63,679 nucleotides of DNA from a virus. The notes under the pieces are model-generated. The model ran no database searches and had not been told where the DNA came from. It was given only the letters and a program-made list of their open reading frames with translations. The translations under genes were made by a program, and so were the position numbers. Each line of letters begins with the position of its first letter. Position 1 is the stretch's first letter. Of this stretch, positions 1 to 63,679 are shown piece after piece. The stretch spans positions 1 through 63,679 of the IMG/VR virus record IMGVR_UViG_3300023184_000116, one strand, 5' to 3'.

Positions 1-197
1 AGAATGTTGGTTACTTCATCCCCAACTGTCCACACTTTATGTATAAAGTTGCGTGGCACAGCCACATCTGGGATCACTCTTTGTGTGGCGGGACTTCTAT
101 CACCAGTAAACGGGTTGTAGTATCTAACGTAAGGATTCTTAGGCCTAAATTTTCCAGCATCTGAATCAGATTTTTCCAGTCTTGCTTCGTCACTCAT
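1..197 (-). CDS. Hypothetical early protein, 3' part outside window
   Basis: An ATG at 197-195 opens a frame that runs without a stop to the left edge (65 codons visible), so the gene is cut by the window. It overlaps the end of the upstream gene by 8 bases, the same tight packing as the rest of this early operon of phage B. The visible N-terminus is charged and has no motif I can place. It is the most distal visible gene of the early transcript that starts near 5.2 kb; a DNA polymerase, if the phage has one, would lie further left. Confidence 0.6.
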   Translation of the reverse strand, partial: MSDEARLEKSDSDAGKFRPKNPYVRYYNPFTGDRSPATQRVIPDVAVPRNFIHKVWTVGDEVTNI

Positions 198-399
198 TAT
201 CATCCTCTATTATTTCTTCGCCAACATACTCAAAGTCGTTGGTATCTTTTCGGTACTCATACATGTAGCATACCTTATCCACAGTGTTATGCACAATCGT
301 GAACTCTATAAATTCCATTACAGCCATAACTTCGGGAATAGTGGTACCGTCTAGCGGTCCACCCCAAAGCTGTATCCGTTTGGAAGTCTGGAACTTCAT
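190..399 (-). CDS. Small hypothetical protein, 69 aa
   Basis: The 69-aa acidic-tailed protein begins with an ATG that overlaps the stop of the preceding Dam-like methylase gene (ATGA arrangement). The N-terminal part reads as a short beta-rich domain with the motif LWGGPLDG; small phage proteins starting this way are common in actinophages, but their function is not known to me. Position in the early operon suggests a minor accessory role. No catalytic motif is visible. Confidence 0.6.
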   Translation of the reverse strand: MKFQTSKRIQLWGGPLDGTTIPEVMAVMEFIEFTIVHNTVDKVCYMYEYRKDTNDFEYVGEEIIEDDNE

Positions 400-851
400 C
401 GCCCACCCATCACTACAACCGCTGAAGGGAACGGTGCAGAGTTCTTAGCATTACCAAATTTTAACCTACCCCGAATGAAAGTAACATCATGTGGCAAACA
501 ATAATCTTGGAACCATGCTGTGTCAGTTCTTGCTGGAACTAGGCAAACCACTGTCACCCCCCCCCGTTTAGACTCAAGGTCAGCTTTTGCTACGAAACCC
601 TTAATGTTTCTGCCATACGGTGGGTTCAACCACACTGGCGAACCTTCAGCAACTTCAGCCCAATCAGTGGTAAGGGCATCCCTGTATTCAGGGTTTTCAT
701 GGTCTGGTCCAAAGTATTTTGCACAAAGTGCAGATGTTTTCAAAGCTGCGGCATCTAAACCAAACTTATAGATAGCATCATATTTGTCAAAAAAATTTCT
801 TGGCGTTGTCCAAGTATCATCATTAGAAGTAAATAACCCACTGTTGATCAT
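396..851 (-). CDS. DNA N6-adenine methyltransferase, phage Dam type
   Basis: Predicted to methylate adenine in DNA, probably to shield the phage genome from host restriction. The 151-aa protein shows the phage Dam-type pattern: an N-terminal TPRNFFD segment, the catalytic NPPY tetrapeptide (in VWLNPPYGR) near the middle and the C-terminal GRLKFG ... SAPFPS block. This family lacks a separate target domain and is short, as here. I chose the ATG at 851 because it overlaps the stop of the HslV-like gene (ATGA); a longer reading would need a TTG start. It is part of the early operon of phage B. The target sequence cannot be deduced. Confidence 0.85.
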   Translation of the reverse strand: MINSGLFTSNDDTWTTPRNFFDKYDAIYKFGLDAAALKTSALCAKYFGPDHENPEYRDALTTDWAEVAEGSPVWLNPPYGRNIKGFVAKADLESKRGGVTVVCLVPARTDTAWFQDYCLPHDVTFIRGRLKFGNAKNSAPFPSAVVVMGGR

Positions 852-1369
852 ACCCAACTCACTTCTGCCGGACCTGAACAAGTAGTCGAATAGTGGATTG
901 CCGATTCAACAGCCAACCGCACCCTCTTACGGGGTGCCAAAGAACGGGTAACAAACAAAGACCCCAAGGCATACTGATACCCTGAACCCGTAGCGATCTC
1001 ACCATACTCAGCAACAGACCAATCCTGGGTGCTAATCTCAAACACTCTGCCATTAACACCAACTAAGAAGTCTGCACTAGCTTTGTCCGTGTCTGTGGTG
1101 TCGGTGCCTAGTTCATCGCAGGCTTGCTTGACTACCCGAATGAAGTTGAACCGCATGAACTGTTCAAGGTTATCCACAGGCGGTTTAGGGTAATCTAAAT
1201 AGTGCAGGAGTTGCCCTGTGCCACGACTGCCAGCGTAACCAATAATGTAGTCATTATTAACCCTAACTTTTGGGGTCAGCGAAGCTGCAATAAAGTCTTT
1301 GTCTGTGGAACCACTATCGGATCCCATGTAAACTTTGCTGCCATCTGCGATGGCTACAATAATGGTCAC
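848..1369 (-). CDS. Proteasome beta / HslV-like Ntn hydrolase
   Basis: A stand-alone peptidase-fold protein of the 20S proteasome/HslV family. The gene starts with GTG, and the second codon is Thr. After removal of Met this gives Thr1, with Asp17 (in GSDSG) and Lys33 (in TPKV) at exactly the positions of the proteasomal catalytic triad, followed by the GYAGS and ATGSGYQYA segments that match HslV's GFAGG and IGSGGPYA. Length (172 aa after Met removal) is that of HslV. The GTG overlaps the stop of a tiny membrane-protein gene and the stop overlaps the Dam gene, so all three are probably translationally coupled. No ATPase partner of the HslU or Mpa type is visible nearby. It may act alone or capture a host unfoldase; the substrate is unknown. 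Confidence 0.8.
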   Translation of the reverse strand: MTIIVAIADGSKVYMGSDSGSTDKDFIAASLTPKVRVNNDYIIGYAGSRGTGQLLHYLDYPKPPVDNLEQFMRFNFIRVVKQACDELGTDTTDTDKASADFLVGVNGRVFEISTQDWSVAEYGEIATGSGYQYALGSLFVTRSLAPRKRVRLAVESAIHYSTTCSGPAEVSWV

Positions 1370-1488
1370 TTATCTTTCCTTTGCTTGAAGTGGTCCCACC
1401 ACAAGAAACCAATGGTCATTAAGATCATTACTGTGAATGTTCCAGCAACAACAAATAGTATGCCGCCTAAAATGTCTTTACTGCTCAT
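1366..1488 (-). CDS. Single-pass membrane peptide, 40 aa
   Basis: A 40-codon gene with ATG at 1488 overlapping the stop of the primase gene (ATGA) and a TGA overlapping the GTG start of the HslV-like gene. The centre (about residues 6-30) is a continuous hydrophobic stretch ending in WWDHFKQRKDK, so one transmembrane helix with a basic cytoplasmic tail is expected. Double overlap with both neighbours makes chance unlikely. It might anchor or regulate something at the membrane, but no function can be read from the sequence. Confidence 0.6.
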   Translation of the reverse strand: MSSKDILGGILFVVAGTFTVMILMTIGFLWWDHFKQRKDK

Positions 1489-2120
1489 GCCAATGCTCTT
1501 TCTCGTAACCAATCTGCGCCACCATCCTGAAACACCTGATTCACATCCTTGTTTTCTGGTAACCTAACAACAACCGCTTTATCCAAATCTTCTTTGATTC
1601 GTTTGGCAAGTTCCATTCCTGGATTCCTGCCATCTTCCTTAAGGTCGTTATCTGCAAAGACAACAATACGTTCAAAGCCTTCAAACATTTTTTGGAACCA
1701 GGGCTTCCATTGGGTAACACCAGCAATCCCCACCGCAGGTACACCAACTAGTGCAGACATAACAAGGCAGTCAAGTTCGCCCTCACAAATAGCAATAACA
1801 TCCGAACTATCATGAAGATCGACAACATTGAACATGCCTATCTTTTGGCCAGTCGGCCACAAATACTTAGGACTGCCACCATCAACTTTACGAAACTTGA
1901 TCCCAACAACACCGGTAGGGGTGCGGTAAGGGATAGACAAGCAACCAGCAGCGTGTTCGTGTCCTGGTGCAGGGTCACTAACGGTTCCTAGGTGGAACGT
2001 AGCGGCGGCTTCCTTTGTTATTCCCCGCCCTAGCAGGTAGGATGCCGTTTGACGATCCATTTGTCCTGCGTACCTGTGTGCGGTTTCCGTTAGTAATAGC
2101 TTCTGCTCTTGCGATAGCAT
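1485..2120 (-). CDS. DnaG-like primase, TOPRIM catalytic protein
   Basis: Makes RNA primers for phage DNA replication. The 211-aa protein has a linker-type N-terminus (SYLLGRGI ... FHLG), then a TOPRIM domain with the metal-binding glutamate in CEGELD (about residue 111) and the paired acidic motif FADND (about residue 155). It lacks its own zinc domain; that is supplied by the overlapping gene just upstream (1978-2337). The ATG at 2120 lies 143 nt inside that gene, preceded by a weak AGGG Shine-Dalgarno. The pair thus amounts to a normal phage primase cut in two, with helicase activity provided by the separate gene at 2859-3686. Confidence 0.85.
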   Translation of the reverse strand: MLSQEQKLLLTETAHRYAGQMDRQTASYLLGRGITKEAAATFHLGTVSDPAPGHEHAAGCLSIPYRTPTGVVGIKFRKVDGGSPKYLWPTGQKIGMFNVVDLHDSSDVIAICEGELDCLVMSALVGVPAVGIAGVTQWKPWFQKMFEGFERIVVFADNDLKEDGRNPGMELAKRIKEDLDKAVVVRLPENKDVNQVFQDGGADWLRERALA

Positions 2121-2337
2121 CCTTGAACCCTAATCCCTCTTTGTTGGCTACTACATCGTATACATCGCCATCGAATTGGCAGACGAAACAATGGTAGCGC
2201 TGTTTATCTATGTTTACTGTTGCACTTGCTTGTGTATCGTTGTGCAAGACACACCGTATCGAAATGTATCCTGAACGTGTAGGTACTATCGCACCATAAT
2301 GGTCTAGGACTAAAGCAAGATCAGGCTTGTCTGTCAT
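1978..2337 (-). CDS. Primase zinc-binding domain protein
   Basis: A CHC2-type zinc-ribbon protein that would recognise the priming site for the downstream TOPRIM primase. The visible ligands are RCVLH and, about 17 residues later, CFVC, in the arrangement of DnaG and T7 gp4 zinc domains. The C-terminal ~45 residues are basic and low in complexity, and they are read from DNA that also encodes the start of the primase in another frame. The ATG at 2337 overlaps the upstream stop (TAATG). A fused primase would require a +1 frameshift; two proteins is the simpler reading. Confidence 0.8.
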   Translation of the reverse strand: MTDKPDLALVLDHYGAIVPTRSGYISIRCVLHNDTQASATVNIDKQRYHCFVCQFDGDVYDVVANKEGLGFKDAIARAEAITNGNRTQVRRTNGSSNGILPARAGNNKGSRRYVPPRNR

Positions 2338-2516
2338 TAAAGTAGCTTCAGAACCAAATCGCATGGGTCTCCGCCTTCATCAAACTGTTGCTTTTCTTCT
2401 TCGGTTAGATACTCATAGGTACCATCGTGGGTGGCACAAATACTATCTGTTACCCAACCCTTTTTGATACCGTACTGTACCCAATCAGCTCGCTCGTTCC
2501 ATTCTTGGTCATTCAT
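2337..2516 (-). CDS. Small acidic protein, 59 aa
   Basis: A short acidic protein with the pattern W-x-R-x-x-WV-x-YGIxxGW, THDG and GGDPCDLVLK. Proteins of this make-up recur in actinophage early regions, but their role is not known to me. The ATG at 2516 overlaps the stop of the resolvase-like gene (ATGAATGA), and its own stop overlaps the zinc-domain gene, giving a strictly coupled chain. The two conserved Cys residues (CATHDG and DPC) could bind a metal; that is inference. Confidence 0.65.
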   Translation of the reverse strand: MNDQEWNERADWVQYGIKKGWVTDSICATHDGTYEYLTEEEKQQFDEGGDPCDLVLKLL

Positions 2517-2862
2517 TAGGTTCACCTATCCATTGTTCTAGGGTTTGTATTACCCAGGATTGTTCAATACCAGCGTTACGGCGTTTGACGATCACATACG
2601 CTGGCGGTACTTCTTTAAGGTTTCTTGCTTTGGCATAGTTAGCTGCTTCTAGTGTGGCTTCTTTCCAGAATTGTGGTAGTTCAAGCTTTGCCCTGTTCTT
2701 TAGTTCTAGAACATAAGGTTTACCTGCTACGAAACAAACTATGTCACCTTCGTCATGGGTTCCTGCGAGTGCTAGTTTCTCTGCGAGTAGTCCTTTGTCG
2801 CGTAACCATTTCAGGATTGCTGATTCGTATGCTGAACCTTTACGTTTATTCGGATTACTCAC
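2509..2862 (-). CDS. Holliday-junction-resolvase-like PD-(D/E)XK nuclease
   Basis: A small nuclease likely to resolve branched replication or recombination intermediates. The 117-aa protein has the fold signature in order: Glu in AYES near residue 13, Asp in EGDIV at about 40, and the ELK motif at about 53-55. The start is set at GTG 2862 because it overlaps the helicase stop (GTGA), like other junctions of the operon; a longer TTG start is possible. Phage A carries an analogous small PD-(D/E)XK protein at 34634-34981 with the same spacing of catalytic residues. Confidence 0.7.
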   Translation of the reverse strand: MSNPNKRKGSAYESAILKWLRDKGLLAEKLALAGTHDEGDIVCFVAGKPYVLELKNRAKLELPQFWKEATLEAANYAKARNLKEVPPAYVIVKRRNAGIEQSWVIQTLEQWIGEPNE

Positions 2863-3686
2863 GATACTTGGCTCCAATACTGTGCCACATGGACACTCTG
2901 ACGATCATTGTAAAGTGTCATTCGGGAAGCATCCGCAAACAACACTGTGTAATCTGTGCCTGCGGCGCTATTCTTAGCAAACCTATTCTTCACACAAGCA
3001 ATACGATACTCGGAAGTATCATGATCCATCGCTACTGTGAGGATCATTTCTGGAAGCTGGCTAATCTTACCCTGAATAGACTTACGGCTAGGTGGTAGTT
3101 CTGGTCTACCCTCAGCTTCAGTAGTGTGATGCAACATGAACACTGCGGCATCTGTTTCTCTAGCAATGTGGTGCATTGCTTTAGCAATGTCCCGCATACC
3201 AGTCCACTCATTATCGTGCAATGCTGCAATGTTTAACAAGTTGTCAATGATTAGCAACTGTGGGTATTCCCCGAACGCTTCACCATACGCTTGGATCGAC
3301 AACTGTATGTCGTCAAGCGTTGGGCTAGGGTCAAAGTCAAACCGTAAATGTTTCAAAGTTTTGAGTTCATCTTCATAAAACTCGTACCCTGCACCACTCG
3401 TAAAAGCTTCCTCGACAGTATTGACTTGGCTACCGGTAATGACAGCCGCCGCACGAATAGCAGTGGTGTAAGCATCCGTATCTGCACTGATGTAAAGTGT
3501 TGGCACACCAGACTTCACTGCATAAAACAATGCTAGTAACGATTTACCACTGTTCGGTTGCCCTGCAATCATTGTTACTTGCCCCCGCCGAAAACGAACA
3601 CCGTTCTGGGCGAGGGCTGGGAACAAGTCAGGTAGTAACTGTGCGTTGTTTTTGTTTCGTGTAGCTGCCTGGGCTATCGTCAACAT
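2859..3686 (-). CDS. RecA-fold replicative helicase / RepA-like ATPase
   Basis: An ATPase of the AAA_25/RepA-DnaB group that would unwind DNA at the phage fork and recruit the separate primase. Walker A is GQPNSGKS near residue 43; Walker B is QLLIIDN near residue 145, followed by a HHTTE segment typical of the KaiC-like core. At 275 aa it is a bare motor domain without the DnaB N-terminal domain. It is placed directly before resolvase-like and primase genes in the early operon. Confidence 0.8.
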   Translation of the reverse strand: MLTIAQAATRNKNNAQLLPDLFPALAQNGVRFRRGQVTMIAGQPNSGKSLLALFYAVKSGVPTLYISADTDAYTTAIRAAAVITGSQVNTVEEAFTSGAGYEFYEDELKTLKHLRFDFDPSPTLDDIQLSIQAYGEAFGEYPQLLIIDNLLNIAALHDNEWTGMRDIAKAMHHIARETDAAVFMLHHTTEAEGRPELPPSRKSIQGKISQLPEMILTVAMDHDTSEYRIACVKNRFAKNSAAGTDYTVLFADASRMTLYNDRQSVHVAQYWSQVS

Positions 3687-3855
3687 AGTAAGTTCCTACC
3701 TTCCTGCGTTCCTGTAAAACAATTTGCTGTACCCTGCTAGGGGTCACATCAAGCAGGTCAGATAGGTCGTCATAAGTGAAACCTATCTGATCCTTGAGCT
3801 TGAGTATGAGTGGGAAAACCGCAGGGTGTACTTTAGTTCCTCTGCGTACCGTCAT
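3628..3855 (-). CDS. Small helix-turn-helix DNA-binding protein
   Basis: A 75-aa protein with a compact HTH: FTYDDLSDLLDV-TPSRVQQIV resembles the sigma70 region-4/KorB type of DNA-reading helix. It may be an early regulator or replication accessory factor. Its C-terminal 20 residues are encoded in DNA that overlaps the helicase gene by 59 nt in another frame. The ATG at 3855 follows the previous gene by 3 nt. Confidence 0.6.
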   Translation of the reverse strand: MTVRRGTKVHPAVFPLILKLKDQIGFTYDDLSDLLDVTPSRVQQIVLQERRKVGTYYVDDSPGSYTKQKQRTVTT

Positions 3856-3858
3856 TGG

Positions 3859-4311
3859 TTATCCTTTAACGAACTGTGGAGAACACTTGTCGGTAGCTTC
3901 CTTCGGCTGTGGACAGAACCAACCCTTCCAAGGTTTGTTCGCTGGGGCAACCCAAGACATTGCACCGTGACGGCAGACTGGTGCGCCAGTGGTTTGACCA
4001 TCTGGTGCTGGCTGTGGATTTGATACCGGAATGTTTGCTGGTGTTGATGTAATCACTGGTGCTGGTGCGCTTGTAGTTACTGGTGTAGTTACTACTGTCG
4101 AGTTAGGGAACGCAGCTTGGATCACTACTTCAGGTGTTGCAGGTGCAACATTGTCTGTAAGCAACTGTTCCAACGCTACAACGTACTGGTTTGTTGCATT
4201 GTTTACAACATCCTGCACATTGGCGTTCAGTTCGGCGGCACTATCGGCGCGAACAGTAAAAATAGTTCCCGCTTTCGTCTTAACATTGATAACATAATTC
4301 TTTTCAGACAT
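3859..4311 (-). CDS. Zinc-ribbon-tailed protein, 150 aa
   Basis: The protein has a beta-rich N-terminal ~60 residues, a Pro/Thr/Ala-rich linker (about 60-105) and a C-terminal metal-binding tail with CRHGAM, KGWFCPQP and KCSPQFV. The C-x-H ... C ... C layout next to a nuclease and a helicase suggests a single-strand-DNA-binding or replication-mediator role. That is contextual; I cannot assign a named family. It lies 1 nt downstream of the nuclease gene. Confidence 0.55.
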   Translation of the reverse strand: MSEKNYVINVKTKAGTIFTVRADSAAELNANVQDVVNNATNQYVVALEQLLTDNVAPATPEVVIQAAFPNSTVVTTPVTTSAPAPVITSTPANIPVSNPQPAPDGQTTGAPVCRHGAMSWVAPANKPWKGWFCPQPKEATDKCSPQFVKG

Positions 4312-4312
4312 G

Positions 4313-5005
4313 CTATTCCTTTCCTTCTTTCTGGTTTCCTATTGCATAGAGTGGATCTACAAGGTGAGCGAACTCGCCACCATTCGCATGGCAGTAATCT
4401 ACTACCAGGCAAGACTTGCACATCATACTGATGTTGGGTAAAAAGATTCGGTTCTGTACAGAGAACTCAAACTGGCGGAACAGTTCCGTGAACAGTGGAT
4501 AAGTCCAACGGTCAATACCTTCAGCTGGTTCAAAGATCGCTGCACGAGCATTGTAATAGTAGCCCCCTGATGGGGTTATCCCAAACTGTTTACCGATAGC
4601 GGAAGCATACAAACCTAACTGCATAGAGTTGGATGGCATGTTCGCACCAGACTTCCAGTCAATGACCACAAGTTCACCGTCAGGTGTTACTGCTACAAGA
4701 TCGACAAACGCTTTGATGCGTACATCACCGAAGTCAACATTGAGTTCAAGTTCAATAGCGGGGATACCTTCGGGCGTTACCCATACTTGGAATCCTGATG
4801 CAGCCCATGTTTGTACAAAGTTGTGTAGCATCTCTGGTCCTTTAGCGGACCACCAGTCACCATTCTCTTTGTCTGGCCACTCTTTAGTTTTGCGCCCACC
4901 AGCTTTCCAATCAACAGGGTTTGTGCCGTGTCGTTCTTGCTGGTCTCCGATTGCTTGGTTGAAACATTCAGCCCAGAGTTGTTCAATCGTTAGTTGCTTT
5001 GACAT
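4313..5005 (-). CDS. Cas4/RecB-like nuclease, C-terminal piece
   Basis: Carries the catalytic core of a PD-(D/E)XK exonuclease: Asp102 in AFVDLV, then Asp116 and Lys118 in VIDWKS, followed by a QLGLYA motif. Near the end come three cysteines, C196-x2-C199-x5-C205, which in Cas4-family enzymes bind an iron-sulphur cluster with a fourth cysteine from the N-terminus. That N-terminal part is encoded by the preceding overlapping gene. An AGGGGA Shine-Dalgarno precedes the ATG, so independent translation is plausible. Likely role: end resection for recombination-dependent replication. Confidence 0.75.
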   Translation of the reverse strand: MSKQLTIEQLWAECFNQAIGDQQERHGTNPVDWKAGGRKTKEWPDKENGDWWSAKGPEMLHNFVQTWAASGFQVWVTPEGIPAIELELNVDFGDVRIKAFVDLVAVTPDGELVVIDWKSGANMPSNSMQLGLYASAIGKQFGITPSGGYYYNARAAIFEPAEGIDRWTYPLFTELFRQFEFSVQNRIFLPNISMMCKSCLVVDYCHANGGEFAHLVDPLYAIGNQKEGKE

Positions 5006-5189
5006 CCACTTCCCCTTTCAGAAGTTTCTCTACGGCTAAATGGAAAGCGGATCCACCAACGAAGTACCATGCGGCACCGGTGGGTACGTGTAGTTCCCGT
5101 TCAAGTTGCCATGCTTTACCGCACTTAACCCAGGATGTGAATGATGAGAAGGATCTGTGTCCTATTGTTATTTTTTTTGCATCTACCAT
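4983..5189 (-). CDS. Cas4/RecB-like nuclease, N-terminal piece
   Basis: Encodes the usual opening of a Cas4/RecB-type nuclease: the SFSSF(T)SW-x-x-C motif (Cys23, the missing fourth cluster ligand) and GSAFHLAVE, the first helix motif of the fold. It stops 23 nt inside the next gene, which continues the same protein family in the +1 frame. Either the enzyme works as two chains or the frame was broken recently. The ATG at 5189 sits at the predicted transcription start, with no Shine-Dalgarno, so this first gene of the operon would be leaderless. A longer upstream start is not needed. Confidence 0.65.
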   Translation of the reverse strand: MVDAKKITIGHRSFSSFTSWVKCGKAWQLERELHVPTGAAWYFVGGSAFHLAVEKLLKGEVDVKATND

Positions 5190-5196
5190 AACTAGG

Positions 5197-5225
5197 ACTA
5201 TACACACAGTGAACGCACAGTGCAA
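5197..5225 (-). promoter_or_regulatory. Early promoter of phage B (leaderless transcript)
   Basis: On the minus strand: TTGCAC, a 17-nt spacer, then TATAGT, a good sigma70/SigA-type match. The ATG of the first early gene begins 7 nt after the -10 box, so transcription would start at or within 1-2 nt of the start codon. The extended -10 (TGTGTATAG) matches that of the repeated promoters of phage A. Confidence 0.6.
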
Positions 5226-5322
5226 ATCGTAACGCCGTGATGTGGATTTGACATTCCTTGAAGGTGGAAATTATACTGCGAGCTATAGCGAGCGACAAAA
5301 AAGATACAAGAAAGAAAAACGG

Positions 5323-5352
5323 CAAAAAAAATAGCCCGCCTATTAGGGCGGG
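5323..5352 (-). terminator. Intrinsic terminator
   Basis: On the minus strand a GC stem (CCCGCC/GGCGGG, 6 bp, loop of 6) is followed by CTATTTTTTTT, an eight-T tract. It lies between the lysis genes and the early promoter, so it would end late transcription before the early operon. Confidence 0.75.
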
Positions 5353-5359
5353 TAGTTAG

Positions 5360-5376
5360 GCGACCCAGAGGGTCGC
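5360..5376. terminator. Stem-loop in terminator cluster
   Basis: A 7-bp perfect stem, GCGACCC/GGGTCGC, with a 3-nt loop, 7 nt from the intrinsic terminator. There is no T tract on either strand, so it probably supports the neighbouring terminators rather than acting alone. Confidence 0.45.
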
Positions 5377-5448
5377 TTATATATAGGTAATTTTATTTAA
5401 TTTTCAAGGCACCGTAAACTGCGTAAAAAGCCCCCACAAATAGCGAAA

Positions 5449-5483
5449 GACCCCGCCTAGTACAAAAGTACCAGAACGGGGTC
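5449..5483 (-). terminator. Stem-loop after lysin gene
   Basis: A 7-bp outer stem GACCCCG/CGGGGTC encloses an inner GTAC/GTAC helix; on the minus strand it is followed by TTT. It is the first structure downstream of the M23 lysin gene and the first of three hairpins in the 330-bp gene-free stretch 5190-5523. Apart from these hairpins and the early promoter, I see nothing else in that stretch. Confidence 0.55.
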
Positions 5484-5523
5484 AAAATCGCTTACAGTGG
5501 CTTACAGAGCCATTTAGGGGGTG

Positions 5524-5940
5524 TTACTTGCCTCTGTAGCGGAAGATCCACTTAGGGTCAACACCTTTACCAACCTGCCAAAACGGGGTAGGTTGTGCTT
5601 CAAAATGCAGATGCGAACCAGTATGAGCATTACCTTCAATGCCAATGTCGGCAATGTGCTGGCCCATCTTCACAATGTCACCAGCTTTAACATAAGACTT
5701 CTTAACATGGGCATAAGTGCAATAGTAAGTCTTGATACGGAACTTGTGTTTAATTGTTGGAGAGAACTTCCCCAAGGCAGGGCCTTGAGCGCCAACAGAA
5801 GTAACCACACCATCAGCAACCGCATACACCGGTGTGCCAATAGGATCACCAAAGTCAACACCCTGATGCCAGCCACTCATCCACTGAGGACCTTTAACAC
5901 CATACTCGCAAGTAACCCTAGGATTTTTAACTGGATACAT
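5524..5940 (-). CDS. M23-family endolysin (phage B)
   Basis: A LytM-type zinc peptidase that would cut peptidoglycan cross-links at lysis. The zinc ligands are in HQGVDFG (His25, Asp29) and SHLHFE near residue 113. The fold runs nearly the whole 138 aa, with no separate wall-binding domain. The start MYPVK at 5940 is chosen because the phage A lysin (38408-38809) begins identically and the two align throughout (shared ...GVKG-x-QWMSG-x-HQG-x-DFG). The gene overlaps the holin-like gene by 14 nt and is followed by a terminator cluster, marking the end of the late operon. Confidence 0.85.
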   Translation of the reverse strand: MYPVKNPRVTCEYGVKGPQWMSGWHQGVDFGDPIGTPVYAVADGVVTSVGAQGPALGKFSPTIKHKFRIKTYYCTYAHVKKSYVKAGDIVKMGQHIADIGIEGNAHTGSHLHFEAQPTPFWQVGKGVDPKWIFRYRGK

Positions 5941-6145
5941 TAGTCTTCTTCTTTCCAAAACGGGAATCGTGAGGGTTAAGTGCATCAATAATGATAGTTA
6001 CCACAGCCACAACAAGGGCTTGGTATTCGGCTTGTAAATTCAAACTCGTAACATTGTTCAACAACCAAGCACAACCAGCACCAAGACCAATCTTGGCAGC
6101 TTCAGCCAAAGGGCTAGTAGCTAACCAATGCAAAAACTTTTTCAT
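5927..6145 (-). CDS. Holin-like membrane protein (phage B)
   Basis: A 72-aa protein with two hydrophobic segments (roughly residues 14-32 and 42-57) and a charged tail ending in RFGKKK. This size and topology, sandwiched between the PNGGG protein and the lysin, indicate a holin that forms membrane holes to release the lysin. The family cannot be named from sequence alone. Phage A has a similar protein ending in a DTAFG-type segment at 38159-38398. Confidence 0.65.
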   Translation of the reverse strand: MKKFLHWLATSPLAEAAKIGLGAGCAWLLNNVTSLNLQAEYQALVVAVVTIIIDALNPHDSRFGKKKTNVSS

Positions 6146-6450
6146 TCGCTCTCCTTCATGTGTTGCTCAAACTCGCCTTCAAGTTTCACAACCTTGTCAC
6201 CGATAGTGATTTGACGTGCTTCCATCTTGTCTAACTTTGCAGCAATCTCATTCACTGCCTGGCGAATACCCCCACCATTAGGGCCAAACTGTTTCTCGAT
6301 TCGATCCAATCTATCTTCCATGCGTATCGCCCTTACGCTAGTATCAATTTGATGTTTTTCAATCTTGCGCCAAGAACCCCAAGCGGCAGCTACAAGCCCA
6401 GCAATGAAAATAATTTCAGGCATAAAAAGATTAAACTCTTTAAGTGTCAT
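6142..6450 (-). CDS. Lysis-associated membrane/coiled-coil protein
   Basis: The protein has one N-terminal transmembrane helix (about residues 10-27), a long charged helix, the loop GPNGGGIR and a second coiled-coil segment. The PNGGG motif after a membrane helix is typical of a small actinophage family found beside lysis genes (DUF2746-like). Phage A has its counterpart at 38796-39167 with RPNGGGST. It may be an accessory holin or spanin-like factor; the role is unproven. Confidence 0.6.
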   Translation of the reverse strand: MTLKEFNLFMPEIIFIAGLVAAAWGSWRKIEKHQIDTSVRAIRMEDRLDRIEKQFGPNGGGIRQAVNEIAAKLDKMEARQITIGDKVVKLEGEFEQHMKESE

Positions 6451-8606
6451 ACTGTTCTCACCTGAACATAAACGACACCACCATAACCTTTGAACCTGCG
6501 GTCAGGTGAACTCATACGTTCAAAACTGATCTGCTCAATAAGGCACTGGACCTGCTCACCAGAAGTGAAGTCCTGGAAAGTGATCGTATCGCCTGTACCT
6601 TCAATGGCTTCCAAAGCTTGTAGTCGATCCCAAGCCCGACCTTCGTAACCGGTAGCAATGTTGTAACGGTCTGCTTCAAAGTCATAATTCATTACAGGTA
6701 TTTCAAGCACACGGTAACGTGGCATAGCAATCAAAGATTTTAACTGGTATGCCTGGAACGTTGGACCTTTGGTGGCATCGCTACTGGCTCGGTTTAGGGT
6801 AAAGCGGAAAGCTAACTGGTCTAAACCTGCGGAAGAAATTTGTGTACCAATGTCTTGGTCTGCCATAGCATCGTTTGTGACAGTGATAATGTTTGTTACT
6901 GCGCCAGATTTTTGGATACTAGCAATGCCAACAGAACCTTGAACAGGTGATAGTAGGCGAACATTGATTCGTTTGAAGTGTTTGTTCTCTAGAGTGTTGT
7001 AACGTACTGCACCAGTATCTAAGTATCCTGACGACACTAAGTTAGTGGCATGTTGAAAATACAAAGCATTACCGTTAACTGTGAACGCCATACGACCTGT
7101 TGCACCAATCAATGCAACAGCTTGACAGTTACCGGTAGCGGTAGAGTTAAGATCGTAAGTCCAAGCAAACTTTCCATCAGAAACTTGTGCAGACAAATCA
7201 ATCCGCAGTAGCCCACTCTTGCTATCAATGTCGTTAGTTACTGTTGCGTAAGCAAACCTGTCAACGAAAGCAAAGTTTTGAACAGTGTCATCCGGTGTAG
7301 GTTTCTTGTAAGTCAATGGACCATAAGTTATGTAACCTTTACCATAAACACTGCTATCAATTTTACCTATACGGATACCGTAGTTAGTTCCAATGACCAT
7401 GAACGCACCAAGGTATACACCGATAGATAGCACATGTTCATCGTTAGGGAAATCAGCGGCAGGATCAGCAGATGTTAATGCTGGTACTGCACCACTGGTA
7501 TCTAGTGTTAGTTTCAAAATGTTTGAAGTGATACCGCTGTAACCTGAAAGGTAGATAGCAGTTGGGCCTTCGGTAATGCTAGTAAATTTCCATGTTGTAG
7601 TTGGATCAACATAGATAGGGTTACTGTTGTTATTTGTTAAAACAAGTGAACCAGTATTTGTGTTGTAATCTTGGTCTGCGTGGGCATGTGACCAAGAAAC
7701 ACTATTTGCAGTAGGCACAGCGGAAACTACCCAAGTACCGTTGTATGCTGCTGCAGTTGTCCCAACACCTGAAACAGTTATCGGATCACCAACACGGAAG
7801 TTATTTGCTGGAGTGATGGTGGCAGTAGCCACATTGTTAACAATTTCGGTAGCAGTAATAGTGTGCGTTACTATAGGAACAATTTGGAAAACATAATTGT
7901 TAACGCCAGCAATAAGACGTTGCTTCACCCAAGCCATTGCAACACTAGTTACAGTGCCAACAGATGTTGGGTGAGTGAAGATAGATGCACCATTAGATGC
8001 GCCCGTTAACGGACCCTTGTAAATGCCTGTGGCATTAGCAACATAATAGTTAACACCATCGGTAGCTAAAGCAAGAATAGTGCCAGAACCACCCCAAGTC
8101 AGCGTAGTCTTAGTACCGGCAGAAGTAACTCGATACAAACTAGAACCATCAGAATAAACAACAACATCAACATTATTGGCATCAATACCGCCAACCATAA
8201 GGGCATTACCCGAAACAGCAGCAATGTTAGTTACATCAGGGAGTAAAGATACTTGACCTGGAGTCCAAGGATCCAAACCAACAGACTTATTAAAACGATA
8301 AATAACATCCTGACCCTGCAAGGGTTCCTCAAATTTTATACCTGCACCAAGATGAAAACTGTTTTGCGAACGAAGCCACCAGCCCTGCAAAGTCTGCTCA
8401 CCAGGTGACTGTGTTAAGTCGATCTGTTCACGTTTGTATGGTGCAGTGATCCTGCGGTAAGGGTATTTGTTTGAAGCTGCAATGAAGTATGGTTCTCCAC
8501 CGATTGCCACATCGTAAACTTGTTTACTGTTTCTGTAGGATGCGTTGACCGATGCGGGTAAACCAATCGGATCAATCACACCATCTGTAATTGATTCCGT
8601 TGCCAT
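6447..8606 (-). CDS. Tail/nozzle protein, 719 aa
   Basis: A large beta-rich virion protein immediately upstream of the lysis genes. The first ~130 residues include RYRRITAPY-like and FHLGAGIKF segments, followed by repeated short beta-strand blocks (VVVYSDGSSLYRV, YYVANATGIYKG) that look like a beta-propeller, an Ig-like section near residues 240-310 and a C-terminal part that ends in YVQVRTV. In podoviruses the protein in this position is often the tubular/nozzle component. No enzymatic motif is visible. Assignment rests on size, composition and the gene order connector - fibre - this gene - lysis. Confidence 0.55.
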   Translation of the reverse strand: MATESITDGVIDPIGLPASVNASYRNSKQVYDVAIGGEPYFIAASNKYPYRRITAPYKREQIDLTQSPGEQTLQGWWLRSQNSFHLGAGIKFEEPLQGQDVIYRFNKSVGLDPWTPGQVSLLPDVTNIAAVSGNALMVGGIDANNVDVVVYSDGSSLYRVTSAGTKTTLTWGGSGTILALATDGVNYYVANATGIYKGPLTGASNGASIFTHPTSVGTVTSVAMAWVKQRLIAGVNNYVFQIVPIVTHTITATEIVNNVATATITPANNFRVGDPITVSGVGTTAAAYNGTWVVSAVPTANSVSWSHAHADQDYNTNTGSLVLTNNNSNPIYVDPTTTWKFTSITEGPTAIYLSGYSGITSNILKLTLDTSGAVPALTSADPAADFPNDEHVLSIGVYLGAFMVIGTNYGIRIGKIDSSVYGKGYITYGPLTYKKPTPDDTVQNFAFVDRFAYATVTNDIDSKSGLLRIDLSAQVSDGKFAWTYDLNSTATGNCQAVALIGATGRMAFTVNGNALYFQHATNLVSSGYLDTGAVRYNTLENKHFKRINVRLLSPVQGSVGIASIQKSGAVTNIITVTNDAMADQDIGTQISSAGLDQLAFRFTLNRASSDATKGPTFQAYQLKSLIAMPRYRVLEIPVMNYDFEADRYNIATGYEGRAWDRLQALEAIEGTGDTITFQDFTSGEQVQCLIEQISFERMSSPDRRFKGYGGVVYVQVRTV

Positions 8607-9700
8607 TACGCTACCTCGTAAAATCCACTAAGTAAAAGTGAACGGTTGCCTGAACTTCCGCTGTTTAAGAAAGTTAAACTAGAGGTTAGAGCCTGCAAAA
8701 GTAAACCCTGATTAGCAGTAGTGTTAGCCCCTGGAGTATAAACACTTAATGTTGTTGAGTTTGGAACTATAGAAGCTTGAATGTTGTAACTAGTATTAAT
8801 TCCAACCGTGATAGTTCCATTAACCAAACCACCAGTTCCACCACTCAAAGGTGTTACTGGCAATGTGAAAGTTAATGCTCCTGTGCCAGCAGTCAATGTT
8901 GCAGAACTTAAATAATTCAAATTAAAGAAAACAGTTTTGCCAATTTGTTTGTAACGACCAGTTGCAGTACCCGACCATGACCATCCAGTTCCGCCAAGTG
9001 TCGGAGTGTAAGTTGACCAAGCGGCATGGTCAGCAGCAATAGTTGTACCAGACACACCACCAATAGTCGAAGCAGCATCTAGCGTTGCACTATTGATGGT
9101 TGCGCCAGAACCAAATGAAGTTAATGAAGAAGCAGTAACACCTGATGCTAATGTTGAACCGGTAAGACCAGAAGCAGAAACAGAGCTAGCAACAATAGTT
9201 CCACCAGTAATGGTTCCACTATTAGTTGTGGTACCGCCTAGAGTTGCACCATTGATCGTTGGGCTAGTTAAAGTCTTAGCAGTTAAAGTCTGTGTCTTGT
9301 CTGTGCCAACAACATTACCCTCATTAAGACCAATGCCATGCAAATTAAAATACTCAGTAGTAGTACCATTAGTGACACTGTAACGACCAGTAGCATTGTA
9401 ATGTTCCTGCGTTTCACGCAAATCACGACCAGAAATAACATGTTTAACAGGAGCAGCACTAGCATGAGAAACAGCAGTAGTACTATCAACCGCACGAGTA
9501 ATAGTTAATGTAGTACCCGAAGCATAAGTAACATCAACCAATTCCTCACTAGAAGTGTCATAGTCAATAGCTAAAGTGTAAGGATACGAACCAGGAAAAC
9601 CTGAAACAGATCCAACAGTCATAGTTAAATCTGCTGAACTAATACCAGCACTAAGAGTAGTATCAACAGCATTAGAAGCATAGTAACGAGCAACGGCCAT
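8606..9700 (-). CDS. Tail fibre/collar protein, 364 aa
   Basis: A Ser/Thr/Gly-rich fibrous protein. The N-terminal ~90 residues form a beta domain of the kind that attaches fibres to the tail. Then comes the block DKTQTLTAKTLTSPTING, a common phage-fibre repeat, a run of imperfect short repeats (about 140-225) and a C-terminal beta domain (230-364) with GRYKQIGKTVFFN, as in many receptor-facing fibre tips. It is probably a second adhesin of phage B besides the collagen-like spike. Confidence 0.65.
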   Translation of the reverse strand: MAVARYYASNAVDTTLSAGISSADLTMTVGSVSGFPGSYPYTLAIDYDTSSEELVDVTYASGTTLTITRAVDSTTAVSHASAAPVKHVISGRDLRETQEHYNATGRYSVTNGTTTEYFNLHGIGLNEGNVVGTDKTQTLTAKTLTSPTINGATLGGTTTNSGTITGGTIVASSVSASGLTGSTLASGVTASSLTSFGSGATINSATLDAASTIGGVSGTTIAADHAAWSTYTPTLGGTGWSWSGTATGRYKQIGKTVFFNLNYLSSATLTAGTGALTFTLPVTPLSGGTGGLVNGTITVGINTSYNIQASIVPNSTTLSVYTPGANTTANQGLLLQALTSSLTFLNSGSSGNRSLLLSGFYEVA

Positions 9701-9709
9701 AATAGTTCC

Positions 9710-10633
9710 TTATCGGGTGTAGTGAACGCGAGATGGGTAAAGTTCTTCTTGACGGCGAATAGCAGTCTGTAAACGGTTCTGGTACTGAGCAAACAAATAA
9801 CGAGAAACTTGAGTACCAGCACCCGAAGGGTTAGACTGGTCAAGCGCATCAGCTTCCACAGACATAGCAGTAACACGAGGAGCATCCAAGTATGCGGCAG
9901 TACGCCAAGCAGCACCAAGAATAATGACTTCACGTTCCGAATCAGACAAACCAGAATCAGTAAAATCATCAGACGGTAACAATAATTCCGTAGGCTTCTT
10001 AGTGTAAACAACTTGCACAGTACGACCAGGAACAATGCCATCATAGATCGACACAGACTTGGAAGTGCTAAACGCAGCAATGTTTGCAGTCTTATCTATA
10101 CGCCATTTACGGATTGGCAACCATTCCTTAGAAGGACCAATGGTTTGCCAAGAAACAGCCAACACATTCAATGCTTCCGCAGGAAGTGGATAAGTGTTAC
10201 GAGCTGCCACAAACGGGAACGTGGTGTAGTAAACACCAAACAAATCAGGGTACACAGCATTGATGGCACTGTTAATGTTTTTCTCTACAACACCACGAGG
10301 GAACGAAGGATTAATAGTTACCCTAGCGCCAACAGAATGTAACGCTACAGTGGTGCCACGATAGCCACGACCATTAGGTGAAACATAGCCAATGTTGTTG
10401 GTTTGATCAAAGTTGTCAATCCAAATAAGTTCATCATCAATCTCGACCATACCGCGAGACAATGTTGTACCATCTTGAACTTTGATCTGGTAGTAAGGAT
10501 CCGCAGTGGAGTAACTACCTGATGCAGGGGTATCGGTTACAGCATTGAGCAGGTACGTTGCCTGATCTTGGCGTTGTGTATAACCTGCGAGGTTGATAAT
10601 AACTTCGTCAGTTAATTGTGCAAAAGTTGTCAT
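9710..10633 (-). CDS. Head-to-tail connector/adaptor protein (phage B)
   Basis: The 307-aa protein begins with a helical start (FAQLTDEVIINLAGY), followed by a beta insertion with a YRGTT motif (the insertion segment seen in adaptor proteins), then a mostly helical C-terminal half. Size and order (after small virion proteins, before the fibre and nozzle genes) fit the T7 gp11-like adaptor role, docking on the portal. I infer function from context; individual residues are not diagnostic. Confidence 0.5.
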   Translation of the reverse strand: MTTFAQLTDEVIINLAGYTQRQDQATYLLNAVTDTPASGSYSTADPYYQIKVQDGTTLSRGMVEIDDELIWIDNFDQTNNIGYVSPNGRGYRGTTVALHSVGARVTINPSFPRGVVEKNINSAINAVYPDLFGVYYTTFPFVAARNTYPLPAEALNVLAVSWQTIGPSKEWLPIRKWRIDKTANIAAFSTSKSVSIYDGIVPGRTVQVVYTKKPTELLLPSDDFTDSGLSDSEREVIILGAAWRTAAYLDAPRVTAMSVEADALDQSNPSGAGTQVSRYLFAQYQNRLQTAIRRQEELYPSRVHYTR

Positions 10634-10893
10634 GCAATCCTCGCTGATGCTTCATTCTCGCCAAGTCCTGAAGTGCCGGCGAGATAATTTAATACACCTT
10701 GGAGTTCAAGGTATTGTGTGCGGTTTGTAAAACCAGCTTTAGTATTTAATGCACCAACAATAGCTAAGCCTGTAGTGCCTGCATAAACGTTAGCGGCACC
10801 CTGTGCATCTAAAGTGGGTACATCGTAACTGTTTAACGTTCCTGCTAAACGGTTCATGTGATACTGAAGTGTTTTACCTGGAATGTACGCCAT
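10630..10893 (-). CDS. Small virion-associated protein, 87 aa
   Basis: Contains NRLAGTLN, GAANVYAGTTGLAIVGALN and YLAGTSG segments, a small helical protein of a type often encoded beside actinophage connectors. Its ATG overlaps the upstream region and its stop overlaps the adaptor gene by 4 nt (ATGA). Probably a minor structural component; no specific function assigned. Confidence 0.55.
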   Translation of the reverse strand: MAYIPGKTLQYHMNRLAGTLNSYDVPTLDAQGAANVYAGTTGLAIVGALNTKAGFTNRTQYLELQGVLNYLAGTSGLGENEASARIA

Positions 10894-10921
10894 AATGTAC
10901 CCACCTTAAATAGAAGTTTTG

Positions 10922-11053
10922 TTACTTACCTTTTGGCATTGGTCGTCCACCAACACCTGAGTAGCCACCACCGGGTAGGTCTGGCTTGCCAGTCTTGTTA
11001 TCGTTATTGGTTGAACCAATACGGATCTTGTTACATCCACATTCAACACACAT
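10922..11053 (-). CDS. Cys-rich small protein, 43 aa
   Basis: Reads MCVECGCNK followed by a Gly/Pro-rich tail (LPGGGYSGVGGRPMPKG). The three closely spaced cysteines suggest metal binding or disulphides. It begins 2 nt after the end of the next upstream gene and lies within the small-protein cluster of the late operon. Coding potential rests on this placement and a clean frame. Confidence 0.45.
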   Translation of the reverse strand: MCVECGCNKIRIGSTNNDNKTGKPDLPGGGYSGVGGRPMPKGK

Positions 11054-11055
11054 AG

Positions 11056-11235
11056 TTACTTACCTTTCTTGGCTTTAACGCCAGATACTTTTTTGAGATT
11101 CGGATTCGCTTTAACAGCAGCAGGACTAGCCTTGCGAGCACCAGCAGCAAGAATTGCTCCAGCGTTCTTCATAGGAATACCCTGCTTCTTAGCGATTGAT
11201 TTTTGTGCGGCCTTGAAGCCCATACCTTTAGCCAT
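11056..11235 (-). CDS. Lys-rich small virion protein, 59 aa
   Basis: Strongly basic protein starting MAKGMGFKAAQKSIAKKQG and containing NAGAILAAGARKAS and NPNLKKV. Proteins with this pattern are recurrent in aquatic podoviruses beside head/connector genes and probably bind packaged DNA. The start at 11235 is chosen because it overlaps the upstream stop (TAATG); an ATG 6 nt earlier is possible. Confidence 0.65.
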   Translation of the reverse strand: MAKGMGFKAAQKSIAKKQGIPMKNAGAILAAGARKASPAAVKANPNLKKVSGVKAKKGK

Positions 11236-11501
11236 TACCATTTCACCTTATTTGCCCAATAAGCCGCAGACATTTTGCCCTTGGCAATGTTCGCAGCATG
11301 ACGAGCCTTGAACGCTTCATTACGTTTAGAACCATCAGGGGAACCCTGAACACCCTGTTGACCAAAATGAATAGTCTTAACCTTGTCACCCTCTTTAGCC
11401 ACAACAACATGCGACTTAGTTGGATGATTAGGAGTACGCTTTGGTTTGTTGTAACCAGATACACCGGCACGAGCCAGACGAGGATCTTTAGCAGTAGCCA
11501 T
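11235..11501 (-). CDS. Conserved small basic virion protein, 88 aa
   Basis: Contains DPRLARAGVSGYNKPKRTP, SHVVVAKEG, IHFGQQGVQGSP and FKARHAANIAKGKMSAAYWA. This is a well-conserved small protein of T7-like, cyano- and pelagiphage genomes, probably a virion or DNA-condensing protein of unknown exact role. The strong match supports a podovirus identity for the outer arms of the window. Confidence 0.75.
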   Translation of the reverse strand: MATAKDPRLARAGVSGYNKPKRTPNHPTKSHVVVAKEGDKVKTIHFGQQGVQGSPDGSKRNEAFKARHAANIAKGKMSAAYWANKVKW

Positions 11502-11503
11502 AA

Positions 11504-11701
11504 CTAGCGACCCTTTTTAATCTTTGCAACCAGTTTCTTGTCAGCCTTCGTGTCCTGCTTCCGAGTAAGACCCTTAACATCCATAGCCTTATCTGCTTTA
11601 GCAAACTTAGCTTTCTGTGCAGGGGACAAACCTTTAGTGGTTTTCACATCCTGCTTCTTATCAGCTTTCATCTGGGCTGGTGTCATTTTCTTGACCGCCA
11701 T
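11504..11701 (-). CDS. Lys-rich small protein, 65 aa
   Basis: About a third lysine, with the near-repeat KADKKQDVKTTKGLSPAQ / KADKAMDVKGLTRKQDTK. It is helical and highly basic, and likely binds nucleic acid or the inner capsid surface. It shares its terminal base with the next upstream gene's end (11701). No named family. Confidence 0.55.
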   Translation of the reverse strand: MAVKKMTPAQMKADKKQDVKTTKGLSPAQKAKFAKADKAMDVKGLTRKQDTKADKKLVAKIKKGR

Positions 11702-12018
11702 TAGATACCTACTTCCGTCATTACTTGGCCGTGTGCCTTAGTAAGTTTTTGTGCCGGTGGCATAGTCCCTGCATCGTATGCCCGACCAATAGTTTCACTA
11801 GCTTTCAAAGCTGCTTCGATCTGATGACGTTGAGTACCAGCAGGTTGGATACCTTGCGCTCTAGCAGAAGAATAAGCATCAAGTTCGCCGTTCCACTTCT
11901 TTGCTGGCATCACTTTGTTAGCGGCAGCATCACCTGCATTGAGTTGTAGGTTAGATGCACGTAAGCAATCACCCCAAGACGCATGGTCTTGTGTTGGACA
12001 ACCTGTTCGACATGCCAT
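11701..12018 (-). CDS. CRxGC-motif protein, long form, 105 aa
   Basis: Starts with MACRTGCPTQDHASWGDCL, a motif shared with two much shorter proteins in this window (12021-12125 and 46897-47004), followed by a ~70-aa helical extension with WNGELDAYSSARAQGIQPAGT. Similar proteins occur in actinophage late regions; function is unknown to me. Three conserved cysteines and one histidine (C-x3-C-x4-H-x5-C) could form a metal site. Confidence 0.65.
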   Translation of the reverse strand: MACRTGCPTQDHASWGDCLRASNLQLNAGDAAANKVMPAKKWNGELDAYSSARAQGIQPAGTQRHQIEAALKASETIGRAYDAGTMPPAQKLTKAHGQVMTEVGI

Positions 12019-12020
12019 GT

Positions 12021-12125
12021 TTAACTCCTTAGAGATGTTTTATCTATTGCTATGTTGGCTGACTGTAGGCAATCGCCATAAGACTCATGATCTTGAGTCG
12101 GGCAACCCGAACGACAAACCGACAT
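12021..12125 (-). CDS. CRxGC-motif peptide, short form (34 aa)
   Basis: A 34-aa peptide starting MSVCRSGCPTQDHESYGDCL. Its ATG overlaps the stop of the fibre gene (TAATG), and an AGGAG in its last codons serves the next gene. The same gene in the same position follows the other fibre at 46897-47004, so the short form travels with the shared fibre tip. Confidence 0.6.
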   Translation of the reverse strand: MSVCRSGCPTQDHESYGDCLQSANIAIDKTSLRS

Positions 12126-13951
12126 TAGCCCCAAGTTCCTAGTGATGTTGTGCTTGATGAACCTAACTCAACTAAAGAACCATAAGACTCTCGGTTGATT
12201 GTCATGGTTGTACCATTGACCGCACTAAGACTCAATTTCGGTTGGAAGTATAAACCACTTGCAGCTGTACGCAAAATACCCGAGATTCTTAGTTGGAATA
12301 CCTGGGCAGTGGCTGAGCCAGCAATAGTTCCGCCAATTTGCCAGTTAGCGGTTGTGCCATTTATGAATGCTCCGAAATCGTTAGTGCTTAACCAGTTACC
12401 GCTGCTTGATGATCCAATGAAACCTGCTTGATGCGTAATAAAATTAAAGTTTGATACTGCATCGCCAGCAATAGTCAAACGCAAACTAGCACTCGCTGCT
12501 GTTGTGTTGCTGATAGTGCCACTAAGTAAGTAATCAACATAATAGGTTTTGCTGTTGCCAACTGTTACTCCATTTGATAATCCAAACGGATCATAACCAG
12601 TTAAAGCTGATAAATTGCTTCCACTGTTTACACTGACATTGTTACTGGGTGAATACCACAACGAAGGTGCAAGTGCGTTGGTTGCAAGTTTTGCCGCAGT
12701 CACACTGTTGTCGGTCAAGTTGGCACCAGGCAAAGAAGTTAAAGATGCGCCACTGCCTGAAAAACTTGCAGCAGTAACAATGCCCGAAGCACCAACCGAA
12801 GCAACCGCAGTTCCACCGTTGTATTGCCATTCTTGCAAGTTCTGCTGAGTAGCAGTCACAACAATCTGACCACCAGTGCCAGTGCCATTCGTACCCTGCA
12901 AAGAAGTGACTCGGATAGTTGTTGCAGAAACCACAGTGATTGTTGTCGTTCCGTTGAAGTTTGAATCCGAGAACCCAGACAACACAACAGACTGACCAGC
13001 AACCAAACCGACAGTCGAACTGAAACCGCTAACAGTGTCAAAGGTAACACCAGCACCGCCAGTGTGAGTTGCAGTCAAACCAGTAATGGTCAACGAACCA
13101 GCAGGCTTCACAACCATCGGCACAGCTGAAGTCGAAGTTGATTGAACAAGAACCTGACCAGAACCAGTCTGCGACAAGTTGCCTGAACTAACCGCAACCG
13201 CACCAGTGAAAGTTGCACCCGACAAATTGGCTTTAGTCGCATCACTGTTATGCACATGATCCGCGCGAGCGTACCTGGTCGAAGTTCCAACCGCAGCAGT
13301 TCCATTGTTAGCCGGTGTTGCCGAGGCAGCCTGACCAAGAACAAACGCGGTTGAAGCAACCTGAGTTGTGTTTGTATCAACTGAAGCAGTCGGCGCAGTA
13401 GGCGTGCCAGACAATGCAGGATTCGAACCAAAAGAAGTCAATGCCGAACTTGTGCTGGCCGAAGTCAACAAAGTTGCTGATGCTGGAATTGTTGTGCTGT
13501 TGACCGATGTCACATTAGGAAGTGAAGTTGTTGCAGTTGTGACCAAAGTTGCTGATGCTGGAATTGTTGTGCTGTTAACTGAAGTCACATTCGGAAGCGA
13601 TGTTGTTGCAGTTGTAACACCATTGGTGACAGTCGCAGCATTGCCATCGATGCTCACGCCAGTCAAAGTCTGAGAAGCTGACGAACGGTTGATTGCTAGA
13701 GCAGTCGTGCCGACATACATTGTTTGATTAGTAGCAGCCTTGCCAGCAACAGTTGAATCAAGAGCAGTCAATCGAGCAACAACAGTCGCCGAACCGCCCT
13801 GCGGATTCACACCAAGCGTGACCTGAACAGCCGACATTGCATCATTGATGTTGTCATGCTGGGCAGCATGTGGAACAGTTGCGCTGTCAAGCGTGTCAGT
13901 TGCAGTTGGGTTCACGAATGAATCCAATGCGCCAGGGTAATTGGTCGACAT
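12125..13951 (-). CDS. Tail fibre protein (N-terminus phage A type)
   Basis: A 608-aa fibre. Residues ~1-75 (MSTNYPGALDSF ... QHDNINDAM ... LGVNPQGG) form the tail-attachment domain common in siphophages. Then come two copies of a 25-aa repeat (TTSLPNVTSVNS...), the YARADHVHNSD motif and a long C-terminal receptor-binding part. The C-terminal part is shared with the 1082-aa spike at 47004-50252 and identical at DNA level over 12453-13084. If the window is a fusion at this repeat, the native phage A fibre would be 13951-12453 continued by 47331-47004. Start chosen at ATG 13951 with AAGGAG 5 nt upstream, just after a terminator. Confidence 0.8.
   Translation of the reverse strand: MSTNYPGALDSFVNPTATDTLDSATVPHAAQHDNINDAMSAVQVTLGVNPQGGSATVVARLTALDSTVAGKAATNQTMYVGTTALAINRSSASQTLTGVSIDGNAATVTNGVTTATTSLPNVTSVNSTTIPASATLVTTATTSLPNVTSVNSTTIPASATLLTSASTSSALTSFGSNPALSGTPTAPTASVDTNTTQVASTAFVLGQAASATPANNGTAAVGTSTRYARADHVHNSDATKANLSGATFTGAVAVSSGNLSQTGSGQVLVQSTSTSAVPMVVKPAGSLTITGLTATHTGGAGVTFDTVSGFSSTVGLVAGQSVVLSGFSDSNFNGTTTITVVSATTIRVTSLQGTNGTGTGGQIVVTATQQNLQEWQYNGGTAVASVGASGIVTAASFSGSGASLTSLPGANLTDNSVTAAKLATNALAPSLWYSPSNNVSVNSGSNLSALTGYDPFGLSNGVTVGNSKTYYVDYLLSGTISNTTAASASLRLTIAGDAVSNFNFITHQAGFIGSSSSGNWLSTNDFGAFINGTTANWQIGGTIAGSATAQVFQLRISGILRTAASGLYFQPKLSLSAVNGTTMTINRESYGSLVELGSSSTTSLGTWG
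12453..13084. repeat. 632-bp exact direct repeat, copy 1
   Basis: Base-for-base identical to 47332-47963 (constant offset 34879), ending at single mismatches 12452/47331 and 13085/47964. Similarity of lower identity continues on both sides to the fibre stop codon and at least 200 nt upstream. It lies in the fibre C-terminal coding region. Confidence 0.95.
13470..13619 (-). repeat. 75-bp tandem duplication in fibre gene
   Basis: Two adjacent 75-bp units encode the 25-aa block TTATTSLPNVTSVNS...ATL twice, with a handful of mostly silent differences. A third, partial relative occurs in the other spike gene. It presumably sets shaft length. Confidence 0.8.
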
Positions 13952-13969
13952 CAACACTCCTTAAAAAGA

Positions 13970-14006
13970 CTCGGGGACAATGGCAGGGGTGTTCATTGCC
14001 CCCGAG
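13970..14006 (-). terminator. Intrinsic terminator before fibre gene
   Basis: On the minus strand a 13-bp stem with one mismatch (CTCGGGG-x-CAATG / CATTG-x-CCCCGAG) is followed by TCTTTTT. It separates the capsid-gene transcript from the fibre gene, whose Shine-Dalgarno starts right after the T tract. Confidence 0.75.
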
Positions 14007-14041
14007 AGATTAGATTTTATGAACTACAGTTTTGAATAATT

Positions 14042-14194
14042 TTATCGACGAGATAATCGAGTTTCACGTTCATTCACACGAATGTCTGAAACAGCTTCAT
14101 GCATTTCTAAAACTTGTTCAATTGTGCCGCCAGCTTCAAGCACTTTCTCAATCGCAATCATAGCATCGAGAAGTAAAGATTTCATTTTTGACAT
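14042..14194 (-). CDS. Small helical protein downstream of capsid gene, 50 aa
   Basis: ATG at 14194 preceded by AAAGGGG. The 50-aa product is an amphipathic helix-rich chain (MSKMKSLLLDAMIAIEKVLEAGG...). It is located between two hairpins in the otherwise gene-free stretch 13952-14279. No family recognised; supported by ribosome-binding site and codon-like composition only. Confidence 0.5.
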   Translation of the reverse strand: MSKMKSLLLDAMIAIEKVLEAGGTIEQVLEMHEAVSDIRVNERETRLSRR

Positions 14195-14223
14195 TTTTAT
14201 TTTCCCCTTTAAGATCTTAAAAG

Positions 14224-14269
14224 TGTGATGACTCTCACCGGATAAAGTTGACCGGTGAGAGTCATCACA
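14224..14269 (-). terminator. Strong stem-loop after capsid gene
   Basis: Perfect 18-bp inverted repeat (TGTGATGACTCTCACCGG and its complement) with a 10-nt loop, 10 nt downstream of the major capsid stop codon; on the minus strand it is followed by CTTTTAAG. It probably attenuates or protects the highly expressed capsid mRNA. Confidence 0.7.
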
Positions 14270-14279
14270 ATGATTTGGT

Positions 14280-15623
14280 TTAGTAACCTGATGGAGCGAC
14301 GGTGCCAGTGCCAGAGATCAAGGCAGCGTTCTTTGCAAAGCGATGTGCAAGAGCAGCGTAACCGTAAACCTGGAAACGAACGGTTAGGTTCGCTGACAGA
14401 ACATCTGGAAGTACGCGAGTCTTAACACCTGATTCGAACAAGTAAGAATCAGAGAACTTGCCAAGAAGAATCGGTGACTGGTTTGTTCCAGCGCCGTAAG
14501 TCTTGGTCATAGTTGCATCAACGTAAACAGGAACACCGTAAATTGAACCAACAAGACCAGCAGGTGCACCAGGGCTTGTAGTAATACCTGAAGCATTGAA
14601 TGGACCATTAGCGGTAGGAACAATTAGTGGACGGCTTGAACCATCAACTTGTGAAGCGAACCAATACCAAGTGCTCGGATGCATAACAATTGCTTCAACA
14701 GCTTTGTAACGGTTTGTGACAACCTGCGAAATTGCTTTCGTGATCGCGGCAAGGCCGTTCGGTGCAGATGGAGTTGCTTCAGTCCAAGTAACAGGAAGAC
14801 CCGCAGCAGCTGAGGTAACAAAACCTTTAAGCGTGCCAGAAGTTCCGTCACCGGTACCAACAACAGCGGTGTTTAGCTGCAACGCGTAATCAGCCATAAG
14901 ATCACCAAATACAAGACGATCAAGACCGCCAGCAATTGGTGACTGTTCAACAAGCTGGATCGAAACGTTCTCGTAACCACTGATCGTCTGAACAGGTGCG
15001 GTGATGGTTGAAGTAACCAAATCGCGTGGTGTTGTTGGCGCCATTGTGCTTGAGTTATCAGCTGACTGGAAACCAACACGTGTACCGGTTGTGATCGCAG
15101 GAATGTTGATTGAATCAGTTCCAGCAGGTAGCGCCATCTTTGTTACAAGATCAGCGGTTACACGAGCAGCACGAGCAAATTCCGCGTACTCATTGATTAG
15201 GTACAAAGGCGGAACAAAATCGCCACCGCTTGTATCCGTACGGTTAATGTCGCGTGTTTCAACAGCAACTTCTTGCTGATGACGATGCAAGCGTTCCCAT
15301 GAAGTTGAATCATTGCGAAGCTGTGCATTGATCATGTCGCGAACGAAAGAGTTATCTGAACCCTTATCGTACGTCATGGCTTCGCGAGTTACAACAGCAG
15401 AACCAAAAGCCTTAACACCTTCAGCTGCGCGTGCTTCTTTAATAGAAGCGGTGCGAGCTTCAAGCGCTTCAGCGCTTTCAATTTTGGCATCAAGATCTTT
15501 GATCTCTGCCTGACGTGCTTCGACGGCGTCCAATGTTTCGGTGGACGCTTCGCCAGCAAGCAACGCCTCCGCGTCAGCTGCAGCGGTGCTGCGCGCTTCG
15601 CGTAGATTGTCAAGTAATGACAT
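14280..15623 (-). CDS. HK97-type major capsid protein (phage A)
   Basis: Builds the siphophage head. The N-terminal ~105 residues are a charged coiled coil (LDNLREARSTAAADAEALL, EARQAEIKDLDAKIES), the delta/scaffold domain removed by the prohead protease. The remainder carries capsid-fold landmarks such as GGDFVPPLYLINEYAE, SADNSS, YENVSIQLVEQSP and the C-terminal AYAALAHRFAKNAALI. The ATG at 15623 with AAGGAG upstream is preferred to an upstream start. It follows the protease gene directly, the standard HK97 order. Confidence 0.9.
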   Translation of the reverse strand: MSLLDNLREARSTAAADAEALLAGEASTETLDAVEARQAEIKDLDAKIESAEALEARTASIKEARAAEGVKAFGSAVVTREAMTYDKGSDNSFVRDMINAQLRNDSTSWERLHRHQQEVAVETRDINRTDTSGGDFVPPLYLINEYAEFARAARVTADLVTKMALPAGTDSINIPAITTGTRVGFQSADNSSTMAPTTPRDLVTSTITAPVQTISGYENVSIQLVEQSPIAGGLDRLVFGDLMADYALQLNTAVVGTGDGTSGTLKGFVTSAAAGLPVTWTEATPSAPNGLAAITKAISQVVTNRYKAVEAIVMHPSTWYWFASQVDGSSRPLIVPTANGPFNASGITTSPGAPAGLVGSIYGVPVYVDATMTKTYGAGTNQSPILLGKFSDSYLFESGVKTRVLPDVLSANLTVRFQVYGYAALAHRFAKNAALISGTGTVAPSGY

Positions 15624-15701
15624 TTGCGTTTCTCCTTTTGAGAATAGTTGTTTGTTGTGTTGCAATCCGCCGGGACCAAAGTGCCGGGGGAAATCTATGT
15701 G

Positions 15702-17096
15702 TTAGCGATTCTTTGAATTGCTAAACTTTTGTTTTAACTCAAGCATTCGTTTACGTAACTCGAGTGCTTCCTGTTCAGCGTCTTCAGCTGAAGCGGTGCG
15801 CATTCCAATAGTTGTTGCATCATAAGCTGGCCAAGTAACAACAGAAACTTCGAACAAGTTTAGATCTTGCAAAGTACGAAGACCATCATTGCGAGTGTCA
15901 CCATCAGGCGCAACAGTGAAAGCGAAAGACATTTTAGAAACATCACCACGTGAAACAGCTGAGGCAAGTTCCTGTGCGCGAGGATTATTTGGATCTAGAT
16001 CTGCTTCCATCCATAAACCTGTTTTATCTTGACGCAATGACATTGTGCCTGATTGTGTTGAAGCAAGAGGCAAACTATCCGTGTCATGATTAACAAGCAG
16101 GAACACTGGTTCATCTGAATCAAGTGTGCGAGTGAAAGCGCCTGGCGCAATCACTTCACGAAACGATAAACCTGTTGCTTCCTTGTTAAACTGTGCAGCA
16201 TAACCACCAATTCGCAGAGAAGTCGAATCGGTAGAAAGTGAACGAACCTCACAGTCCATTGTTACTCGTTCAGCTAAAGCCATTTTTGATTTACGTGATT
16301 CCATTTCAACATCCTCATCGCGTGGTTCAATTGTTTCAACAGGTTCAAAATCAAGATCTGCAGAGTTCATTTGCATTACCGGTTCAGCATCATCATCCTC
16401 GTCAATGCCTTGAGCATCAACTGGATCAGGTGAAGGTTCATTAACTTCTTCACCAAGCGAAGCGGTTAACTGCCATTTGTAAAACTGTTGATTATCAATT
16501 GCGCCAGCAATAAAGTTTGCAATGCCTTGTTGATTGTAACTTGTTGCACAATCAAACACGTCAGCTAGTTGATCCAAGAAAACATTATTTGCATCTAAAA
16601 GATCTCTAGCAAGTTCCATTGGGTCTTGACCAGGCTTTGAATCCTGTAAGTAACCAAGCGCAGCAAACTCGGCCAAAGTTGAAGGTGCAACAACACCGAT
16701 CTTGCGCAAGTTCTCTGCAATAGGATCAACGAGTTCATAAGCTGTTTCATAAATCTTTTGAAACAATTTATGGTACTCACTAAAGTCTGCACCTTTAACA
16801 TTCCAATGTGCGCCATGCGCACGGAAATAAAATTGAACAGCAGTTCCAAGAAGTTCTGTTAATTCCTCGGGCAAGTCCGAAACTGTTTCGGTTTCTTCCA
16901 TGTCGAGAGATTCCATGCTTTCGCCTTCCAATAAAGCCACGCGGGCAGATAACTTGTCGAGAATCTTTGAAGCCCATGCTCGGCCTTCAACCCCTGTTGC
17001 TTTGCTTATTGCTACAACATCAACTAACTCTATCGAGTCAACATCAATGCCTCGTTCTGTTTGAACAATTTTTGGTACACGAAAAGTTTGAGACAT
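15702..17096 (-). CDS. Dps-like ferritin domain fused to HK97 prohead protease
   Basis: Two domains in one 464-aa chain. Residues ~80-215 match Dps: HWNVKG with His97, His109, Asp124 and Glu128 at the exact spacing (12, 15, 4) of the Dps ferroxidase ligands, plus the YKWQLTASLGE C-terminal helix. An acidic linker (216-265) leads to an S78 prohead protease at ~285-435: GGYAAQFN, VIAPGAF, NHD (His337), KMSFAF (Ser390) and VSVVTWPAYD. The C-terminal ~30 residues form a charged helix. The protease would cleave scaffold domains during head maturation. The Dps part, normally iron-storing and DNA-protecting, would be carried into the procapsid. Upstream overlap with portal (ATG at 17096 shares the portal stop). 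Confidence 0.85.
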   Translation of the reverse strand: MSQTFRVPKIVQTERGIDVDSIELVDVVAISKATGVEGRAWASKILDKLSARVALLEGESMESLDMEETETVSDLPEELTELLGTAVQFYFRAHGAHWNVKGADFSEYHKLFQKIYETAYELVDPIAENLRKIGVVAPSTLAEFAALGYLQDSKPGQDPMELARDLLDANNVFLDQLADVFDCATSYNQQGIANFIAGAIDNQQFYKWQLTASLGEEVNEPSPDPVDAQGIDEDDDAEPVMQMNSADLDFEPVETIEPRDEDVEMESRKSKMALAERVTMDCEVRSLSTDSTSLRIGGYAAQFNKEATGLSFREVIAPGAFTRTLDSDEPVFLLVNHDTDSLPLASTQSGTMSLRQDKTGLWMEADLDPNNPRAQELASAVSRGDVSKMSFAFTVAPDGDTRNDGLRTLQDLNLFEVSVVTWPAYDATTIGMRTASAEDAEQEALELRKRMLELKQKFSNSKNR

Positions 17097-18322
17097 TAAC
17101 TAAGCACTCCCATGACTGGAACAGATTTATCAGTATCAGTGCCAGTTGCTGGTGAATCAGTTGTTGTTTGACCAGGTAATGCTTGATGGAAATCGTCACC
17201 GCCAACATAGGGTTCATAGCCTTCTGTTTGACGAGCCTCATTTGGTGTGAGTGCGCCCATTGCAATTTGCATTTGACTTACACGAGCACGAGTTAAAGCA
17301 TCGGTGCGTAACAAGACAGAGGTGTCAAAAACAACATCAACATTTGGTGCAAGTATCTTTGAGAATGCAATCTCAAGACGACGAAGCCAAGGCGTGATCG
17401 TGAAGATCAAGAAATTCAATGATGCTTGTTCAACATTTTGGTAAGTCTGGTTATCACCAATCGCACCAATTAAGTGTGAAGGAATTCGATAAATTCGTGC
17501 AATGTCACGAATCAACTGTTCACGTGATTCAATCATTTGCGCATCAGCAGCTGATGTTGTAATTGGTTTGAACTTTAGACCATCACTCATCACAGCTGGG
17601 CGACGATGACGACGATGAGTTGATTCCCATGTTCCTTGAATAACACGAGCCTGATCCAATGTCAACTTGCCATCGGTTTCCAAAACACCTGAAGGCGTTG
17701 CACCCTCACCGTAAAACTGTGACAAATGGCGATCCATTGCAAGCGATAACCCGACAAGGTTGCGTGACTGGATCAAAGGCGAAACACCAACCAATGATTG
17801 CGGTGGAGTGAACGTGCGAATGTGTAAAACATTTTCAGCATCCATCTCATTACCGAGATGCAAATAGCGACGCGAAATCTGATCACCTGTTGGAAGCACT
17901 TGCATCTGATACGGATGCAAAGGAACTAAACCAATCGGTGTACCAGACTTGTCACGATCAATGTGAATGTACGCGTTACCGTGCAACACTAGTGAAGCCA
18001 TAACCGTGTGAACAAACTCAAACGAATTAGTACCAGATGCAGGATCAGGATCAGCAATAAGCTGCGGAACAGGAACAGACTTGCGATTACCAGCTGGATC
18101 AATCTCGTAACCACGAAGCGGAAGCGATGCAACAGAATCAGCTAGCAAAGAAACAGCGGAAAGCACGGATGAAACACCAAGTGCAGTCCACTCATCGATG
18201 CGTTCACCAGCTGAAGACGTGATCGTGGTTTGACCATACAACTGTGAAAGCGGTGCAACATAGTTATTGAATTGCGGGTAACGCCCTGAAACATCGCCAA
18301 CACCGCGGCGCAGAATACTCAT
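17096..18322 (-). CDS. HK97-type portal protein (phage A)
   Basis: Forms the dodecameric DNA gate of the siphophage head. The 408-aa length and segments ALGVSSVLSAVSLLADSVASLPL, GNAYIHIDRD, VLHIRTF, LIGAIGDNQTYQNVEQ and ALTPNEARQTEGYEP are typical of the HK97 portal family. Its ATG overlaps the stop of a tiny membrane-protein gene, and the downstream protease gene begins at its last base. Confidence 0.9.
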   Translation of the reverse strand: MSILRRGVGDVSGRYPQFNNYVAPLSQLYGQTTITSSAGERIDEWTALGVSSVLSAVSLLADSVASLPLRGYEIDPAGNRKSVPVPQLIADPDPASGTNSFEFVHTVMASLVLHGNAYIHIDRDKSGTPIGLVPLHPYQMQVLPTGDQISRRYLHLGNEMDAENVLHIRTFTPPQSLVGVSPLIQSRNLVGLSLAMDRHLSQFYGEGATPSGVLETDGKLTLDQARVIQGTWESTHRRHRRPAVMSDGLKFKPITTSAADAQMIESREQLIRDIARIYRIPSHLIGAIGDNQTYQNVEQASLNFLIFTITPWLRRLEIAFSKILAPNVDVVFDTSVLLRTDALTRARVSQMQIAMGALTPNEARQTEGYEPYVGGDDFHQALPGQTTTDSPATGTDTDKSVPVMGVLS

Positions 18323-18480
18323 GACCTATCCGCCAAGAAAGCAAAAATCATTGCAAAGACTCCGCCCAAAATAAGAGACACCGACAAACCGAATAATCTG
18401 CCAACACCAACGATGATTGAAAACGCCCCTGCAATTTCGACAATCGCAGTAACGATTGCACGATCAAAAAACTTACGCAT
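18319..18480 (-). CDS. Two-helix membrane protein between terminase and portal, 53 aa
   Basis: The 53-aa product is almost entirely hydrophobic (IVTAIVEIAGAFSIIVGVG and LSVSLILGGVFAMIFAFLA), consistent with two transmembrane helices. The start overlaps the terminase end by 8 nt and the stop overlaps the portal ATG, so it is translated within the packaging operon. Small membrane proteins occupy this site in other actinophages; role unknown. Confidence 0.6.
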   Translation of the reverse strand: MRKFFDRAIVTAIVEIAGAFSIIVGVGRLFGLSVSLILGGVFAMIFAFLADRS

Positions 18481-20047
18481 TTGTCTCCCCTAAATCCATG
18501 CTCCAAGGATCAGAAATCATTCTAGTAACTGCACCTTGCAGCGAATAAAACGCAGCACGTTCAACCGCCATAACCGCAGCAACAGCTAGATCGATTCGTC
18601 TACTTGAATACCTTGATTCCTTTGCCAATCTGTAACCACGTGCATCCTGTTTCAAAGTCGCGTTAGCAATGTGACGAGACAAACGAGAATCACCGTCATG
18701 CGTCATTGAATCATTCATTACCGATTCAAAAAACCTTTGAGTCGCTGGCGTCATACGCGAAGCAGACTGTGGGAACAAAACAATCGGCAAACCTTCATCC
18801 TCAAGAACTTGAAACGTTCTCGCCCAACGATACGGGTCACAAGCAATCTCACGAACGTTAAACATTTCACAAGCATTACGAATCGACTGCTCAACATCCA
18901 TAATCGGAACTTGCCAATCAGCGTCAGCGTTATGTGGTTTCTCCCAGCAATCCCAAACAAAAAGATGAGGATTCTCATCGGTTGTTGCAGCAACAATCGC
19001 GGTGCAGTCACCGTTAAAGGAGCCATCAAACGCAAGCACAATGTCCGAACCAGGTTCAATGATCTTTGCTTTATCAACGACAGAATCCCATGAACCAGCT
19101 GGAAGCCAAGTATCAGATGTTGCAACCCATTGATTACAGCGCTTAGTTCTAAACTCAACCTCGGGCGTTCGCTGGATAACCGCTTCAAAATCTTCCTTTG
19201 AAACAATGTCATCAAAACCAGGGTTCGCAGCTTTCCATGTTGCAACATCACGATGATCAGAATCCTCAGGTGCTTCCCACCACGACATGAAAAACGATGG
19301 ATCATTGATCTCACCGGATGCAACACGTTTGCCATACTCGTACAAACCAAAACACAAAGACTCTTGACCAGATGAATCCATGCGCACACCAGCTGTAGTG
19401 ATACCAATCATCATTGGTTCCTTACGAGCACCAGCCGCAAGCTGCATAACATCCCAAAGCTCACGAGAAGGCTGAGCATGAACCTCGTCAAACGCAACAA
19501 GGGTTGGCGACAAACCTTCTTTAGTAAACGCTTCAGCTGAAAGCGCACGATACGTTGTACCAGTTTTTGGGTTGTAAACCGTGTCGCGATACACTTGCAA
19601 AAAATCTGAAAGATCAGGTTGCAACCGGATCATCTCTTTAACCGTGTCAAAAACGATTTTAGCCTGCGCACGATCAGCTGCGCAAGAATAAATCTCACCA
19701 CCGGATGGACCAAAAACAATGTGCTCAAGAGCGATCGCTGAAAGCCAAGCAGACTTGCCGTTCTTACGAGGAAGACCAATCAACGCTGTGCGATGACGAA
19801 GAGTCCCATCAGCTTTAACCGCGAACAATCTTTTTGTAAGATCTTTCTGCCACGGTCTAAAAATCATTGGCTCGCCAGAACTACCCGCGATCGAATCCTT
19901 TGTGATTTTACAAAGCGCCTCGGCGAAAGCAACCACATCATCACCGCGACTGCGTTTAAGATCTACAGCCGGAACATTAGTCAACCATCGAGGATCGTTC
20001 TTACTTGCCTTTGGCTTGGCGCTGTTGGATAAGTTGGTCAAGAGCAC
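18473..20047 (-). CDS. Terminase large subunit, HK97 type (phage A)
   Basis: ATP-driven DNA-packaging motor with nuclease. Walker A is GLPRKNGKS (about residue 90), Walker B with catalytic Glu is TLVAFDEVHA (about 183), and the nuclease domain has VLAFDGS (about 343) and later acidic residues near RRIDLA. The 524-aa length is normal for Terminase_1. The start is a GTG at 20047 inside the end of the small-subunit gene (47-nt overlap). Confidence 0.92.
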   Translation of the reverse strand: MLLTNLSNSAKPKASKNDPRWLTNVPAVDLKRSRGDDVVAFAEALCKITKDSIAGSSGEPMIFRPWQKDLTKRLFAVKADGTLRHRTALIGLPRKNGKSAWLSAIALEHIVFGPSGGEIYSCAADRAQAKIVFDTVKEMIRLQPDLSDFLQVYRDTVYNPKTGTTYRALSAEAFTKEGLSPTLVAFDEVHAQPSRELWDVMQLAAGARKEPMMIGITTAGVRMDSSGQESLCFGLYEYGKRVASGEINDPSFFMSWWEAPEDSDHRDVATWKAANPGFDDIVSKEDFEAVIQRTPEVEFRTKRCNQWVATSDTWLPAGSWDSVVDKAKIIEPGSDIVLAFDGSFNGDCTAIVAATTDENPHLFVWDCWEKPHNADADWQVPIMDVEQSIRNACEMFNVREIACDPYRWARTFQVLEDEGLPIVLFPQSASRMTPATQRFFESVMNDSMTHDGDSRLSRHIANATLKQDARGYRLAKESRYSSRRIDLAVAAVMAVERAAFYSLQGAVTRMISDPWSMDLGETNA

Positions 20048-20462
20048 TCACTCGTTTCACTTCGGCTACCCCTAGGCGAGATCGCGAAACAGGATCCAAG
20101 CCGAGACTCGCGAGAGCATCGGCAAAGGACTTGGACAAAATAGAAAGCAAACGACCATCGGCATTATCGAGAGTCGCGTGAAACTTATTACGAGCCGCAG
20201 CAAGATCATCCGCTAACCGAGCTGCGTTTGTAATCGCTTCAAGATCTGAATCAGGTGAAAGCCATGTGATCGCAAGCGACCAACAACCCTGCCAAACCTT
20301 TTTACCTTCAACACCAAGATCAATTGGTGCATCCGGAATCTTTGTCGCCATCGGCAACGGTGTAACCTGAGCAAGCTCAGGAAGTTTTCTTCCACCAGAG
20401 TCCCGACCAGGTGACCGACCTGTCGCGCGTTTGAGTTCCGCTGGGCGAGGCTGACGAGCCAT
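20001..20462 (-). CDS. Terminase small subunit, P27-like (phage A)
   Basis: DNA-recognition partner of the packaging motor. The 153-aa protein begins with a basic, Pro-rich tail (MARQPRPAELKRATGRSPGRD) and continues as helical bundle segments (LEAITNAARLADDLAAAR, SFADALASLGLDPVSRSRLG), the pattern of phage P27-family small subunits. ATG at 20462 is preferred; it lies downstream of an AAGGGG. Confidence 0.8.
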   Translation of the reverse strand: MARQPRPAELKRATGRSPGRDSGGRKLPELAQVTPLPMATKIPDAPIDLGVEGKKVWQGCWSLAITWLSPDSDLEAITNAARLADDLAAARNKFHATLDNADGRLLSILSKSFADALASLGLDPVSRSRLGVAEVKRVSALDQLIQQRQAKGK

Positions 20463-20566
20463 AATCAAAAACCCCTTAGTTTTTGGAAACTGAAAATTGT
20501 GAGCGTGTGTGTCCCGGCTTGGGACTCGGGTGTCGGTGATTGAAATAGAAAAAACGGAAATGTGTT

Positions 20567-20872
20567 TTATTTGTTATGTTTGCGCGAATTGCATACACGG
20601 CAACACGCTGCGAGGTTAGTTGGATCCAATCTACGATCTGGAGCAACAGACTTCGCTATGATGTGGTCAACAGTGGCATCGGATCCAATCAGCGCCTTGT
20701 TACATAGATAACAAATCCAATTATCGCGATCTAAGATCTTAAGTCTTAACCGTCGCCAAGCAGAATCATAGCCACGCTCTGATCGTGAACCACGAAGATC
20801 TTTAGGTTGACAGTTAGCGCAGCGAGAACCTGATGATGGCACGCCACACGACAAACAAGGATACAAACTCAT
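20567..20872 (-). CDS. HNH endonuclease
   Basis: The 101-aa protein has CxxC pairs for zinc (CLSCG, CANC, CYLC, CRVC), the ERGYDSAWRRLR helix and the HNH core: VDHII, then DPTNLAACC and NSRK. HNH proteins of this type sit next to terminase genes in many HK97-like phages and are required for specific DNA cleavage during packaging in some. The position one gene upstream of TerS supports that role. Confidence 0.85.
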   Translation of the reverse strand: MSLYPCLSCGVPSSGSRCANCQPKDLRGSRSERGYDSAWRRLRLKILDRDNWICYLCNKALIGSDATVDHIIAKSVAPDRRLDPTNLAACCRVCNSRKHNK

Positions 20873-20877
20873 GATGA

Positions 20878-21063
20878 CTACTCATCTACTTCATCATCAT
20901 TCGTATCGGATACAAACGCAATTGATTCATGTGTGTTGTCATACAAATCCATAGCTGCATCAACTACACGCTTTAACACTGATTCAATACCTTCAAGAGT
21001 TGGATGTGGTTGCTCATCATCAACCTCAATCATTAGATCTTCAATGCTAACTATGATGCGCAT
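20878..21063 (-). CDS. Small acidic protein, 61 aa
   Basis: Acidic chain (MRIIVSIEDLMIEVDDEQP..., ending DTNDDEVDE). The ATG overlaps the end of the preceding 53-aa gene, and its stop is 5 nt before the HNH gene. No domain recognised. It could be a regulator or anti-host protein, but nothing in the sequence decides this. Confidence 0.5.
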   Translation of the reverse strand: MRIIVSIEDLMIEVDDEQPHPTLEGIESVLKRVVDAAMDLYDNTHESIAFVSDTNDDEVDE

Positions 21064-21212
21064 GACTTGTTTAACCGTTCATCGAGAAGATCATCAGCAA
21101 TCGATAAGAACAGATCACGATTCACACATGACTTTAATGCAACACAAACATGTGTAAGAGCCTCATCAATGTCTTCAATTGAATCGGACTCAACAACTTG
21201 AATGCTAGCCAT
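21051..21212 (-). CDS. Small hypothetical protein, 53 aa
   Basis: ATG at 21212 opens a 53-codon frame (MASIQVVESDSIEDIDEAL...) ending inside the next gene by 13 nt. The acidic N-terminus and helical body resemble its neighbour in composition. It is the first gene after a 70-bp intergenic stretch with a possible -10 element (TGTGATAGAAT), so it may open the packaging operon. No family recognised. Confidence 0.5.
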   Translation of the reverse strand: MASIQVVESDSIEDIDEALTHVCVALKSCVNRDLFLSIADDLLDERLNKSCAS

Positions 21213-21282
21213 GATGCTCCACTAATTTGGGCAGGCTAAAACGATAGTTCGATTCTATCACACGCGACTGTCATTTTTTTGC

Positions 21283-22044
21283 CTACTTATCTCGTACTCT
21301 CATGAATGATTGTAACTCGATCAATGCACCTTTTTTCGGTACATCATTCTTTGCAACAATACGCAACACTTGACGCTCACCAAGACCAACCCAATGACTA
21401 ATCGCTTCAGCGTCAAGCCAGATCTCTAACCGCGGGTCAGACATTGCAACAGCTATCAATCGCGCAGCTGTCCAAGTTGTTCCACAACGATTACACAAAA
21501 CAGTTTCAAGAACATCATTGCCTTTAACAGCGATAAAACCATTGCAAAGTTTATCATCAACATCAGTTGGGCACGGTATTCGTTTCACTGGATCAAGAAA
21601 GCGCCTAGCTGCGGTCATACCAAATGAATGCAGCTCATTGATTTCTAGCATGTAATCATTAACCCATTCTTGTTGTATTGACCAATCTAAGTGTGTCACG
21701 TGAAAGTAAACCGTTGCCTTGATCTCGTCTTCAATGCTAGCGTATTTTGGCAAGAATGCTGGTAGTGTTAGTTTGCGTTCATGGCGAATGAGTTTTTCCC
21801 ATTCGTGGAGAATGTTGAAGATCCTGTTACCTGCCACAAAGTCTAGAGCGTGTAAATTAACACCGCTTGTTGGTTCTCCACTGTTTGATCCGCTGGATCC
21901 TTTTTGTGGTTGCAAACAGTAGTGTGCTTCTTTGTGTAATTGAATCAAGTCTTGTAGATTTTGTTTTAATCTATTTTCGCATCGTGGACAAATGATGGTT
22001 GTTGTTTCTTTTTTCACGGGTTTGTGACATGTTGCGCATCTCAT
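21283..22044 (-). CDS. Zinc-ribbon protein with C-terminal HTH, 253 aa
   Basis: The N-terminus has a four-Cys ribbon (CATC ... CPRC), a second Cys cluster lies near residue 180 (CPTD, LCNGF, VLCNRCG), and the C-terminal ~55 residues (DAEAISHWVGLGERQVLRIVAKNDVP) form a MerR-like helix-turn-helix. Proteins of this build are frequent in actinophages between the primase and terminase regions; a DNA-binding regulatory role is likely but unproven. Confidence 0.6.
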   Translation of the reverse strand: MRCATCHKPVKKETTTIICPRCENRLKQNLQDLIQLHKEAHYCLQPQKGSSGSNSGEPTSGVNLHALDFVAGNRIFNILHEWEKLIRHERKLTLPAFLPKYASIEDEIKATVYFHVTHLDWSIQQEWVNDYMLEINELHSFGMTAARRFLDPVKRIPCPTDVDDKLCNGFIAVKGNDVLETVLCNRCGTTWTAARLIAVAMSDPRLEIWLDAEAISHWVGLGERQVLRIVAKNDVPKKGALIELQSFMRVRDK

Positions 22045-22385
22045 TAGAATTGTGGCTCCTCTGGTATTTGGTAAGTGATTTTTGTTCCATAGTCAGGATG
22101 GGTCATTGCATGGTCTTGACCGCACTCGTGGGTGGTGACAATGATGTCGCCTGGTTTTCTTCCTCCTCGAATGTTGTATAAGTCTCGATACTGGGCTTCT
22201 AGTTTACCGTTTACTTTTTTGATTTTGAACGTTTGCTGTTGTGCTAGTTTCGCTCGTAGTTCACCGGCTAGATCTAGGTTCACGGTGGACAGTTTTCGTT
22301 CCACGCCGCTTACCTGGATTTTCCAGATCGCACTCTTGCATTTGTTGCATGTTGGTGGTTGTTCTTTTCGTTTATTGCTTGTCAT
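22044..22385 (-). CDS. Zinc-finger hypothetical protein, 113 aa
   Basis: Begins with a basic tail and a CNKC pair, and has later CGQDH residues that may complete a metal site. The middle is charged and partly helical. It overlaps the next gene by one base (ATG/TGA type junction) and follows the putative origin segment. No family name can be given. Confidence 0.5.
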   Translation of the reverse strand: MTSNKRKEQPPTCNKCKSAIWKIQVSGVERKLSTVNLDLAGELRAKLAQQQTFKIKKVNGKLEAQYRDLYNIRGGRKPGDIIVTTHECGQDHAMTHPDYGTKITYQIPEEPQF

Positions 22386-22391
22386 TCATTG

Positions 22392-22460
22392 CCCCCTATA
22401 TAGGGGGGCCAATTAATGACCAAAAGTTTTGGTCGGCTATTGGTCGGCAATGGTCGGCAA
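22392..22460. promoter_or_regulatory. Iteron/palindrome cluster: candidate origin or operator
   Basis: Within the short gap after the primase-polymerase gene lie a perfect 16-bp palindrome CCCCCTATATAGGGGG (22392-22407), an inverted repeat GACCAAAA-G-TTTTGGTC (22418-22434) and three tandem direct repeats of TGGTCGGC(A/T)A (22430-22440, 22441-22450, 22451-22460). Such arrays are typical of replication origins or repressor sites. Confidence 0.5.
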
Positions 22461-22469
22461 TCGTTTTGG

Positions 22470-24602
22470 TTAAGCAAATAGCGCATTGGCTTGCCATTTC
22501 TGTACCGAGGTTGTGAACCATTTTTTGCTCGTTCCATCGCTTTCGACACGGATCAGGCCTTGCCCAATGGCGTCTTCTTTTGCTTTTCTAAGATCACTTG
22601 AGTGTCCTTTAACATTTGTGTCAATGTCTTTAGTCATGCATCCTTGATTCGCTTTGACATAGTCAATGAGAGCCTCCATGACGCGTTCTTTGGTTCGGTC
22701 GTGTTTGCCAATGGATCTTTCGATTCGTAGTGACCTGTCCGCTTCTGACCATGTTAAGAGCTGCTCGGCGACTTCCACGTCTCGACCTGTGGCGCTAAAG
22801 AATCGTTCACCTGACTCGTTTTTGTTTAGTAACCAGCGAACATCCGCCCAGTCGTCTAACCTGGTTGCTCCACGAGCTCGGTCGATGCCTTGTTCCTGGG
22901 CTCTTCCTGTGTGAGCTGGCATGATCAAGTTTTGGACACCGGCTCGGTCTTTGATAATGTCGAGCGTGTCAAGGAATACGCCAACATCCGAGTTGCTGTT
23001 TTCTTCACCTGAACCAGTGAACGCTCTCGCGTACGGGTCAATGACCCATGTTTGTGCGTTTAGGTTGCCAAGAATTTCAACGACCTTGTCTTCAATGTGT
23101 TTTGTCGTGAGTGGCATTCGTAGTCCACGCAAGTGCACTAGATACACTTTTGATTGGTTTCTGATTCCGACTTCTCGCATCCATTGTCTGTATTGCCGTT
23201 TGTCAACCTCGTAGTTAAAGATAACAATGTTGCCATCGTGTGGTTGTACGCCGTAGCGACCTAGAAATGGTTCATCATCGATTAGTGATTTCACGAACTG
23301 GTTCATCATCGTTGTTTTACCTGATTTGAACGCAGCGGTTAGGACAACGTTTGCACCTGTCGGGAATAGTTCATTGATCAAGTAAGATTCTTGTTCATCT
23401 GGTTGCTGTAGTTCGATCGATAGGTTACCTAGGATCTCTGGTGCGCGAAACGTTTTAAGGATTTGTTCATCATCGAGTAATTTTTTTGCTTCTCGGCGCA
23501 CTGCTTGTGTTTCGATCTCGGTTGCTAGTAACAAGTCGCGTCGACTTATTTGTGCCATTGGCTCGTCAATGATTTCACCGGTTTCTTCATCGTACAAAGG
23601 TAGATCAATCACTGGCGTGAACTGGTTTAATGGTGCTTGCTGTGGCTTGGCGCAATCACTGCCGCGACATGTTTCGTTTCGATAGTCACTTATTTTCGCT
23701 AGCGCACCTGTGACCATGTTTCGCCACTCGTTTGCTGCAACATAATGTGAGCCACGTTCTGAGCTTAACATGGTGGTGAATACTTGTTCACCAACATCGA
23801 GCGCGTTTGATACACCGTGGTGTCCTCTGGCGCCAAGTGAAACAAGTCGCATAACGATCGGTAGTGTTGCATCGTGTCGTGATCCTTCACTACCTGATAA
23901 CACGCGATGCAAATTGTGCACCTCGTTTGTTACTCGTTCACATGGTTGACCATTGGTTTTTATTGCTTCAAGCATCGTGTTTGTTTGCATCGGTGTTAAC
24001 TGTTTCTTAATGCTACTAGTTTCGAATTTACCTTGTGTGAGTGCAATGATCCATGTTTGTGGCAGCTCAGGTAGTTCACTTGTGTTCGGCCCTGCGCCAA
24101 TGACATCGGTTCCTGCAGGGTTGATCCATCTATAAGTTCCACCCTCTGGATGTATACTTGGCCAAACAACGGCGTAGCGATGCTCGTTTCGAATGATTTC
24201 AATTCCAGGGCCAGCGATACTCGGCCACGCTAGATTCTCTGGGATCTTAAATAACCTAATCCCGCTCGTGCCATCGTTTCGTGACGTGACACGCCAAGTT
24301 TCTGGTAAGATCCCAAAGTCTTGCTCGAGTTGCATTAGCGTCTGTCCACCTGTTTTGTCCTTGTACGCGTCAACGTCTAAACCGATCACGTTTTTCGGTA
24401 AGCGTAAACAAATGTTTCCTTTAGCGTTTAGGATCCATTCATAGATTTGTTCAGCGCTCGGATCTGGTGCATCTTTGCCCGTGTAACCTGATGGTGGTGG
24501 CCATTTCTCGTTTATTGGTAATGGTAAAACACCGAGCCAACCGTTGTTAAAATACGACGCAGCAGCTAGGTTGTACGGTGATTTGTTTTCACTGTTTTGC
24601 AT
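22470..24602 (-). CDS. Primase-polymerase / helicase fusion (phage A)
   Basis: The replication initiator of phage A, ~710 aa. The N-terminal ~200 residues form a bifunctional primase-polymerase (AEP) domain: GLDVDAY with the metal-binding Asp76/Asp78 and the later RYAVVWPSIHPEGG histidine motif. A RepA/RecA-like helicase follows, with Walker A AAFKSGKTT at about residue 428 and VIDPYAR as Walker B. The C-terminal ~70 residues resemble a winged helix (HSSDLRKAKEDAIGQG). An ATG 6 nt upstream (24608) is an alternative start; 24602 overlaps the previous stop (TAATG). Confidence 0.85.
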   Translation of the reverse strand: MQNSENKSPYNLAAASYFNNGWLGVLPLPINEKWPPPSGYTGKDAPDPSAEQIYEWILNAKGNICLRLPKNVIGLDVDAYKDKTGGQTLMQLEQDFGILPETWRVTSRNDGTSGIRLFKIPENLAWPSIAGPGIEIIRNEHRYAVVWPSIHPEGGTYRWINPAGTDVIGAGPNTSELPELPQTWIIALTQGKFETSSIKKQLTPMQTNTMLEAIKTNGQPCERVTNEVHNLHRVLSGSEGSRHDATLPIVMRLVSLGARGHHGVSNALDVGEQVFTTMLSSERGSHYVAANEWRNMVTGALAKISDYRNETCRGSDCAKPQQAPLNQFTPVIDLPLYDEETGEIIDEPMAQISRRDLLLATEIETQAVRREAKKLLDDEQILKTFRAPEILGNLSIELQQPDEQESYLINELFPTGANVVLTAAFKSGKTTMMNQFVKSLIDDEPFLGRYGVQPHDGNIVIFNYEVDKRQYRQWMREVGIRNQSKVYLVHLRGLRMPLTTKHIEDKVVEILGNLNAQTWVIDPYARAFTGSGEENSNSDVGVFLDTLDIIKDRAGVQNLIMPAHTGRAQEQGIDRARGATRLDDWADVRWLLNKNESGERFFSATGRDVEVAEQLLTWSEADRSLRIERSIGKHDRTKERVMEALIDYVKANQGCMTKDIDTNVKGHSSDLRKAKEDAIGQGLIRVESDGTSKKWFTTSVQKWQANALFA

Positions 24603-25423
24603 TACCATTGCCCGCTATCAATTGTCGCTGTTAACCATTCTTCAAAATCTGTTGACTCAACACGTAAGTCACCTTTAAGGATCTTTCGAGCATCACGGCT
24701 AATGTTCTCTATTGTGCTACTAGTCCATAAAGGTTTATACGGTTTTGATACTGGTTCAATTGACCACGTGAGATCTTTCACGTTATCAAAATGTTGTTCA
24801 TACAAATGTAGACTACCAACCGAGTGTGAGTACCAACCCATTTCAAGATCTAGTGCTCTCGCAACTGCGCCTTGTAGTGCACAGAACTGGATTAGATCGT
24901 AAGGTAATCCGAGCCAAACATCATTGGATCGCATTGTTGTTCTCGCGCATAGTTTGTTGTCACGGATCAGGAATTGTATTGAGAGTGTGCATGGTACATC
25001 ACGTGTGTCCACGTTTAGATCCTGTGTCGAGTTGTACATTGTTAATACTGCTTGACGTGTAAACATGTCACGTTTTAATACTTCAATAAGTGGTTTAAGT
25101 TTACCGTAGATTCTTATTCCGTACGCACCGTGAAAGATTCCACCATCGGTATAGTTTTGAAATGTTGAAACATTTGCAATGAGTTGTTCTGGTTCTGTTG
25201 TTTGACCAACGAGTTGTAGTGCCTCGCTCGCGCCAATGTAATCTCGTAGGTTGCGACCAGCGATACCGTTGAGTGGTATTTGCCAAGGCTCAGAGATGAC
25301 AAATGTCATGTTGCACATTTCACGTGTTTTTTGTCCTCTAGGTGATGACTCGTCACCGAATCCGTGCACAATGTTCGCAGCTGATAAAACTACTTGCGCC
25401 GGTGTTGTTAATTCTATAAACAT
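24602..25423 (-). CDS. ThyA-family pyrimidine methylase/hydroxymethylase
   Basis: A folate-dependent enzyme acting on C5 of a deoxypyrimidine monophosphate. The catalytic Cys145 (in DVPCT), phosphate-binding Arg165 (MRSNDVW) and LHLYEQH segment are ThyA hallmarks. At the position of the dUMP-selecting Asn177 of E. coli ThyA stands Asp176 (LGLPYDL). Asp there is known from dCMP hydroxymethylase, and Asn-to-Asp mutants of ThyA prefer dCMP. The active-site Cys is followed by Thr rather than His. Hence a dCMP-specific modifying enzyme is favoured over plain thymidylate synthase. Neighbouring kinase, PLP-like and other enzymes support a modified-base pathway. Confidence 0.8.
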   Translation of the reverse strand: MFIELTTPAQVVLSAANIVHGFGDESSPRGQKTREMCNMTFVISEPWQIPLNGIAGRNLRDYIGASEALQLVGQTTEPEQLIANVSTFQNYTDGGIFHGAYGIRIYGKLKPLIEVLKRDMFTRQAVLTMYNSTQDLNVDTRDVPCTLSIQFLIRDNKLCARTTMRSNDVWLGLPYDLIQFCALQGAVARALDLEMGWYSHSVGSLHLYEQHFDNVKDLTWSIEPVSKPYKPLWTSSTIENISRDARKILKGDLRVESTDFEEWLTATIDSGQW

Positions 25424-25887
25424 TAGTTTTCCTTTTCATAAAGTTCGTTGCTATCAATTATTTGCACGTCAATGGTGTGGATCTTTGGTGCAAGATCTAG
25501 AAAGTCTCGTTGTGCCAAAATGCTTGTCTCGATTTGTTGCTGTGTTTCACCTCGCTCGGTTAATGTTTTAAGGATCTCTTTTTCATCGCGTTTGATAATG
25601 ATGATCCGTGTTTTTAACGCGCTAAGGAACATGTTGCATGAGTTGAATGTGTAAATGTTTGGGAACAAACTTTCACGTTTAAAGTATTTTGGCCAAATCA
25701 TTTCACCAACATGCCATCGATCAAGTACATAATTGTAGCGAGGATCAAGTGAATACACGTATTCGTTTGCCCAGTTTTTTGTTTTTGGTTGGCTAGCGTG
25801 TAAATAGTTTGCGTTTGTTTCTTGTGCTAATCGTTTCGCGTACGATGTTTTACCAACACCATCTGTTCCTTCAATAATCGTTATCAT
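25423..25887 (-). CDS. Deoxynucleoside monophosphate kinase, Tmk-like
   Basis: P-loop kinase of 154 aa with Walker A GTDGVGKT (residues 7-14) and the VLDRWHVGE segment containing the DR motif of thymidylate-kinase-like enzymes. It would phosphorylate dNMP, probably including the product of the adjacent ThyA-family enzyme. The order ThyA-like plus kinase recalls T4 genes 42 and 1. Overlaps both neighbours (ATGA with the PLP-like gene). Confidence 0.75.
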   Translation of the reverse strand: MITIIEGTDGVGKTSYAKRLAQETNANYLHASQPKTKNWANEYVYSLDPRYNYVLDRWHVGEMIWPKYFKRESLFPNIYTFNSCNMFLSALKTRIIIIKRDEKEILKTLTERGETQQQIETSILAQRDFLDLAPKIHTIDVQIIDSNELYEKEN

Positions 25888-26771
25888 CGTATTTCACCCC
25901 AGTTTCTAAACGAGTCAATGTCGCCACTCGTTAAATTGTTCGGTGTCACATCACCAGCCACGTTCCATACTACCGTGCTAGCTGCTTTTGGTGCACTAGT
26001 TTTATCAAGCATGAAGTTTTCGAGTCCTTTGCAATCGTATGTTGGCGCAGTGGATACTTGTTCATTGATTTGTTTCGCCAAATCAGCTGACTGTTGAAAG
26101 ATCTTATGGTACGAGTTTGTTTCTGCTCGACCGATTTCACCAGGATGAAGGTTACGGGCAACCGCCACGCCATGAAAACGAGCATTTGGCCACGCGATCT
26201 GTAGTGTTCGTGTTAATACACCAGTGCTGATCACGCTAACCACGTCACGCGGCTCTGGTCGATTACCCCATTGCTGCAGCGTGGACTTGATACCAGCCGC
26301 GACCACGAGTGGGTGATCTAAACCAAATGGAACAAACTCTGCATTGTTTTCCGCTGCCCATTCCTTGGCGTACTTGTTGAGAACTGGCATTGCAGCGATT
26401 CGTCTAAAGATCGGTTTTGCTCCACGTTCGATACAAACAAGTTGGTGTGCACTTGCTTCTTTAGCTGATGGCATGAATAGTGTGAGTTTCTTGTCGTATT
26501 TTTTCGCTAACGCTGCTAGAGATACACCTGCCCAACCAACACGTGGCTGGACGTAAACCAAGTGATCTGTTTGCATGCTACGCACTAAGAGATCTCCCCA
26601 GCGTCCTTTCGTGCCGACACCGGTTATTGAATCATCCCACAAGGTCGCACCATGAAATGATTGCAGTGAAGGTGGTGGTGTTTCATCAACCCACCCGTCT
26701 GCTAAATCTAGCCATTCATCACGTGTCTTGTACGCGTATTTATTTGTCACATCAGTCGTGATCTTAAACAT
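25884..26771 (-). CDS. PLP-dependent enzyme-like protein, fold type II
   Basis: The 295-aa protein resembles the tryptophan-synthase-beta/ACC-deaminase fold: a candidate Schiff-base lysine Lys55 in GVGTKGRWG, the glycine-rich GWAGVSLAALAK segment, LTLFMPS, an RGAKP segment, FGLDHPLVVAAGI and the phosphate-loop-like SVISTGVLTRTLQ. Chemistry cannot be deduced, but PLP enzymes are used by some phages to elaborate hypermodified bases. ATG at 26771 has GGAGGAG upstream and overlaps the previous gene by 8 nt. It could instead be a divergent, inactive relative. Confidence 0.55.
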   Translation of the reverse strand: MFKITTDVTNKYAYKTRDEWLDLADGWVDETPPPSLQSFHGATLWDDSITGVGTKGRWGDLLVRSMQTDHLVYVQPRVGWAGVSLAALAKKYDKKLTLFMPSAKEASAHQLVCIERGAKPIFRRIAAMPVLNKYAKEWAAENNAEFVPFGLDHPLVVAAGIKSTLQQWGNRPEPRDVVSVISTGVLTRTLQIAWPNARFHGVAVARNLHPGEIGRAETNSYHKIFQQSADLAKQINEQVSTAPTYDCKGLENFMLDKTSAPKAASTVVWNVAGDVTPNNLTSGDIDSFRNWGEIR

Positions 26772-26976
26772 TATGCTCCTCCTTGTAAGCAATAACTTTA
26801 ATCAAAAATTCTTTAGTCGCTTTTAAAGTAGCAGCGTGTCCAACGTAATAACTTTCACCGTATTTTTTGCCATTCATCCATTCGTAAACAAGCCAAACTC
26901 TTTCTTGTTCATCAGGTTTGTAAATAAAAAAGTTTTTGTATTCGTAATAACCATCGCGGACTTTAGTTAACTTCAT
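26764..26976 (-). CDS. Small hypothetical protein, 70 aa
   Basis: Aromatic- and Lys-rich 70-aa protein (DGYYEYKNFFIYKPD, VWLVYEWMNGKKYGE) that looks like a small mixed alpha/beta fold. It starts at the base where the upstream zinc protein ends and overlaps the PLP-like gene. No function assigned. Confidence 0.55.
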   Translation of the reverse strand: MKLTKVRDGYYEYKNFFIYKPDEQERVWLVYEWMNGKKYGESYYVGHAATLKATKEFLIKVIAYKEEHNV

Positions 26977-27350
26977 TATGCACCTGCCTTTGCTTTACCA
27001 GTGCCTTCACATTGGTAACAAACATAACCGGTGTCTTTCCACATGTCAGATCGACCAGCACCACCGCAGCGAACACACAAACCTTGAGCTTTTAGATTTA
27101 ATTTAATTTCTTGCATTTTGTCATGTTGCATGCGATTGCGATTTAACCAATCTTGCTTAACTGCCGCACGCGCTGGTTCACCTTTTAATTCAAGTGCATA
27201 AGCCGCATCGCACATTGGCCAATTGCGATCTGTTAAACCTTCACGTTCTGTTAATTCTTGGCAGTAAACATTTCCGTATTCATAGATGCCTTCACCAGCT
27301 TCAACAATGTTTAAGCATGAACCGCATCGACCAGCGTATTTGTTTATCAT
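26976..27350 (-). CDS. Zinc-finger protein, DnaJ-type cysteine motifs
   Basis: Contains CGSC near the N-terminus, then a C-terminal pair CVRCGGAG and CYQCEGTG. The CxxCxGxG repeats are DnaJ-like zinc-binding knuckles. At 124 aa it may be a nucleic-acid or chaperone adaptor. It is the second gene after promoter module 1 in the nucleotide-metabolism operon. Confidence 0.55.
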   Translation of the reverse strand: MINKYAGRCGSCLNIVEAGEGIYEYGNVYCQELTEREGLTDRNWPMCDAAYALELKGEPARAAVKQDWLNRNRMQHDKMQEIKLNLKAQGLCVRCGGAGRSDMWKDTGYVCYQCEGTGKAKAGA

Positions 27351-27352
27351 GA

Positions 27353-27838
27353 TTAGTTACCTGCCTTTTCTGTTAGTCGTACGTTAGTGATTGCTGTGAA
27401 GTGTGCATTGCCTTCAGCATCTTTAATGCCAACTTTGATTGTGCCAAAACCATCAACGCCAAACCAAATAACCTCGCCGACAGTACCAACAGGAACTTTA
27501 CGACCCTTAAAAACTTCAACAGGAATTGATGGAACATTCTCACCAAGTTTTGTACGCAATGATTTCAACTGGCCATTGAAATCAGCAACAGCACTTAACT
27601 CTTTCCAATCTTTTGCAGTTGGCTTTGAAAAAACTTTTTCAACTTTCTCAATGTACTGTTCAACCATGAACTCAACAGACATTTCTTTGTAATCACAGTA
27701 ATGAGGTTCGATCCAACTAGCGCGACCATTGTCATAAAGTGCTTCAACTTTGCGACACAATACCCATTTGCCGTTACGATTCTCATGCCAAAATACATCG
27801 GTTGAACCGCACTTTGTGCACATTGCTTGCTTTGCCAT
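27353..27838 (-). CDS. Zinc-binding hypothetical protein, 161 aa
   Basis: First gene of an early operon. Starts MAKQAMCTKCGS with AAAGGAC 7 nt upstream, which decides against the longer frame running back into the promoter. An N-terminal CTKC pair and later Cys residues (VLCRK, HYCDY) suggest a zinc ribbon. The C-terminal half (KGRKVPVGTVGEVIWFGVDGFG) looks like a small SH3-like beta barrel. Function unknown. Confidence 0.6.
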   Translation of the reverse strand: MAKQAMCTKCGSTDVFWHENRNGKWVLCRKVEALYDNGRASWIEPHYCDYKEMSVEFMVEQYIEKVEKVFSKPTAKDWKELSAVADFNGQLKSLRTKLGENVPSIPVEVFKGRKVPVGTVGEVIWFGVDGFGTIKVGIKDAEGNAHFTAITNVRLTEKAGN

Positions 27839-27840
27839 TT

Positions 27841-27972
27841 TCTTGTCCTTTGTTTGTCCTATCAGCTGTCCGGCTGATAAGACCATTCTATACACAAACC
27901 AAAAGCAAAAACTACCATTTCAGCAACTTTTTTTTAACTATTTTTTTCCTTTATTTCCAATGCTTTTTCTAG
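27841..27972 (-). promoter_or_regulatory. Repeated early promoter module, copy 1
   Basis: On the minus strand: an A-rich tract, the box ATGGTAGTTTTT, a variable 9-13 nt, extended -10 TGTGTATAGAAT, then a 7-bp stem-loop TATCAGC-CGGACA-GCTGATA at the predicted mRNA 5' end and an AAAGGAC ribosome-binding site. Its A-rich end also encodes the last residues of the upstream 357-aa protein. Confidence 0.75.
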
Positions 27973-29007
27973 ATGTTTCACATGTGTCCAATGTTTTTTA
28001 TGATTCGGCACTAGAGAATTATTGAAAACCTGCCACGGTTCAAGATGCTCATAACCTTTAGGTACATAGCATTCAACATAGCGCACATAATCGCACGCAA
28101 CATCCTCTAGTGCTAAACCTTTACCCATGTTGCGCAAAAGATCTTTAGGATCATGCGGGCTACGAAACTCGTTACAGATCTTTTCCATTGCAGCATCGAG
28201 AAACAAGTTTTGACTCTTAAAACCATCATTGCCGAATAAAAGATTCAATGCTTGTTTCGCGTTGTTGCCATAGTTCACTTGTGAGTATGGATCAATAAGC
28301 TCAGGAAAATACGCAGCAACATCCATGACAAAAGCTGTCATGACAAAGTGAAAACATTTCAACCCGTTTTCTCGATGCCAATTATTGATCCAATCAACAC
28401 CATCGCGAATGCTCATTGATAACGGGTTATCGATCAAATGGAAATAAAAATCAACAACAAGTCGAAGCATGTACTCGGCGACGTAAAGCTCAGATCCGCG
28501 TTTATAGTCACCGCGTGGTTTCGGGAACATTGGAATCTGGTTACCGATACTGGTGAAGATTGCTCGACCTTGACGCATTTGACTCAACACGTAGTCGCGC
28601 ATTTCACCCATGCTCGTGGTGTTTAACGCCATGTCGCTTAGTAAACTATTTCTAAACCCGTGATCGTAACTAAACGATGCACCTGAACCTGTTACGCGAT
28701 GCACAAGAAATAGGAAGAACCAGTCAATGTCAGCGAACGGTGTTGAATCGAATCGTGGATCTGCTTGCCACTTTTTCGGGTTATTGCTACCGTGCCAGAT
28801 TTGCTGAATCGCGTTACTGAAACCAGCGAACTCACGATCAACCGTGTCATAGATTGTTATGTAGTGTTGTAGTGGATCATCAACGTGTAACGGCTCGGTT
28901 GTGTCTCTACCGTTCTCACTAGCAATGTTGATTGTTTGCAGCACCGCAGCTTTCTTGTAGTACTCTTTGAAGTCTTCCCAGTAAATTGTTTCAATCAGCT
29001 TACCCAT
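27934..29007 (-). CDS. Large helical protein, possible base-modification enzyme
   Basis: A 357-aa, mostly helical protein, rich in aromatic residues. Recognisable blocks are LQHYITIYDTVDREF, FFLFLVHRVTGSGASF with HGFRN after it, GSELYVAEYMLRLVVDFY and NAKQALNLLFG. The layout recalls helical phage enzymes proposed to attach amino acids or amines to hydroxymethyl-pyrimidines in DNA, but I cannot prove family membership by reading. It is cotranscribed with an SGNH-like protein and is upstream of the ThyA-like/kinase/PLP-like operon. The C-terminus runs into promoter module 1. Confidence 0.45.
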   Translation of the reverse strand: MGKLIETIYWEDFKEYYKKAAVLQTINIASENGRDTTEPLHVDDPLQHYITIYDTVDREFAGFSNAIQQIWHGSNNPKKWQADPRFDSTPFADIDWFFLFLVHRVTGSGASFSYDHGFRNSLLSDMALNTTSMGEMRDYVLSQMRQGRAIFTSIGNQIPMFPKPRGDYKRGSELYVAEYMLRLVVDFYFHLIDNPLSMSIRDGVDWINNWHRENGLKCFHFVMTAFVMDVAAYFPELIDPYSQVNYGNNAKQALNLLFGNDGFKSQNLFLDAAMEKICNEFRSPHDPKDLLRNMGKGLALEDVACDYVRYVECYVPKGYEHLEPWQVFNNSLVPNHKKHWTHVKHLEKALEIKEKNS

Positions 29008-30002
29008 TTGTTTGCCTCATTTGTTTCTAGATTCCATTCATAAAACTCTGGTGATAGATGCACTGAACCTGGTTTCTCCATGTGCACTTTCGCGTACTCT
29101 TCCGGGTCCATTTCATACCACGATCGTGGCCATGCATGGACCTTGGTGAAAAGATCTTCCAAACGGTTTTGGAATACTTCACGGATCTGGTTACGCTTTT
29201 CACGTGTGCCATAAAACGGTGTTTTCTTGTAGTAACCCGATTTTGGGATTCGCCGCTGCTCAAACTCGATCGGGTACGGGCTAGTCACCTCAAATGAACC
29301 AATAAGATCTTTCACCTGTAACTCTGTGAGCTGTTTGTGAAGATCCTCAACGAGTGTCACCGCAGCTTTTAGTGGGTTGAACTGGCGTGCAAGATGATGA
29401 CGAATGTCAATGTTACCGGCTGAGATCACGAGATGCTCCACGCGATAATCTGGTAGATACGATTCCACGCCACGAGTTGTTAAACCATGCAATGTTAAAC
29501 CATCGTGACGGTACACAATAGTGCCGCGTCGATACCTTGCAATGGAATGTGAGTCACCGATAACAACGCGCGTCACGTTAGGAACCAGAGCCTCATGTGT
29601 TAACACTGGCGCATTGGTTATGTCCACTATTTTTTGCCATTCAGCCTTGGTGAAATCTAGCTGAGCTTTTGCTGCACGCTCACCAAGGATTGCTTGAATG
29701 TTCGGCAATGGTTTCTCTAATGCTTTGATGTTGCCAAGATCCATGTCAAGGATTCTTGAGATCCTGTCATGGACTTCTTGCGTGAACCCACCGAACAGGT
29801 TGAACGTGTCACCACCGAATTCCATTGGTGTGGACACTAACCAGATACCGTCAAGAACCGTCCACGGTTTGTTACCTGCTAGTAGTGGTTTACCGTGGCC
29901 AAGATCTTCAACCATGCACGCTTGCATTCTTGGCCACGCAGCTTTATGGCTTGACATTTTTGAACTAAACGATGTCACCACGTCGTCAATGATCATGGTC
30001 AT
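28995..30002 (-). CDS. SGNH/GDSL-like hydrolase domain protein, 335 aa
   Basis: The C-terminal two thirds show SGNH blocks: GDSHS (nucleophile Ser) near residue 149, SAGNIDIRH (Gly/Asn block) near 195 and SVHLSPEF (candidate catalytic His) near 317. The Asp usually three residues before that His is not present, so activity is uncertain. The N-terminal ~110 residues are unassigned. SGNH proteins remove or transfer acyl groups; here a role on a nucleotide or base substituent is suggested only by neighbours. ATG overlaps the previous stop. Confidence 0.55.
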   Translation of the reverse strand: MTMIIDDVVTSFSSKMSSHKAAWPRMQACMVEDLGHGKPLLAGNKPWTVLDGIWLVSTPMEFGGDTFNLFGGFTQEVHDRISRILDMDLGNIKALEKPLPNIQAILGERAAKAQLDFTKAEWQKIVDITNAPVLTHEALVPNVTRVVIGDSHSIARYRRGTIVYRHDGLTLHGLTTRGVESYLPDYRVEHLVISAGNIDIRHHLARQFNPLKAAVTLVEDLHKQLTELQVKDLIGSFEVTSPYPIEFEQRRIPKSGYYKKTPFYGTREKRNQIREVFQNRLEDLFTKVHAWPRSWYEMDPEEYAKVHMEKPGSVHLSPEFYEWNLETNEANKWVS

Positions 30003-30211
30003 GCTTTCACCTGATCTTGTTTATCCTTCACCGCGTAATAGAAAGTGAACCAATTATGGATCGTGTCTTCTAGCGATGCTGGTAATAGTTCACCGGTGAT
30101 CTTTTTACCGAGCGCATAATACTCTTCACTAACCTTGTCATCCCATAGATCTTCAAGATCCATGAATGCTTGCGCAACTCGATGGATTGCAGCTAACTGG
30201 TTCTTTGTCAT
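29999..30211 (-). CDS. Small helical protein, 70 aa
   Basis: An acidic helical chain (IHRVAQAFMDLEDLWDDKVSEEY...) with no catalytic motif. It is coupled to both neighbours by overlapping start/stop codons. It is translated just before the SGNH-like protein and may be a partner, but that is guesswork. Confidence 0.5.
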   Translation of the reverse strand: MTKNQLAAIHRVAQAFMDLEDLWDDKVSEEYYALGKKITGELLPASLEDTIHNWFTFYYAVKDKQDQVKA

Positions 30212-30567
30212 TATGCTGCAGCTCCTTCGCGAATAACTTTAACTAACGTGATCTTGTCAGCACCTGAACCGTAAGCCCAATGATTTACGTTCCGGTAAAT
30301 GTTGAACTCGTAACCAGCGTCCAACGTGATCTCAACTTCATCCTCATTATTCATAACCAAGCCAACGAATGTTACTTCCTCGGTGTAACTACCGAAAGGT
30401 GCATGGAACTTCACTTCAATAAGTGAACCAGGTACCACGTTCGCCAAGCGGCGATTCTTAACTGGCTTTGGCTTTGCTGCTTCAGCTTCTTCCAACACGC
30501 AAAGTTTCATCTGCAGTGCTGCAATCTGTGTCTTGCATTCTTCTATCTCGAAATTGATCTTTGTCAT
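30211..30567 (-). CDS. Hypothetical protein with beta-barrel C-terminus, 118 aa
   Basis: N-terminal coiled coil (FEIEECKTQIAALQMKLCVLEEAEA) and a Pro/Lys linker, followed by a beta-rich domain (VPGSLIEVKFHAPFG, GLVMNNEDEVEITLDAGYE) that resembles an SH3-like fold. The ribosome-binding site AAAGGAC precedes the ATG, as in the promoter-module genes. No function known. Confidence 0.5.
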   Translation of the reverse strand: MTKINFEIEECKTQIAALQMKLCVLEEAEAAKPKPVKNRRLANVVPGSLIEVKFHAPFGSYTEEVTFVGLVMNNEDEVEITLDAGYEFNIYRNVNHWAYGSGADKITLVKVIREGAAA

Positions 30568-30646
30568 GATTTGTCCTTTGTCCTTTTTTGACCTGTCTCA
30601 TCAGTTGCAAGTGGTCAACCTTGCAAGACGCCCAAAGGCGTTTCGA
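30568..30646 (-). other. Structured intergenic leader, 79 bp
   Basis: On the minus strand it holds two potential hairpins, ACGCC-TTTG-GGCGT and TTGCAAG/CTTGCAA with an 8-nt loop. A segment CTGATGAGACAGG then GGACAAAGGAC follows, partly resembling the leader of the repeated promoter modules. No -10 element is evident, so it may be an attenuator or RNA processing site. Confidence 0.35.
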
Positions 30647-31051
30647 CTAGTTGATCGCACCACCTTGTTTGCAGTTCGGGCAAGTGTAACTAAAAGTTTT
30701 GCATGTTTCGCGGCAGCAATCACAAAATTCTGTGGTGCTCATTCCAGTTAATTCTGCTTTAGTGTTGCCAGCAATTAATGTGTCATGCATGTTGCAGTAT
30801 GCAATCCATTTGCCATCTGAATCATCAAAACCAAAATCAATTGCTTTGCCAATTTCAATTTCTGCTTTTGCTAACTTTGTCAAGCATCGTGTGCACGCTA
30901 AATCATCTGCGTAATGTGCTTCAGTTTCACTACCGATAAAGCGTGAGTTGCAAGTTGCTGTTGTGCCATCGTTTGAAAGATGTACAAGGTTTGTTTTGTA
31001 ATCGTGCATTAGTTTGAAACCTAGTGCTACTGCTTTTGCTTTTGCGTTCAT
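30647..31051 (-). CDS. Cys-rich zinc-binding protein, 134 aa
   Basis: First gene behind promoter module 2. ATG at 31051 follows AAAGGA by 8 nt. Metal-binding pairs: ACTRC near residue 68, EFCDCCRETC and CPNC at the C-terminus. The N-terminal part (MNAKAKAVALGFKLMHDY) is helical. It resembles the zinc protein at 27353-27838 in place and build. Regulatory or nucleic-acid-binding role is plausible; not assigned. Confidence 0.55.
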   Translation of the reverse strand: MNAKAKAVALGFKLMHDYKTNLVHLSNDGTTATCNSRFIGSETEAHYADDLACTRCLTKLAKAEIEIGKAIDFGFDDSDGKWIAYCNMHDTLIAGNTKAELTGMSTTEFCDCCRETCKTFSYTCPNCKQGGAIN

Positions 31052-31059
31052 GATCGTGT

Positions 31060-31176
31060 CCTTTTGTCCTATCAGCTGTCCGGCTGATGTTTCTATTCTA
31101 TACACAAACCAGAAGTAAAAACTACCATTTGGACAACTTTTTTTTAACTATTTTTTTCCTTTATTTCCAATGCTTT
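31060..31176 (-). promoter_or_regulatory. Repeated early promoter module, copy 2
   Basis: Same elements as at 27841-27972: A-rich tract, ATGGTAGTTTTT, TGTGTATAGAAT, hairpin ATCAGC-CGGACA-GCTGAT and AAAGGA. Here the A-rich part is non-coding, because the upstream dUTPase-like gene ends just before it. Confidence 0.75.
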
Positions 31177-31610
31177 TACGCGCTACAGCTAGATTCAGTG
31201 CACAAAACACCATCATCATCTAGTGCACGTTTGCAAGTTTTACACTTACCAGACACACCATCATAGCCATGCAACTGTCGCGCAGCATTGATCTCTGCTT
31301 TCTTTTTATACACTTCAAAAACATCATCAGCTGTCCAACCAATCGCGAGCCAAAGATTAACAAGAAAATGCAACGCGTCAACAAGTTCACTACCAAACGA
31401 TAACTGGTTAACATGTCGACTCTTCGCCCACGGTTTCCAACCACACTCTGCTAGCGCTTCATGCAACTCGTCCTGTAGTGCAAGATTCATCATCGCAATG
31501 TACTCTGCTTTTGCAACCGGGTCAAGCGTGTGTGGTTCAACACCGAACGATTCCTTTTGCAAACGCGCTTGTCGTTCAAAGATCAATTTCAATGTGTCAA
31601 TGTTTGTCAT
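31176..31610 (-). CDS. Dimeric dUTPase/dCTPase-like NTP pyrophosphatase
   Basis: All-alpha MazG/dUTPase_2-type enzyme: QDELHEALAE supplies the first metal-binding acidic helix, ELVDALHFLVN the second, followed by KKAEINAARQLHGYDG. It would hydrolyse dUTP and possibly dCTP to the monophosphate used by the ThyA-family enzyme and dCMP deaminase. Unusually it ends in a short zinc ribbon (CKTCK ... CTESSC). The ATG overlaps the deaminase stop. Confidence 0.75.
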   Translation of the reverse strand: MTNIDTLKLIFERQARLQKESFGVEPHTLDPVAKAEYIAMMNLALQDELHEALAECGWKPWAKSRHVNQLSFGSELVDALHFLVNLWLAIGWTADDVFEVYKKKAEINAARQLHGYDGVSGKCKTCKRALDDDGVLCTESSCSA

Positions 31611-32041
31611 TACAGTTTTCCTTTTTCTAGACGAGCAATGTTCAACTTTAGAACATCCGCGATGTTCTCAATTTCAGATCTTGGATAACTCGGTCCATCA
31701 ATGTAATCACTAAACACGATCTGTTTAAAGCCGTGCGCAGCAATAATCGTTAAACAGTTCGCGCACGGAAAATGTGTCACAGCTAAAAGACCGTTGCGTG
31801 TGTCCTTGATCGTTGCATAACGAAGCGCGTTCGCTTCAGCGTGGATCACGTAAGGACGACGAGCATCACGATCAAGCCAATCGATTTGCACATTCGATGG
31901 TGCACCATTGTAGCCAACACTTGCGACACTCATGTCTTCACGCAAAACCGCTGCACCAACTTTAATGAACGGATCTTCACTGCGTTTAGCTGCAGCGAAC
32001 GCTAGTTCGAGTGCATACTCTGGCCAAGTTAATCGTTTCAT
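31610..32041 (-). CDS. dCMP deaminase
   Basis: Zinc-dependent cytidine-deaminase-fold enzyme of 143 aa. The HAE motif (His67, Glu69) and PCANC (Cys93, Cys96) are present, as are the SEDPFIKVGA and GYNGAP segments typical of dCMP deaminases. It converts dCMP to dUMP, feeding thymidylate or modified-uracil synthesis. It starts directly behind a terminator with AAAGGAG at its RBS. Confidence 0.9.
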   Translation of the reverse strand: MKRLTWPEYALELAFAAAKRSEDPFIKVGAAVLREDMSVASVGYNGAPSNVQIDWLDRDARRPYVIHAEANALRYATIKDTRNGLLAVTHFPCANCLTIIAAHGFKQIVFSDYIDGPSYPRSEIENIADVLKLNIARLEKGKL

Positions 32042-32054
32042 TTTTCTCCTTTAG

Positions 32055-32098
32055 AAAACACGTGGACACTACCAAGGCTAATAGTGTCCACGTGTTTT
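32055..32098 (-). terminator. Intrinsic terminator upstream of dCMP deaminase
   Basis: Perfect 17-bp stem (AAAACACGTGGACACTA and complement), 10-nt loop, ending in TTTT on the minus strand. It separates the recombination/SSB-like operon from the nucleotide genes. Confidence 0.85.
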
Positions 32099-32115
32099 TC
32101 CCCTGCTGGTTATCT

Positions 32116-32577
32116 CTAGGAGATAACCGTGCCACCGAGCTGTGCAAGGAGTGCTGCGATGGCTGGATCATTCGCGTCAATTGCTTTCTCAGCAACCGGC
32201 GCAGCGACAGGTTTTTGTAACCCGCTTGCAATGTAAGCTGTTGCTTTCGCGATTGCTGCTTGATCTGTTGTTGCATCGATCAAGATCCATGGTGCTGATT
32301 TACCTGGTTTTGCTGTACCTTGACCGATACGTGCAAGAACCTGTGCACCAATGTTTGGTTTCAAAGCTGAAAGTAAAGCCTTGTTAAAGAATAGAACACC
32401 TTCGTGTTCCTCGTTCGCGTCTAGATCAACAAGGTTGACCTCGATTGCATCGGATTCGCCTAGTGCAGTGACGATCCCGGTTTTGTATTCGATTGGTGTG
32501 ATGATTAGCAAGTGTCCGTTAAGATCTGCTACCTTCACGTAGTCGCCGCTCATGGCGCTTGGTGGTGTGAAAGTCAT
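32116..32577 (-). CDS. SSB-like / recombination-associated OB-fold protein
   Basis: A 153-aa protein with MTFTPPSAMSGDYVKVADL, LLIITPIEYKTG, a beta-rich OB-like core and GQGTAKPGKSAPWIL, then an Ala-rich tail ending in a short GGTVIS segment. It belongs to a small family seen in actinobacterial phages near exonuclease genes and probably binds single-stranded DNA. Start at ATG 32577 with AAAGGAAG upstream; a longer N-terminus is not supported. Confidence 0.6.
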   Translation of the reverse strand: MTFTPPSAMSGDYVKVADLNGHLLIITPIEYKTGIVTALGESDAIEVNLVDLDANEEHEGVLFFNKALLSALKPNIGAQVLARIGQGTAKPGKSAPWILIDATTDQAAIAKATAYIASGLQKPVAAPVAEKAIDANDPAIAALLAQLGGTVIS

Positions 32578-32644
32578 GGTGACTTCCTTTCTGTTTGTTG
32601 TTGTGTTTGTTTGTTCCGTTAATGGGTTTAACGGTGGTCTTTGG

Positions 32645-32914
32645 TTAGAGGTCGTTATCCTCTTCATCGTGTTCGACTTCTTCGCGTGTATAAAATTCTT
32701 GTTTCGCTAAACGTTCCTGGTTCAGTTCATCAGCGGCTCGCCAGCGGGCGTCATCAAATGCTTCTTTGTTAAGATCTTCCTCTGCTGCGTATTCGTTCCA
32801 TGGATCAAGATCCACAGCTTTCTTGTATGAATGCACAACCTCAGCTGCAAAAACCGCTGAGATCGCCGTGAACGCGCCAAGGAGAAACCCGATTAGCAAT
32901 GTAAAGATCTTCAT
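32645..32914 (-). CDS. Membrane-anchored acidic protein, 89 aa
   Basis: The N-terminal ~24 residues (MKIFTLLIGFLLGAFTAISAVFA) are a transmembrane or signal segment; the rest is a very acidic helical domain. The gene overlaps the exonuclease start by 4 nt. Function unknown; exposure outside the membrane is possible. Confidence 0.5.
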   Translation of the reverse strand: MKIFTLLIGFLLGAFTAISAVFAAEVVHSYKKAVDLDPWNEYAAEEDLNKEAFDDARWRAADELNQERLAKQEFYTREEVEHDEEDNDL

Positions 32915-33642
32915 TTACCTGCACATCCTTTCGAAAGATCATTATTCTCTGGTGTAAACCATGAACAGTAGTGACATAATCGACTCGGTTCAAACGGGAT
33001 CAAATTCCAATGCTGTGGATTCTCCTCCGGGTCAAGCATCACAAGTAACTGGATCGTGTCATCGAGTCGTTGCATTGCATCAATCGCGATCTGTTCATCA
33101 TAGTCGCTGATCCAAACATGCAAACCTGAAAGCATTCCACCAAGTGGATAAAACGCTAACGCGATCTGTTTCACATCGTAACCGGCTTGCTTCAAACCAT
33201 ACGCGTAGATGCTCAACTGAATTAACTGCTGTTTTGTTGGACCTTCAAGTTTACGAGCTTTCATTGAAGCTGCGCCAACACATTTATGATCGATCACGAT
33301 ACCGTTATCAACATCGAACAAGTCAACGGTGCCGGTTAAACCAGGCCTCGCTGTTACACGATGCTCAATTAACCAGTTGCCTTCACTTGTTTCACCAAAC
33401 GCGTCAGCTAACCAAGCGTGAATCGCTGTACCGCTAATCGCTGGCCACGGATCTGTAACCGTGTTCACTTTCGGTGTGTCCATCATTTTGTACGCTAGTT
33501 TGCGAACACAAGCGTCACCAATTTCAGATGGACCAATGTTCAACTGTCGAGACCTTGGCTTGTTCGCATCCGATGATTTGATAATCGCAGCAATCCGCTG
33601 CTCCAGAGATTTCGATGCTGCAACAGGTGATGTGAAACTCAT
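32911..33642 (-). CDS. Cas4-family exonuclease with Fe-S cluster (phage A)
   Basis: Intact single-chain nuclease, 243 aa. Cys45 in GDACVRKL plus the C-terminal CHYC ... C triplet form the four-cysteine iron-sulphur site. The nuclease core has His75 (AIHAWL), Asp107 (TVDLF) and the DHK motif (Asp118, Lys120). It likely resects DNA ends for recombination with the SSB-like protein encoded next to it. Compare the two-piece version in phage B (4313-5189). Confidence 0.8.
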   Translation of the reverse strand: MSFTSPVAASKSLEQRIAAIIKSSDANKPRSRQLNIGPSEIGDACVRKLAYKMMDTPKVNTVTDPWPAISGTAIHAWLADAFGETSEGNWLIEHRVTARPGLTGTVDLFDVDNGIVIDHKCVGAASMKARKLEGPTKQQLIQLSIYAYGLKQAGYDVKQIALAFYPLGGMLSGLHVWISDYDEQIAIDAMQRLDDTIQLLVMLDPEENPQHWNLIPFEPSRLCHYCSWFTPENNDLSKGCAGK

Positions 33643-33716
33643 TCGTCAACCTGCCATTCCTCAGGGTCAACTGTTGGATGTTTAACAATTAACGGTTTAA
33701 TTGGTGTAACTGTCAT
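33639..33716 (-). CDS. Very short coupled peptide, 25 aa
   Basis: A 25-codon frame whose ATG overlaps the preceding stop (TAATG) and whose TGA overlaps the exonuclease ATG. It reads MTVTPIKPLIVKHPTVDPEE... and has no domain. It may serve mainly to couple translation of the genes on each side. Confidence 0.4.
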   Translation of the reverse strand: MTVTPIKPLIVKHPTVDPEEWQVDE

Positions 33717-34039
33717 TACCATTGCTCGCTACCATCAAGAAGTGTGAAACGCTTAGACTGTGACTTAACCTCAAGCAGTTCAATGACTTGCTGTGGTAAA
33801 ACCTCACGCGCTTTCTTAGTATCAAAACGTGTAGACTCAACCGTTGACCATTTGACAACTGGTGCACCGTTAATTGTGCCAATGACCGCGTCACCCATTG
33901 CAGATTTAATCTGCTCAGTGAGAATGTCCGCACGCTCTTGTAGTTCACCAATCTCAGCTTTCAAGCGACGCAACACCATGATCGTTGCAGCAAACGTTGG
34001 ATCAAGATCAATTTCGTTTTGGTTAATTTGCATGCTCAT
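33716..34039 (-). CDS. Recombination-associated hypothetical protein, 107 aa
   Basis: N-terminal coiled coil (MVLRRLKAEIGELQERADILTEQ) and C-terminal basic motif (VVKWSTVESTRFDTKKAREVLP). The second part resembles a segment that follows YqaJ/Cas4-type exonucleases in other phages. Encoded two genes before the exonuclease with overlapping junctions; likely an accessory of the nuclease. Confidence 0.5.
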   Translation of the reverse strand: MSMQINQNEIDLDPTFAATIMVLRRLKAEIGELQERADILTEQIKSAMGDAVIGTINGAPVVKWSTVESTRFDTKKAREVLPQQVIELLEVKSQSKRFTLLDGSEQW

Positions 34040-34200
34040 AATTCAATGCCCATTTCTTTTGCTAGTTGTGTCCCAATAGGTGTCTCATCAAACGAGTCAA
34101 CTGCCCACTGCTGTTTTGCTTTCTTGCGATCGTTTACGACTTGCCACCTACCAAGACAGTAGGCAACAATCACCGTGGTGATCCATGTTGCTATTATCAT
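34036..34200 (-). CDS. Small membrane protein, 54 aa
   Basis: ATG at 34200; an N-terminal hydrophobic helix (MIIATWITTVIVAYCLG) is followed by a basic stretch and an acidic tail. Its stop overlaps the next ATG (ATGA). It sits between the WhiB-like gene and the recombination genes. Function unknown. Confidence 0.5.
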   Translation of the reverse strand: MIIATWITTVIVAYCLGRWQVVNDRKKAKQQWAVDSFDETPIGTQLAKEMGIEL

Positions 34201-34218
34201 TTCCTTTTCCTTTTCATT

Positions 34219-34644
34219 TTAGTACGGCCACCCTGCTTTTTCAAGGTAGCGGTAACGTTCATAGACTCTAATCGATACACCAACATCTTTGCATGCACGC
34301 TCAAGAGTCCAACCGCGTTTAAGAAGGATCCTAACATCGTCCAACTTTTTTTGTCGCTTACTTGTGAGATTTTTTTCAAAGATCTTTTCGTATCTTTCAT
34401 CTGGAAGTGTACCACCCCAGATCCCGTCATTGATCCCATTGTCCAATGCGTACTGTAAACAGTCCACGTTGTGGACACAGACTTTGCAAATTGCGACCGC
34501 TTGTTCAATGAGAGCATTTCTGGCAGGTATAGATCTAATAGTTTCCGGGAACCAGGTTTCAGGGTCAACATGCATCGTGTCGCATGCTGCGTTTGGGAAA
34601 TGTGGAAGCTCAAGGGCAAATTGTTCGAATGGGTCATGACTCAT
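34219..34644 (-). CDS. WhiB-family iron-sulphur transcription regulator
   Basis: Has the four conserved cysteines C21-x31-C53-x2-C56-x5-C62 and the GIWGG turn (74-78) that define WhiB proteins, which bind a 4Fe-4S cluster and usually contact the primary sigma factor. The C-terminal half has a basic segment (KRQKK) and an HTH-like region (GWTLERACKDVGVSIRVYERY). Phage WhiB proteins can redirect host transcription; here it lies in the early region. Strong evidence for an actinobacterial host. Confidence 0.9.
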   Translation of the reverse strand: MSHDPFEQFALELPHFPNAACDTMHVDPETWFPETIRSIPARNALIEQAVAICKVCVHNVDCLQYALDNGINDGIWGGTLPDERYEKIFEKNLTSKRQKKLDDVRILLKRGWTLERACKDVGVSIRVYERYRYLEKAGWPY

Positions 34645-34981
34645 TGCAACTCTTTTTAATTAACTCAACCATGCGCCACAGTGGAAGAATAGCCCACCAT
34701 TCACCCACGCGTGTAGAACCAACACCATTCGGTTTCGCTACAACAAAACCGTGATCAGCTTTAGCGTTATGGATCTCGACCTCAAGTTCGCGCAACCAAC
34801 CAGGAATCGAATACGATTTCTGGTTCTTAATCTCGATCACAACATTGCGCACACCGGTTACATCACCAGTGTCCAGCTTACCACGCAAAGGTGAACGATC
34901 AGCGTCAGGAAAACCATTCTCACGCAGAAACTTGACGACAAGAGTTTCAGCTGCTGTGCCTTTCGCCCGTGCTTTACTCAT
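34634..34981 (-). CDS. Small PD-(D/E)XK nuclease, resolvase-like (phage A)
   Basis: 115 aa: Glu12 in TAAETL, Asp40 in DTGDV and the EIK motif (Glu50, Lys52) give the nuclease signature; a HGFVVAKPNG segment follows. Probably an archaeal-type Holliday junction resolvase or related structure-specific nuclease. It parallels phage B's 2509-2862. Confidence 0.7.
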   Translation of the reverse strand: MSKARAKGTAAETLVVKFLRENGFPDADRSPLRGKLDTGDVTGVRNVVIEIKNQKSYSIPGWLRELEVEIHNAKADHGFVVAKPNGVGSTRVGEWWAILPLWRMVELIKKSCNES

Positions 34982-35187
34982 TTCTTGTCACGCAACTTGC
35001 TCAGTTCAAATGATAGTTCAGCGTTCTGTTGACGCAAACGACGTAACTCTTGCAAATGTGTGTTTAAACTTTCACGGTAATGCTTTTGCATTTTGTCTTT
35101 TTGCTCATTATGAAACGCGCTTGCAAGAAACCAAATAAACGCAAACGCTAACAAGCAACGGATCAATAGATCATTGTAGTGACTCAT
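34978..35187 (-). CDS. Membrane-anchored coiled-coil protein, 69 aa
   Basis: N-terminal transmembrane helix (LLIRCLLAFAFIWFLASAF) followed by a Gln/Arg/Leu coiled coil (LQELRRLRQQNAELSFELSKL). Spanin-like in build but located among early genes, so a host-takeover or anchoring role is as likely. Overlaps both neighbours by a few bases. Confidence 0.5.
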   Translation of the reverse strand: MSHYNDLLIRCLLAFAFIWFLASAFHNEQKDKMQKHYRESLNTHLQELRRLRQQNAELSFELSKLRDKK

Positions 35188-35375
35188 TATTTGTCCTCCT
35201 CGGTTGGTGGAATAATCTTGAACACAAGATCTTGACAGTTGTCACACACAACATCATCATCGTGGCGCTCAGCGTAACACTCGGTCAAAATCATGTCAAC
35301 TATCTTTTGACGTTCTTCTTCACGGATCTTGTTGAACACTTCACTAAAGTCAACAAGGTTATTTATTGCATCCAT
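35187..35375 (-). CDS. Small protein with CxxC motif, 62 aa
   Basis: Helical N-terminus (VFNKIREEERQKIVDMILTE) and a CDNC pair near the C-terminus. Junctions share bases with both neighbouring genes. No family recognised. Confidence 0.5.
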   Translation of the reverse strand: MDAINNLVDFSEVFNKIREEERQKIVDMILTECYAERHDDDVVCDNCQDLVFKIIPPTEEDK

Positions 35376-35668
35376 TATTTTGCCTCCTGTAAGTTTGGGT
35401 GTGGTGGCGCTACAACCAGATCGGACAAAGAATCGGGAGCGCCACCACTTCCACTCGAATGGACAGTCCGAGTGGAAAGTTCTGCCTTTTCATAAACGTT
35501 TAACCAGTCTAAAACAAAGTTCAGAATGTGTTCCTGTAATTCCTTGGTGGACATCTCTGACCAATCAGGTGCATCCCAATTGTTCATACGTGTTTCCCAC
35601 TTAAGCGCGTCAGCCTCGGTTGCACAACCAAGAACCTGTGAAATGATCTCTAGTGAACTACGCATCAT
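35375..35668 (-). CDS. Hypothetical early protein, 97 aa
   Basis: ATG at 35668 (or the adjoining ATG at 35665) overlaps the upstream stop. Helical N-terminal part with two Trp-rich turns (NNWDAPDWSEMSTKEL), then a Ser/Gly/Pro-rich tail (HSSGSGGAPDSL). Nothing diagnostic. Confidence 0.5.
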   Translation of the reverse strand: MMRSSLEIISQVLGCATEADALKWETRMNNWDAPDWSEMSTKELQEHILNFVLDWLNVYEKAELSTRTVHSSGSGGAPDSLSDLVVAPPHPNLQEAK

Positions 35669-35946
35669 GCACCAACCTTGATAACTACGGAAGAACCATC
35701 CGCTGTATGCTTTTCCATAATTTCGTAACCCCATTTTAGAAATGCATTTCGATCGCGAAGCACATCAATGACAAGCCACTGAATCCACTTACTATTTTCC
35801 TTGTCTTTGTATTTAGTATTTGCTCGAACTAAATCACGAACTTCACATGCAAGTTTATCGTTAGCAAAATCAATGTTAAACATAGGATCATTGTCTGAAA
35901 TGTAAAGACCGCTGATGCTAGTTGTTTCAGAAAGTTTGTGTGCCAT
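35665..35946 (-). CDS. Hypothetical early protein, 93 aa
   Basis: Mixed alpha/beta protein with SISGLYISDNDPMFN and KWIQWLVIDVLRDRN segments. Second gene after promoter module 3. No known domain recognised; short spacing on both sides indicates it is cotranscribed. Confidence 0.5.
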   Translation of the reverse strand: MAHKLSETTSISGLYISDNDPMFNIDFANDKLACEVRDLVRANTKYKDKENSKWIQWLVIDVLRDRNAFLKWGYEIMEKHTADGSSVVIKVGA

Positions 35947-35948
35947 GA

Positions 35949-36143
35949 TTACTTCACAACCTTGAATGCAACATGTGAAACTAAAGTTGTGTGCAAAGTT
36001 CCAACAACACGGATCTTGTAATACTCTTTAGTCCAATGTGAAACATAAACAAGTGTTCCTGCTGGGAACTCTGTCTGGTTAATGCGCTTTGTGTTTTTAT
36101 CTGTCATACCCATAACGATCGGGCGGATGGTTACTGCTTTCAT
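35949..36143 (-). CDS. Small beta-rich early protein, 64 aa
   Basis: First gene after promoter module 3, with AAAGGAC before the ATG. It reads as a small beta barrel (GTLVYVSHWTKEYYKIRVVGTLHTTLV). Function unknown; expression early is inferred from the promoter. Confidence 0.55.
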   Translation of the reverse strand: MKAVTIRPIVMGMTDKNTKRINQTEFPAGTLVYVSHWTKEYYKIRVVGTLHTTLVSHVAFKVVK

Positions 36144-36279
36144 GTCTTGTCCTTTGTTTGTCCGTTCATCAGCTGTCCTGCTGATAAGACCATTCTATAC
36201 ACAGTTTGTGGGTAAAAACTACCATTTTGGCAATTTTTTTTAATTATTTTTTTTCCTTTATTTCCAATGCTTTTTCTAG
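36144..36279 (-). promoter_or_regulatory. Repeated early promoter module, copy 3
   Basis: A-rich tract, ATGGTAGTTTTT, TGTGTATAGAAT, hairpin ATCAGC-AGGACA-GCTGAT (loop base changed, stem kept) and AAAGGAC. It is preceded upstream by a terminator, so it starts the long early operon 36143 to about 32.1 kb. The 36144-36434 gap otherwise shows only that terminator and ~100 nt with no signal I can name. Confidence 0.75.
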
Positions 36280-36284
36280 CATAA

Positions 36285-36333
36285 ATGAAAAAAGAATCCC
36301 CTTGGCAATAATTTACCAAGGGGATTTCTTTAT
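36285..36333 (-). terminator. Intrinsic terminator upstream of promoter module 3
   Basis: Stem CCCCTTGG/CCAAGGGG extended by AT pairs, 10-nt loop, followed by TTTTTT on the minus strand; the plus-strand side also ends in T-rich sequence, so it may work in both directions. Confidence 0.85.
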
Positions 36334-36434
36334 TTAGTTATGTTTTATGTGATCCAGAAAAGGATTAAGGAACCACACAAAACACGCTAAGCACTTCCCA
36401 ACACCAAGCGGTAGTTTCATCATAACACGCAATG

Positions 36435-36707
36435 CTACAACTCTTCATCTGGGATCGCGCATTCACCTGCGCCAGCAAAATACGCTGCGCCATCAATGAA
36501 ATGATCTACATCTAAACTATTCACACATCGCGCGAGCTTAACACCAACCATGCACAATGCAACTTGATGAGCTGAAACATCCACGCCAAGAATCACGGAC
36601 CAGATCTTTGCAATGTTTGTGTGATTAGTCACAAAATCACCGGATGTTTTCTCACGATCACCACCAGTTAATTCTGCAGCTCGCTGCAAAACATGAAAAC
36701 GATTCAC
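36435..36707 (-). CDS. DUF6378-like phage protein, 90 aa
   Basis: Helical protein with TGGDREKTSGDF, NIAKIWSVILG and ALCMVGVKLARC ... DGAAYFAGAG, a pattern of a widespread small phage family with no established function. Its ATG overlaps the phosphoesterase stop (ATGA). Confidence 0.65.
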   Translation of the reverse strand: MNRFHVLQRAAELTGGDREKTSGDFVTNHTNIAKIWSVILGVDVSAHQVALCMVGVKLARCVNSLDVDHFIDGAAYFAGAGECAIPDEEL

Positions 36708-37894
36708 CGATTTTCACCAGCTAACACAACAAGATCTCGACGCGGGTCATAATCCTCGCCAACAACAAGCGACACGATACCAGTTGGTGATTCCAAGCCG
36801 CGAGTATTTCTAAACCATGGTGAACCACCATCCATCGCCGGTGTTTGCACCCACAAACGAGGACCAACCTGTGAAACCTTGTAGTGATGAAAATGTGCAG
36901 AGATCAAAACATCACATGAACCAACCGGTGTGCGACCAGTTGCTTGACCTTCCCACCACTTTGGAAGATCACGTGCTTGATGACCGTGAACAAAACCGAT
37001 CATTGCACCAGAAAGATCCATGGCAAGTGACAAACTATCGCGTTCAGGGTAACGAAACTGCACGTGAGCTAAAGCAGGATTCTCAGCGCAAGCATCTTGC
37101 ACAGCTGAAACAACTTCGATCTGCCACGAGTCAACCGGGTCAGTTAAAACAATGCGGTGTGGTTCATCATGATTACCTGGTACACAAGGAACAACAAGCG
37201 ACTCGGTTAAAGGCGCAAAAGTTTTAACCCAATTTAGTAAAACTCTGCGACCAATTCGCACTTGTTGAGTCACCGATAAATCAGATCTACCAAGAACACC
37301 ACCTTTTTGACTCGTTGAACCTTCAATGCAGTCACCGAGCTGCGGTAAAACTATTTCACCAATGTCACGACCAGTTTTAACGAGCTCATTGAACCTAAAA
37401 ACCGATGCATTAAGCGCTTCACCCATGCGACGCACGGTACCATTTGTGCCATCACCTGCATCTTTACCGTATTGAGTATCGCCAACGCAAAAAAGGCTCG
37501 ACAGAGAACCACCACGTGGCTTCTGTCGAGCACTTGGACGCCACTTTGAAAGCGACTTCATGAGATCTTCAAGATCTTGTGCAAGATCATTTGAAACAGC
37601 CCGCGCTGGGACAAGTGAAACCCTTGCAGCTTCAAGCCATTCACCGTCATAACGCTGCCAGCGAGAACGACGAACAGATGTCACTAGCCATTGGCTAGGA
37701 TCTAGATCAAAATCCTGTAACAAATCTTTTGCATCCGGTAAATCACCGACACTTCGAGCAGTTGAAACAAGAAAACCACCGTTTGAATCAACTTCAAGAC
37801 GTGGACGCCAACCTTCTGGCGTGTTCAATGCTCGAACATCTGAACCTGATTGACCAGGTGAAACCATTTTAGAAAGATCATCACTGAGCGACAT
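36704..37894 (-). CDS. Calcineurin-like metallophosphoesterase
   Basis: A 396-aa metal-dependent phosphatase or nuclease. Metal-binding motifs in order: GDTQYG (~143), QLGDCIEG (~200), PGNHDE (~254), GFVHGH (~317) and SAHFHH (~350). The N-terminal ~120 residues are a separate Trp-rich region (GWRPRLEVD, WLVTSVRRSRWQ). The pair HTH protein plus phosphoesterase is a common actinophage arrangement; substrate unknown (DNA ends or cyclic nucleotides are possible). Confidence 0.75.
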   Translation of the reverse strand: MSLSDDLSKMVSPGQSGSDVRALNTPEGWRPRLEVDSNGGFLVSTARSVGDLPDAKDLLQDFDLDPSQWLVTSVRRSRWQRYDGEWLEAARVSLVPARAVSNDLAQDLEDLMKSLSKWRPSARQKPRGGSLSSLFCVGDTQYGKDAGDGTNGTVRRMGEALNASVFRFNELVKTGRDIGEIVLPQLGDCIEGSTSQKGGVLGRSDLSVTQQVRIGRRVLLNWVKTFAPLTESLVVPCVPGNHDEPHRIVLTDPVDSWQIEVVSAVQDACAENPALAHVQFRYPERDSLSLAMDLSGAMIGFVHGHQARDLPKWWEGQATGRTPVGSCDVLISAHFHHYKVSQVGPRLWVQTPAMDGGSPWFRNTRGLESPTGIVSLVVGEDYDPRRDLVVLAGENR

Positions 37895-38126
37895 GGCAAC
37901 AACAATCTTTTTTGCGATGCTTGTTCACTGTTGATGATCCAATTACAATGTTGTTCTCTTTTAAGATCCTTGAAATCTGTGCACCAGAAAAGTTCAAATT
38001 ATTTAGCGCATTTTCTAGTGCCAATTTATCCGCGCTATCTAAAGATTCAAGAATAGTTTTAACTAAACATGAACGGCGAGAACTTCTAGCAAATTGCAGC
38101 TTTTCTAAATCATCGCTTAAAGGCAT
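37881..38126 (-). CDS. Helix-turn-helix DNA-binding protein
   Basis: 81 aa from ATG 38126 (a TTG 27 nt earlier is weaker). The C-terminal half, NFSGAQISRILKENN ... SSTVNKHRKKDC, is a resolvase-type HTH. It overlaps the phosphoesterase start by 14 nt. It may be a transcription factor or a small-terminase-like DNA-recognition protein; the real TerS lies elsewhere. Confidence 0.6.
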   Translation of the reverse strand: MPLSDDLEKLQFARSSRRSCLVKTILESLDSADKLALENALNNLNFSGAQISRILKENNIVIGSSTVNKHRKKDCCCHVAQ

Positions 38127-38158
38127 TGACCCCTGATCCTTTTCTATAGGCAAAAACC

Positions 38159-38398
38159 CTAGTTAGACTTTACACTATGATGCTGCACATTTACGGTATT
38201 TGAACCAATACCAAACGCGGTATCGTTTTTTGACAAGGCGCGGATCAAAACAGGGATAAACGCAACCCAAACAGAGTTCACAATGATCTTGAGGTCGGCA
38301 CTGGTGAAATCTAAAGGCGATTTGCCAATGGCAAGAGCAGCGGTCAACGCTGTTGCCAATAGTGATTGCAGATACGAAACAATAACTTCTTTTCTCAT
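38159..38398 (-). CDS. Holin-like membrane protein (phage A)
   Basis: 79 aa with two hydrophobic segments (YLQSLLATALTAALAIG and IIVNSVWVAFIPVLIRAL) and a polar tail. It lies directly after the lysin, so it is the likely holin that times lysis. Topology fits; family not identified. Confidence 0.65.
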   Translation of the reverse strand: MRKEVIVSYLQSLLATALTAALAIGKSPLDFTSADLKIIVNSVWVAFIPVLIRALSKNDTAFGIGSNTVNVQHHSVKSN

Positions 38399-38407
38399 TG
38401 CTAATCC

Positions 38408-38809
38408 TTACGCTTTGAATAAATAAGTGAGGCGAGTTCCGCCATTCATTGTCCAGAACCGAGTCTTTTGACCTTCGACATGAACATGAGGCCCACCGCT
38501 GTTGCCCTCAACGCCAACCTCGGCAATCTTTTGCCCCTTCTTGACCTTGTCGCCAGCCTTGACATTCGTCATCCGCACATGAGCATAGATGACATAACGA
38601 GGAAAGACTTTGCCATGCTTGATGACCGGCGAGAACTGTCCGAATGCTTTGCCCCAAATGTTGACACCAATCACTTCGCCATCAGCGATAGCGAACACAT
38701 CAGTTCCAACTGGTGCGCCGAAGTCGTAGCCTTGGTGTTGACCTGACATCCACTGGTTTCCCTTAACACCGAAACCGCAAGTGATAACGACCTTCTTAAC
38801 TGGATACAT
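38408..38809 (-). CDS. M23-family endolysin (phage A)
   Basis: 133-aa LytM-type zinc peptidase with HQGYDFG and PHVHVEG as metal and active-site motifs. It is clearly homologous to the phage B lysin along its entire length, starting with the same MYPVK. Overlaps the PNGGG gene by 14 nt, as the B lysin overlaps its holin. Expected to cut peptide bridges in host peptidoglycan. Confidence 0.85.
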   Translation of the reverse strand: MYPVKKVVITCGFGVKGNQWMSGQHQGYDFGAPVGTDVFAIADGEVIGVNIWGKAFGQFSPVIKHGKVFPRYVIYAHVRMTNVKAGDKVKKGQKIAEVGVEGNSGGPHVHVEGQKTRFWTMNGGTRLTYLFKA

Positions 38810-39167
38810 CTTTAACTCCTCTAGGGTTCAACTTCTTGGCTGGTAGTTTTGGCGCAGTCTTTTTCGGTGTCCACGAAATCACCGTCTGTTCAAGGTTCGA
38901 AACTCGTTCAATCATTGTGTCCACCTGTTCGCGAACATCCATCGCCTGATCGCAAGCGCGTTCAGCTGCGAACGCTGCGCGTTCTGCATCCTTGGCGGCC
39001 TTGCGCACTAGGTCATAAGTTGAACCGCCACCATTAGGTCGAAGTTCCACCATCGCATCATGAAGCCAGGACTTAATCAGGCGAGAAACGATTGCCCCAA
39101 AGACACCAGCAATCGCCAGACCACTGGCAACAGTTGAAACCCAATCAGGAATGGACAGGTTATTCAT
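38796..39167 (-). CDS. Lysis-associated membrane/coiled-coil protein (phage A)
   Basis: N-terminal transmembrane helix (TVASGLAIAGVFGAIVSRL), RPNGGGST loop, then an Ala/Glu-rich coiled coil and a Pro/Lys tail. Counterpart of 6142-6450 (DUF2746-like). It precedes the lysin gene. Role in lysis inferred from repeated neighbourhood in both phages. Confidence 0.6.
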   Translation of the reverse strand: MNNLSIPDWVSTVASGLAIAGVFGAIVSRLIKSWLHDAMVELRPNGGGSTYDLVRKAAKDAERAAFAAERACDQAMDVREQVDTMIERVSNLEQTVISWTPKKTAPKLPAKKLNPRGVKDVSS

Positions 39168-39421
39168 TACTTTTCAATCACCGCGACATAGACAGTGGTC
39201 GTGCCAGTATTAGTGACCGCGTACATTGGGCCATTGTGAGTGTTGAAAGTAATCTTGTCGCCAGAATCTAGGCGTAAACCGTTCGAAGTTGTCACGCCAG
39301 CATCGCCTACATAAAGCAAACCACCTGAAGTGTGCAGGTGAACTTCCTCAGCTGCAACAGTGTCAGCGACAATCTGACTTGCAGTTGTTCCGATTGTGAA
39401 TTGCGCGGTTGAAATTGCCAT
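39167..39421 (-). CDS. Small beta-rich virion protein, 84 aa
   Basis: Beta-strand-rich chain (TIGTTASQIVADTVAAEEVHLHTSGG, LYVGDAGVTTSNG, YAVTNTGTTTVYVAVIE), similar in style to head-decoration or tail-tip cupin-like proteins. It lies between tail and lysis genes. No enzymatic motif. Confidence 0.5.
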   Translation of the reverse strand: MAISTAQFTIGTTASQIVADTVAAEEVHLHTSGGLLYVGDAGVTTSNGLRLDSGDKITFNTHNGPMYAVTNTGTTTVYVAVIEK

Positions 39422-39424
39422 TGT

Positions 39425-39568
39425 TTATTCCTTGGTTTCGGCTGGTGTTTTGTCTGTGATTTCCTGATGGCATCCGCCACAAATCACAAGTTCTTCGGGG
39501 TCAGGAAACTGAACTGTGAAATTGTTGTTCTCGCAAGTGTCAGTGTGACAAGTTAGATTCCAAAGCAT
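39425..39568 (-). CDS. Zinc-ribbon peptide, 47 aa
   Basis: Cys pattern C7-x4-C12 ... C30-x2-C33 with His nearby forms a plausible zinc ribbon (MLWNLTCHTDTC ... ICGGCHQE). ATG at 39568 lies 9 nt after the upstream gene. Small ribbons at this position occur in other actinophages; function unknown. Confidence 0.5.
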   Translation of the reverse strand: MLWNLTCHTDTCENNNFTVQFPDPEELVICGGCHQEITDKTPAETKE

Positions 39569-39577
39569 CTGTTTCCC

Positions 39578-40036
39578 TTAGTTGTTATCGGCAGCAGCCG
39601 AAGTCATTTGAATGGCATGGTAATGAAAATAAGTGTTCGTGATTGTTGCTGTTGAACTCACATTGAAGATTCGAACCGTGAAACCTGATGTTGTGACTGA
39701 TGCAGTCGAGCAGGCAGCATACACATTGGTCGAGCCAGTGACTTCAGCAGTTGCAGTGATGATTGGGTTTTGCGTGAATCTTGTCGATCGTGCAAAAGTC
39801 ACTGTGTAAGAAGCGACACCACCAGGATTCACATTTGTTGTGTAGTTGATTTTATCGGTCGAGGTTGCGAACGGTATTGGTCGAAGCACACCATCGGTTG
39901 CGGTGTAGGAAAGTTGGTTCGGGTAAGTGCCGGCGTTGTAAACCTTGTTTATCGTTCCGCCAAGATCGTTCAAGTCCGATGCCGGTAGAACCGAACCGTC
40001 AGTGAATGATGTTTTTGCTGGGAAACCTGCTGCCAT
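39578..40036 (-). CDS. Minor tail/fibre-tip protein, 152 aa
   Basis: Starts with AAGFPAKTSFTDGSVLPASDLNDLGGTIN, a common N-terminus of fibre-associated proteins, followed by an H-type beta domain (YTVTFARSTRFTQNPIITATAEV ... YFHYHAIQM). Probably a small receptor-facing tail protein of phage A. Confidence 0.6.
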   Translation of the reverse strand: MAAGFPAKTSFTDGSVLPASDLNDLGGTINKVYNAGTYPNQLSYTATDGVLRPIPFATSTDKINYTTNVNPGGVASYTVTFARSTRFTQNPIITATAEVTGSTNVYAACSTASVTTSGFTVRIFNVSSTATITNTYFHYHAIQMTSAAADNN

Positions 40037-40046
40037 TTTTTACTCC

Positions 40047-41525
40047 TTATGTTCCTGGGCTAAGTGTCAAAGACATTCGCCACGAGTTTGGTTTGATGTC
40101 GTGATTCAGTTCTTGGATGTAACACTGATAATCCAAAGGAACACCATTTGAGTAGATAGGGGTTCGATGAACAATCACAGCTGAACCCAAATCCGAAGTA
40201 ATGATGTTGTACCAAAGTTCAGCCGAGAAGCCAACACATTCAAAGCCGATGCTGTCCACGCGGTATTGGCTATCAGCAAACTGGTCAGCCAACTGTTGTG
40301 CAATCTCATTGACATCTGAGTTGCCTGGGCCGTTTGAATAGAAACTTTCAATCTGCGCAGCAAAAGGGCCGTATTTTGCAACGCTTGCCTGATTGAACTT
40401 TGTCACATTGTTTTCATAACCGCTTGGTGCGGTGTTGTGAACAGTGACTTGATTGCGCCGATACTTTTCGCCACCGATAACGCTAATTTCGTCATACTCG
40501 ACAACATCATTGCTGGCGCGAGTGTCAGTCATTGTGAATCGTTTTGTTTTCCCAGCCCAAGAGCCAGGCGCAAAAGCACTATAACCAAGCCAGTTCACAT
40601 CGCCAGCGACATTGCAATAAAACATTGCACCAGGCTGAGTTTTCACAATTGGATCAATGGCGGTCAAAACATCAACAGGTGTGTCGCCAGTAATCAGACT
40701 GCTGACAATGTACCTGTCGCCGGTGTAGTAAAAGTTTTGATTCCAACCAGCATCATCCAAGATTCGACCGATTGCAGTGGCATCACCCAAGTATGCGGTG
40801 TCTAAGGTTGAAAACATTCTTGAAAGCATTCCCAAACCGTCAACGCAAGTGATGGTTGTTACAGGCTGCAAAGACAAATCCTTGTCAATCTGTTCAATGA
40901 AGCCTGTGAACAAGGCAACTTCACTGACACCGCCAGATCGAGTGATGCTTGCGGTCACTCGAACACCAGTGCCAGCAACAAGAATTGATTGACCTGTTGA
41001 AGTGAAATAGCCAGTTGTCCCGAGTCCAGATTGACCAGTCAACAAGCCTGTCGGTGTTCCGTTTGCAACTGTAAAAGTGTTGCTAGTGATGGCGGTGATT
41101 GTTTGCAGCTTTAGATTGAATGAACTGGTTGACATTCCAGTGATGCTGATCACTTGACCAACATGAAAGAAGTGCGTGGAGTCCGTTGTGTAGACAGTAA
41201 TCACACCACTGCCGAATGCACCGATGATTGGCTGACTCGTGGTGAACTCAGGGTCATAAGTTCCAAGAGTGTTATCCATTGACAGAGTCAAAGTGCCAGC
41301 CTGAATTGCTTGATCCTCACGAGTTCGACCTCGGCGGATAGCAATGCTTTTGACATCCTCAGTTTGCATTTGGGTCAAAGTTGTAAAAGGCGTGTATTTG
41401 GCAAGAACATCAGTGCCAGTCGGTGCAAGTGTTGAATAACCGAGCGTGAACAAGCCAGAGTCGCGGTTACCGGTATCGAGGTAGACCTTAATCTTTGGCG
41501 CATTCGTGCCGTCATAAAGTGCCAT
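40047..41525 (-). CDS. Minor tail protein / tail hub, 492 aa
   Basis: Located right after the tape measure gene. An N-terminal domain (VKSIAIRRGRTREDQ, SMDNTLGTYDPE) typical of siphophage tail-tip proteins is interrupted by an Ig-like insertion (~105-185). A long C-terminal hub-like part follows, with CVDGLGMLSRMF and DILTAIDP-like segments. Likely forms the distal tail hub connecting fibre and tube. Confidence 0.65.
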   Translation of the reverse strand: MALYDGTNAPKIKVYLDTGNRDSGLFTLGYSTLAPTGTDVLAKYTPFTTLTQMQTEDVKSIAIRRGRTREDQAIQAGTLTLSMDNTLGTYDPEFTTSQPIIGAFGSGVITVYTTDSTHFFHVGQVISITGMSTSSFNLKLQTITAITSNTFTVANGTPTGLLTGQSGLGTTGYFTSTGQSILVAGTGVRVTASITRSGGVSEVALFTGFIEQIDKDLSLQPVTTITCVDGLGMLSRMFSTLDTAYLGDATAIGRILDDAGWNQNFYYTGDRYIVSSLITGDTPVDVLTAIDPIVKTQPGAMFYCNVAGDVNWLGYSAFAPGSWAGKTKRFTMTDTRASNDVVEYDEISVIGGEKYRRNQVTVHNTAPSGYENNVTKFNQASVAKYGPFAAQIESFYSNGPGNSDVNEIAQQLADQFADSQYRVDSIGFECVGFSAELWYNIITSDLGSAVIVHRTPIYSNGVPLDYQCYIQELNHDIKPNSWRMSLTLSPGT

Positions 41526-41528
41526 CGA

Positions 41529-43130
41529 TTACACTCCAAGAATTGAAGGGTTGAGTCCTCGACGACGCATCAGCTGAGCAATGTTGTCGCGAACCGTAAC
41601 CGCCAAATCGCGCTCATGAACAACCGAGCCAGAAACATTGATGACAACATTCATGCCACCGAGTCCACCAAGTTTATTATTAGGTGTCACATAACCATTT
41701 CCACCCATTGTGAGAAGTTCTGGGCCACGCTCGCCGACAATGTAAGAAGCACCGGCAGCAGCAGGACCACCAAGCGCAAGATAACCATTTGGGCCAACAC
41801 CTGGAACAGGAGTGCGCAAACCAAACAAAGGTTGATTCTTAACAGTGTGCATCCAAGGTCGCTCAAATTGTTCATCTCCGTTAAACCAAACCATGCCATG
41901 GCCTGCATCGGCACTGGCTGGCGAATGCAAGTCAGTCCATCTCTGTCGTTGCACTGGATCATTGCCAACCAACGACATTCCTGTTTTGTCTTTTTCCCTT
42001 TTTTGCTCCTCGGTTTCTCCGCCTGGCATACTCAAGCCACTCCACATTCCAGACAAACCGAAAGCGGCGAATACTGCACCAGCAGCCAATGCTTGAACAG
42101 CGAGCAAAGTTCCACCAGATGCTGCCGCTTCAGCTGCTGCGGTAGTAACCGCAACACCACGAGTGACAGCCATCACAGTATTGATTGCTTTGAATGCGGT
42201 GGTCATTGTGGAAACCGCAGCACCAATTTTGCCAACAGCCCAAAATGTCCCCATTGCAGCAGCAATGTCAATGACAACTTGTTTGTGATCACCAATCCAT
42301 TTCAAAACAGAACGAACTTCAGTTCCCCACTTTTTGACAGAGTCATAAGCGTGATCTCCACCGTCTTTCACGCCAGTCAAACCATCAACAAAAGCCTGAA
42401 CATTCGGAACAACAGTGTCAGTCAAATAGGTTGCTATTTTCTCGACAATAGGCATCAAGGCATAACCGATTTGTTCCTTGGTTTCATCAACCGCAATCTT
42501 CAATCGACCAAATCGACCCTCAAGGGAATCGGCTGCGCCAGCAGCCTGACCGCTGAAAGTAGTGGACAAAATCTCAAACGCCTTCTTGGTGTCCTTCGAC
42601 TTGATAACCGAAGCATCCAAACCAAGTCCAAGACGCTGAAGCGATGCAAGGTTTCCACCATACGCTTTACCTAACGCGTTAGAAACAGTTCCAAGATCTT
42701 TACCTGTACCAGCCGAAATGTCTAGCGCAAGTGTTTGAAGTTGTTGCGCCTCTGTAACATCCTTGGTCGCAGTGACCAAACGCTGCAATGAAGGTCGCAA
42801 CTTGTCATCAACAACACCGTAACGGGCTTGTGTTTTAGTAATGTAATCCTCAACGCTGGCAGTCTGCGCCTTAGTCGCACCGACTGTGTTCTTTAAGGCA
42901 ATAGCCAATCGGCGTTGCGACTTCTCATCAGCAATCGCGTTCTTGATTGACGAAACAGCAAGTGCACCAGCAGCAGCACCAACAGCAAGAAATGAAGTCG
43001 CAGCGACCTTGCCCATTTTCTTAAAATGTTCGCCAGCACTTCCAGCTTCTTTTCCAACACCTTTGAGAGTTTTGCTGGCGTTAACATCTTTGCCATAAAT
43101 AGCATAAACAAGATCAGTCACTTTGGCCAT
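41529..43130 (-). CDS. Tape measure protein
   Basis: 533 aa, helical N-terminal third with Ala/Lys heptads, two hydrophobic stretches (MAVTRGVAVTTAAAEAAASGGTLLAVQALAAGAVFAAFG), and a C-terminal part with SYIVGERGPELLTMGGNGYV, a motif seen at the ends of many tape measures. It sets tail length; at this size the tail would be short, under 100 nm. Preceded by the frameshifted chaperone gene with GGAG over its stop. Confidence 0.85.
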   Translation of the reverse strand: MAKVTDLVYAIYGKDVNASKTLKGVGKEAGSAGEHFKKMGKVAATSFLAVGAAAGALAVSSIKNAIADEKSQRRLAIALKNTVGATKAQTASVEDYITKTQARYGVVDDKLRPSLQRLVTATKDVTEAQQLQTLALDISAGTGKDLGTVSNALGKAYGGNLASLQRLGLGLDASVIKSKDTKKAFEILSTTFSGQAAGAADSLEGRFGRLKIAVDETKEQIGYALMPIVEKIATYLTDTVVPNVQAFVDGLTGVKDGGDHAYDSVKKWGTEVRSVLKWIGDHKQVVIDIAAAMGTFWAVGKIGAAVSTMTTAFKAINTVMAVTRGVAVTTAAAEAAASGGTLLAVQALAAGAVFAAFGLSGMWSGLSMPGGETEEQKREKDKTGMSLVGNDPVQRQRWTDLHSPASADAGHGMVWFNGDEQFERPWMHTVKNQPLFGLRTPVPGVGPNGYLALGGPAAAGASYIVGERGPELLTMGGNGYVTPNNKLGGLGGMNVVINVSGSVVHERDLAVTVRDNIAQLMRRRGLNPSILGV

Positions 43131-43138
43131 GAAAACTC

Positions 43139-43608
43139 CTATTCAGATTTTGTGTAAGCGAGAAGCAAATTGAACTCTTCGCCAGTTAAGTCCCAGACAT
43201 TCCAAGGCGTGATGCCTGGATAAGTGTGCATGAGCAAAGGCAGATTGCTTAGGACTCGGTCGTTGACTGTTCTGCCTGATCCTCTAAAGGGTCGGCATCA
43301 TTCTCCACCACATCGATGGCCTCAACCTCAACATCGATTGCTTGTTCAAAAGTTAGATCTTCACCGGCTCTGCGCCGAGCAATCCAAACCATTGCCAAAA
43401 ATACTTCACGTGAAGCGACTTCCAACTCGTCTTGCTTTTCCTCGGACAAAGACTTGCGAGCCTTTGCTGACATGTTAAAAATTGAAAACATTTTTTCAAT
43501 CGGCTTTTTGAACTGGCGTTCAATCAGATTTTGTTCACCCATTGTGATGCCACGTTCGCCATCATCGCCTGGTAGTTTATAGATCTTGTTGTCAATTCTT
43601 ACTGGCAT
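43139..43608 (-). CDS. Tail assembly chaperone, -1 frameshift product (G-T type)
   Basis: Ribosomes slipping -1 at CCCTTTA (43285-43291) leave the upstream frame after ENDADP and continue through VNDRVLSNLPLLMHTYPGITPWNVWDLTGEEFNLLL to TAG at 43139. This G-T fusion, made in a small fraction of translation events, recruits tape measure and tube subunits in lambda-like tails. The T frame ends just before the tape measure gene and has its own weak ATG, but fusion is the expected product. Confidence 0.8.
43249..43608 (-). CDS. Tail assembly chaperone, unshifted product (G type)
   Basis: 119-aa protein from ATG 43608: VRIDNKIYKLPGDDGERGITMGEQNLIERQFKKP, then a helical, acidic C-terminal half. Order between tail tube and tape measure and the slippery site near its end identify it as the G-type chaperone that keeps the tape measure soluble during tail assembly. 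Confidence 0.75.
   Translation of the reverse strand: MPVRIDNKIYKLPGDDGERGITMGEQNLIERQFKKPIEKMFSIFNMSAKARKSLSEEKQDELEVASREVFLAMVWIARRRAGEDLTFEQAIDVEVEAIDVVENDADPLEDQAEQSTTES
43285..43291 (-). promoter_or_regulatory. -1 ribosomal slippery site
   Basis: Heptamer C-CCT-TTA in the frame of the chaperone gene fits X-XXY-YYZ exactly; a -1 slip gives CCC-TTT. A stop in the zero frame follows 37 nt later, and the -1 frame stays open to 43139. Confidence 0.8.
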
Positions 43609-43619
43609 TTGTTACCCCT

Positions 43620-44159
43620 TTATAGTTTTGATCGTAAACGTTTTTTGTCAATTTCTTCAAATGTTTCCATGAAAGCTTTTTCAACAGCTTTTTGAGCCTC
43701 TGGTTTATGATTGTAAATTGTTCTACCAAAGAATCGATGATAACGTTGAATCGGCCATTTTTCTGGATGATCCATGTTCTTTCCAAAAACAGGATGCTTC
43801 CATCTTTTAATTGTACCATCTAAAAGTTTTGGCAATGTTTCAGTTCTTCCACCGCTTAAGATCTTAAACTTTTTCTGATCAACGCGAATAAAAACACCTG
43901 ATTGTCTTTTAGTTGACTTGATTCCAACTGTTATTGATGCAGCAATTGATGCACGCAAACCTAAACCTTTTGGTTCTGGGCTTTTGATTTCAGATTTTTT
44001 ATCAGATGGAATTGCTAACACTGCTCGCTGCACGTCAGGAACAACTTCTTTTCCAACTTTTTTCAAACGAGTTGCAAGTTGACGTGCAATCTTTTGATCA
44101 ATGTTGCGTGTGTTCAAATAAAAGTTTCGGAAGTCCGATTCTTTAATTTCAACGGACAT
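43620..44159 (-). CDS. HK97 gp10-like tail completion protein
   Basis: 179-aa basic protein with KIARQLATRLKKVGKEVVPDVQRAVL and a mixed C-terminal half (WPIQRYHRFFGRTIYNHKPEAQKAVEKAFMETFEEIDK). The location two genes from the connector and before the chaperone is unusual for gp10 (normally before the tube), but composition fits HK97 gp10-type head-tail joining proteins. Moderately certain. Confidence 0.5.
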   Translation of the reverse strand: MSVEIKESDFRNFYLNTRNIDQKIARQLATRLKKVGKEVVPDVQRAVLAIPSDKKSEIKSPEPKGLGLRASIAASITVGIKSTKRQSGVFIRVDQKKFKILSGGRTETLPKLLDGTIKRWKHPVFGKNMDHPEKWPIQRYHRFFGRTIYNHKPEAQKAVEKAFMETFEEIDKKRLRSKL

Positions 44160-44161
44160 GG

Positions 44162-45157
44162 TTAGAGTTCTGAATCTAGTGTCTTGTAAGTGATGGTGAA
44201 CGGTGCATCAGTGCCATTGTCAAAGACAGTGAAACCGAAACTGACATCGATAACGCCAGGGCCAGAAACCATTGGTGTGTCACCATCGAACTTCGCGGCT
44301 GGAATTGTGATGCTGAGAGTTTCTTTGTCAGAAGCTGAACCAATCGTTGCGCCTTCAAAAGTTAGTTTCAAGCCAGCAGTTGAGTCAGCCAAGAACTTAT
44401 CCAAAAGAACAGTGTCGGTGAACTCAGCTGTGACTTTGCCAGAGATTGCTCGGAAACCGTTGATGATTTGTTCAGACTTTGAACCTGCTGCGCCTAAGTT
44501 GTAGCGATCAGTTTTCAACGAGTTGTCAACAGTCAAACTGAAGTCCTTGATGTTGGCATAAGTAGTAGGCGAGCCAGCATTGTCAGTGATTGAACCCTGA
44601 GCAAAGTGGAACAAGTTACTTGTCGCAATGTTTGTATAGGCAACGGTCGCAGAGGTTGATGCACCTGTTGTGAAACCTTTGCTGTCCAGACTGAACTTCG
44701 CTTTGGCGATGTCGCCAGAACCAACAGACAGTTCGAAGTTGGTTATCTTGCAACCGCTTAAAGTTTTGTAAGTTAGAGTCCCACCGTATTGAGGAACAGC
44801 AACTTGAGTTGTGAAACTATCGCCAATCAAATCTTGTGCGGTGAATAGGTAGGTGTAAGTCCCATTGGAACTGCTTGGTGTTGGAACTGAACCAGTTGCA
44901 AGACTAAGCAACAAACCCATTCCGCGAGTCTGCATGTCAACTTCGAAGTCGCCTTCACCAGCAAGAGTTGTGACAACGCGGCGATTCGCGCGAGCAACCA
45001 ATCCGCCGTTGCGAAGTCCTTGACCAACAACAGTGTTCTTGACATACTTTGTGCCTTCACTGTTGAACTCATAGAAACGTTCAACAGTGACAGCAGTGCC
45101 GAAACTTGATTCCTTTTTGATGCCTAGCCACGAGCCAATGCCTGAGCCGATTGCCAT
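44162..45157 (-). CDS. Major tail tube protein
   Basis: 331 aa, beta-rich; segments GSWLGIKKESSFGTAVTVERFYEF, DFEVDMQTRGMGLLLSLATG, CKITNFELSVGSGDIAKAKFSLDSKGF and YKTLDSEL are of the style of actinophage tube proteins. It would polymerise into the tail tube. It starts 3 nt after the previous stop and is followed by the gp10-like gene. Confidence 0.75.
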   Translation of the reverse strand: MAIGSGIGSWLGIKKESSFGTAVTVERFYEFNSEGTKYVKNTVVGQGLRNGGLVARANRRVVTTLAGEGDFEVDMQTRGMGLLLSLATGSVPTPSSSNGTYTYLFTAQDLIGDSFTTQVAVPQYGGTLTYKTLSGCKITNFELSVGSGDIAKAKFSLDSKGFTTGASTSATVAYTNIATSNLFHFAQGSITDNAGSPTTYANIKDFSLTVDNSLKTDRYNLGAAGSKSEQIINGFRAISGKVTAEFTDTVLLDKFLADSTAGLKLTFEGATIGSASDKETLSITIPAAKFDGDTPMVSGPGVIDVSFGFTVFDNGTDAPFTITYKTLDSEL

Positions 45158-45159
45158 TG

Positions 45160-45363
45160 TTATTTCTCCTCTTGGGTTTCAGCCGTTGCGACTGGATCGG
45201 GTGATTTTGTCTTGCTATCCCCTGATGACCAGTTGAAAGGCGCTTCGAGCATTCGCTCAGCCATTTCATCTGGAACTTCTACAACTTCACCGAACTTGAT
45301 TTCAAACCCAAGTTCAGGTACATAAAGATCTCCCAAAGGGCAGACATTCTTGATTTTTGCCAT
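45160..45363 (-). CDS. Small head-tail region protein, 67 aa
   Basis: Compact beta domain (KNVCPLGDLYVPELGFEIKFGEVVEVPDEMAERMLE) with an acidic tail. This pattern is frequent as a short gene in the head-tail joining region of actinophages; likely a minor structural protein. Function not established. Confidence 0.6.
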   Translation of the reverse strand: MAKIKNVCPLGDLYVPELGFEIKFGEVVEVPDEMAERMLEAPFNWSSGDSKTKSPDPVATAETQEEK

Positions 45364-45372
45364 TAGTAACTC

Positions 45373-45831
45373 CTAAGTTCTGGCGCGGTATTGGATAGTG
45401 AAAACAACTGAAATTGCTACACCGTTATTTGCTTGAATGTAACTCATTTGATGCGATGCAAGACTTGAATAAATACAAGATCCACTAAGTGAAACATCTG
45501 CACGAATCGCAGTATCAACAGCTGAGAGCAATGTTGCCACACGAGAGCGACGGGCAGATAATGAAGATCCACCGTCCCATGTTGCTAACCAACAGTCAAT
45601 TGAACCGTCTTCAAATTGTTTTAGATTACCGAGTTGTTCAAATGTTTGTGTAACATTTGAGATTGCAACTTCACCGTCTTCGCTACCATCGTGACCAACA
45701 GCAATGAAGTCGCCAGGGTAACTGGAATCAATCTCAGGGCCGTCGAAGATACGCACACCTGTTAATCCACTGCTGTTCTGAAAAGCCGTTAGAATCCCGT
45801 TTATGACTTGTGGTAATGCTGTAGTGGCCAT
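45373..45831 (-). CDS. Tail terminator-like protein, 152 aa
   Basis: ALPQVINGILTAFQ start, beta-rich middle with FIAVGHDG and VTQTFEQLG, and a final strand set (VAISVVFTIQYRART). This layout fits the tail terminator that caps the tube at the head-proximal end. Order connector - terminator - tube is standard for siphophages. Confidence 0.6.
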   Translation of the reverse strand: MATTALPQVINGILTAFQNSSGLTGVRIFDGPEIDSSYPGDFIAVGHDGSEDGEVAISNVTQTFEQLGNLKQFEDGSIDCWLATWDGGSSLSARRSRVATLLSAVDTAIRADVSLSGSCIYSSLASHQMSYIQANNGVAISVVFTIQYRART

Positions 45832-45833
45832 GG

Positions 45834-46682
45834 TTACGCCAAACCAGGTAGTGAAGCAGGGTCAAGAAGTTCCATTGCTCGACGCGGTAATGAGTAAGTT
45901 GATCCAGTGTAAAAATCATCACCTGTACCGGTACGATTCATTACATTTACAACACCGCGTTGCGTCTGCCATAAATGTCTCAAGATCTCTAACACACCTT
46001 GTTGAACAGCGGGCGGTGTAACCGTGTACCCTGCGACATAGGTCACGGTAACAGAGTTTACACCGCCAGCCCAATAACCGTACGCACCAAAAGCACTAGC
46101 CGATAAACTAGATGTTGTTAAACGATGCAAGCGCTGACCTGTTGGATCGAGAAGATACTGGCTTGAATCTAAAAGTTCACCATTCTCGTAAACACTCGTG
46201 ATACTAATTGCGCGAGGATTACGAAGACGTAAAATGTCAGTATTACCGTCATACTTTTCAGATGTAATTGTGCGACGACCAAGAACAGCGCCAACATAAT
46301 TCTCTGCAAGATCTTGTGACGCGTCAATAAATCGGCGGATCTCTTCTTGATCAGCTGAAGCAGCTGGAATGTTTAAGTGACTCAATGCCATGTCATAGGA
46401 GATCACCGGCAAAGTCGTCAAATCTCGAACAGTGAACTCGTCAGTGAACGCACTCGCATTCGTGCCAGTAGCAACCCAACGCACAACATGGCGACCCGAC
46501 TGGCTAGGAACATAGGCGATGTCATAAAGACCAGCACCAGAGTTGGTGACAGTCGGCGTTGCGCTAGTGCCATCAGGCAAAGTCACAGTGCAGACAACCG
46601 CCGTTGCATTCTGCGCAGTGCCAGCACTGTTGGTGATTGTTATGCCAAGGGCAACAACATCACCAAGGTCAAAAGATGCCAT
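45834..46682 (-). CDS. Head-tail connector with N-terminal Ig-like domain
   Basis: The first ~87 residues form an Ig/Big-like beta domain (GDVVALGITITNSAG ... GRHVVRWVATG). The C-terminal ~190 residues are the gp6-like connector: MALSHLNIPAASADQEEIRRFIDASQDLAENYVGAVLGRRTI and a C-terminal helix QGVLEILRHLWQTQRG. The connector joins portal to tail. A fused Ig domain is uncommon for this protein. Confidence 0.75.
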   Translation of the reverse strand: MASFDLGDVVALGITITNSAGTAQNATAVVCTVTLPDGTSATPTVTNSGAGLYDIAYVPSQSGRHVVRWVATGTNASAFTDEFTVRDLTTLPVISYDMALSHLNIPAASADQEEIRRFIDASQDLAENYVGAVLGRRTITSEKYDGNTDILRLRNPRAISITSVYENGELLDSSQYLLDPTGQRLHRLTTSSLSASAFGAYGYWAGGVNSVTVTYVAGYTVTPPAVQQGVLEILRHLWQTQRGVVNVMNRTGTGDDFYTGSTYSLPRRAMELLDPASLPGLA

Positions 46683-46685
46683 TGG

Positions 46686-46892
46686 TTATCTCGCTTTCAT
46701 GGATGCGCTCGAAGAAACTCGGGGACTAACAACCGCAGCTGACACCGAACGAGGCGCAGCGTTGCCGTTCGTTGCCGTCGGCTGGTTGTAAGCAAGGCTT
46801 GAATTGTAGGCAGTCGCCTGGTTGTTGTAGGTCGTGCCTTTGGTCAATGTTGCGGTGACAGTGCGAGGACTAATCGAAGTTTGTGCAACCAT
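46686..46892 (-). CDS. Small virion-region protein, 68 aa
   Basis: Ser/Thr/Asn-rich 68-aa chain (SISPRTVTATLTKGTTYNNQ... NGNAAPRSVSAAVVSPRVSSSASMKAR). It lies between the CRxGC peptide and the connector in phage A. Disordered appearance; no family recognised. Confidence 0.5.
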   Translation of the reverse strand: MVAQTSISPRTVTATLTKGTTYNNQATAYNSSLAYNQPTATNGNAAPRSVSAAVVSPRVSSSASMKAR

Positions 46893-46896
46893 TAAC

Positions 46897-47004
46897 TCAC
46901 TTCACTTTCAAAGATGTTTTATCAATTGCAATGTTTGCAGCTTGTAAACATTCACCATAAGAATTATGATCTTGTGTTTTGCAACCAGATCTACAAACAG
47001 ACAT
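46897..47004 (-). CDS. CRxGC-motif peptide, short form (phage A side), 35 aa
   Basis: Reads MSVCRSGCKTQDHNSYGECLQ..., ~75 percent identical to the peptide at 12021-12125. ATG overlaps the spike stop (TAATG), exactly as the other copy overlaps its fibre. It shows that the shared segment between the two phages includes the fibre tip and this gene. Confidence 0.6.
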   Translation of the reverse strand: MSVCRSGCKTQDHNSYGECLQAANIAIDKTSLKVK

Positions 47005-50000
47005 TAGCCCCAATTTCCTAGTGATGTTGTGCTAGATGAACCTAACTCAACTAAAGAACCATAAGACTCTCGGTTGATTGTCATGGTTGTGCCATTGACT
47101 GAACTAAGACTTAATTTCGGCTGAAAGTATGAGCCAGATGCAGCTGTACGCAAAATGCCAGAGATTCTTAGTTGGAATACCTGGGCAGTTGCTGAGCCTG
47201 CTATTGTTCCACCGATTTGCCAGTTAGCAGTTGTGCCATTGATGAAAGCCCCAAAATCATTAGTACTTAGCCAGAGGCCATTAGATGACGAACCAATGAA
47301 ACCTGATTGATGAGTAATAAAATTGAAGTTAGATACTGCATCGCCAGCAATAGTCAAACGCAAACTAGCACTCGCTGCTGTTGTGTTGCTGATAGTGCCA
47401 CTAAGTAAGTAATCAACATAATAGGTTTTGCTGTTGCCAACTGTTACTCCATTTGATAATCCAAACGGATCATAACCAGTTAAAGCTGATAAATTGCTTC
47501 CACTGTTTACACTGACATTGTTACTGGGTGAATACCACAACGAAGGTGCAAGTGCGTTGGTTGCAAGTTTTGCCGCAGTCACACTGTTGTCGGTCAAGTT
47601 GGCACCAGGCAAAGAAGTTAAAGATGCGCCACTGCCTGAAAAACTTGCAGCAGTAACAATGCCCGAAGCACCAACCGAAGCAACCGCAGTTCCACCGTTG
47701 TATTGCCATTCTTGCAAGTTCTGCTGAGTAGCAGTCACAACAATCTGACCACCAGTGCCAGTGCCATTCGTACCCTGCAAAGAAGTGACTCGGATAGTTG
47801 TTGCAGAAACCACAGTGATTGTTGTCGTTCCGTTGAAGTTTGAATCCGAGAACCCAGACAACACAACAGACTGACCAGCAACCAAACCGACAGTCGAACT
47901 GAAACCGCTAACAGTGTCAAAGGTAACACCAGCACCGCCAGTGTGAGTTGCAGTCAAACCAGTGATAGTCAACGAACCAGTTGGCTTCACAACCATTGGC
48001 ACAGCTGAAGTCGAAGTTGATTGAACAAGAACCTGACCAGAACCAGTCTGCGACAAGTTGCCAGAAGTAACCGCAACCGCACCAGTGAAAGTTGCGCCAG
48101 ACAAACTGGCTTTAGTCGCATCACTGTTATGCACATGATCTGCGCGAGCGTATCTGGTCGAAGAACCAACCGCAGCAGTACCATTATTAGCCGGTGTCGC
48201 TGAAGCAGCTTGACCAAGAACAAATGCAGTAGTTGCAATTTTTGTTGAACTATTATCAACTGCCTGAGTATTGGCTACAGGATCAGTGCCAAACGAAGTC
48301 AACGCCGAACTTGTACTAGTAGAAGTCAACAAAGTAGCAGAAGCTGGAATTGCAGTGCTGTTAACTGAAGTCACATTTGGAAGTGAAGTCGTTGTGGTGT
48401 AAACACCATTAGTAACAGTAGCAGCATTACCAGTTGTACTACCTGATGAACCTGAAACATTGCCAGTTATGTTAGCGGTAATAGTACCAGCACTAAAATT
48501 ACCTGAACTATCACGAGCAACAATAGCGCTAGCAGTATTAGCATCAGTTGCAGTAGTTGCACTATTAGAAACTTTACCGGCAGTAGAAATAGTTGCTAGC
48601 TTTGTATCCGCAATAGCGGCTGAAGCATTAATATCACCATTAACAATAGTTCCATCAAGGATCATTGTCGAGGTAACAGTGCCAGTGTCAGTTGTATAAA
48701 CACCATTAGTGACAGTAGCGGCATTACCTGTTGTACTTCCAGAAGTCCCTGAAACATTACCAGTAACATTACCTGTCAAAGGTCCTGAAAAAGAGTTAGC
48801 AGTAATAGAACCATTAGTGGTCAAATTGGAACTATTGTCCATAGACCAGTTATTCTGGTACACATTAGTTGGTGACGAAGAAGAACCAGTACGCTCACCA
48901 ATGTTAGGACCACGCCGCAAAACAGTATTGCTACCACCATCATAAAAACCAGTAGTAACACCATGAAGGAACGAAGCACCAGAAACACTTACATAACTGT
49001 TGCCATTGAAACTAGCACCATACTGCGGTGAAACAGTACCAGTAGCATCATCATTGTTCCCTGGGTAAGTTACAAGCGAATCAACTAAAACAGGTACAGT
49101 AGCAGAAGAAGCTTTGAAACCTGCATAAGATCCGCCACCAGAGTTACCATTACGACCATCACGGCGAGCAGAACAACCATTGAAAACAATAGGACCATTG
49201 CCTGTGGCATCAACATAGAAACCGTTATAGTTGTTTCGATCAGTTGTACAGCCAGTGAATACTGCACCGCCTGAACCGGCAGGGGAAGTACCCCAACCGC
49301 CAGTTACATAAAAGCCATGCTGACCAGACCACTCGGAACGACAGTTAGTGAATACACTGTTGGCGGCAGCAGAAATAAGCCAGCCAGATAATGTGGCATA
49401 AATAGACTGGCAACTAACAAAGTTAGAGTCAGTCATGTTACCTACAGAAAAACCGTAGTTAGCGCAAGATCGAGCAATGGTTTCTGTAACATACCAAGAG
49501 TAAGGTTTTTGTACACTGGAATCTGTACGAGTGTAAGTACCAGCAGCAATACCATTATGTGGCATGAACTGAACAGCAACATTATGAATAATGACTTCAC
49601 GAACATTGCCGGTAGCATAAATGCCACGAATCACACCAGAAGCAATAGCAGAACCATCAATGGTGAGATTGATTATTCGTTGACCAGTAGACTCGTAAGC
49701 GTAACCACCTTCTTCTTTATCCAACATGCGGATAATGGCAGAACCACTGAAAGTGGAAGCAGCTTTAATCATTGAAGGTTGTGGAGTACTTACAGGTGCA
49801 GAGTTGTAAAAGATCCTGTTACCGTGTGTACCCTCAAGGGTAATAGTTGGTAACAAAATAAGAGGTGCTGTTACTCGGAAAGTTTTAGCAGGGATCCAAA
49901 CGATACCACCAGCAGGACAAGCATTAATAGCGTTCTGGATAGCTGTAGTATCATCAGTGGTGCCATCGCCTACAGCGCCATAATCAAGAACATTGATAAT

Positions 50001-50252
50001 ACTAAGGTTTGTAGTTCCTGCAATACCTTGTGGACCAGTATCACCTGTGTCACCTTTATCCCCTTGAGGACCAGTGGGACCGGTAGAACCAGTAGGACCT
50101 TGAGGACCTTGATTTCCCTGAACACCCTGCACACCCTGCGGTCCAATAACACCAACCTCTACAACATCAACAGTAGAAATAGTGGAATCAAAAATGCTAA
50201 CCGTAGTCGGGATCTCAACAACAGAAGTAACTTGCTGACTGTAATCGCTCAT
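47004..50252 (-). CDS. Collagen/pectate-lyase-like tail spike (N-terminus phage B type)
   Basis: 1082-aa adhesin. Residues ~35-77 are collagen-like GPQG/GPTG triplets. Then a pectate-lyase-3 beta-helix opens with VLDYGAVGDGTTDDTTAIQNAINA (a typical spike start), containing right-handed-helix repeats up to about 440, possibly depolymerising capsule. From ~450 the chain is repeat-rich fibre, and the last ~400 residues match the other fibre, with 632 bp identical. If the window is a fusion at that repeat, the native phage B gene would be 50252-47964 joined to 13084-12125. Confidence 0.8.
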   Translation of the reverse strand: MSDYSQQVTSVVEIPTTVSIFDSTISTVDVVEVGVIGPQGVQGVQGNQGPQGPTGSTGPTGPQGDKGDTGDTGPQGIAGTTNLSIINVLDYGAVGDGTTDDTTAIQNAINACPAGGIVWIPAKTFRVTAPLILLPTITLEGTHGNRIFYNSAPVSTPQPSMIKAASTFSGSAIIRMLDKEEGGYAYESTGQRIINLTIDGSAIASGVIRGIYATGNVREVIIHNVAVQFMPHNGIAAGTYTRTDSSVQKPYSWYVTETIARSCANYGFSVGNMTDSNFVSCQSIYATLSGWLISAAANSVFTNCRSEWSGQHGFYVTGGWGTSPAGSGGAVFTGCTTDRNNYNGFYVDATGNGPIVFNGCSARRDGRNGNSGGGSYAGFKASSATVPVLVDSLVTYPGNNDDATGTVSPQYGASFNGNSYVSVSGASFLHGVTTGFYDGGSNTVLRRGPNIGERTGSSSSPTNVYQNNWSMDNSSNLTTNGSITANSFSGPLTGNVTGNVSGTSGSTTGNAATVTNGVYTTDTGTVTSTMILDGTIVNGDINASAAIADTKLATISTAGKVSNSATTATDANTASAIVARDSSGNFSAGTITANITGNVSGSSGSTTGNAATVTNGVYTTTTSLPNVTSVNSTAIPASATLLTSTSTSSALTSFGTDPVANTQAVDNSSTKIATTAFVLGQAASATPANNGTAAVGSSTRYARADHVHNSDATKASLSGATFTGAVAVTSGNLSQTGSGQVLVQSTSTSAVPMVVKPTGSLTITGLTATHTGGAGVTFDTVSGFSSTVGLVAGQSVVLSGFSDSNFNGTTTITVVSATTIRVTSLQGTNGTGTGGQIVVTATQQNLQEWQYNGGTAVASVGASGIVTAASFSGSGASLTSLPGANLTDNSVTAAKLATNALAPSLWYSPSNNVSVNSGSNLSALTGYDPFGLSNGVTVGNSKTYYVDYLLSGTISNTTAASASLRLTIAGDAVSNFNFITHQSGFIGSSSNGLWLSTNDFGAFINGTTANWQIGGTIAGSATAQVFQLRISGILRTAASGSYFQPKLSLSSVNGTTMTINRESYGSLVELGSSSTTSLGNWG
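47332..47963. repeat. 632-bp exact direct repeat, copy 2
   Basis: Identical to 12453-13084 in the same orientation. The two copies lie 34879 bp apart, a distance equal to one complete set of siphophage genes. Confidence 0.95.
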
Positions 50253-50599
50253 TGGCTCACCTGCGGTTTAACCGTAAACACTCCTGTAAGCAGAGTAGTA
50301 GTCACACTGCTAGGTGAAGTGACTTGAAGATCGTAATAAAAAGTTCCAGCGGGGACAGCGGCAGTAACGGCAGATGAAGCTGTTATAGTAAACTTCCCGT
50401 CAGTAGTTCCCGCAACAATACGACCATTATCAGTCGAAAGTTCAAGAACAACAGTACCAGTAGTTCCACCCCTACGCAACTGCATCAAAGCAGAATAGCC
50501 CGCAACATTGACATAAGAGTCAGAAATTTTCCAAGCAGGAGCTGAAGTGAAAGTATCGCCCTGTGTAAAGTTAAAACCATTGTAACGACCAGGGTTCAT
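50249..50599 (-). CDS. Ig-like small virion protein, 116 aa
   Basis: Beta-rich (FTQGDTFTSAPAWKISDS, LMQLRRGGTTGTVVLELS, FYYDLQVTSPSSVTTTLLTGVFTV), reading like a BppU/Ig-type baseplate or spike-anchoring domain. It overlaps the spike start by 4 nt (ATGA) and probably links the spike to the virion. Confidence 0.6.
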   Translation of the reverse strand: MNPGRYNGFNFTQGDTFTSAPAWKISDSYVNVAGYSALMQLRRGGTTGTVVLELSTDNGRIVAGTTDGKFTITASSAVTAAVPAGTFYYDLQVTSPSSVTTTLLTGVFTVKPQVSQ

Positions 50600-50865
50600 T
50601 GGGGCACCGTAACAATCTGTGAAGCGTAACCTTGAGCAATAAGATTTTGACGTTCGCCCTCGTCAATAGGGTAAATGTGTCCACCTTGATAAAAAGTAGT
50701 TCCAGGGGTCAACTGATCTAAACCTGGTGCACGGTAATGTGAATAAGTATTATCAGGATTTTTGATTACTGTATCTGCACGAGTAATCTTGTAACGCCAA
50801 AATAGGCGATTGTCGCCGGCAGGACCTTCATCTACTGTAGGTGGAATAAAGTAGTATTGGGTCAC
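50596..50865 (-). CDS. Small virion protein, 89 aa
   Basis: GTG start at 50865 preceded by AAGGAG; longer frames would overlap the capsid gene. Contains YYFIPPTVDEGPAGDN, RYKITRAD and PIDEGERQNLIAQGY. It is placed directly after the capsid gene, so a head or adaptor accessory is likely; not assigned. Confidence 0.55.
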   Translation of the reverse strand: MTQYYFIPPTVDEGPAGDNRLFWRYKITRADTVIKNPDNTYSHYRAPGLDQLTPGTTFYQGGHIYPIDEGERQNLIAQGYASQIVTVPQ

Positions 50866-50901
50866 TGTCTGCTCCTTAGAAGTTTGAGAAGGGTATGAGG
50901 T

Positions 50902-50933
50902 GTTACCCCCGCCCACTATCTGACGGGGGTAAC
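50902..50933 (-). terminator. Stem-loop after phage B capsid gene
   Basis: 10-bp perfect stem GTTACCCCCG/CGGGGGTAAC with a 12-nt loop, in the gap after the capsid stop. No T tract follows, so it more likely limits read-through or protects capsid mRNA 3' ends than terminates fully. Confidence 0.55.
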
Positions 50934-50947
50934 TCTCAAGAGGGGTA

Positions 50948-52195
50948 CTAGCTAGCGATACTTGAAGAAGTAGCGATGCGGTACAAGGATTCCTGACGGT
51001 AAACCTTGAAGCCAAGCACACCGTACCAACCGATTGGTCGGAAACGCATCAACTTGTCAACAACAGGGCCAATAACCACGTGTGGTTCTTCAGCGACTGC
51101 TTCAGCAAGAGCCTGCTTACCAGCAACGATTGTGCGGTAAACCTTGGTTGTTGCAGTGAAAGTGATGGTGTTTGTTCCAACAGCACCAGTGTTAGCCAAG
51201 TCTACAGTGATCGTTAGACGGTCTGCTGAGATAGCGGTAATACGTGCGTATGTAGCAGCAGCAACACCAGAACCAGGAGCAGTAGCGCCACCAGCAGTGT
51301 TAGTGCCAGAGATAACGTAACCAACCTGAATAGCTGAATCGATTGCTGTAGCGAATACGATTGTGAACGCGCCAGATGCACCAGAAGCAGCAGCCTTTGT
51401 GTAGGTTGTTGCAGTGGTTGCACCTTCGTAAGTCTGAACACCGTTAACTACACCTGAGTATAGACGTGGTGATTCAACGTACATAGCACCTTCGTAAACG
51501 CCGATAGCGCCTGGCCATAGCTGACCTGCACCTGACTCGTTGTAGATGTGGGCATCGCGCCAAGCGCCTGCACCAGTCTCTGCACGAAGATCGTGTGAAA
51601 CCTCTGGGTGAATACCACACCAGTATAGGTCGTCAACACGTGGCACAGCCTTGTTGGTGCGAAGCTTAGCAACAACTTTACGCATGTCAGCTGAGGTGAT
51701 AACACCACCACTCTGGGTTACAGAAGCGGTAGAAGTTCCATCACCGTAGATAACGTTGGTACCTGAACGAAGTTCAGTTAGCGCAACTTCGTCAATGCTG
51801 TCAGCCATGTTGAAGGCGATGATGTCAGCGATTGCTGGATCAACGTCTGAAAGGCTGAATAGCTCTAGTTTGCGAGTTGCAAGCGAAGCGTTACCGTATT
51901 CAGCAAGAGTTACTGGAACTGAAGTGGTGTTACCGAAACCAATAGCATCAGGATCAACAGTCTCAGAAAGAGGGGTTGTTGCCTTAGCAAGGTCTGTGTA
52001 AAGCTGGAACACAACAGAAGAACCAGGCATAGCCTGCTGAACTGGGCGCTTATCTGCTACATCGCGGATAAGTGGGACTGCACGAAGTGCAAATTCGACA
52101 TACCGGTCATACGCGGTCTGGACCAGTGAGGTACCAAGCGAGCTGCCCGATGTGTCGGTGTAAGTATTAGAGGAACCGTAAGGTGTATTTGCCAT
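50948..52195 (-). CDS. Major capsid protein, N4 gp56-like (phage B)
   Basis: 415 aa; N-terminal motifs YDRYVEFALRAVPLIRDVADKRP, PGSSVVFQLYTDL, NMADSIDEVALTEL and C-terminal VVIGPVVDKLMRF ... LGFKVYRQESLYRI match N4-gp56-family capsid proteins. A Ser/Gly/Thr-rich beta insertion (~275-350) may be a surface-exposed domain. It follows the scaffold gene and precedes spike genes. Its unrelatedness to the HK97-like capsid at 14280-15623 supports two phages. Confidence 0.8.
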   Translation of the reverse strand: MANTPYGSSNTYTDTSGSSLGTSLVQTAYDRYVEFALRAVPLIRDVADKRPVQQAMPGSSVVFQLYTDLAKATTPLSETVDPDAIGFGNTTSVPVTLAEYGNASLATRKLELFSLSDVDPAIADIIAFNMADSIDEVALTELRSGTNVIYGDGTSTASVTQSGGVITSADMRKVVAKLRTNKAVPRVDDLYWCGIHPEVSHDLRAETGAGAWRDAHIYNESGAGQLWPGAIGVYEGAMYVESPRLYSGVVNGVQTYEGATTATTYTKAAASGASGAFTIVFATAIDSAIQVGYVISGTNTAGGATAPGSGVAAATYARITAISADRLTITVDLANTGAVGTNTITFTATTKVYRTIVAGKQALAEAVAEEPHVVIGPVVDKLMRFRPIGWYGVLGFKVYRQESLYRIATSSSIAS

Positions 52196-52232
52196 CTAAC
52201 TTACTCCTTTACAATAGTTTGAATGAATGTGG

Positions 52233-52706
52233 CTAGCGAACTCGACCCAAAGGAACAATACCCATCAACGACATTAATTCTTCCTTAGACTGAGCATTAG
52301 CAATTCTTGTTGCCATGTCCTCGTCACGACTAGGGGTAGAACCCGTAGAAGCGGAAGCGTTAATACGCTGATCGGTAATTGCTTCTTGAGACAATTCCGC
52401 TGGTTGCGACTGCTCCTCGGTACGGAATCCGAACACATCAGCGTTCTCATCTAACCAAGCGGCAATCTGTTCAGGTGCTTCAATGTCGCCAGGAATAAAC
52501 TTGGCAATCTTTGAATTAACACCCTTAGTCTCCAAAACGTCTTTGACTGAACGTTCACGAAGATTATTCTTGACAGCAGCTAACTGCTCCTGTAGAACAG
52601 TGCGTTCCCTCTCAGCCTTTTTCAAAGCTTTACGAAGGTTTGCTGGACCACTACTATCCTGAGTTTCTTCTTCGAACTCGTAGTCGTCATCGTATTGGTT
52701 GGCCAT
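52233..52706 (-). CDS. Scaffold protein (phage B)
   Basis: 157 aa, acidic N-terminus (DDDYEFEEETQD), long coiled coil (ANLRKALKKAERERTVLQEQLAAVK) and a C-terminal helix. Typical of internal scaffolds encoded directly before the capsid gene. Expected to guide procapsid assembly and then leave or be degraded. Confidence 0.75.
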   Translation of the reverse strand: MANQYDDDYEFEEETQDSSGPANLRKALKKAERERTVLQEQLAAVKNNLRERSVKDVLETKGVNSKIAKFIPGDIEAPEQIAAWLDENADVFGFRTEEQSQPAELSQEAITDQRINASASTGSTPSRDEDMATRIANAQSKEELMSLMGIVPLGRVR

Positions 52707-52828
52707 TACGCCACTCCCTTTCTCTTACTGTTGAGCATGAACCAAGATACATACAAGGGGGAGTATGTTTCTGCTTTCACTACCAGGCTTCTAATACGCG
52801 CACATGGGCTGGTCGATCTGTGCGGAGC

Positions 52829-52858
52829 AGAATACTAAGGTCTTGAACCTAATGCCAA
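52829..52858 (-). promoter_or_regulatory. Possible promoter for scaffold/capsid genes
   Basis: In the 174-bp gap 52707-52880, minus strand: TTGGCA, 18 nt, TATTCT. The gap is the longest in the B structural region and precedes genes needing high expression. The same bases can be drawn as a short tRNA-like fold; the promoter reading is simpler. Confidence 0.35.
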
Positions 52859-52880
52859 CTTAATGGTGTATTCCTGGGAC

Positions 52881-53801
52881 TTAGAACTGTCCTGTCATTC
52901 CTGAACCAAGTGAAGCTGATTCAACATTGGAACGACCCGTAAATCTTGTTTCTTCTTCTTGAGTTAACTTCTGGCGTTTACGCCTAGCAGAAGCCAAACC
53001 ACCAAACACTTCATCCTGCGCAGTCTGCTGATTGTACTGGTCTCCACTGATCTGACCTAGAGTGGTCAATCCTGGGGTTATTTCGGCTACCTGAGCCATT
53101 CCAGTTTCAGCACCTACTCCAGTACCAACACCGCTAGCGTACGCTTCATACTGGCTTGTAGGGGCTTGTGTGAGGCCCTGACGGGCAGCGGCAGCACCAT
53201 ACTCTACAGCCTTAGATTGCTTCTCAATAAGTGGTAAAGCAGCTTCAGGGTCAAGCAAATGGGCAATCATGTGACCGGCATCCAAACCATACATGTTCTG
53301 CAACGCTTCCTTATAATAAGGATCCGCATTATCTACCGCTTTAGCGGCAGCATCAACACGGCGTTTCACTGCACTAGCAGAAAGGTCTGCTGCAATTAGT
53401 TTCTGAAAATCAGAAGTATCATCATAAAAACCTTTAGGCAAACCAGCATCTTGCAAAATTGCTCGGTAAGCATCTTCAGTAGCCAAATACTCTTTAGGGG
53501 ACAAAACAGGAAAACCCGCTTTTACGCGAGCATCATTAGCCGCAAAACGTTTCTTGTATTCTGGATCATCTTGTAATAATAATTGTACAGTATCATTAGA
53601 ATAACCCTGTTGGTAAAATTCTACAATACGAGGACCAAGAGAACCTAAATTATACTTTTCAAAAATTGCGATTGTACTAACAACAGCATCGGAATCTTCA
53701 GCATCAACTTGATAAGTTTTTCCACCAACAGTAACTGACTTAGTGGTTTTTATTTTTTTTGTACCGTTACCGCCGGCACCATCTTCATCTTTAATGCCCA
53801 T
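52881..53801 (-). CDS. Virion protein, 306 aa
   Basis: Helical protein with FYQQGYSNDTVQLLLQDDPEYKKRF, LSPKEYLATEDAYRAIL and a C-terminal SARRKRQKLTQEEETRFTGRS. Similar proteins are found with ejection-protein genes of aquatic podoviruses; a small internal virion protein is likely. No catalytic motif. Confidence 0.55.
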   Translation of the reverse strand: MGIKDEDGAGGNGTKKIKTTKSVTVGGKTYQVDAEDSDAVVSTIAIFEKYNLGSLGPRIVEFYQQGYSNDTVQLLLQDDPEYKKRFAANDARVKAGFPVLSPKEYLATEDAYRAILQDAGLPKGFYDDTSDFQKLIAADLSASAVKRRVDAAAKAVDNADPYYKEALQNMYGLDAGHMIAHLLDPEAALPLIEKQSKAVEYGAAAARQGLTQAPTSQYEAYASGVGTGVGAETGMAQVAEITPGLTTLGQISGDQYNQQTAQDEVFGGLASARRKRQKLTQEEETRFTGRSNVESASLGSGMTGQF

Positions 53802-53803
53802 AA

Positions 53804-54703
53804 TTAACTCACCAATCCAAAGTCAGAAAGAATTTTACGTGCGCCAGCATCTAAAGTATCGCGAGCATTTTTAGTTTTAGCCCAACGAGGATCCTTACGC
53901 AAAGAAGTTTCAAACTCCCACAAAGGTTGCAACGTTTGTTTATTTTCTTTGTCCAAACTTGTTAAAGCTTTATTAATAGTTGGGTCAGTTAAATTAATAG
54001 TATCCGGTGGAAGTTCTAAGATGTTAGACATACTAGTGATATAAGGCGAAGCAATCTGTTTAACATTTTGGCCAGCATCAATCTGGTCAGCAGCCCAAGA
54101 ATACTTAGACTTAGCAATGTCGTTAATCTTAGTTTTCCAATCATTAACAGTACTATTATTTTCAGCAATATCACGAGCCGCAGCTTCATACCATTTATCA
54201 TTATGGGTTACACCCATGTTTGCGCCATGTGTTTTTAAAGCATCCATAGCGTCTACAGCTTGACCACCAGTTATTTTACCGGCACTAACAATTTTTTGAA
54301 CAACTGTTTCAGGACTGTAAGCATCCCCATAAATGTAAGCATCACGGGCAATAGCAGTTATCTCGGCAGGATCAAGATCAAAACCAAGAGCATTAGCTTG
54401 AGACTTAATAGTAAGAGCATTTTTATCAACAAACCGTTTAAAGTTACCTGGAGATGTTTTTTCTTGAGATAAACGGTTAGTGATTTCAACGCCATAATTT
54501 TTAAACCAATTGGTTTTAGCGAGAATGTTTGCTGCTTTAGAATAACCAGCAGCGTTATTAGCAAGTTTTAACTTATCGATCTGCGCAATAGCTTCTCGCA
54601 AAGTAAAACCATACTTGGCGTTAGTGGTATCCAAAGAAAGGATTGAATCAGTTAAACCATAATTATCTTCCAAATAAGAAGATACGGATGCGTAATCACT
54701 CAT
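53804..54703 (-). CDS. Virion protein, 299 aa
   Basis: Helical throughout (EDNYGLTDSILSLDTTNAKYG, AKSKYSWAADQIDAGQNVKQIA, TLQPLWEFETSLRKDPRWAKTKNARDT). It shares style and place with the 306-aa neighbour and lacks known domains. Putative internal/ejection protein. Confidence 0.5.
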   Translation of the reverse strand: MSDYASVSSYLEDNYGLTDSILSLDTTNAKYGFTLREAIAQIDKLKLANNAAGYSKAANILAKTNWFKNYGVEITNRLSQEKTSPGNFKRFVDKNALTIKSQANALGFDLDPAEITAIARDAYIYGDAYSPETVVQKIVSAGKITGGQAVDAMDALKTHGANMGVTHNDKWYEAAARDIAENNSTVNDWKTKINDIAKSKYSWAADQIDAGQNVKQIASPYITSMSNILELPPDTINLTDPTINKALTSLDKENKQTLQPLWEFETSLRKDPRWAKTKNARDTLDAGARKILSDFGLVS

Positions 54704-54707
54704 TTAA

Positions 54708-55310
54708 CTAACCCCCAATCTTATTTGCAAGAAAACTCATAGCCCCACGAAAAATGTCATCAACCTTAACAGCACGAGCTTCGGTAGTATTCTCAAGTTG
54801 CCCCTGCAAGAAACCTGAAACATCAACACCACCAGAAGTGGTACTTGATGAAGTGGTAGTGCTTGTTGGAGTAGAACTATCTACAGGGCTGCTAGTTTTA
54901 GTTGCTTTAGTTCCAGCAGTGTTAACAGTTGTTTTTTCTTTAACATTTGTTGTACCAGAAACATTTTTAGTAACTTTAGTTGGATTGGCTTTAGAAAAAG
55001 CGTTCAATGAAGAAACAAAAGTATTCAACTCATCTGCCGTAGGTGCGCGACCCAAAGTATTCTCAAACGCATTAGTAGCAATATTGCGCACTTGATTGAG
55101 TGAATAAATTGTTACATCTGAAGATGTTGAATTTGCGTTCTCAGTAGATGAACTTGTGGTAGTTGAACTGTTCGAAGTATCTGACGGCAAAAGTGTAGAA
55201 ATAGGAATACCATATTTAGCTGCTGTTTTTACCAACTCAACATACTGAGCTCTTTCTTCAGCAGTAACTTTACCATCTTTATTAAAATCCGCAGGATCAT
55301 AATTAGGCAT
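54708..55310 (-). CDS. EF-hand-containing virion protein, 200 aa
   Basis: Residues 6-17, DFNKDGKVTAEE preceded by DPA, form a canonical EF-hand/dockerin calcium loop (D-x-N-x-D-G-x-V-x-x-x-E). The middle is Ser/Thr-rich and low complexity. Residues near 85-100 include a helix (TNAFENTLGRAPTADELNTFV) reminiscent of a DUF4214-like segment. Stop overlaps the neighbouring gene closely. It may use calcium for virion stability. Confidence 0.55.
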   Translation of the reverse strand: MPNYDPADFNKDGKVTAEERAQYVELVKTAAKYGIPISTLLPSDTSNSSTTTSSSTENANSTSSDVTIYSLNQVRNIATNAFENTLGRAPTADELNTFVSSLNAFSKANPTKVTKNVSGTTNVKEKTTVNTAGTKATKTSSPVDSSTPTSTTTSSSTTSGGVDVSGFLQGQLENTTEARAVKVDDIFRGAMSFLANKIGG

Positions 55311-58300
55311 TATTTACTCATTCCTGTGTACACTTTGTCATAAACTGGATCATTAGAAAAATAACGATCATAAATGTCAGCAAAACCAATATCATCAGTT
55401 TTAAGTTTCATCACAACACCACTATAAAGTGCCTGCAAATCAGCATTAGATTTACTATCAATGGATTTAGTTTGACGAACAGAAAGCCCTTGGGCAATAA
55501 GATCTCTAAAATCTAAAAATGCTTTAATAGATTTCCAAGTAGGATCATTACCATGATCTTTCATAAAAGTCTTATCATTCAAAGCAAGATTAAAAGTTTT
55601 AATAACATTCTGATAACCATTCTTAGAATTGCTATTATAATCATCATACCAGTCATTGTTTTGCTTACCAAGTTCAACAACAGTTTGACTTTTAATTTGT
55701 TGTAAATCCTCAGCACCATTTTGCTGATAAGAAGTTAAATTACGTGCCTTAAGAATGTTATCAAGTATAGAAACCATTTGGCGATACTTAATCCAACCCA
55801 ACTTAATACCATTATCTTTGGCAGCTTCCTGTGGACTTTGATGCCCTCGGAAAGTTAAATCACTACCAGGGGAAACAGTATTTTGCTGTTCCCACATGTA
55901 TGCAGAGTTAGAGAAATTGTAAGCACCCTGACCACTGGAAGTAATCAAACCAATAAGTTTAGGATCAATGTGGCTAACCTCAGCAACAAGACCACTATAC
56001 TTTTTAGCATTAGTAACATCAGTTACAGAAGAACCAATACCAGTATTATTTTTAGAAAGCGACATAGTGAAATCAAAGAAATCATCACCATAGGTTTTCC
56101 AAAACTCGGTAGGAGCATTCTGTTTATACTTCTGCTGATACTGATGATACTGATCAATGTAATACTTGTAAGGTGAAGTAAACGTTGGAGCATATGGTAA
56201 AATTAAGTTAGCAACAGTACGCATGTTGTAAAACGAATCCGTAAGACTTCTAATCTCTTTATCAGATAAAGGTGGTAAGCCCTGAGCTTTACGTTTATGT
56301 TGTTCAGTTTGCCAAATCAAAGTATAAGTATTTGCATACTGTGGATCATTCTGACCACCAGCTTTAACTAACTGACGGCGAACCCAAGCAGGTAACATTC
56401 CTTCAACAGCACTACGGCTAGGACCAAAAGGAATAGCCCACTTCAAAGAATCTTCAAGATTAGGTTGACGTTTAACAATTTCAGAAATTGGAATAGCAAC
56501 ATAAGGACCAACAGGCACTTCAGTACTACCCTGGAAAATAACATCAAGAGAACGCTTTTGAACGCCCTGATGATCTAGTGAAGATAAACCTTTGCCAATA
56601 CCGAAAGGAAGTTTCTTTAATGCTGAAGGGACTTCAATCCAAATGTAATCATTCATGCTAGCATGTTCCGTATCCACCGGATTACCGTCAGCATCAGTAG
56701 CGATACCAGCGCGGTTAGGTGAAGTGAAAAGAAGGTTAGCTCGATTAACTAGTTGCGGTTTATTGTAAGCCAGTTTAGCCCAAGTTTTAACCGAGTTTTC
56801 GTATGCTGAAAAGAATGGTGAAACGTATTTCATAAATGCGGCAAGATTAGTTTTACGATCAATAGTAAACAAAAGTTGCTTAGTTCCACGCAGAGCATCA
56901 GCATGCGCAGCCTTCATAGCCAAATCCATTTCGGATGCAGAAATTAATTCATCAGGCAAAGTAGAAACAGGGCGACCATTCAATGCAGTAAAATCATTAA
57001 TGCGTTGTTCCAAAGACTGACGATACAATTTATCGTAAACAGGATGCCTAGCCCAAGCATCTTCCGGCATAGAACCAATAAGCTTGAAAACACTATTGAT
57101 AATGTTTTTAGACTTCTTAGCACCAACAAGGTTTAAGTTCTCTGCAATAACATGACCATGAACAGTTGGCAACATGTTAGGTTCCTGGAAAGACTGACGT
57201 AACATCTCTGAAGTAATCTCAACACGTTCAGCAAGTTTTGCCTGTAAGTCAGCATTAGGTAAATACTGGTCAAGCAAATTCTTTGCAGTTAAAACATAAT
57301 CTTTAGTATCTGCAACATCTAAACCAAGACGACCACGAAGCACTTTACCTTTAAGGCCACGAAGATCACTAATGACTTCATAAGGGTTTTTGCCAGCAGC
57401 AAGACTACGAACAACCTGGGAATTGCCAAACTGGTTATTGATAGTCTTAGCCCACTCAGTCCAATAATTAGGATCTTGTGGAGTGACTTCACCAAAACCA
57501 GTATCAACCATTTTACTTGAAAGCATCTTAGATTGACGGTCAACAAGTGAAAGGTAAGAGTTCTCTGAACTAGAGTTATCCCAATGAATAGGTCCGTAAG
57601 GTCCACCAAACGCTTCAGGAAGCGTATAAACAGTGCCATCAATACCAGTGTAACTGTAAGTACCTGTAGCCATTTTGCGCTTGCCTTTTTCAAAGGTTGC
57701 TAAATGCTCATTGGTTTTATCATACATTGCTTTCTTTTCAGCAAGCAAAGTTTCAAAAATGTCAATGTCAGCTAAACGGCTAGGATCATCATAGTGACCT
57801 TCATCAACACCAGGGGTATTTTTGTAAGTATTTCGATCATACTGAATCTGGTCTTTAATGTGACTGATTTCTTTTTCAATCTGTTGAATCTGCTGACCAG
57901 TAGTATCAAGTTGAATCTTGTAATCCTCATAACCCATTGACTTGCTCAAAGGATTAAGTTTATCAATAGTACGTTTAGCGGAAGTACCAGTATTGTAAAT
58001 AAGGTTTTCCATACCTTTACCAAGGTGACGGAAAGAAACAGAAGCGCCCAAAGAAGAAGCAATACGAAGCTGCGCTTCAAGACTGTTACGAGTCATGTAA
58101 CCTAAGCGGAGCAATGCGCCAACTTTAAATAAAGACTGCATAGTGTCTAGATGGTTGATGACATCACTGCCACCATCAAGCATCCAACCCATAGCCTGTT
58201 TCATGCTAGCATTTTGTTTAAGAAGATTATGGCGGCGCAAAACAGAGTTAGCTAAATCAAAATCCATCATAGGCAAAACGTTAGCAGTCTGCGACTCAAA

Positions 58301-59938
58301 CAAAGGAACTTTATAAACAGTGCCATCAAGATCAACAGCATAACCGCGTTCCTTCAAAGAAGAGTAAGCAGTAGCGCGAGCACGTTTATAGTTATTGTAA
58401 ATAGTGTCAGCATTTTCAATACTCAAACCATGCTTATCAGCAAGCTGTGCAAAAATTTCACGTTCCATATTGTAGACTGCTTCAGCACGAGCTTCAGGAG
58501 TAAAAGCACCCAAATAGCCATCAAACATGATACGTGCATGCTCATCACCAACATTAGCAACTTTCATTGCTCGCTGTAAAACAGCAGAAACTTCACGAGA
58601 TGATTCAGCATCATTAAGGTTTACAATACCAGCAGGTCGTTCACCGGTAGCCCAAGAAACAAACTGATACATGCGGTGAAAAGGAGTAGGTTGGAAAACT
58701 TTAGTTTCACTTAAAGAAGTTGAAGCTAAATCGTAAAACTTTGCAACACGACCTTCAGCAACAAAACGATCAATAGACTGAAAAGCAGAGTTACCAACAG
58801 TACGGGTAAGGACACCACCAGGCGTGGCAGCAATTTCTTGCAAAGCCCAAAACTTATTAAAATCTAAATTGTTTGCTTCAAGGGCAGATTTTTCTGCACC
58901 AATTTCAGCATGAACAGCATCATCTTCCCAAGCAAACTTAGGGGAACCATCAACGGCTCGTTCACCTTTAAGACCCCACTGATCAATAGCATCAATTTCG
59001 CCAAGAGATTTACCAATAGGGTTAGCTAAGTCTGCACGACCAGCAGCACGAATTTGACTTAAAGCATTAGGATCACCAAGACCGGCACGAAGAACAAGGC
59101 CAACATCTTTAGGGGTAGTAGCATCACCCAAAGCATGAGCCAGTGTTGCACGTGCAGGTGAATCTTTTAACATTGGATGGTTATAAGCCCATAGGCTATC
59201 ATTCTTAGCAAAATCATCAATAAGTGTGGTGTAGTTATTTACTACTAAACCATCTTCGGCAACAGAAACATCTTTAATGGCGGTAGCAATTTTTTCTGCA
59301 CGATTGGCACCAGACAAAGCGTTAGTAACCATTTCGGAACCACGAAGTACTTTAGCGGCTTTACCACCAACAAGAGAAACATCACCAAAAATTTGAATAG
59401 CAGTATCAGCGAAACCTGACCAAAACTTTTGTGAACCATGATTAAAATAATCATCAACAGATTTAGGATCATTCCAGTTTACTTTGTCAGCTTCTTGAGT
59501 ACCAGGTAGAACTGAACCTAAAGCACCAACAAATGCTTGACCGAAAGAAGTAGTTTGTGCTTGATTGTATGATTCAGCCCAAGCAGAACCATCCAAAGGA
59601 TTATTTTTTTGAGCAAGCATCAAATAGGCAGTAGACAAAGGCTCACGAACAACATTACGGTTAACAGTGTCTAGTTTTTCAAGAGCAGGTTTAACAACTG
59701 GTAACTCGGAAACATCACCAAGTGGTTTAATAACTCTACCAAAAGCTTCTTTACCAGCAGTAACAAAAGTATTACGAATACCATTATAGGCAGGATCATC
59801 ATTACCGGCAGCAGTAACAACATCCCACGCAAAACGGGGACCAGAAACAACAGCCCAACCAGTATCTTTAGCTAACTGACCTAACCTACCCCAAATACTA
59901 GGCTCTGCTGGCGTTGGTGGAATGTTAGGATCGGTCAC
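55310..59938 (-). CDS. Very large internal/ejection-like virion protein, 1542 aa
   Basis: The longest gene in the window. Mostly helical, with N-terminal Trp-rich segment (WGRLGQLAKDTGWAVVSGP), long coiled-coil region (~690-760, QQIQQIEKEISHIKDQI), and a C-terminal part with FMKYVSPFFSAYENSVKTWAK and IPISEIVKRQ, a pattern seen in big proteins of freshwater and marine podoviruses. Size and place after small virion genes fit an ejectosome protein that passes into the host. No lysozyme or protease motif was found by eye. Confidence 0.55.
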   Translation of the reverse strand: MTDPNIPPTPAEPSIWGRLGQLAKDTGWAVVSGPRFAWDVVTAAGNDDPAYNGIRNTFVTAGKEAFGRVIKPLGDVSELPVVKPALEKLDTVNRNVVREPLSTAYLMLAQKNNPLDGSAWAESYNQAQTTSFGQAFVGALGSVLPGTQEADKVNWNDPKSVDDYFNHGSQKFWSGFADTAIQIFGDVSLVGGKAAKVLRGSEMVTNALSGANRAEKIATAIKDVSVAEDGLVVNNYTTLIDDFAKNDSLWAYNHPMLKDSPARATLAHALGDATTPKDVGLVLRAGLGDPNALSQIRAAGRADLANPIGKSLGEIDAIDQWGLKGERAVDGSPKFAWEDDAVHAEIGAEKSALEANNLDFNKFWALQEIAATPGGVLTRTVGNSAFQSIDRFVAEGRVAKFYDLASTSLSETKVFQPTPFHRMYQFVSWATGERPAGIVNLNDAESSREVSAVLQRAMKVANVGDEHARIMFDGYLGAFTPEARAEAVYNMEREIFAQLADKHGLSIENADTIYNNYKRARATAYSSLKERGYAVDLDGTVYKVPLFESQTANVLPMMDFDLANSVLRRHNLLKQNASMKQAMGWMLDGGSDVINHLDTMQSLFKVGALLRLGYMTRNSLEAQLRIASSLGASVSFRHLGKGMENLIYNTGTSAKRTIDKLNPLSKSMGYEDYKIQLDTTGQQIQQIEKEISHIKDQIQYDRNTYKNTPGVDEGHYDDPSRLADIDIFETLLAEKKAMYDKTNEHLATFEKGKRKMATGTYSYTGIDGTVYTLPEAFGGPYGPIHWDNSSSENSYLSLVDRQSKMLSSKMVDTGFGEVTPQDPNYWTEWAKTINNQFGNSQVVRSLAAGKNPYEVISDLRGLKGKVLRGRLGLDVADTKDYVLTAKNLLDQYLPNADLQAKLAERVEITSEMLRQSFQEPNMLPTVHGHVIAENLNLVGAKKSKNIINSVFKLIGSMPEDAWARHPVYDKLYRQSLEQRINDFTALNGRPVSTLPDELISASEMDLAMKAAHADALRGTKQLLFTIDRKTNLAAFMKYVSPFFSAYENSVKTWAKLAYNKPQLVNRANLLFTSPNRAGIATDADGNPVDTEHASMNDYIWIEVPSALKKLPFGIGKGLSSLDHQGVQKRSLDVIFQGSTEVPVGPYVAIPISEIVKRQPNLEDSLKWAIPFGPSRSAVEGMLPAWVRRQLVKAGGQNDPQYANTYTLIWQTEQHKRKAQGLPPLSDKEIRSLTDSFYNMRTVANLILPYAPTFTSPYKYYIDQYHQYQQKYKQNAPTEFWKTYGDDFFDFTMSLSKNNTGIGSSVTDVTNAKKYSGLVAEVSHIDPKLIGLITSSGQGAYNFSNSAYMWEQQNTVSPGSDLTFRGHQSPQEAAKDNGIKLGWIKYRQMVSILDNILKARNLTSYQQNGAEDLQQIKSQTVVELGKQNNDWYDDYNSNSKNGYQNVIKTFNLALNDKTFMKDHGNDPTWKSIKAFLDFRDLIAQGLSVRQTKSIDSKSNADLQALYSGVVMKLKTDDIGFADIYDRYFSNDPVYDKVYTGMSK

Positions 59939-60429
59939 AACATGTCCCTTAACTGCCGAATAGTATTACGTGTCTCAGGTGAAGTATTAGGTCGAGCAGC
60001 GACCTGCATCAAAACAGGCATGTATGCCGCTAACGAAACTTTAAAATTATTATCTGCCGCAATGTCCTGGCTACCTAAACCAAGAGAAGCCATACCAGGC
60101 CCAAGACCTGCATCAGCACCTGAAGTTACAGGCTCATTAGGGTTTTGATCTGGTGCATTTAAAGGAACAACAGGCATAGATTGAGTAACAGTGTTAGAGC
60201 TGTTACCTGTTTGTGACATAGGGACAGGGTTAGGAGTGGGAGTACTCGCTTCCATAGGTGCGGAAGATTGAGTATTCATCATCTCCTGACCCTGCCCATA
60301 CGGTAAACCAGAAATGTATTTAGCTGCTTGTTTATGTGCGGGACCACCATCGGTGCGTTGGGATAAAGACCCTGGGCCGGAAACTGCTGCTGGACTTGTT
60401 GGGCGTTGATAGCCACCTTTACCTGCCAT
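59935..60429 (-). CDS. Virion protein with disordered linker, 164 aa
   Basis: MAGKGGYQRPTSPAAVSGPG start, Pro/Ser/Asn-rich middle, short helical C-terminus (FKVSLAAYMPVLMQVAARPNTSPETRNTIRQL). Overlaps the start of the 1542-aa gene (ATGA-like). Probably an internal scaffold-like partner. Confidence 0.5.
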   Translation of the reverse strand: MAGKGGYQRPTSPAAVSGPGSLSQRTDGGPAHKQAAKYISGLPYGQGQEMMNTQSSAPMEASTPTPNPVPMSQTGNSSNTVTQSMPVVPLNAPDQNPNEPVTSGADAGLGPGMASLGLGSQDIAADNNFKVSLAAYMPVLMQVAARPNTSPETRNTIRQLRDML

Positions 60430-60502
60430 GTTTCTCACCTGCCTGTTTAGTTAGTCGAATGGTTGTTTTGCACATCCAGCATAAGTCTGGAAGATTATTT
60501 AA

Positions 60503-60820
60503 TTATTTTTTCTTAGAACGATAAGGTTTAAGCATGCTATCCAAATTTGCTTTAGATTTGCTTACGCCATCTTTAAGATCTTTAGAAACACCAAACTTGA
60601 CCGCAGCTTTAGCACCTGCTTGAATGTTCTTGATACGTGAAGCTGGAGTGGTGAAGTCACCTTCAGCGATACCATCCATTGCTTCGGACCAAGCTGCGCG
60701 ATCAGGTTTTTTATCCGATTGAGCAATAGGACCATTAATTGGATTTACATTGCTATTGTCACCTGCTGTAGTGCGTGGCTTACCTGGTTTTGGCTTTCCG
60801 CCATCTTCATCTTTGTTCAT
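60503..60820 (-). CDS. Lys/Asp-rich small protein, 105 aa
   Basis: Charged protein (NKDEDGGKPKPGKPRTTAGDN ... AVKFGVSKDLKDGVSKSKANLDSML). It lies in the head-gene cluster between portal and internal proteins; resembles small DNA-binding head proteins in composition only. Confidence 0.45.
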   Translation of the reverse strand: MNKDEDGGKPKPGKPRTTAGDNSNVNPINGPIAQSDKKPDRAAWSEAMDGIAEGDFTTPASRIKNIQAGAKAAVKFGVSKDLKDGVSKSKANLDSMLKPYRSKKK

Positions 60821-60822
60821 AA

Positions 60823-60996
60823 TTACTTACTGCCTTTGCCCGAACCGCCAACACCCTTAGGTGCATAGCCGAACTGAACATCTGACTTACCTGGTTTGCG
60901 AACCCCTGAAGGTACGCCTGACTTTTTGACTGGCTGAACATAAGCTTTACCAGCAGAACCCTGCGTGGCTGGCTTGTTCTTAGAACCGAACGCCAT
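60823..60996 (-). CDS. Basic small protein, 57 aa
   Basis: MAFGSKNKPATQGSAGKAYVQPVKKSG ... FGYAPKGVGGSGKGSK: very Gly/Lys-rich, likely unstructured and nucleic-acid binding. ATG at 60996 with AAAGGAG-like sequence upstream, 14 nt after the portal stop. Cotranscribed with portal. Confidence 0.5.
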   Translation of the reverse strand: MAFGSKNKPATQGSAGKAYVQPVKKSGVPSGVRKPGKSDVQFGYAPKGVGGSGKGSK

Positions 60997-61010
60997 CTCT
61001 TTCTCCTTTG

Positions 61011-62831
61011 TTATCCTGCTGGAATCATTCTTGCAACGGATGCTGCAAGATTTGGTGTTCCTCGTGACGTTAAGCCAGCGAGAAGTTGTTGAACGGCAGG
61101 GCGGCCACCTGGACCCATACCTGCTTGACCTGGAACCACCGTAGGTGCCATGCCCGTACGTGGATTTAATTCGGCACCACCAGCACTAGGCATGCCGGCT
61201 TCGGGGGAACCTGGAACAGGCTCGACCCCTACAGGTGCTGGTGGCGGTACTGGAGCAAACGCGGCAATAACCACTTCCTCTAATGATTTACCTTTACGGC
61301 GACCATCAATAATGTTTGCAACCTTAGACAAAACCTCTGAAGGATCCCCACCACTCTGAGCAAGCATAGGAATCGCTTGAGCATAACCAGCAACAGCCTG
61401 AATCAAAGCATCCTGGAGTTTCTCAATCTCAATCTTTTGTTCTTCCATCGTGACATTAACTTCCCAAGGCATCTGTCTACGCAAAAAGTCACGACTAATA
61501 AGCTGATCGCCACGAGCCTGCAAACCAAACACAAGAGCCTGGTTAGGGTTAAGGCCAGCCATAAGACCATAAGTCACATCAACAATGTGTTCCCCAGAAA
61601 TGTCCTTTTTAGGGGTGTAAGTAACTTCGTAAGGTGAACCTGCATCCACACCACGAACAGTCTTAGTAACATCACCAAAAATTGCTTCATCGATCTGGAA
61701 ACAAATGTCAATAACATCGCGGAACGCACCAGCCAAAACAGACTGTGCAGTCTTAACCTGTGTATCGAAACCACCCATAAGGGCTTCAACACCACGACCA
61801 GTAACAATGGAACCAGACTGATTACCTAAACGGCCCTCAGGATACCTAGCACCGGTACGTAGTTCCTGATCCAAAGCAGCTGATTCTTGGAACAAACCAG
61901 GTGGAACATTAAGATCGACACGGCGGATCTTCTCAGGGTTAGCTGAACGAATAGTCGCATCAGGACCAATCTCCAACACATTAACGTCAGCAGGTAAAGC
62001 AAAAGGTGCCTGAACAGATTTCTGTGCAGCTTCAAGTGACAATGTAGCGAAACGGCTACGAGCGACCTGAACCCAAAGTACATCATCAAACTGGCCACGA
62101 AGATTCTCATCAGAATCAATACCAGGTCGAACAGCACAAACAACCATAATCTTACCAATAGGGTTCTTTGTTTTCGCTAAAACATAGTCTTTGCGTTCAG
62201 GTAAAAAGAGAACCGTTTGGTCTTTATCGTGGTAACGAACCAACTCTAGTTGGGCATTTTGCCCACCCTGCTGGTAACGACCACGAATAACAGCTTCATG
62301 CTCTGGGAACTCCATGCACAAATCTTCAATAGTCTTTAAGTAACGCTTACTGTAAGACAATAAACGACCAAAGCGGTCAAACTCAGGATACGAATTGTAT
62401 GGATCATCAACCCGAATAATAGGAGTATTGCGATCATAATCGATCTCAACAACAAAAGGAACCATACCGTAAGTGATGTAACGGTCAGCACCAGTAAACA
62501 TGTGAGTCTGCAAGCGAGACTGGTCACGATAACCAGCAACAATCATCGTACGCTTATCAGCACGTTTACGTGCAGCTTCAGACACAACATTAGTAGCATT
62601 GCAGTTAAACGCAGGAAGCGGTGCAATAACTTCAGCCACATCGCGGGCAGCAATGTCAATAAAGTTAGCCACCATAGGCTTAGGATAATCATCAGGGAAC
62701 AAACCAGGGAAAACCTTATTAATGTTACCCTTACGAACCTCACGCACATCAGACCAACGCTGATCGCGTTCCGCTGAACTACGGCGAAGATACTTCACAC
62801 GAGTAGTTATCTCGTCCATAGTTCTAGCCAT
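61011..62831 (-). CDS. Portal protein (phage B)
   Basis: 606 aa. SSAERDQRWSDVREVRKG, NFIDIAARDVAEVIAPLP, RYITYGMVPFVVEID and DDPYNSYPEFDR are typical of podovirus-like portals; the C-terminal tail is Pro/Gly-rich. It is preceded by the terminase large subunit (junction at 62831 shares a base). It would form the packaging vertex and hold the connector. Confidence 0.8.
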   Translation of the reverse strand: MARTMDEITTRVKYLRRSSAERDQRWSDVREVRKGNINKVFPGLFPDDYPKPMVANFIDIAARDVAEVIAPLPAFNCNATNVVSEAARKRADKRTMIVAGYRDQSRLQTHMFTGADRYITYGMVPFVVEIDYDRNTPIIRVDDPYNSYPEFDRFGRLLSYSKRYLKTIEDLCMEFPEHEAVIRGRYQQGGQNAQLELVRYHDKDQTVLFLPERKDYVLAKTKNPIGKIMVVCAVRPGIDSDENLRGQFDDVLWVQVARSRFATLSLEAAQKSVQAPFALPADVNVLEIGPDATIRSANPEKIRRVDLNVPPGLFQESAALDQELRTGARYPEGRLGNQSGSIVTGRGVEALMGGFDTQVKTAQSVLAGAFRDVIDICFQIDEAIFGDVTKTVRGVDAGSPYEVTYTPKKDISGEHIVDVTYGLMAGLNPNQALVFGLQARGDQLISRDFLRRQMPWEVNVTMEEQKIEIEKLQDALIQAVAGYAQAIPMLAQSGGDPSEVLSKVANIIDGRRKGKSLEEVVIAAFAPVPPPAPVGVEPVPGSPEAGMPSAGGAELNPRTGMAPTVVPGQAGMGPGGRPAVQQLLAGLTSRGTPNLAASVARMIPAG

Positions 62832-63679
62832 TAAAAGCTCCCTGCCATTTTCTGCCGTCTAGCAAATTCTTCCAAGTCAACGACTTGGCGTTTCTTCAAA
62901 TCATTAGGTGTGGCGAACGGATTACGCACCCACGTAGAACCAAATCTTCCACTAGAGTTCACATAATCCCTAACCTGTGTCTCCACAAACCACAAAGCCA
63001 TCGGGCCATCCTGCTTATTCTTAGTACCAGGAGACCACGTAACCAACTGCTCAATCAAAGACTTAACACCCTCATTATCTGTACGAGGAAGTTCAATCAG
63101 ATTAGTGCCCTTAATTAACTTATTTTGTTGATCAAGTTGACCAAACAAAGGACCCATAGAAGCCACACCATACTCAAGGTCCATCTTATTAGCACCCGTA
63201 TAGTGACTAATCAACCGGACACCACGCGAAGCGAGGAACTGGTTAATCTGCTCATCCTGAGTTAAGAACAACTGAAAAGCGTTCTTCTCAATAACCCAAG
63301 CCTGCGGATTATACTTAATAGTCCACGACTGGATTAGTTCACGAATACGTGAAGGTGTGGGTGCAGGCATACGAGACGCATCAAGTAAATAACGTTTTTT
63401 CGTCTGCCGATCAGCCGACACCACAACACCGAACGTGTCACCCGACATAGCAGGGTCCAAACCACAAACAGTGTAGAACCCATCAATGTTACTCGGATGA
63501 CCAGCGGCACCCACAATAAGTGGACCGCAAGCTCTCATACCGTTAACAGAACCCCTAACAGCTTCAGGGGAAAACACAGCCTCAGACTCAACATCTTGCT
63601 GCTGATAAACCATAGCCCACGTTTTAGGATCAACAACACTACGGCGTTGACGTAAACGAGTACCATCCCAACGAGGGAA
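62831..63679 (-). CDS. Terminase large subunit, C-terminal part (phage B)
   Basis: Nuclease half of the packaging motor. The frame is open to the right edge; codons before the Met at 63613 still read terminase-like (WDGTRLRQRR ... WAMVYQQQD), so the gene is truncated by the window. Visible: VCGLDPAMSGDTFGVVV (first nuclease Asp), WVIEKNAFQ (second acidic) and VTWSPGTKNKQDGPMALWFVE (late acidic). It is distinct from the HK97-type terminase at 18473-20047, giving two packaging systems in one window. Confidence 0.85.
   Translation of the reverse strand, partial: FPRWDGTRLRQRRSVVDPKTWAMVYQQQDVESEAVFSPEAVRGSVNGMRACGPLIVGAAGHPSNIDGFYTVCGLDPAMSGDTFGVVVSADRQTKKRYLLDASRMPAPTPSRIRELIQSWTIKYNPQAWVIEKNAFQLFLTQDEQINQFLASRGVRLISHYTGANKMDLEYGVASMGPLFGQLDQQNKLIKGTNLIELPRTDNEGVKSLIEQLVTWSPGTKNKQDGPMALWFVETQVRDYVNSSGRFGSTWVRNPFATPNDLKKRQVVDLEEFARRQKMAGSF

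Follow-up and report, generated by a model that had tools for sequence, protein, structure and literature searches.

Dps-like ferritin domains are, as judged from predicted proteins, fused in either order to several classes of phage head maturation protease, and the fusion genes lie mostly between the portal and the capsid genes. One such gene is present in the window (the whole stretch of 63,679 nucleotides analyzed here, positions 1 to 63,679 of IMG/VR record IMGVR_UViG_3300023184_000116), where a Dps domain and an S78 prohead protease occupy one chain of 464 residues, as an earlier note on this DNA had claimed. The gene, its parts and its neighbors are as follows.

20001..20468, minus strand: terminase small subunit (phrog_83, 1.7e-7)
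18473..20047, minus strand: terminase large subunit (Pfam TerL_ATPase and TerL_nuclease)
17096..18322, minus strand: portal protein gene, directly upstream of the fusion (Pfam PF04860, 1.1e-78)
15702..17096, minus strand: Dps-S78 fusion gene, 464 aa (ATG at 17096, stop at 15704-15702; homologous fusions in relatives)
16884..17096, minus strand: N-terminal segment, residues 1-71 (the window's short version, without a named family; most relatives have a longer phrog_2859 module)
16452..16883, minus strand: Dps/ferritin-like domain, residues 72-215 (Pfam PF00210, phrog_3636, phmmer against the PDB, AlphaFold2, Foldseek)
16806..16808, minus strand: ferroxidase ligand His97 (sequence; ligand conservation)
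16770..16772, minus strand: ferroxidase ligand His109 (sequence; ligand conservation)
16725..16727, minus strand: ferroxidase ligand Asp124 (sequence; ligand conservation)
16713..16715, minus strand: ferroxidase ligand Glu128 (sequence; ligand conservation)
16272..16451, minus strand: acidic linker, residues 216-275
15774..16271, minus strand: S78 prohead protease domain, residues 276-441 (Pfam PF04586, 2e-39; phrog_80)
16086..16088, minus strand: protease His337 (invariant in the family alignment)
15927..15929, minus strand: protease Ser390, in the KMSFAF motif (invariant in the family alignment)
14280..15665, minus strand: HK97-type major capsid protein gene, directly downstream (Pfam PF05065, 2.2e-20; phrog_2263, 1e-49)

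The fusion as a single gene

The plus strand of 15702-17096 has stops throughout, and the fusion is a single ORF on the minus strand. The matched frame was free of stops in 25 of 25 related contigs, most of them with the Dps domain and a few without it (e.g. L119, L124). Because the window seems to contain two phage head modules, chimerism of the contig was considered, and with it the reading that an assembly or frame error had merged two separate genes. However, the same one-frame fusion recurs in many other, separately assembled contigs, with the portal gene before it and the capsid gene after it, and an erroneous joining was therefore ruled out, its probability being practically nil. The residue numbers given for the Dps and protease sites (His97, His109, Asp124, Glu128, His337 and Ser390) were all correct, and the acidic linker between the two domains was found as described.

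The second head set of the window comprises the C-terminal part of a terminase (62831-63613), a portal (61011-62831, phrog_104) and a major head protein (50948-52195, phrog_1357), and its tail genes include a tail tube (44162-45157) and a tape-measure-like ORF (41529-43130). The record probably joins two phages, with these second head and tail genes at 38-63.6 kb beside the set at 14-20 kb, and the second major head protein was matched in 0 of the 25 related contigs, many of which are fragments. The suspected joining leaves the fusion gene untouched. Two tail-fibre-like ORFs about 34.9 kb apart share direct repeats (12033-12332 and 46912-47211, 87% over 300 nt), a second direct-repeat pair lies in tail-fibre-like ORFs at 13464-13646 and 48325-48432, and it is possible that these repeats mark the joining or recombination point of the two genomes. 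A 115-nt repeat occurs in three copies over 8 kb (27853-27967, 31063-31177 and 36160-36274; 78-91% to the reference copy).

The Dps domain

Pfam Ferritin matched residues 78-215 of the window protein (1.4e-13), phrog_3636 (DNA binding protein, phage Dps family) matched residues 72-215 (4.7e-20), and the nearest solved relatives found by phmmer against the PDB were Dps proteins, with PA0962 Dps as the best (8ff9, 5e-13). The AlphaFold2 model, built with 15 family members, has helices at residues 75-99, 105-132, 159-186, and 190-214 and a short helix at 141-147, which make up a four-helix bundle of the ferritin type whose BC loop holds a short helix, the arrangement of the Dps family (pLDDT about 80-93 across most of the domain, with low confidence in the linker and the protease part). 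Only Dps proteins were found among the best 50 matches listed by Foldseek against the PDB (1n1q, TM to target 0.93, rmsd 1.3), so the structure prediction proposed in the earlier note as a check returned the expected bundle. Two full-length AlphaFold2 models were weak outside the Dps domain (mean pLDDT 61 and 53), and the arrangement of the domains was left unread.

The four ligands of the Dps family, His, His, Asp and Glu, are present at the spacing 12, 15, 4 (motif H-x11-H-x14-D-x3-E). In the phmmer alignment, DEPTAD of PA0962 Dps aligns with QQGIAN of the window, which replaces the acid pair by Q190 and N194; both residues are almost invariant across the phage Dps family, and this replacement might make iron entry weaker.

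The net charge is -6 for residues 1-71, -11 for the Dps domain and -17 for the linker, and a basic tail is absent. Since the domain and both of its flanks are acidic and lack such a tail, the protein sequence does not support direct binding or shielding of DNA by Dps, which had been one of the suggested functions. DNA binding is not a requirement of the Dps family as a whole; a basic tail occurs only in part of the family, and PDB entry 1o9r is, by its title, a Dps member that protects DNA without binding it.

The protease domain and its gene neighborhood

The S78 prohead protease proved intact. Peptidase_S78 of Pfam covers residues 282-441 (2e-39; 135.8 bits against a curated cut-off of 21), phrog_80 (head maturation protease) covers residues 240-455, and the catalytic His and Ser are conserved. 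The gene order is terminase small subunit, terminase large subunit, portal, fusion and HK97-type major capsid protein, which places the protease between the portal and the major capsid gene, and the start codon of the fusion shares the last base of the portal gene. By inspection, the N-terminus of the major capsid protein is a helical, delta-like region.

Frequency, conservation and mosaic make-up of the relatives

With the whole protein as query, 63 loci were found in IMG/VR, and Dps and S78 share one ORF in most of them. So that the presence of Dps could not bias the choice of relatives, IMG/VR was also searched with only the protease domain as query, and the Dps domain was present in 55 of the 59 distinct complete ORFs and absent in 4; when this set was clustered at 90% protease identity, 15 clusters had Dps, 2 were without it and 1 was mixed. 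All four ligands (HHDE) were kept in 59/59 protease-selected Dps domains that were aligned across the whole motif, with 5 further rows cut or unaligned at the motif. The invariant columns of this set number 40 of 158, so that other core residues are invariant too, and in a plain hypergeometric model, which takes no account of relatedness, all four ligands would fall among them with a chance of about 0.004. HHDE was likewise found in 144/144 distinct Dps domains from larger ORFs, with identities to the window as low as 38% (not all of these are protease fusions, and some scans used Dps motifs as search patterns), and in 73/73 free Dps proteins of later scans, some of which also used Dps motifs as search patterns. 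The median dN/dS against the window was 0.055 over 19 usable pairs in Dps and 0.069 over 44 in S78, with synonymous sites close to saturation in many pairs; by these estimates both parts are under purifying selection.

The relatives are mosaic in structure. The longer ones (about 600-750 aa) have an N-terminal phrog_2859 module, and an unnamed extra domain and/or a Hva1_TUDOR domain between Dps and S78, and the window and L001 are of the short form. L001 is 96% identical to the window in the protease and 69% in Dps, and L010 92% and 88%; from these differing identities we infer that the Dps part was exchanged by recombination. A few close relatives (L091, L119, L122, and others) are without Dps and fill its slot with another short segment that is probably helical, and Dps is therefore not essential for the head. 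In L091, L119 and L122 the segment is of the type 'AVDASMDAAQ...YYLICAADAAL'.

Dps domains on other head proteases

Further scans, which used as query L137 (the divergent fusion of an Actinomycetota MAG, 45% identity) and then other matches, extended the Dps domain to other head proteins. In a reversed-order class (L244, L247, and others), a divergent S78 comes first, followed by Dps and by an acidic and coiled-coil tail, and the model of this class has the Dps bundle (helices 198-342; best PDB match 8ff9, TM 0.84). L276 is a phrog_80 protease with a C-terminal Dps; L260 combines phrog_2753 and Dps, L332 phrog_9427 and Dps, and L289 Dps and phrog_15531 in one protein; and in the giant proteins L264 and L351 Dps occurs together with matches to a portal (phrog_859) and a head protease (phrog_18402). 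L260 and L276 are flanked by portal and major-head genes (the L260 portal by inspection), and L332 by a portal and a virion structural protein of phrog_1623; L289 comes with a portal and, a few genes further along, a major head protein, and L244 is followed by a major head gene. In the case of L247, a portal-like ORF lies on the opposite strand and a capsid-like ORF follows the fusion (both by inspection), and a capsid gene was sought next to the fusion of L264 and none was identified. In the reversed-order class (L244, L247, and others) a portal-like protein has the phrog_2859-type module as well, at its C-terminus, so several modules appear to shuffle between head proteins.

The Dps domains of the window and L247 are 47% identical, whereas their protease parts have no BLASTP similarity (E 0.17). 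Because the proteases are dissimilar while Dps is conserved to this degree, and because both domain orders occur, we read the sequences as pointing to movement of the Dps module between different head proteases; a single old fusion that diverged is unlikely, as it would not easily produce both the unlike protease parts and the two orders. In the Dps tree the order classes are mostly separate with several long branches, and many gains are not forced; origins were not counted from this tree, and the case for transfer is built on protease families and domain order.

The two intact domains in one chain, both apparently under purifying selection, would also fit a Dps that serves as a metal or redox sensor controlling the protease, for example by activation timed by iron or peroxide. 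However, Dps occurs before as well as after the protease, at very different distances and with whole domains between them, and a fixed allosteric coupling would be hard to keep across such arrangements; we regard this explanation as very improbable.

Proposed role of the fusion

S78 proteases work inside the procapsid and are then removed by self-cleavage. We give about an even chance to the proposal that the head protease carries Dps into the procapsid and that Dps acts there as an encapsulated ferroxidase or peroxide scavenger. On what is known of the family, the protease part would take the chain into the procapsid and would later cut itself loose. In Dps the ferroxidase site lies at the interface of two subunits; its residues would otherwise lack a reason to stay invariant, which is why we propose that the Dps parts would pair or assemble into cages inside the procapsid. 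Dps, free or linked, would then oxidize iron or remove peroxide at least until genome packaging, and perhaps in the virion. The fusion would work as cargo loading with the protease as the vehicle, and DNA binding by Dps would be unneeded. A full Dps cage is about 9 nm and could not leave via the portal channel, so Dps assembled inside would stay; single released Dps domains could be lost from the head.

The earlier note had likewise proposed that Dps is loaded into the procapsid. The intact domains, the gene position and the recurrence on head proteases agree with this, and the entry step itself is drawn from the behavior of the S78 family. The attachment of Dps to several different head proteases strengthens the case for entry, and such recurrence on unrelated protease families suggests that phages carry ferritin into capsids. 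The fuller claim that tailed phages repeatedly made the head protease a loading vehicle, and that their virions or procapsids hold a working iron-oxidizing Dps by the genome, is held tentatively, with the balance somewhat against it.

The main rival to an encapsidated ferroxidase, which we take as the most likely use, is a possible role of Dps as an oligomerization or internal scaffold module whose dimer or cage would set how many copies are present, bring protease chains together or activate them, or occupy the procapsid, and whose metal site would be conserved mainly for holding the subunit interface together; an internal scaffold was also the alternative named in the earlier note. Such a role would explain why close relatives can have another short segment, probably helical, in place of Dps, and it would explain the long acidic, coiled-coil, scaffold-like tail after Dps in the divergent class, and protease-scaffold fusions are well known from other head systems. 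However, the capsid protein appears to own an N-terminal delta-like region, so that an extra scaffold is not obviously needed; the full invariance of four ligands at 38-60% identity exceeds what fold maintenance usually requires, though other core residues are invariant; and the free phage Dps proteins keep the same ligands. We consider a scaffold role rather unlikely.

Free Dps and previous records

Among the complete Dps ORFs of the later scans (n=146), 94 were of stand-alone size and 52 were larger. A head-protease match was sought in the larger ORFs L281, L299, L305, L362 and L363 and none was found; Dps stands at the start of the ORF in L281 (4031-6073), L363 (5037-6161) and L299 (3959-4786), and Cys-rich stretches follow it in L281. 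Against an exclusively encapsidated use, the frequency of free Dps of the same family (94/146) argues, at the level of gene content, for cytosolic use too. Dps may act in the infected cell against iron-driven oxidative damage, with the fusion to an abundant late protein serving only expression or dosage; free Dps and oxidative-defence genes in phages have been proposed to protect the host (PMC8008677, and passages of PMC6802176), and free phage Dps genes were frequent in our scans. Set against this, the fusion partners are head proteases of several families rather than random late genes, and most of the product should end inside heads, which makes a purely cellular use of the fused Dps improbable.

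Among 50,697 phage records (from which those nearest to the window were possibly excluded), no isolated phage with the fusion was found with either the full protein or the Dps domain as query, and the matches were only to free Dps and to proteases without Dps. In cellular genomes, relatives were found at three loci only, each of them in a MAG. The Betaproteobacteria locus (L136) is likely a phage contig that was binned with its MAG, the Actinomycetota locus (L137) encodes a complete though divergent fusion, and L138 is a free Dps. The best match in the viral library was A0A6J7WIS1, 'Prohead protease [uncultured Caudovirales phage]' (432 aa, 460 columns, 42% identity).

The earlier note knew of no described phage with such a fusion, and the open-access literature, to which our search was confined, agrees, as no paper on a Dps-protease fusion was found there. 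As judged from metagenomic ORFs, however, the architecture is common in uncultured phages, and A0A6J7WIS1 aligns over nearly the full length, so that the architecture is probably already public in UniProt under a name that hides the Dps part. PMC12796354 was considered as a report of the fusion and rejected; DP in that paper is a decoration protein.

Comparison with known systems

The window protein resembles HK97-type S78 prohead proteases (PF04586, phrog_80) in its full domain, catalytic His and Ser and portal-capsid position, and differs from them by the N-terminal Dps, to which relatives add phrog_2859 and Hva1_TUDOR. It resembles Dps mini-ferritins, including the free phage Dps (phrog_3636), in fold, ligand motif and domain length, and differs in that the domain lies within a head protein, has no basic tail and has Gln and Asn in place of the acid pair of PA0962. 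Free Dps has been reported in Lactobacillus phages and 'Gratiaviridae' (PMC8008677). Lake phages have ferritin listed among genes against reactive oxygen (PMC6802176); these freshwater phages share with our case a ferritin-type gene and likely the same kind of habitat, while the main text of that paper concerns host protection and its relevant passages do not describe a fusion to a head protease.

In Flp-fusion encapsulins a ferritin-like domain is joined to the HK97-fold shell protein and internalized on assembly (PMC8346489). The likeness to these, and to encapsulins with ferritin-like cargo, is that a ferritin-like four-helix domain would be brought into an HK97-fold shell by fusion. The partner in encapsulins forms the shell of a cellular compartment, whereas ours is a maturation protease from a tailed phage, by which Dps would be internalized. 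Terminase and portal genes adjoin the fusion, which marks a phage head rather than a cellular compartment, and the likeness to encapsulins is an analogy only.

Significance

The recurrent fusion of Dps to different head protease families points to the usefulness of a ferritin in or near the forming head. If Dps stays in the head, phage particles would have iron chemistry close to their DNA, in a natural form of the ferritin-in-HK97-shell plan that encapsulins follow. If this is true, the fusion would be the viral counterpart of ferritin-loaded encapsulins, and it would bear on the designed loading of proteins into phage capsids, on the survival of phage genomes under oxidative or photochemical damage in lakes and on the iron content of virions.
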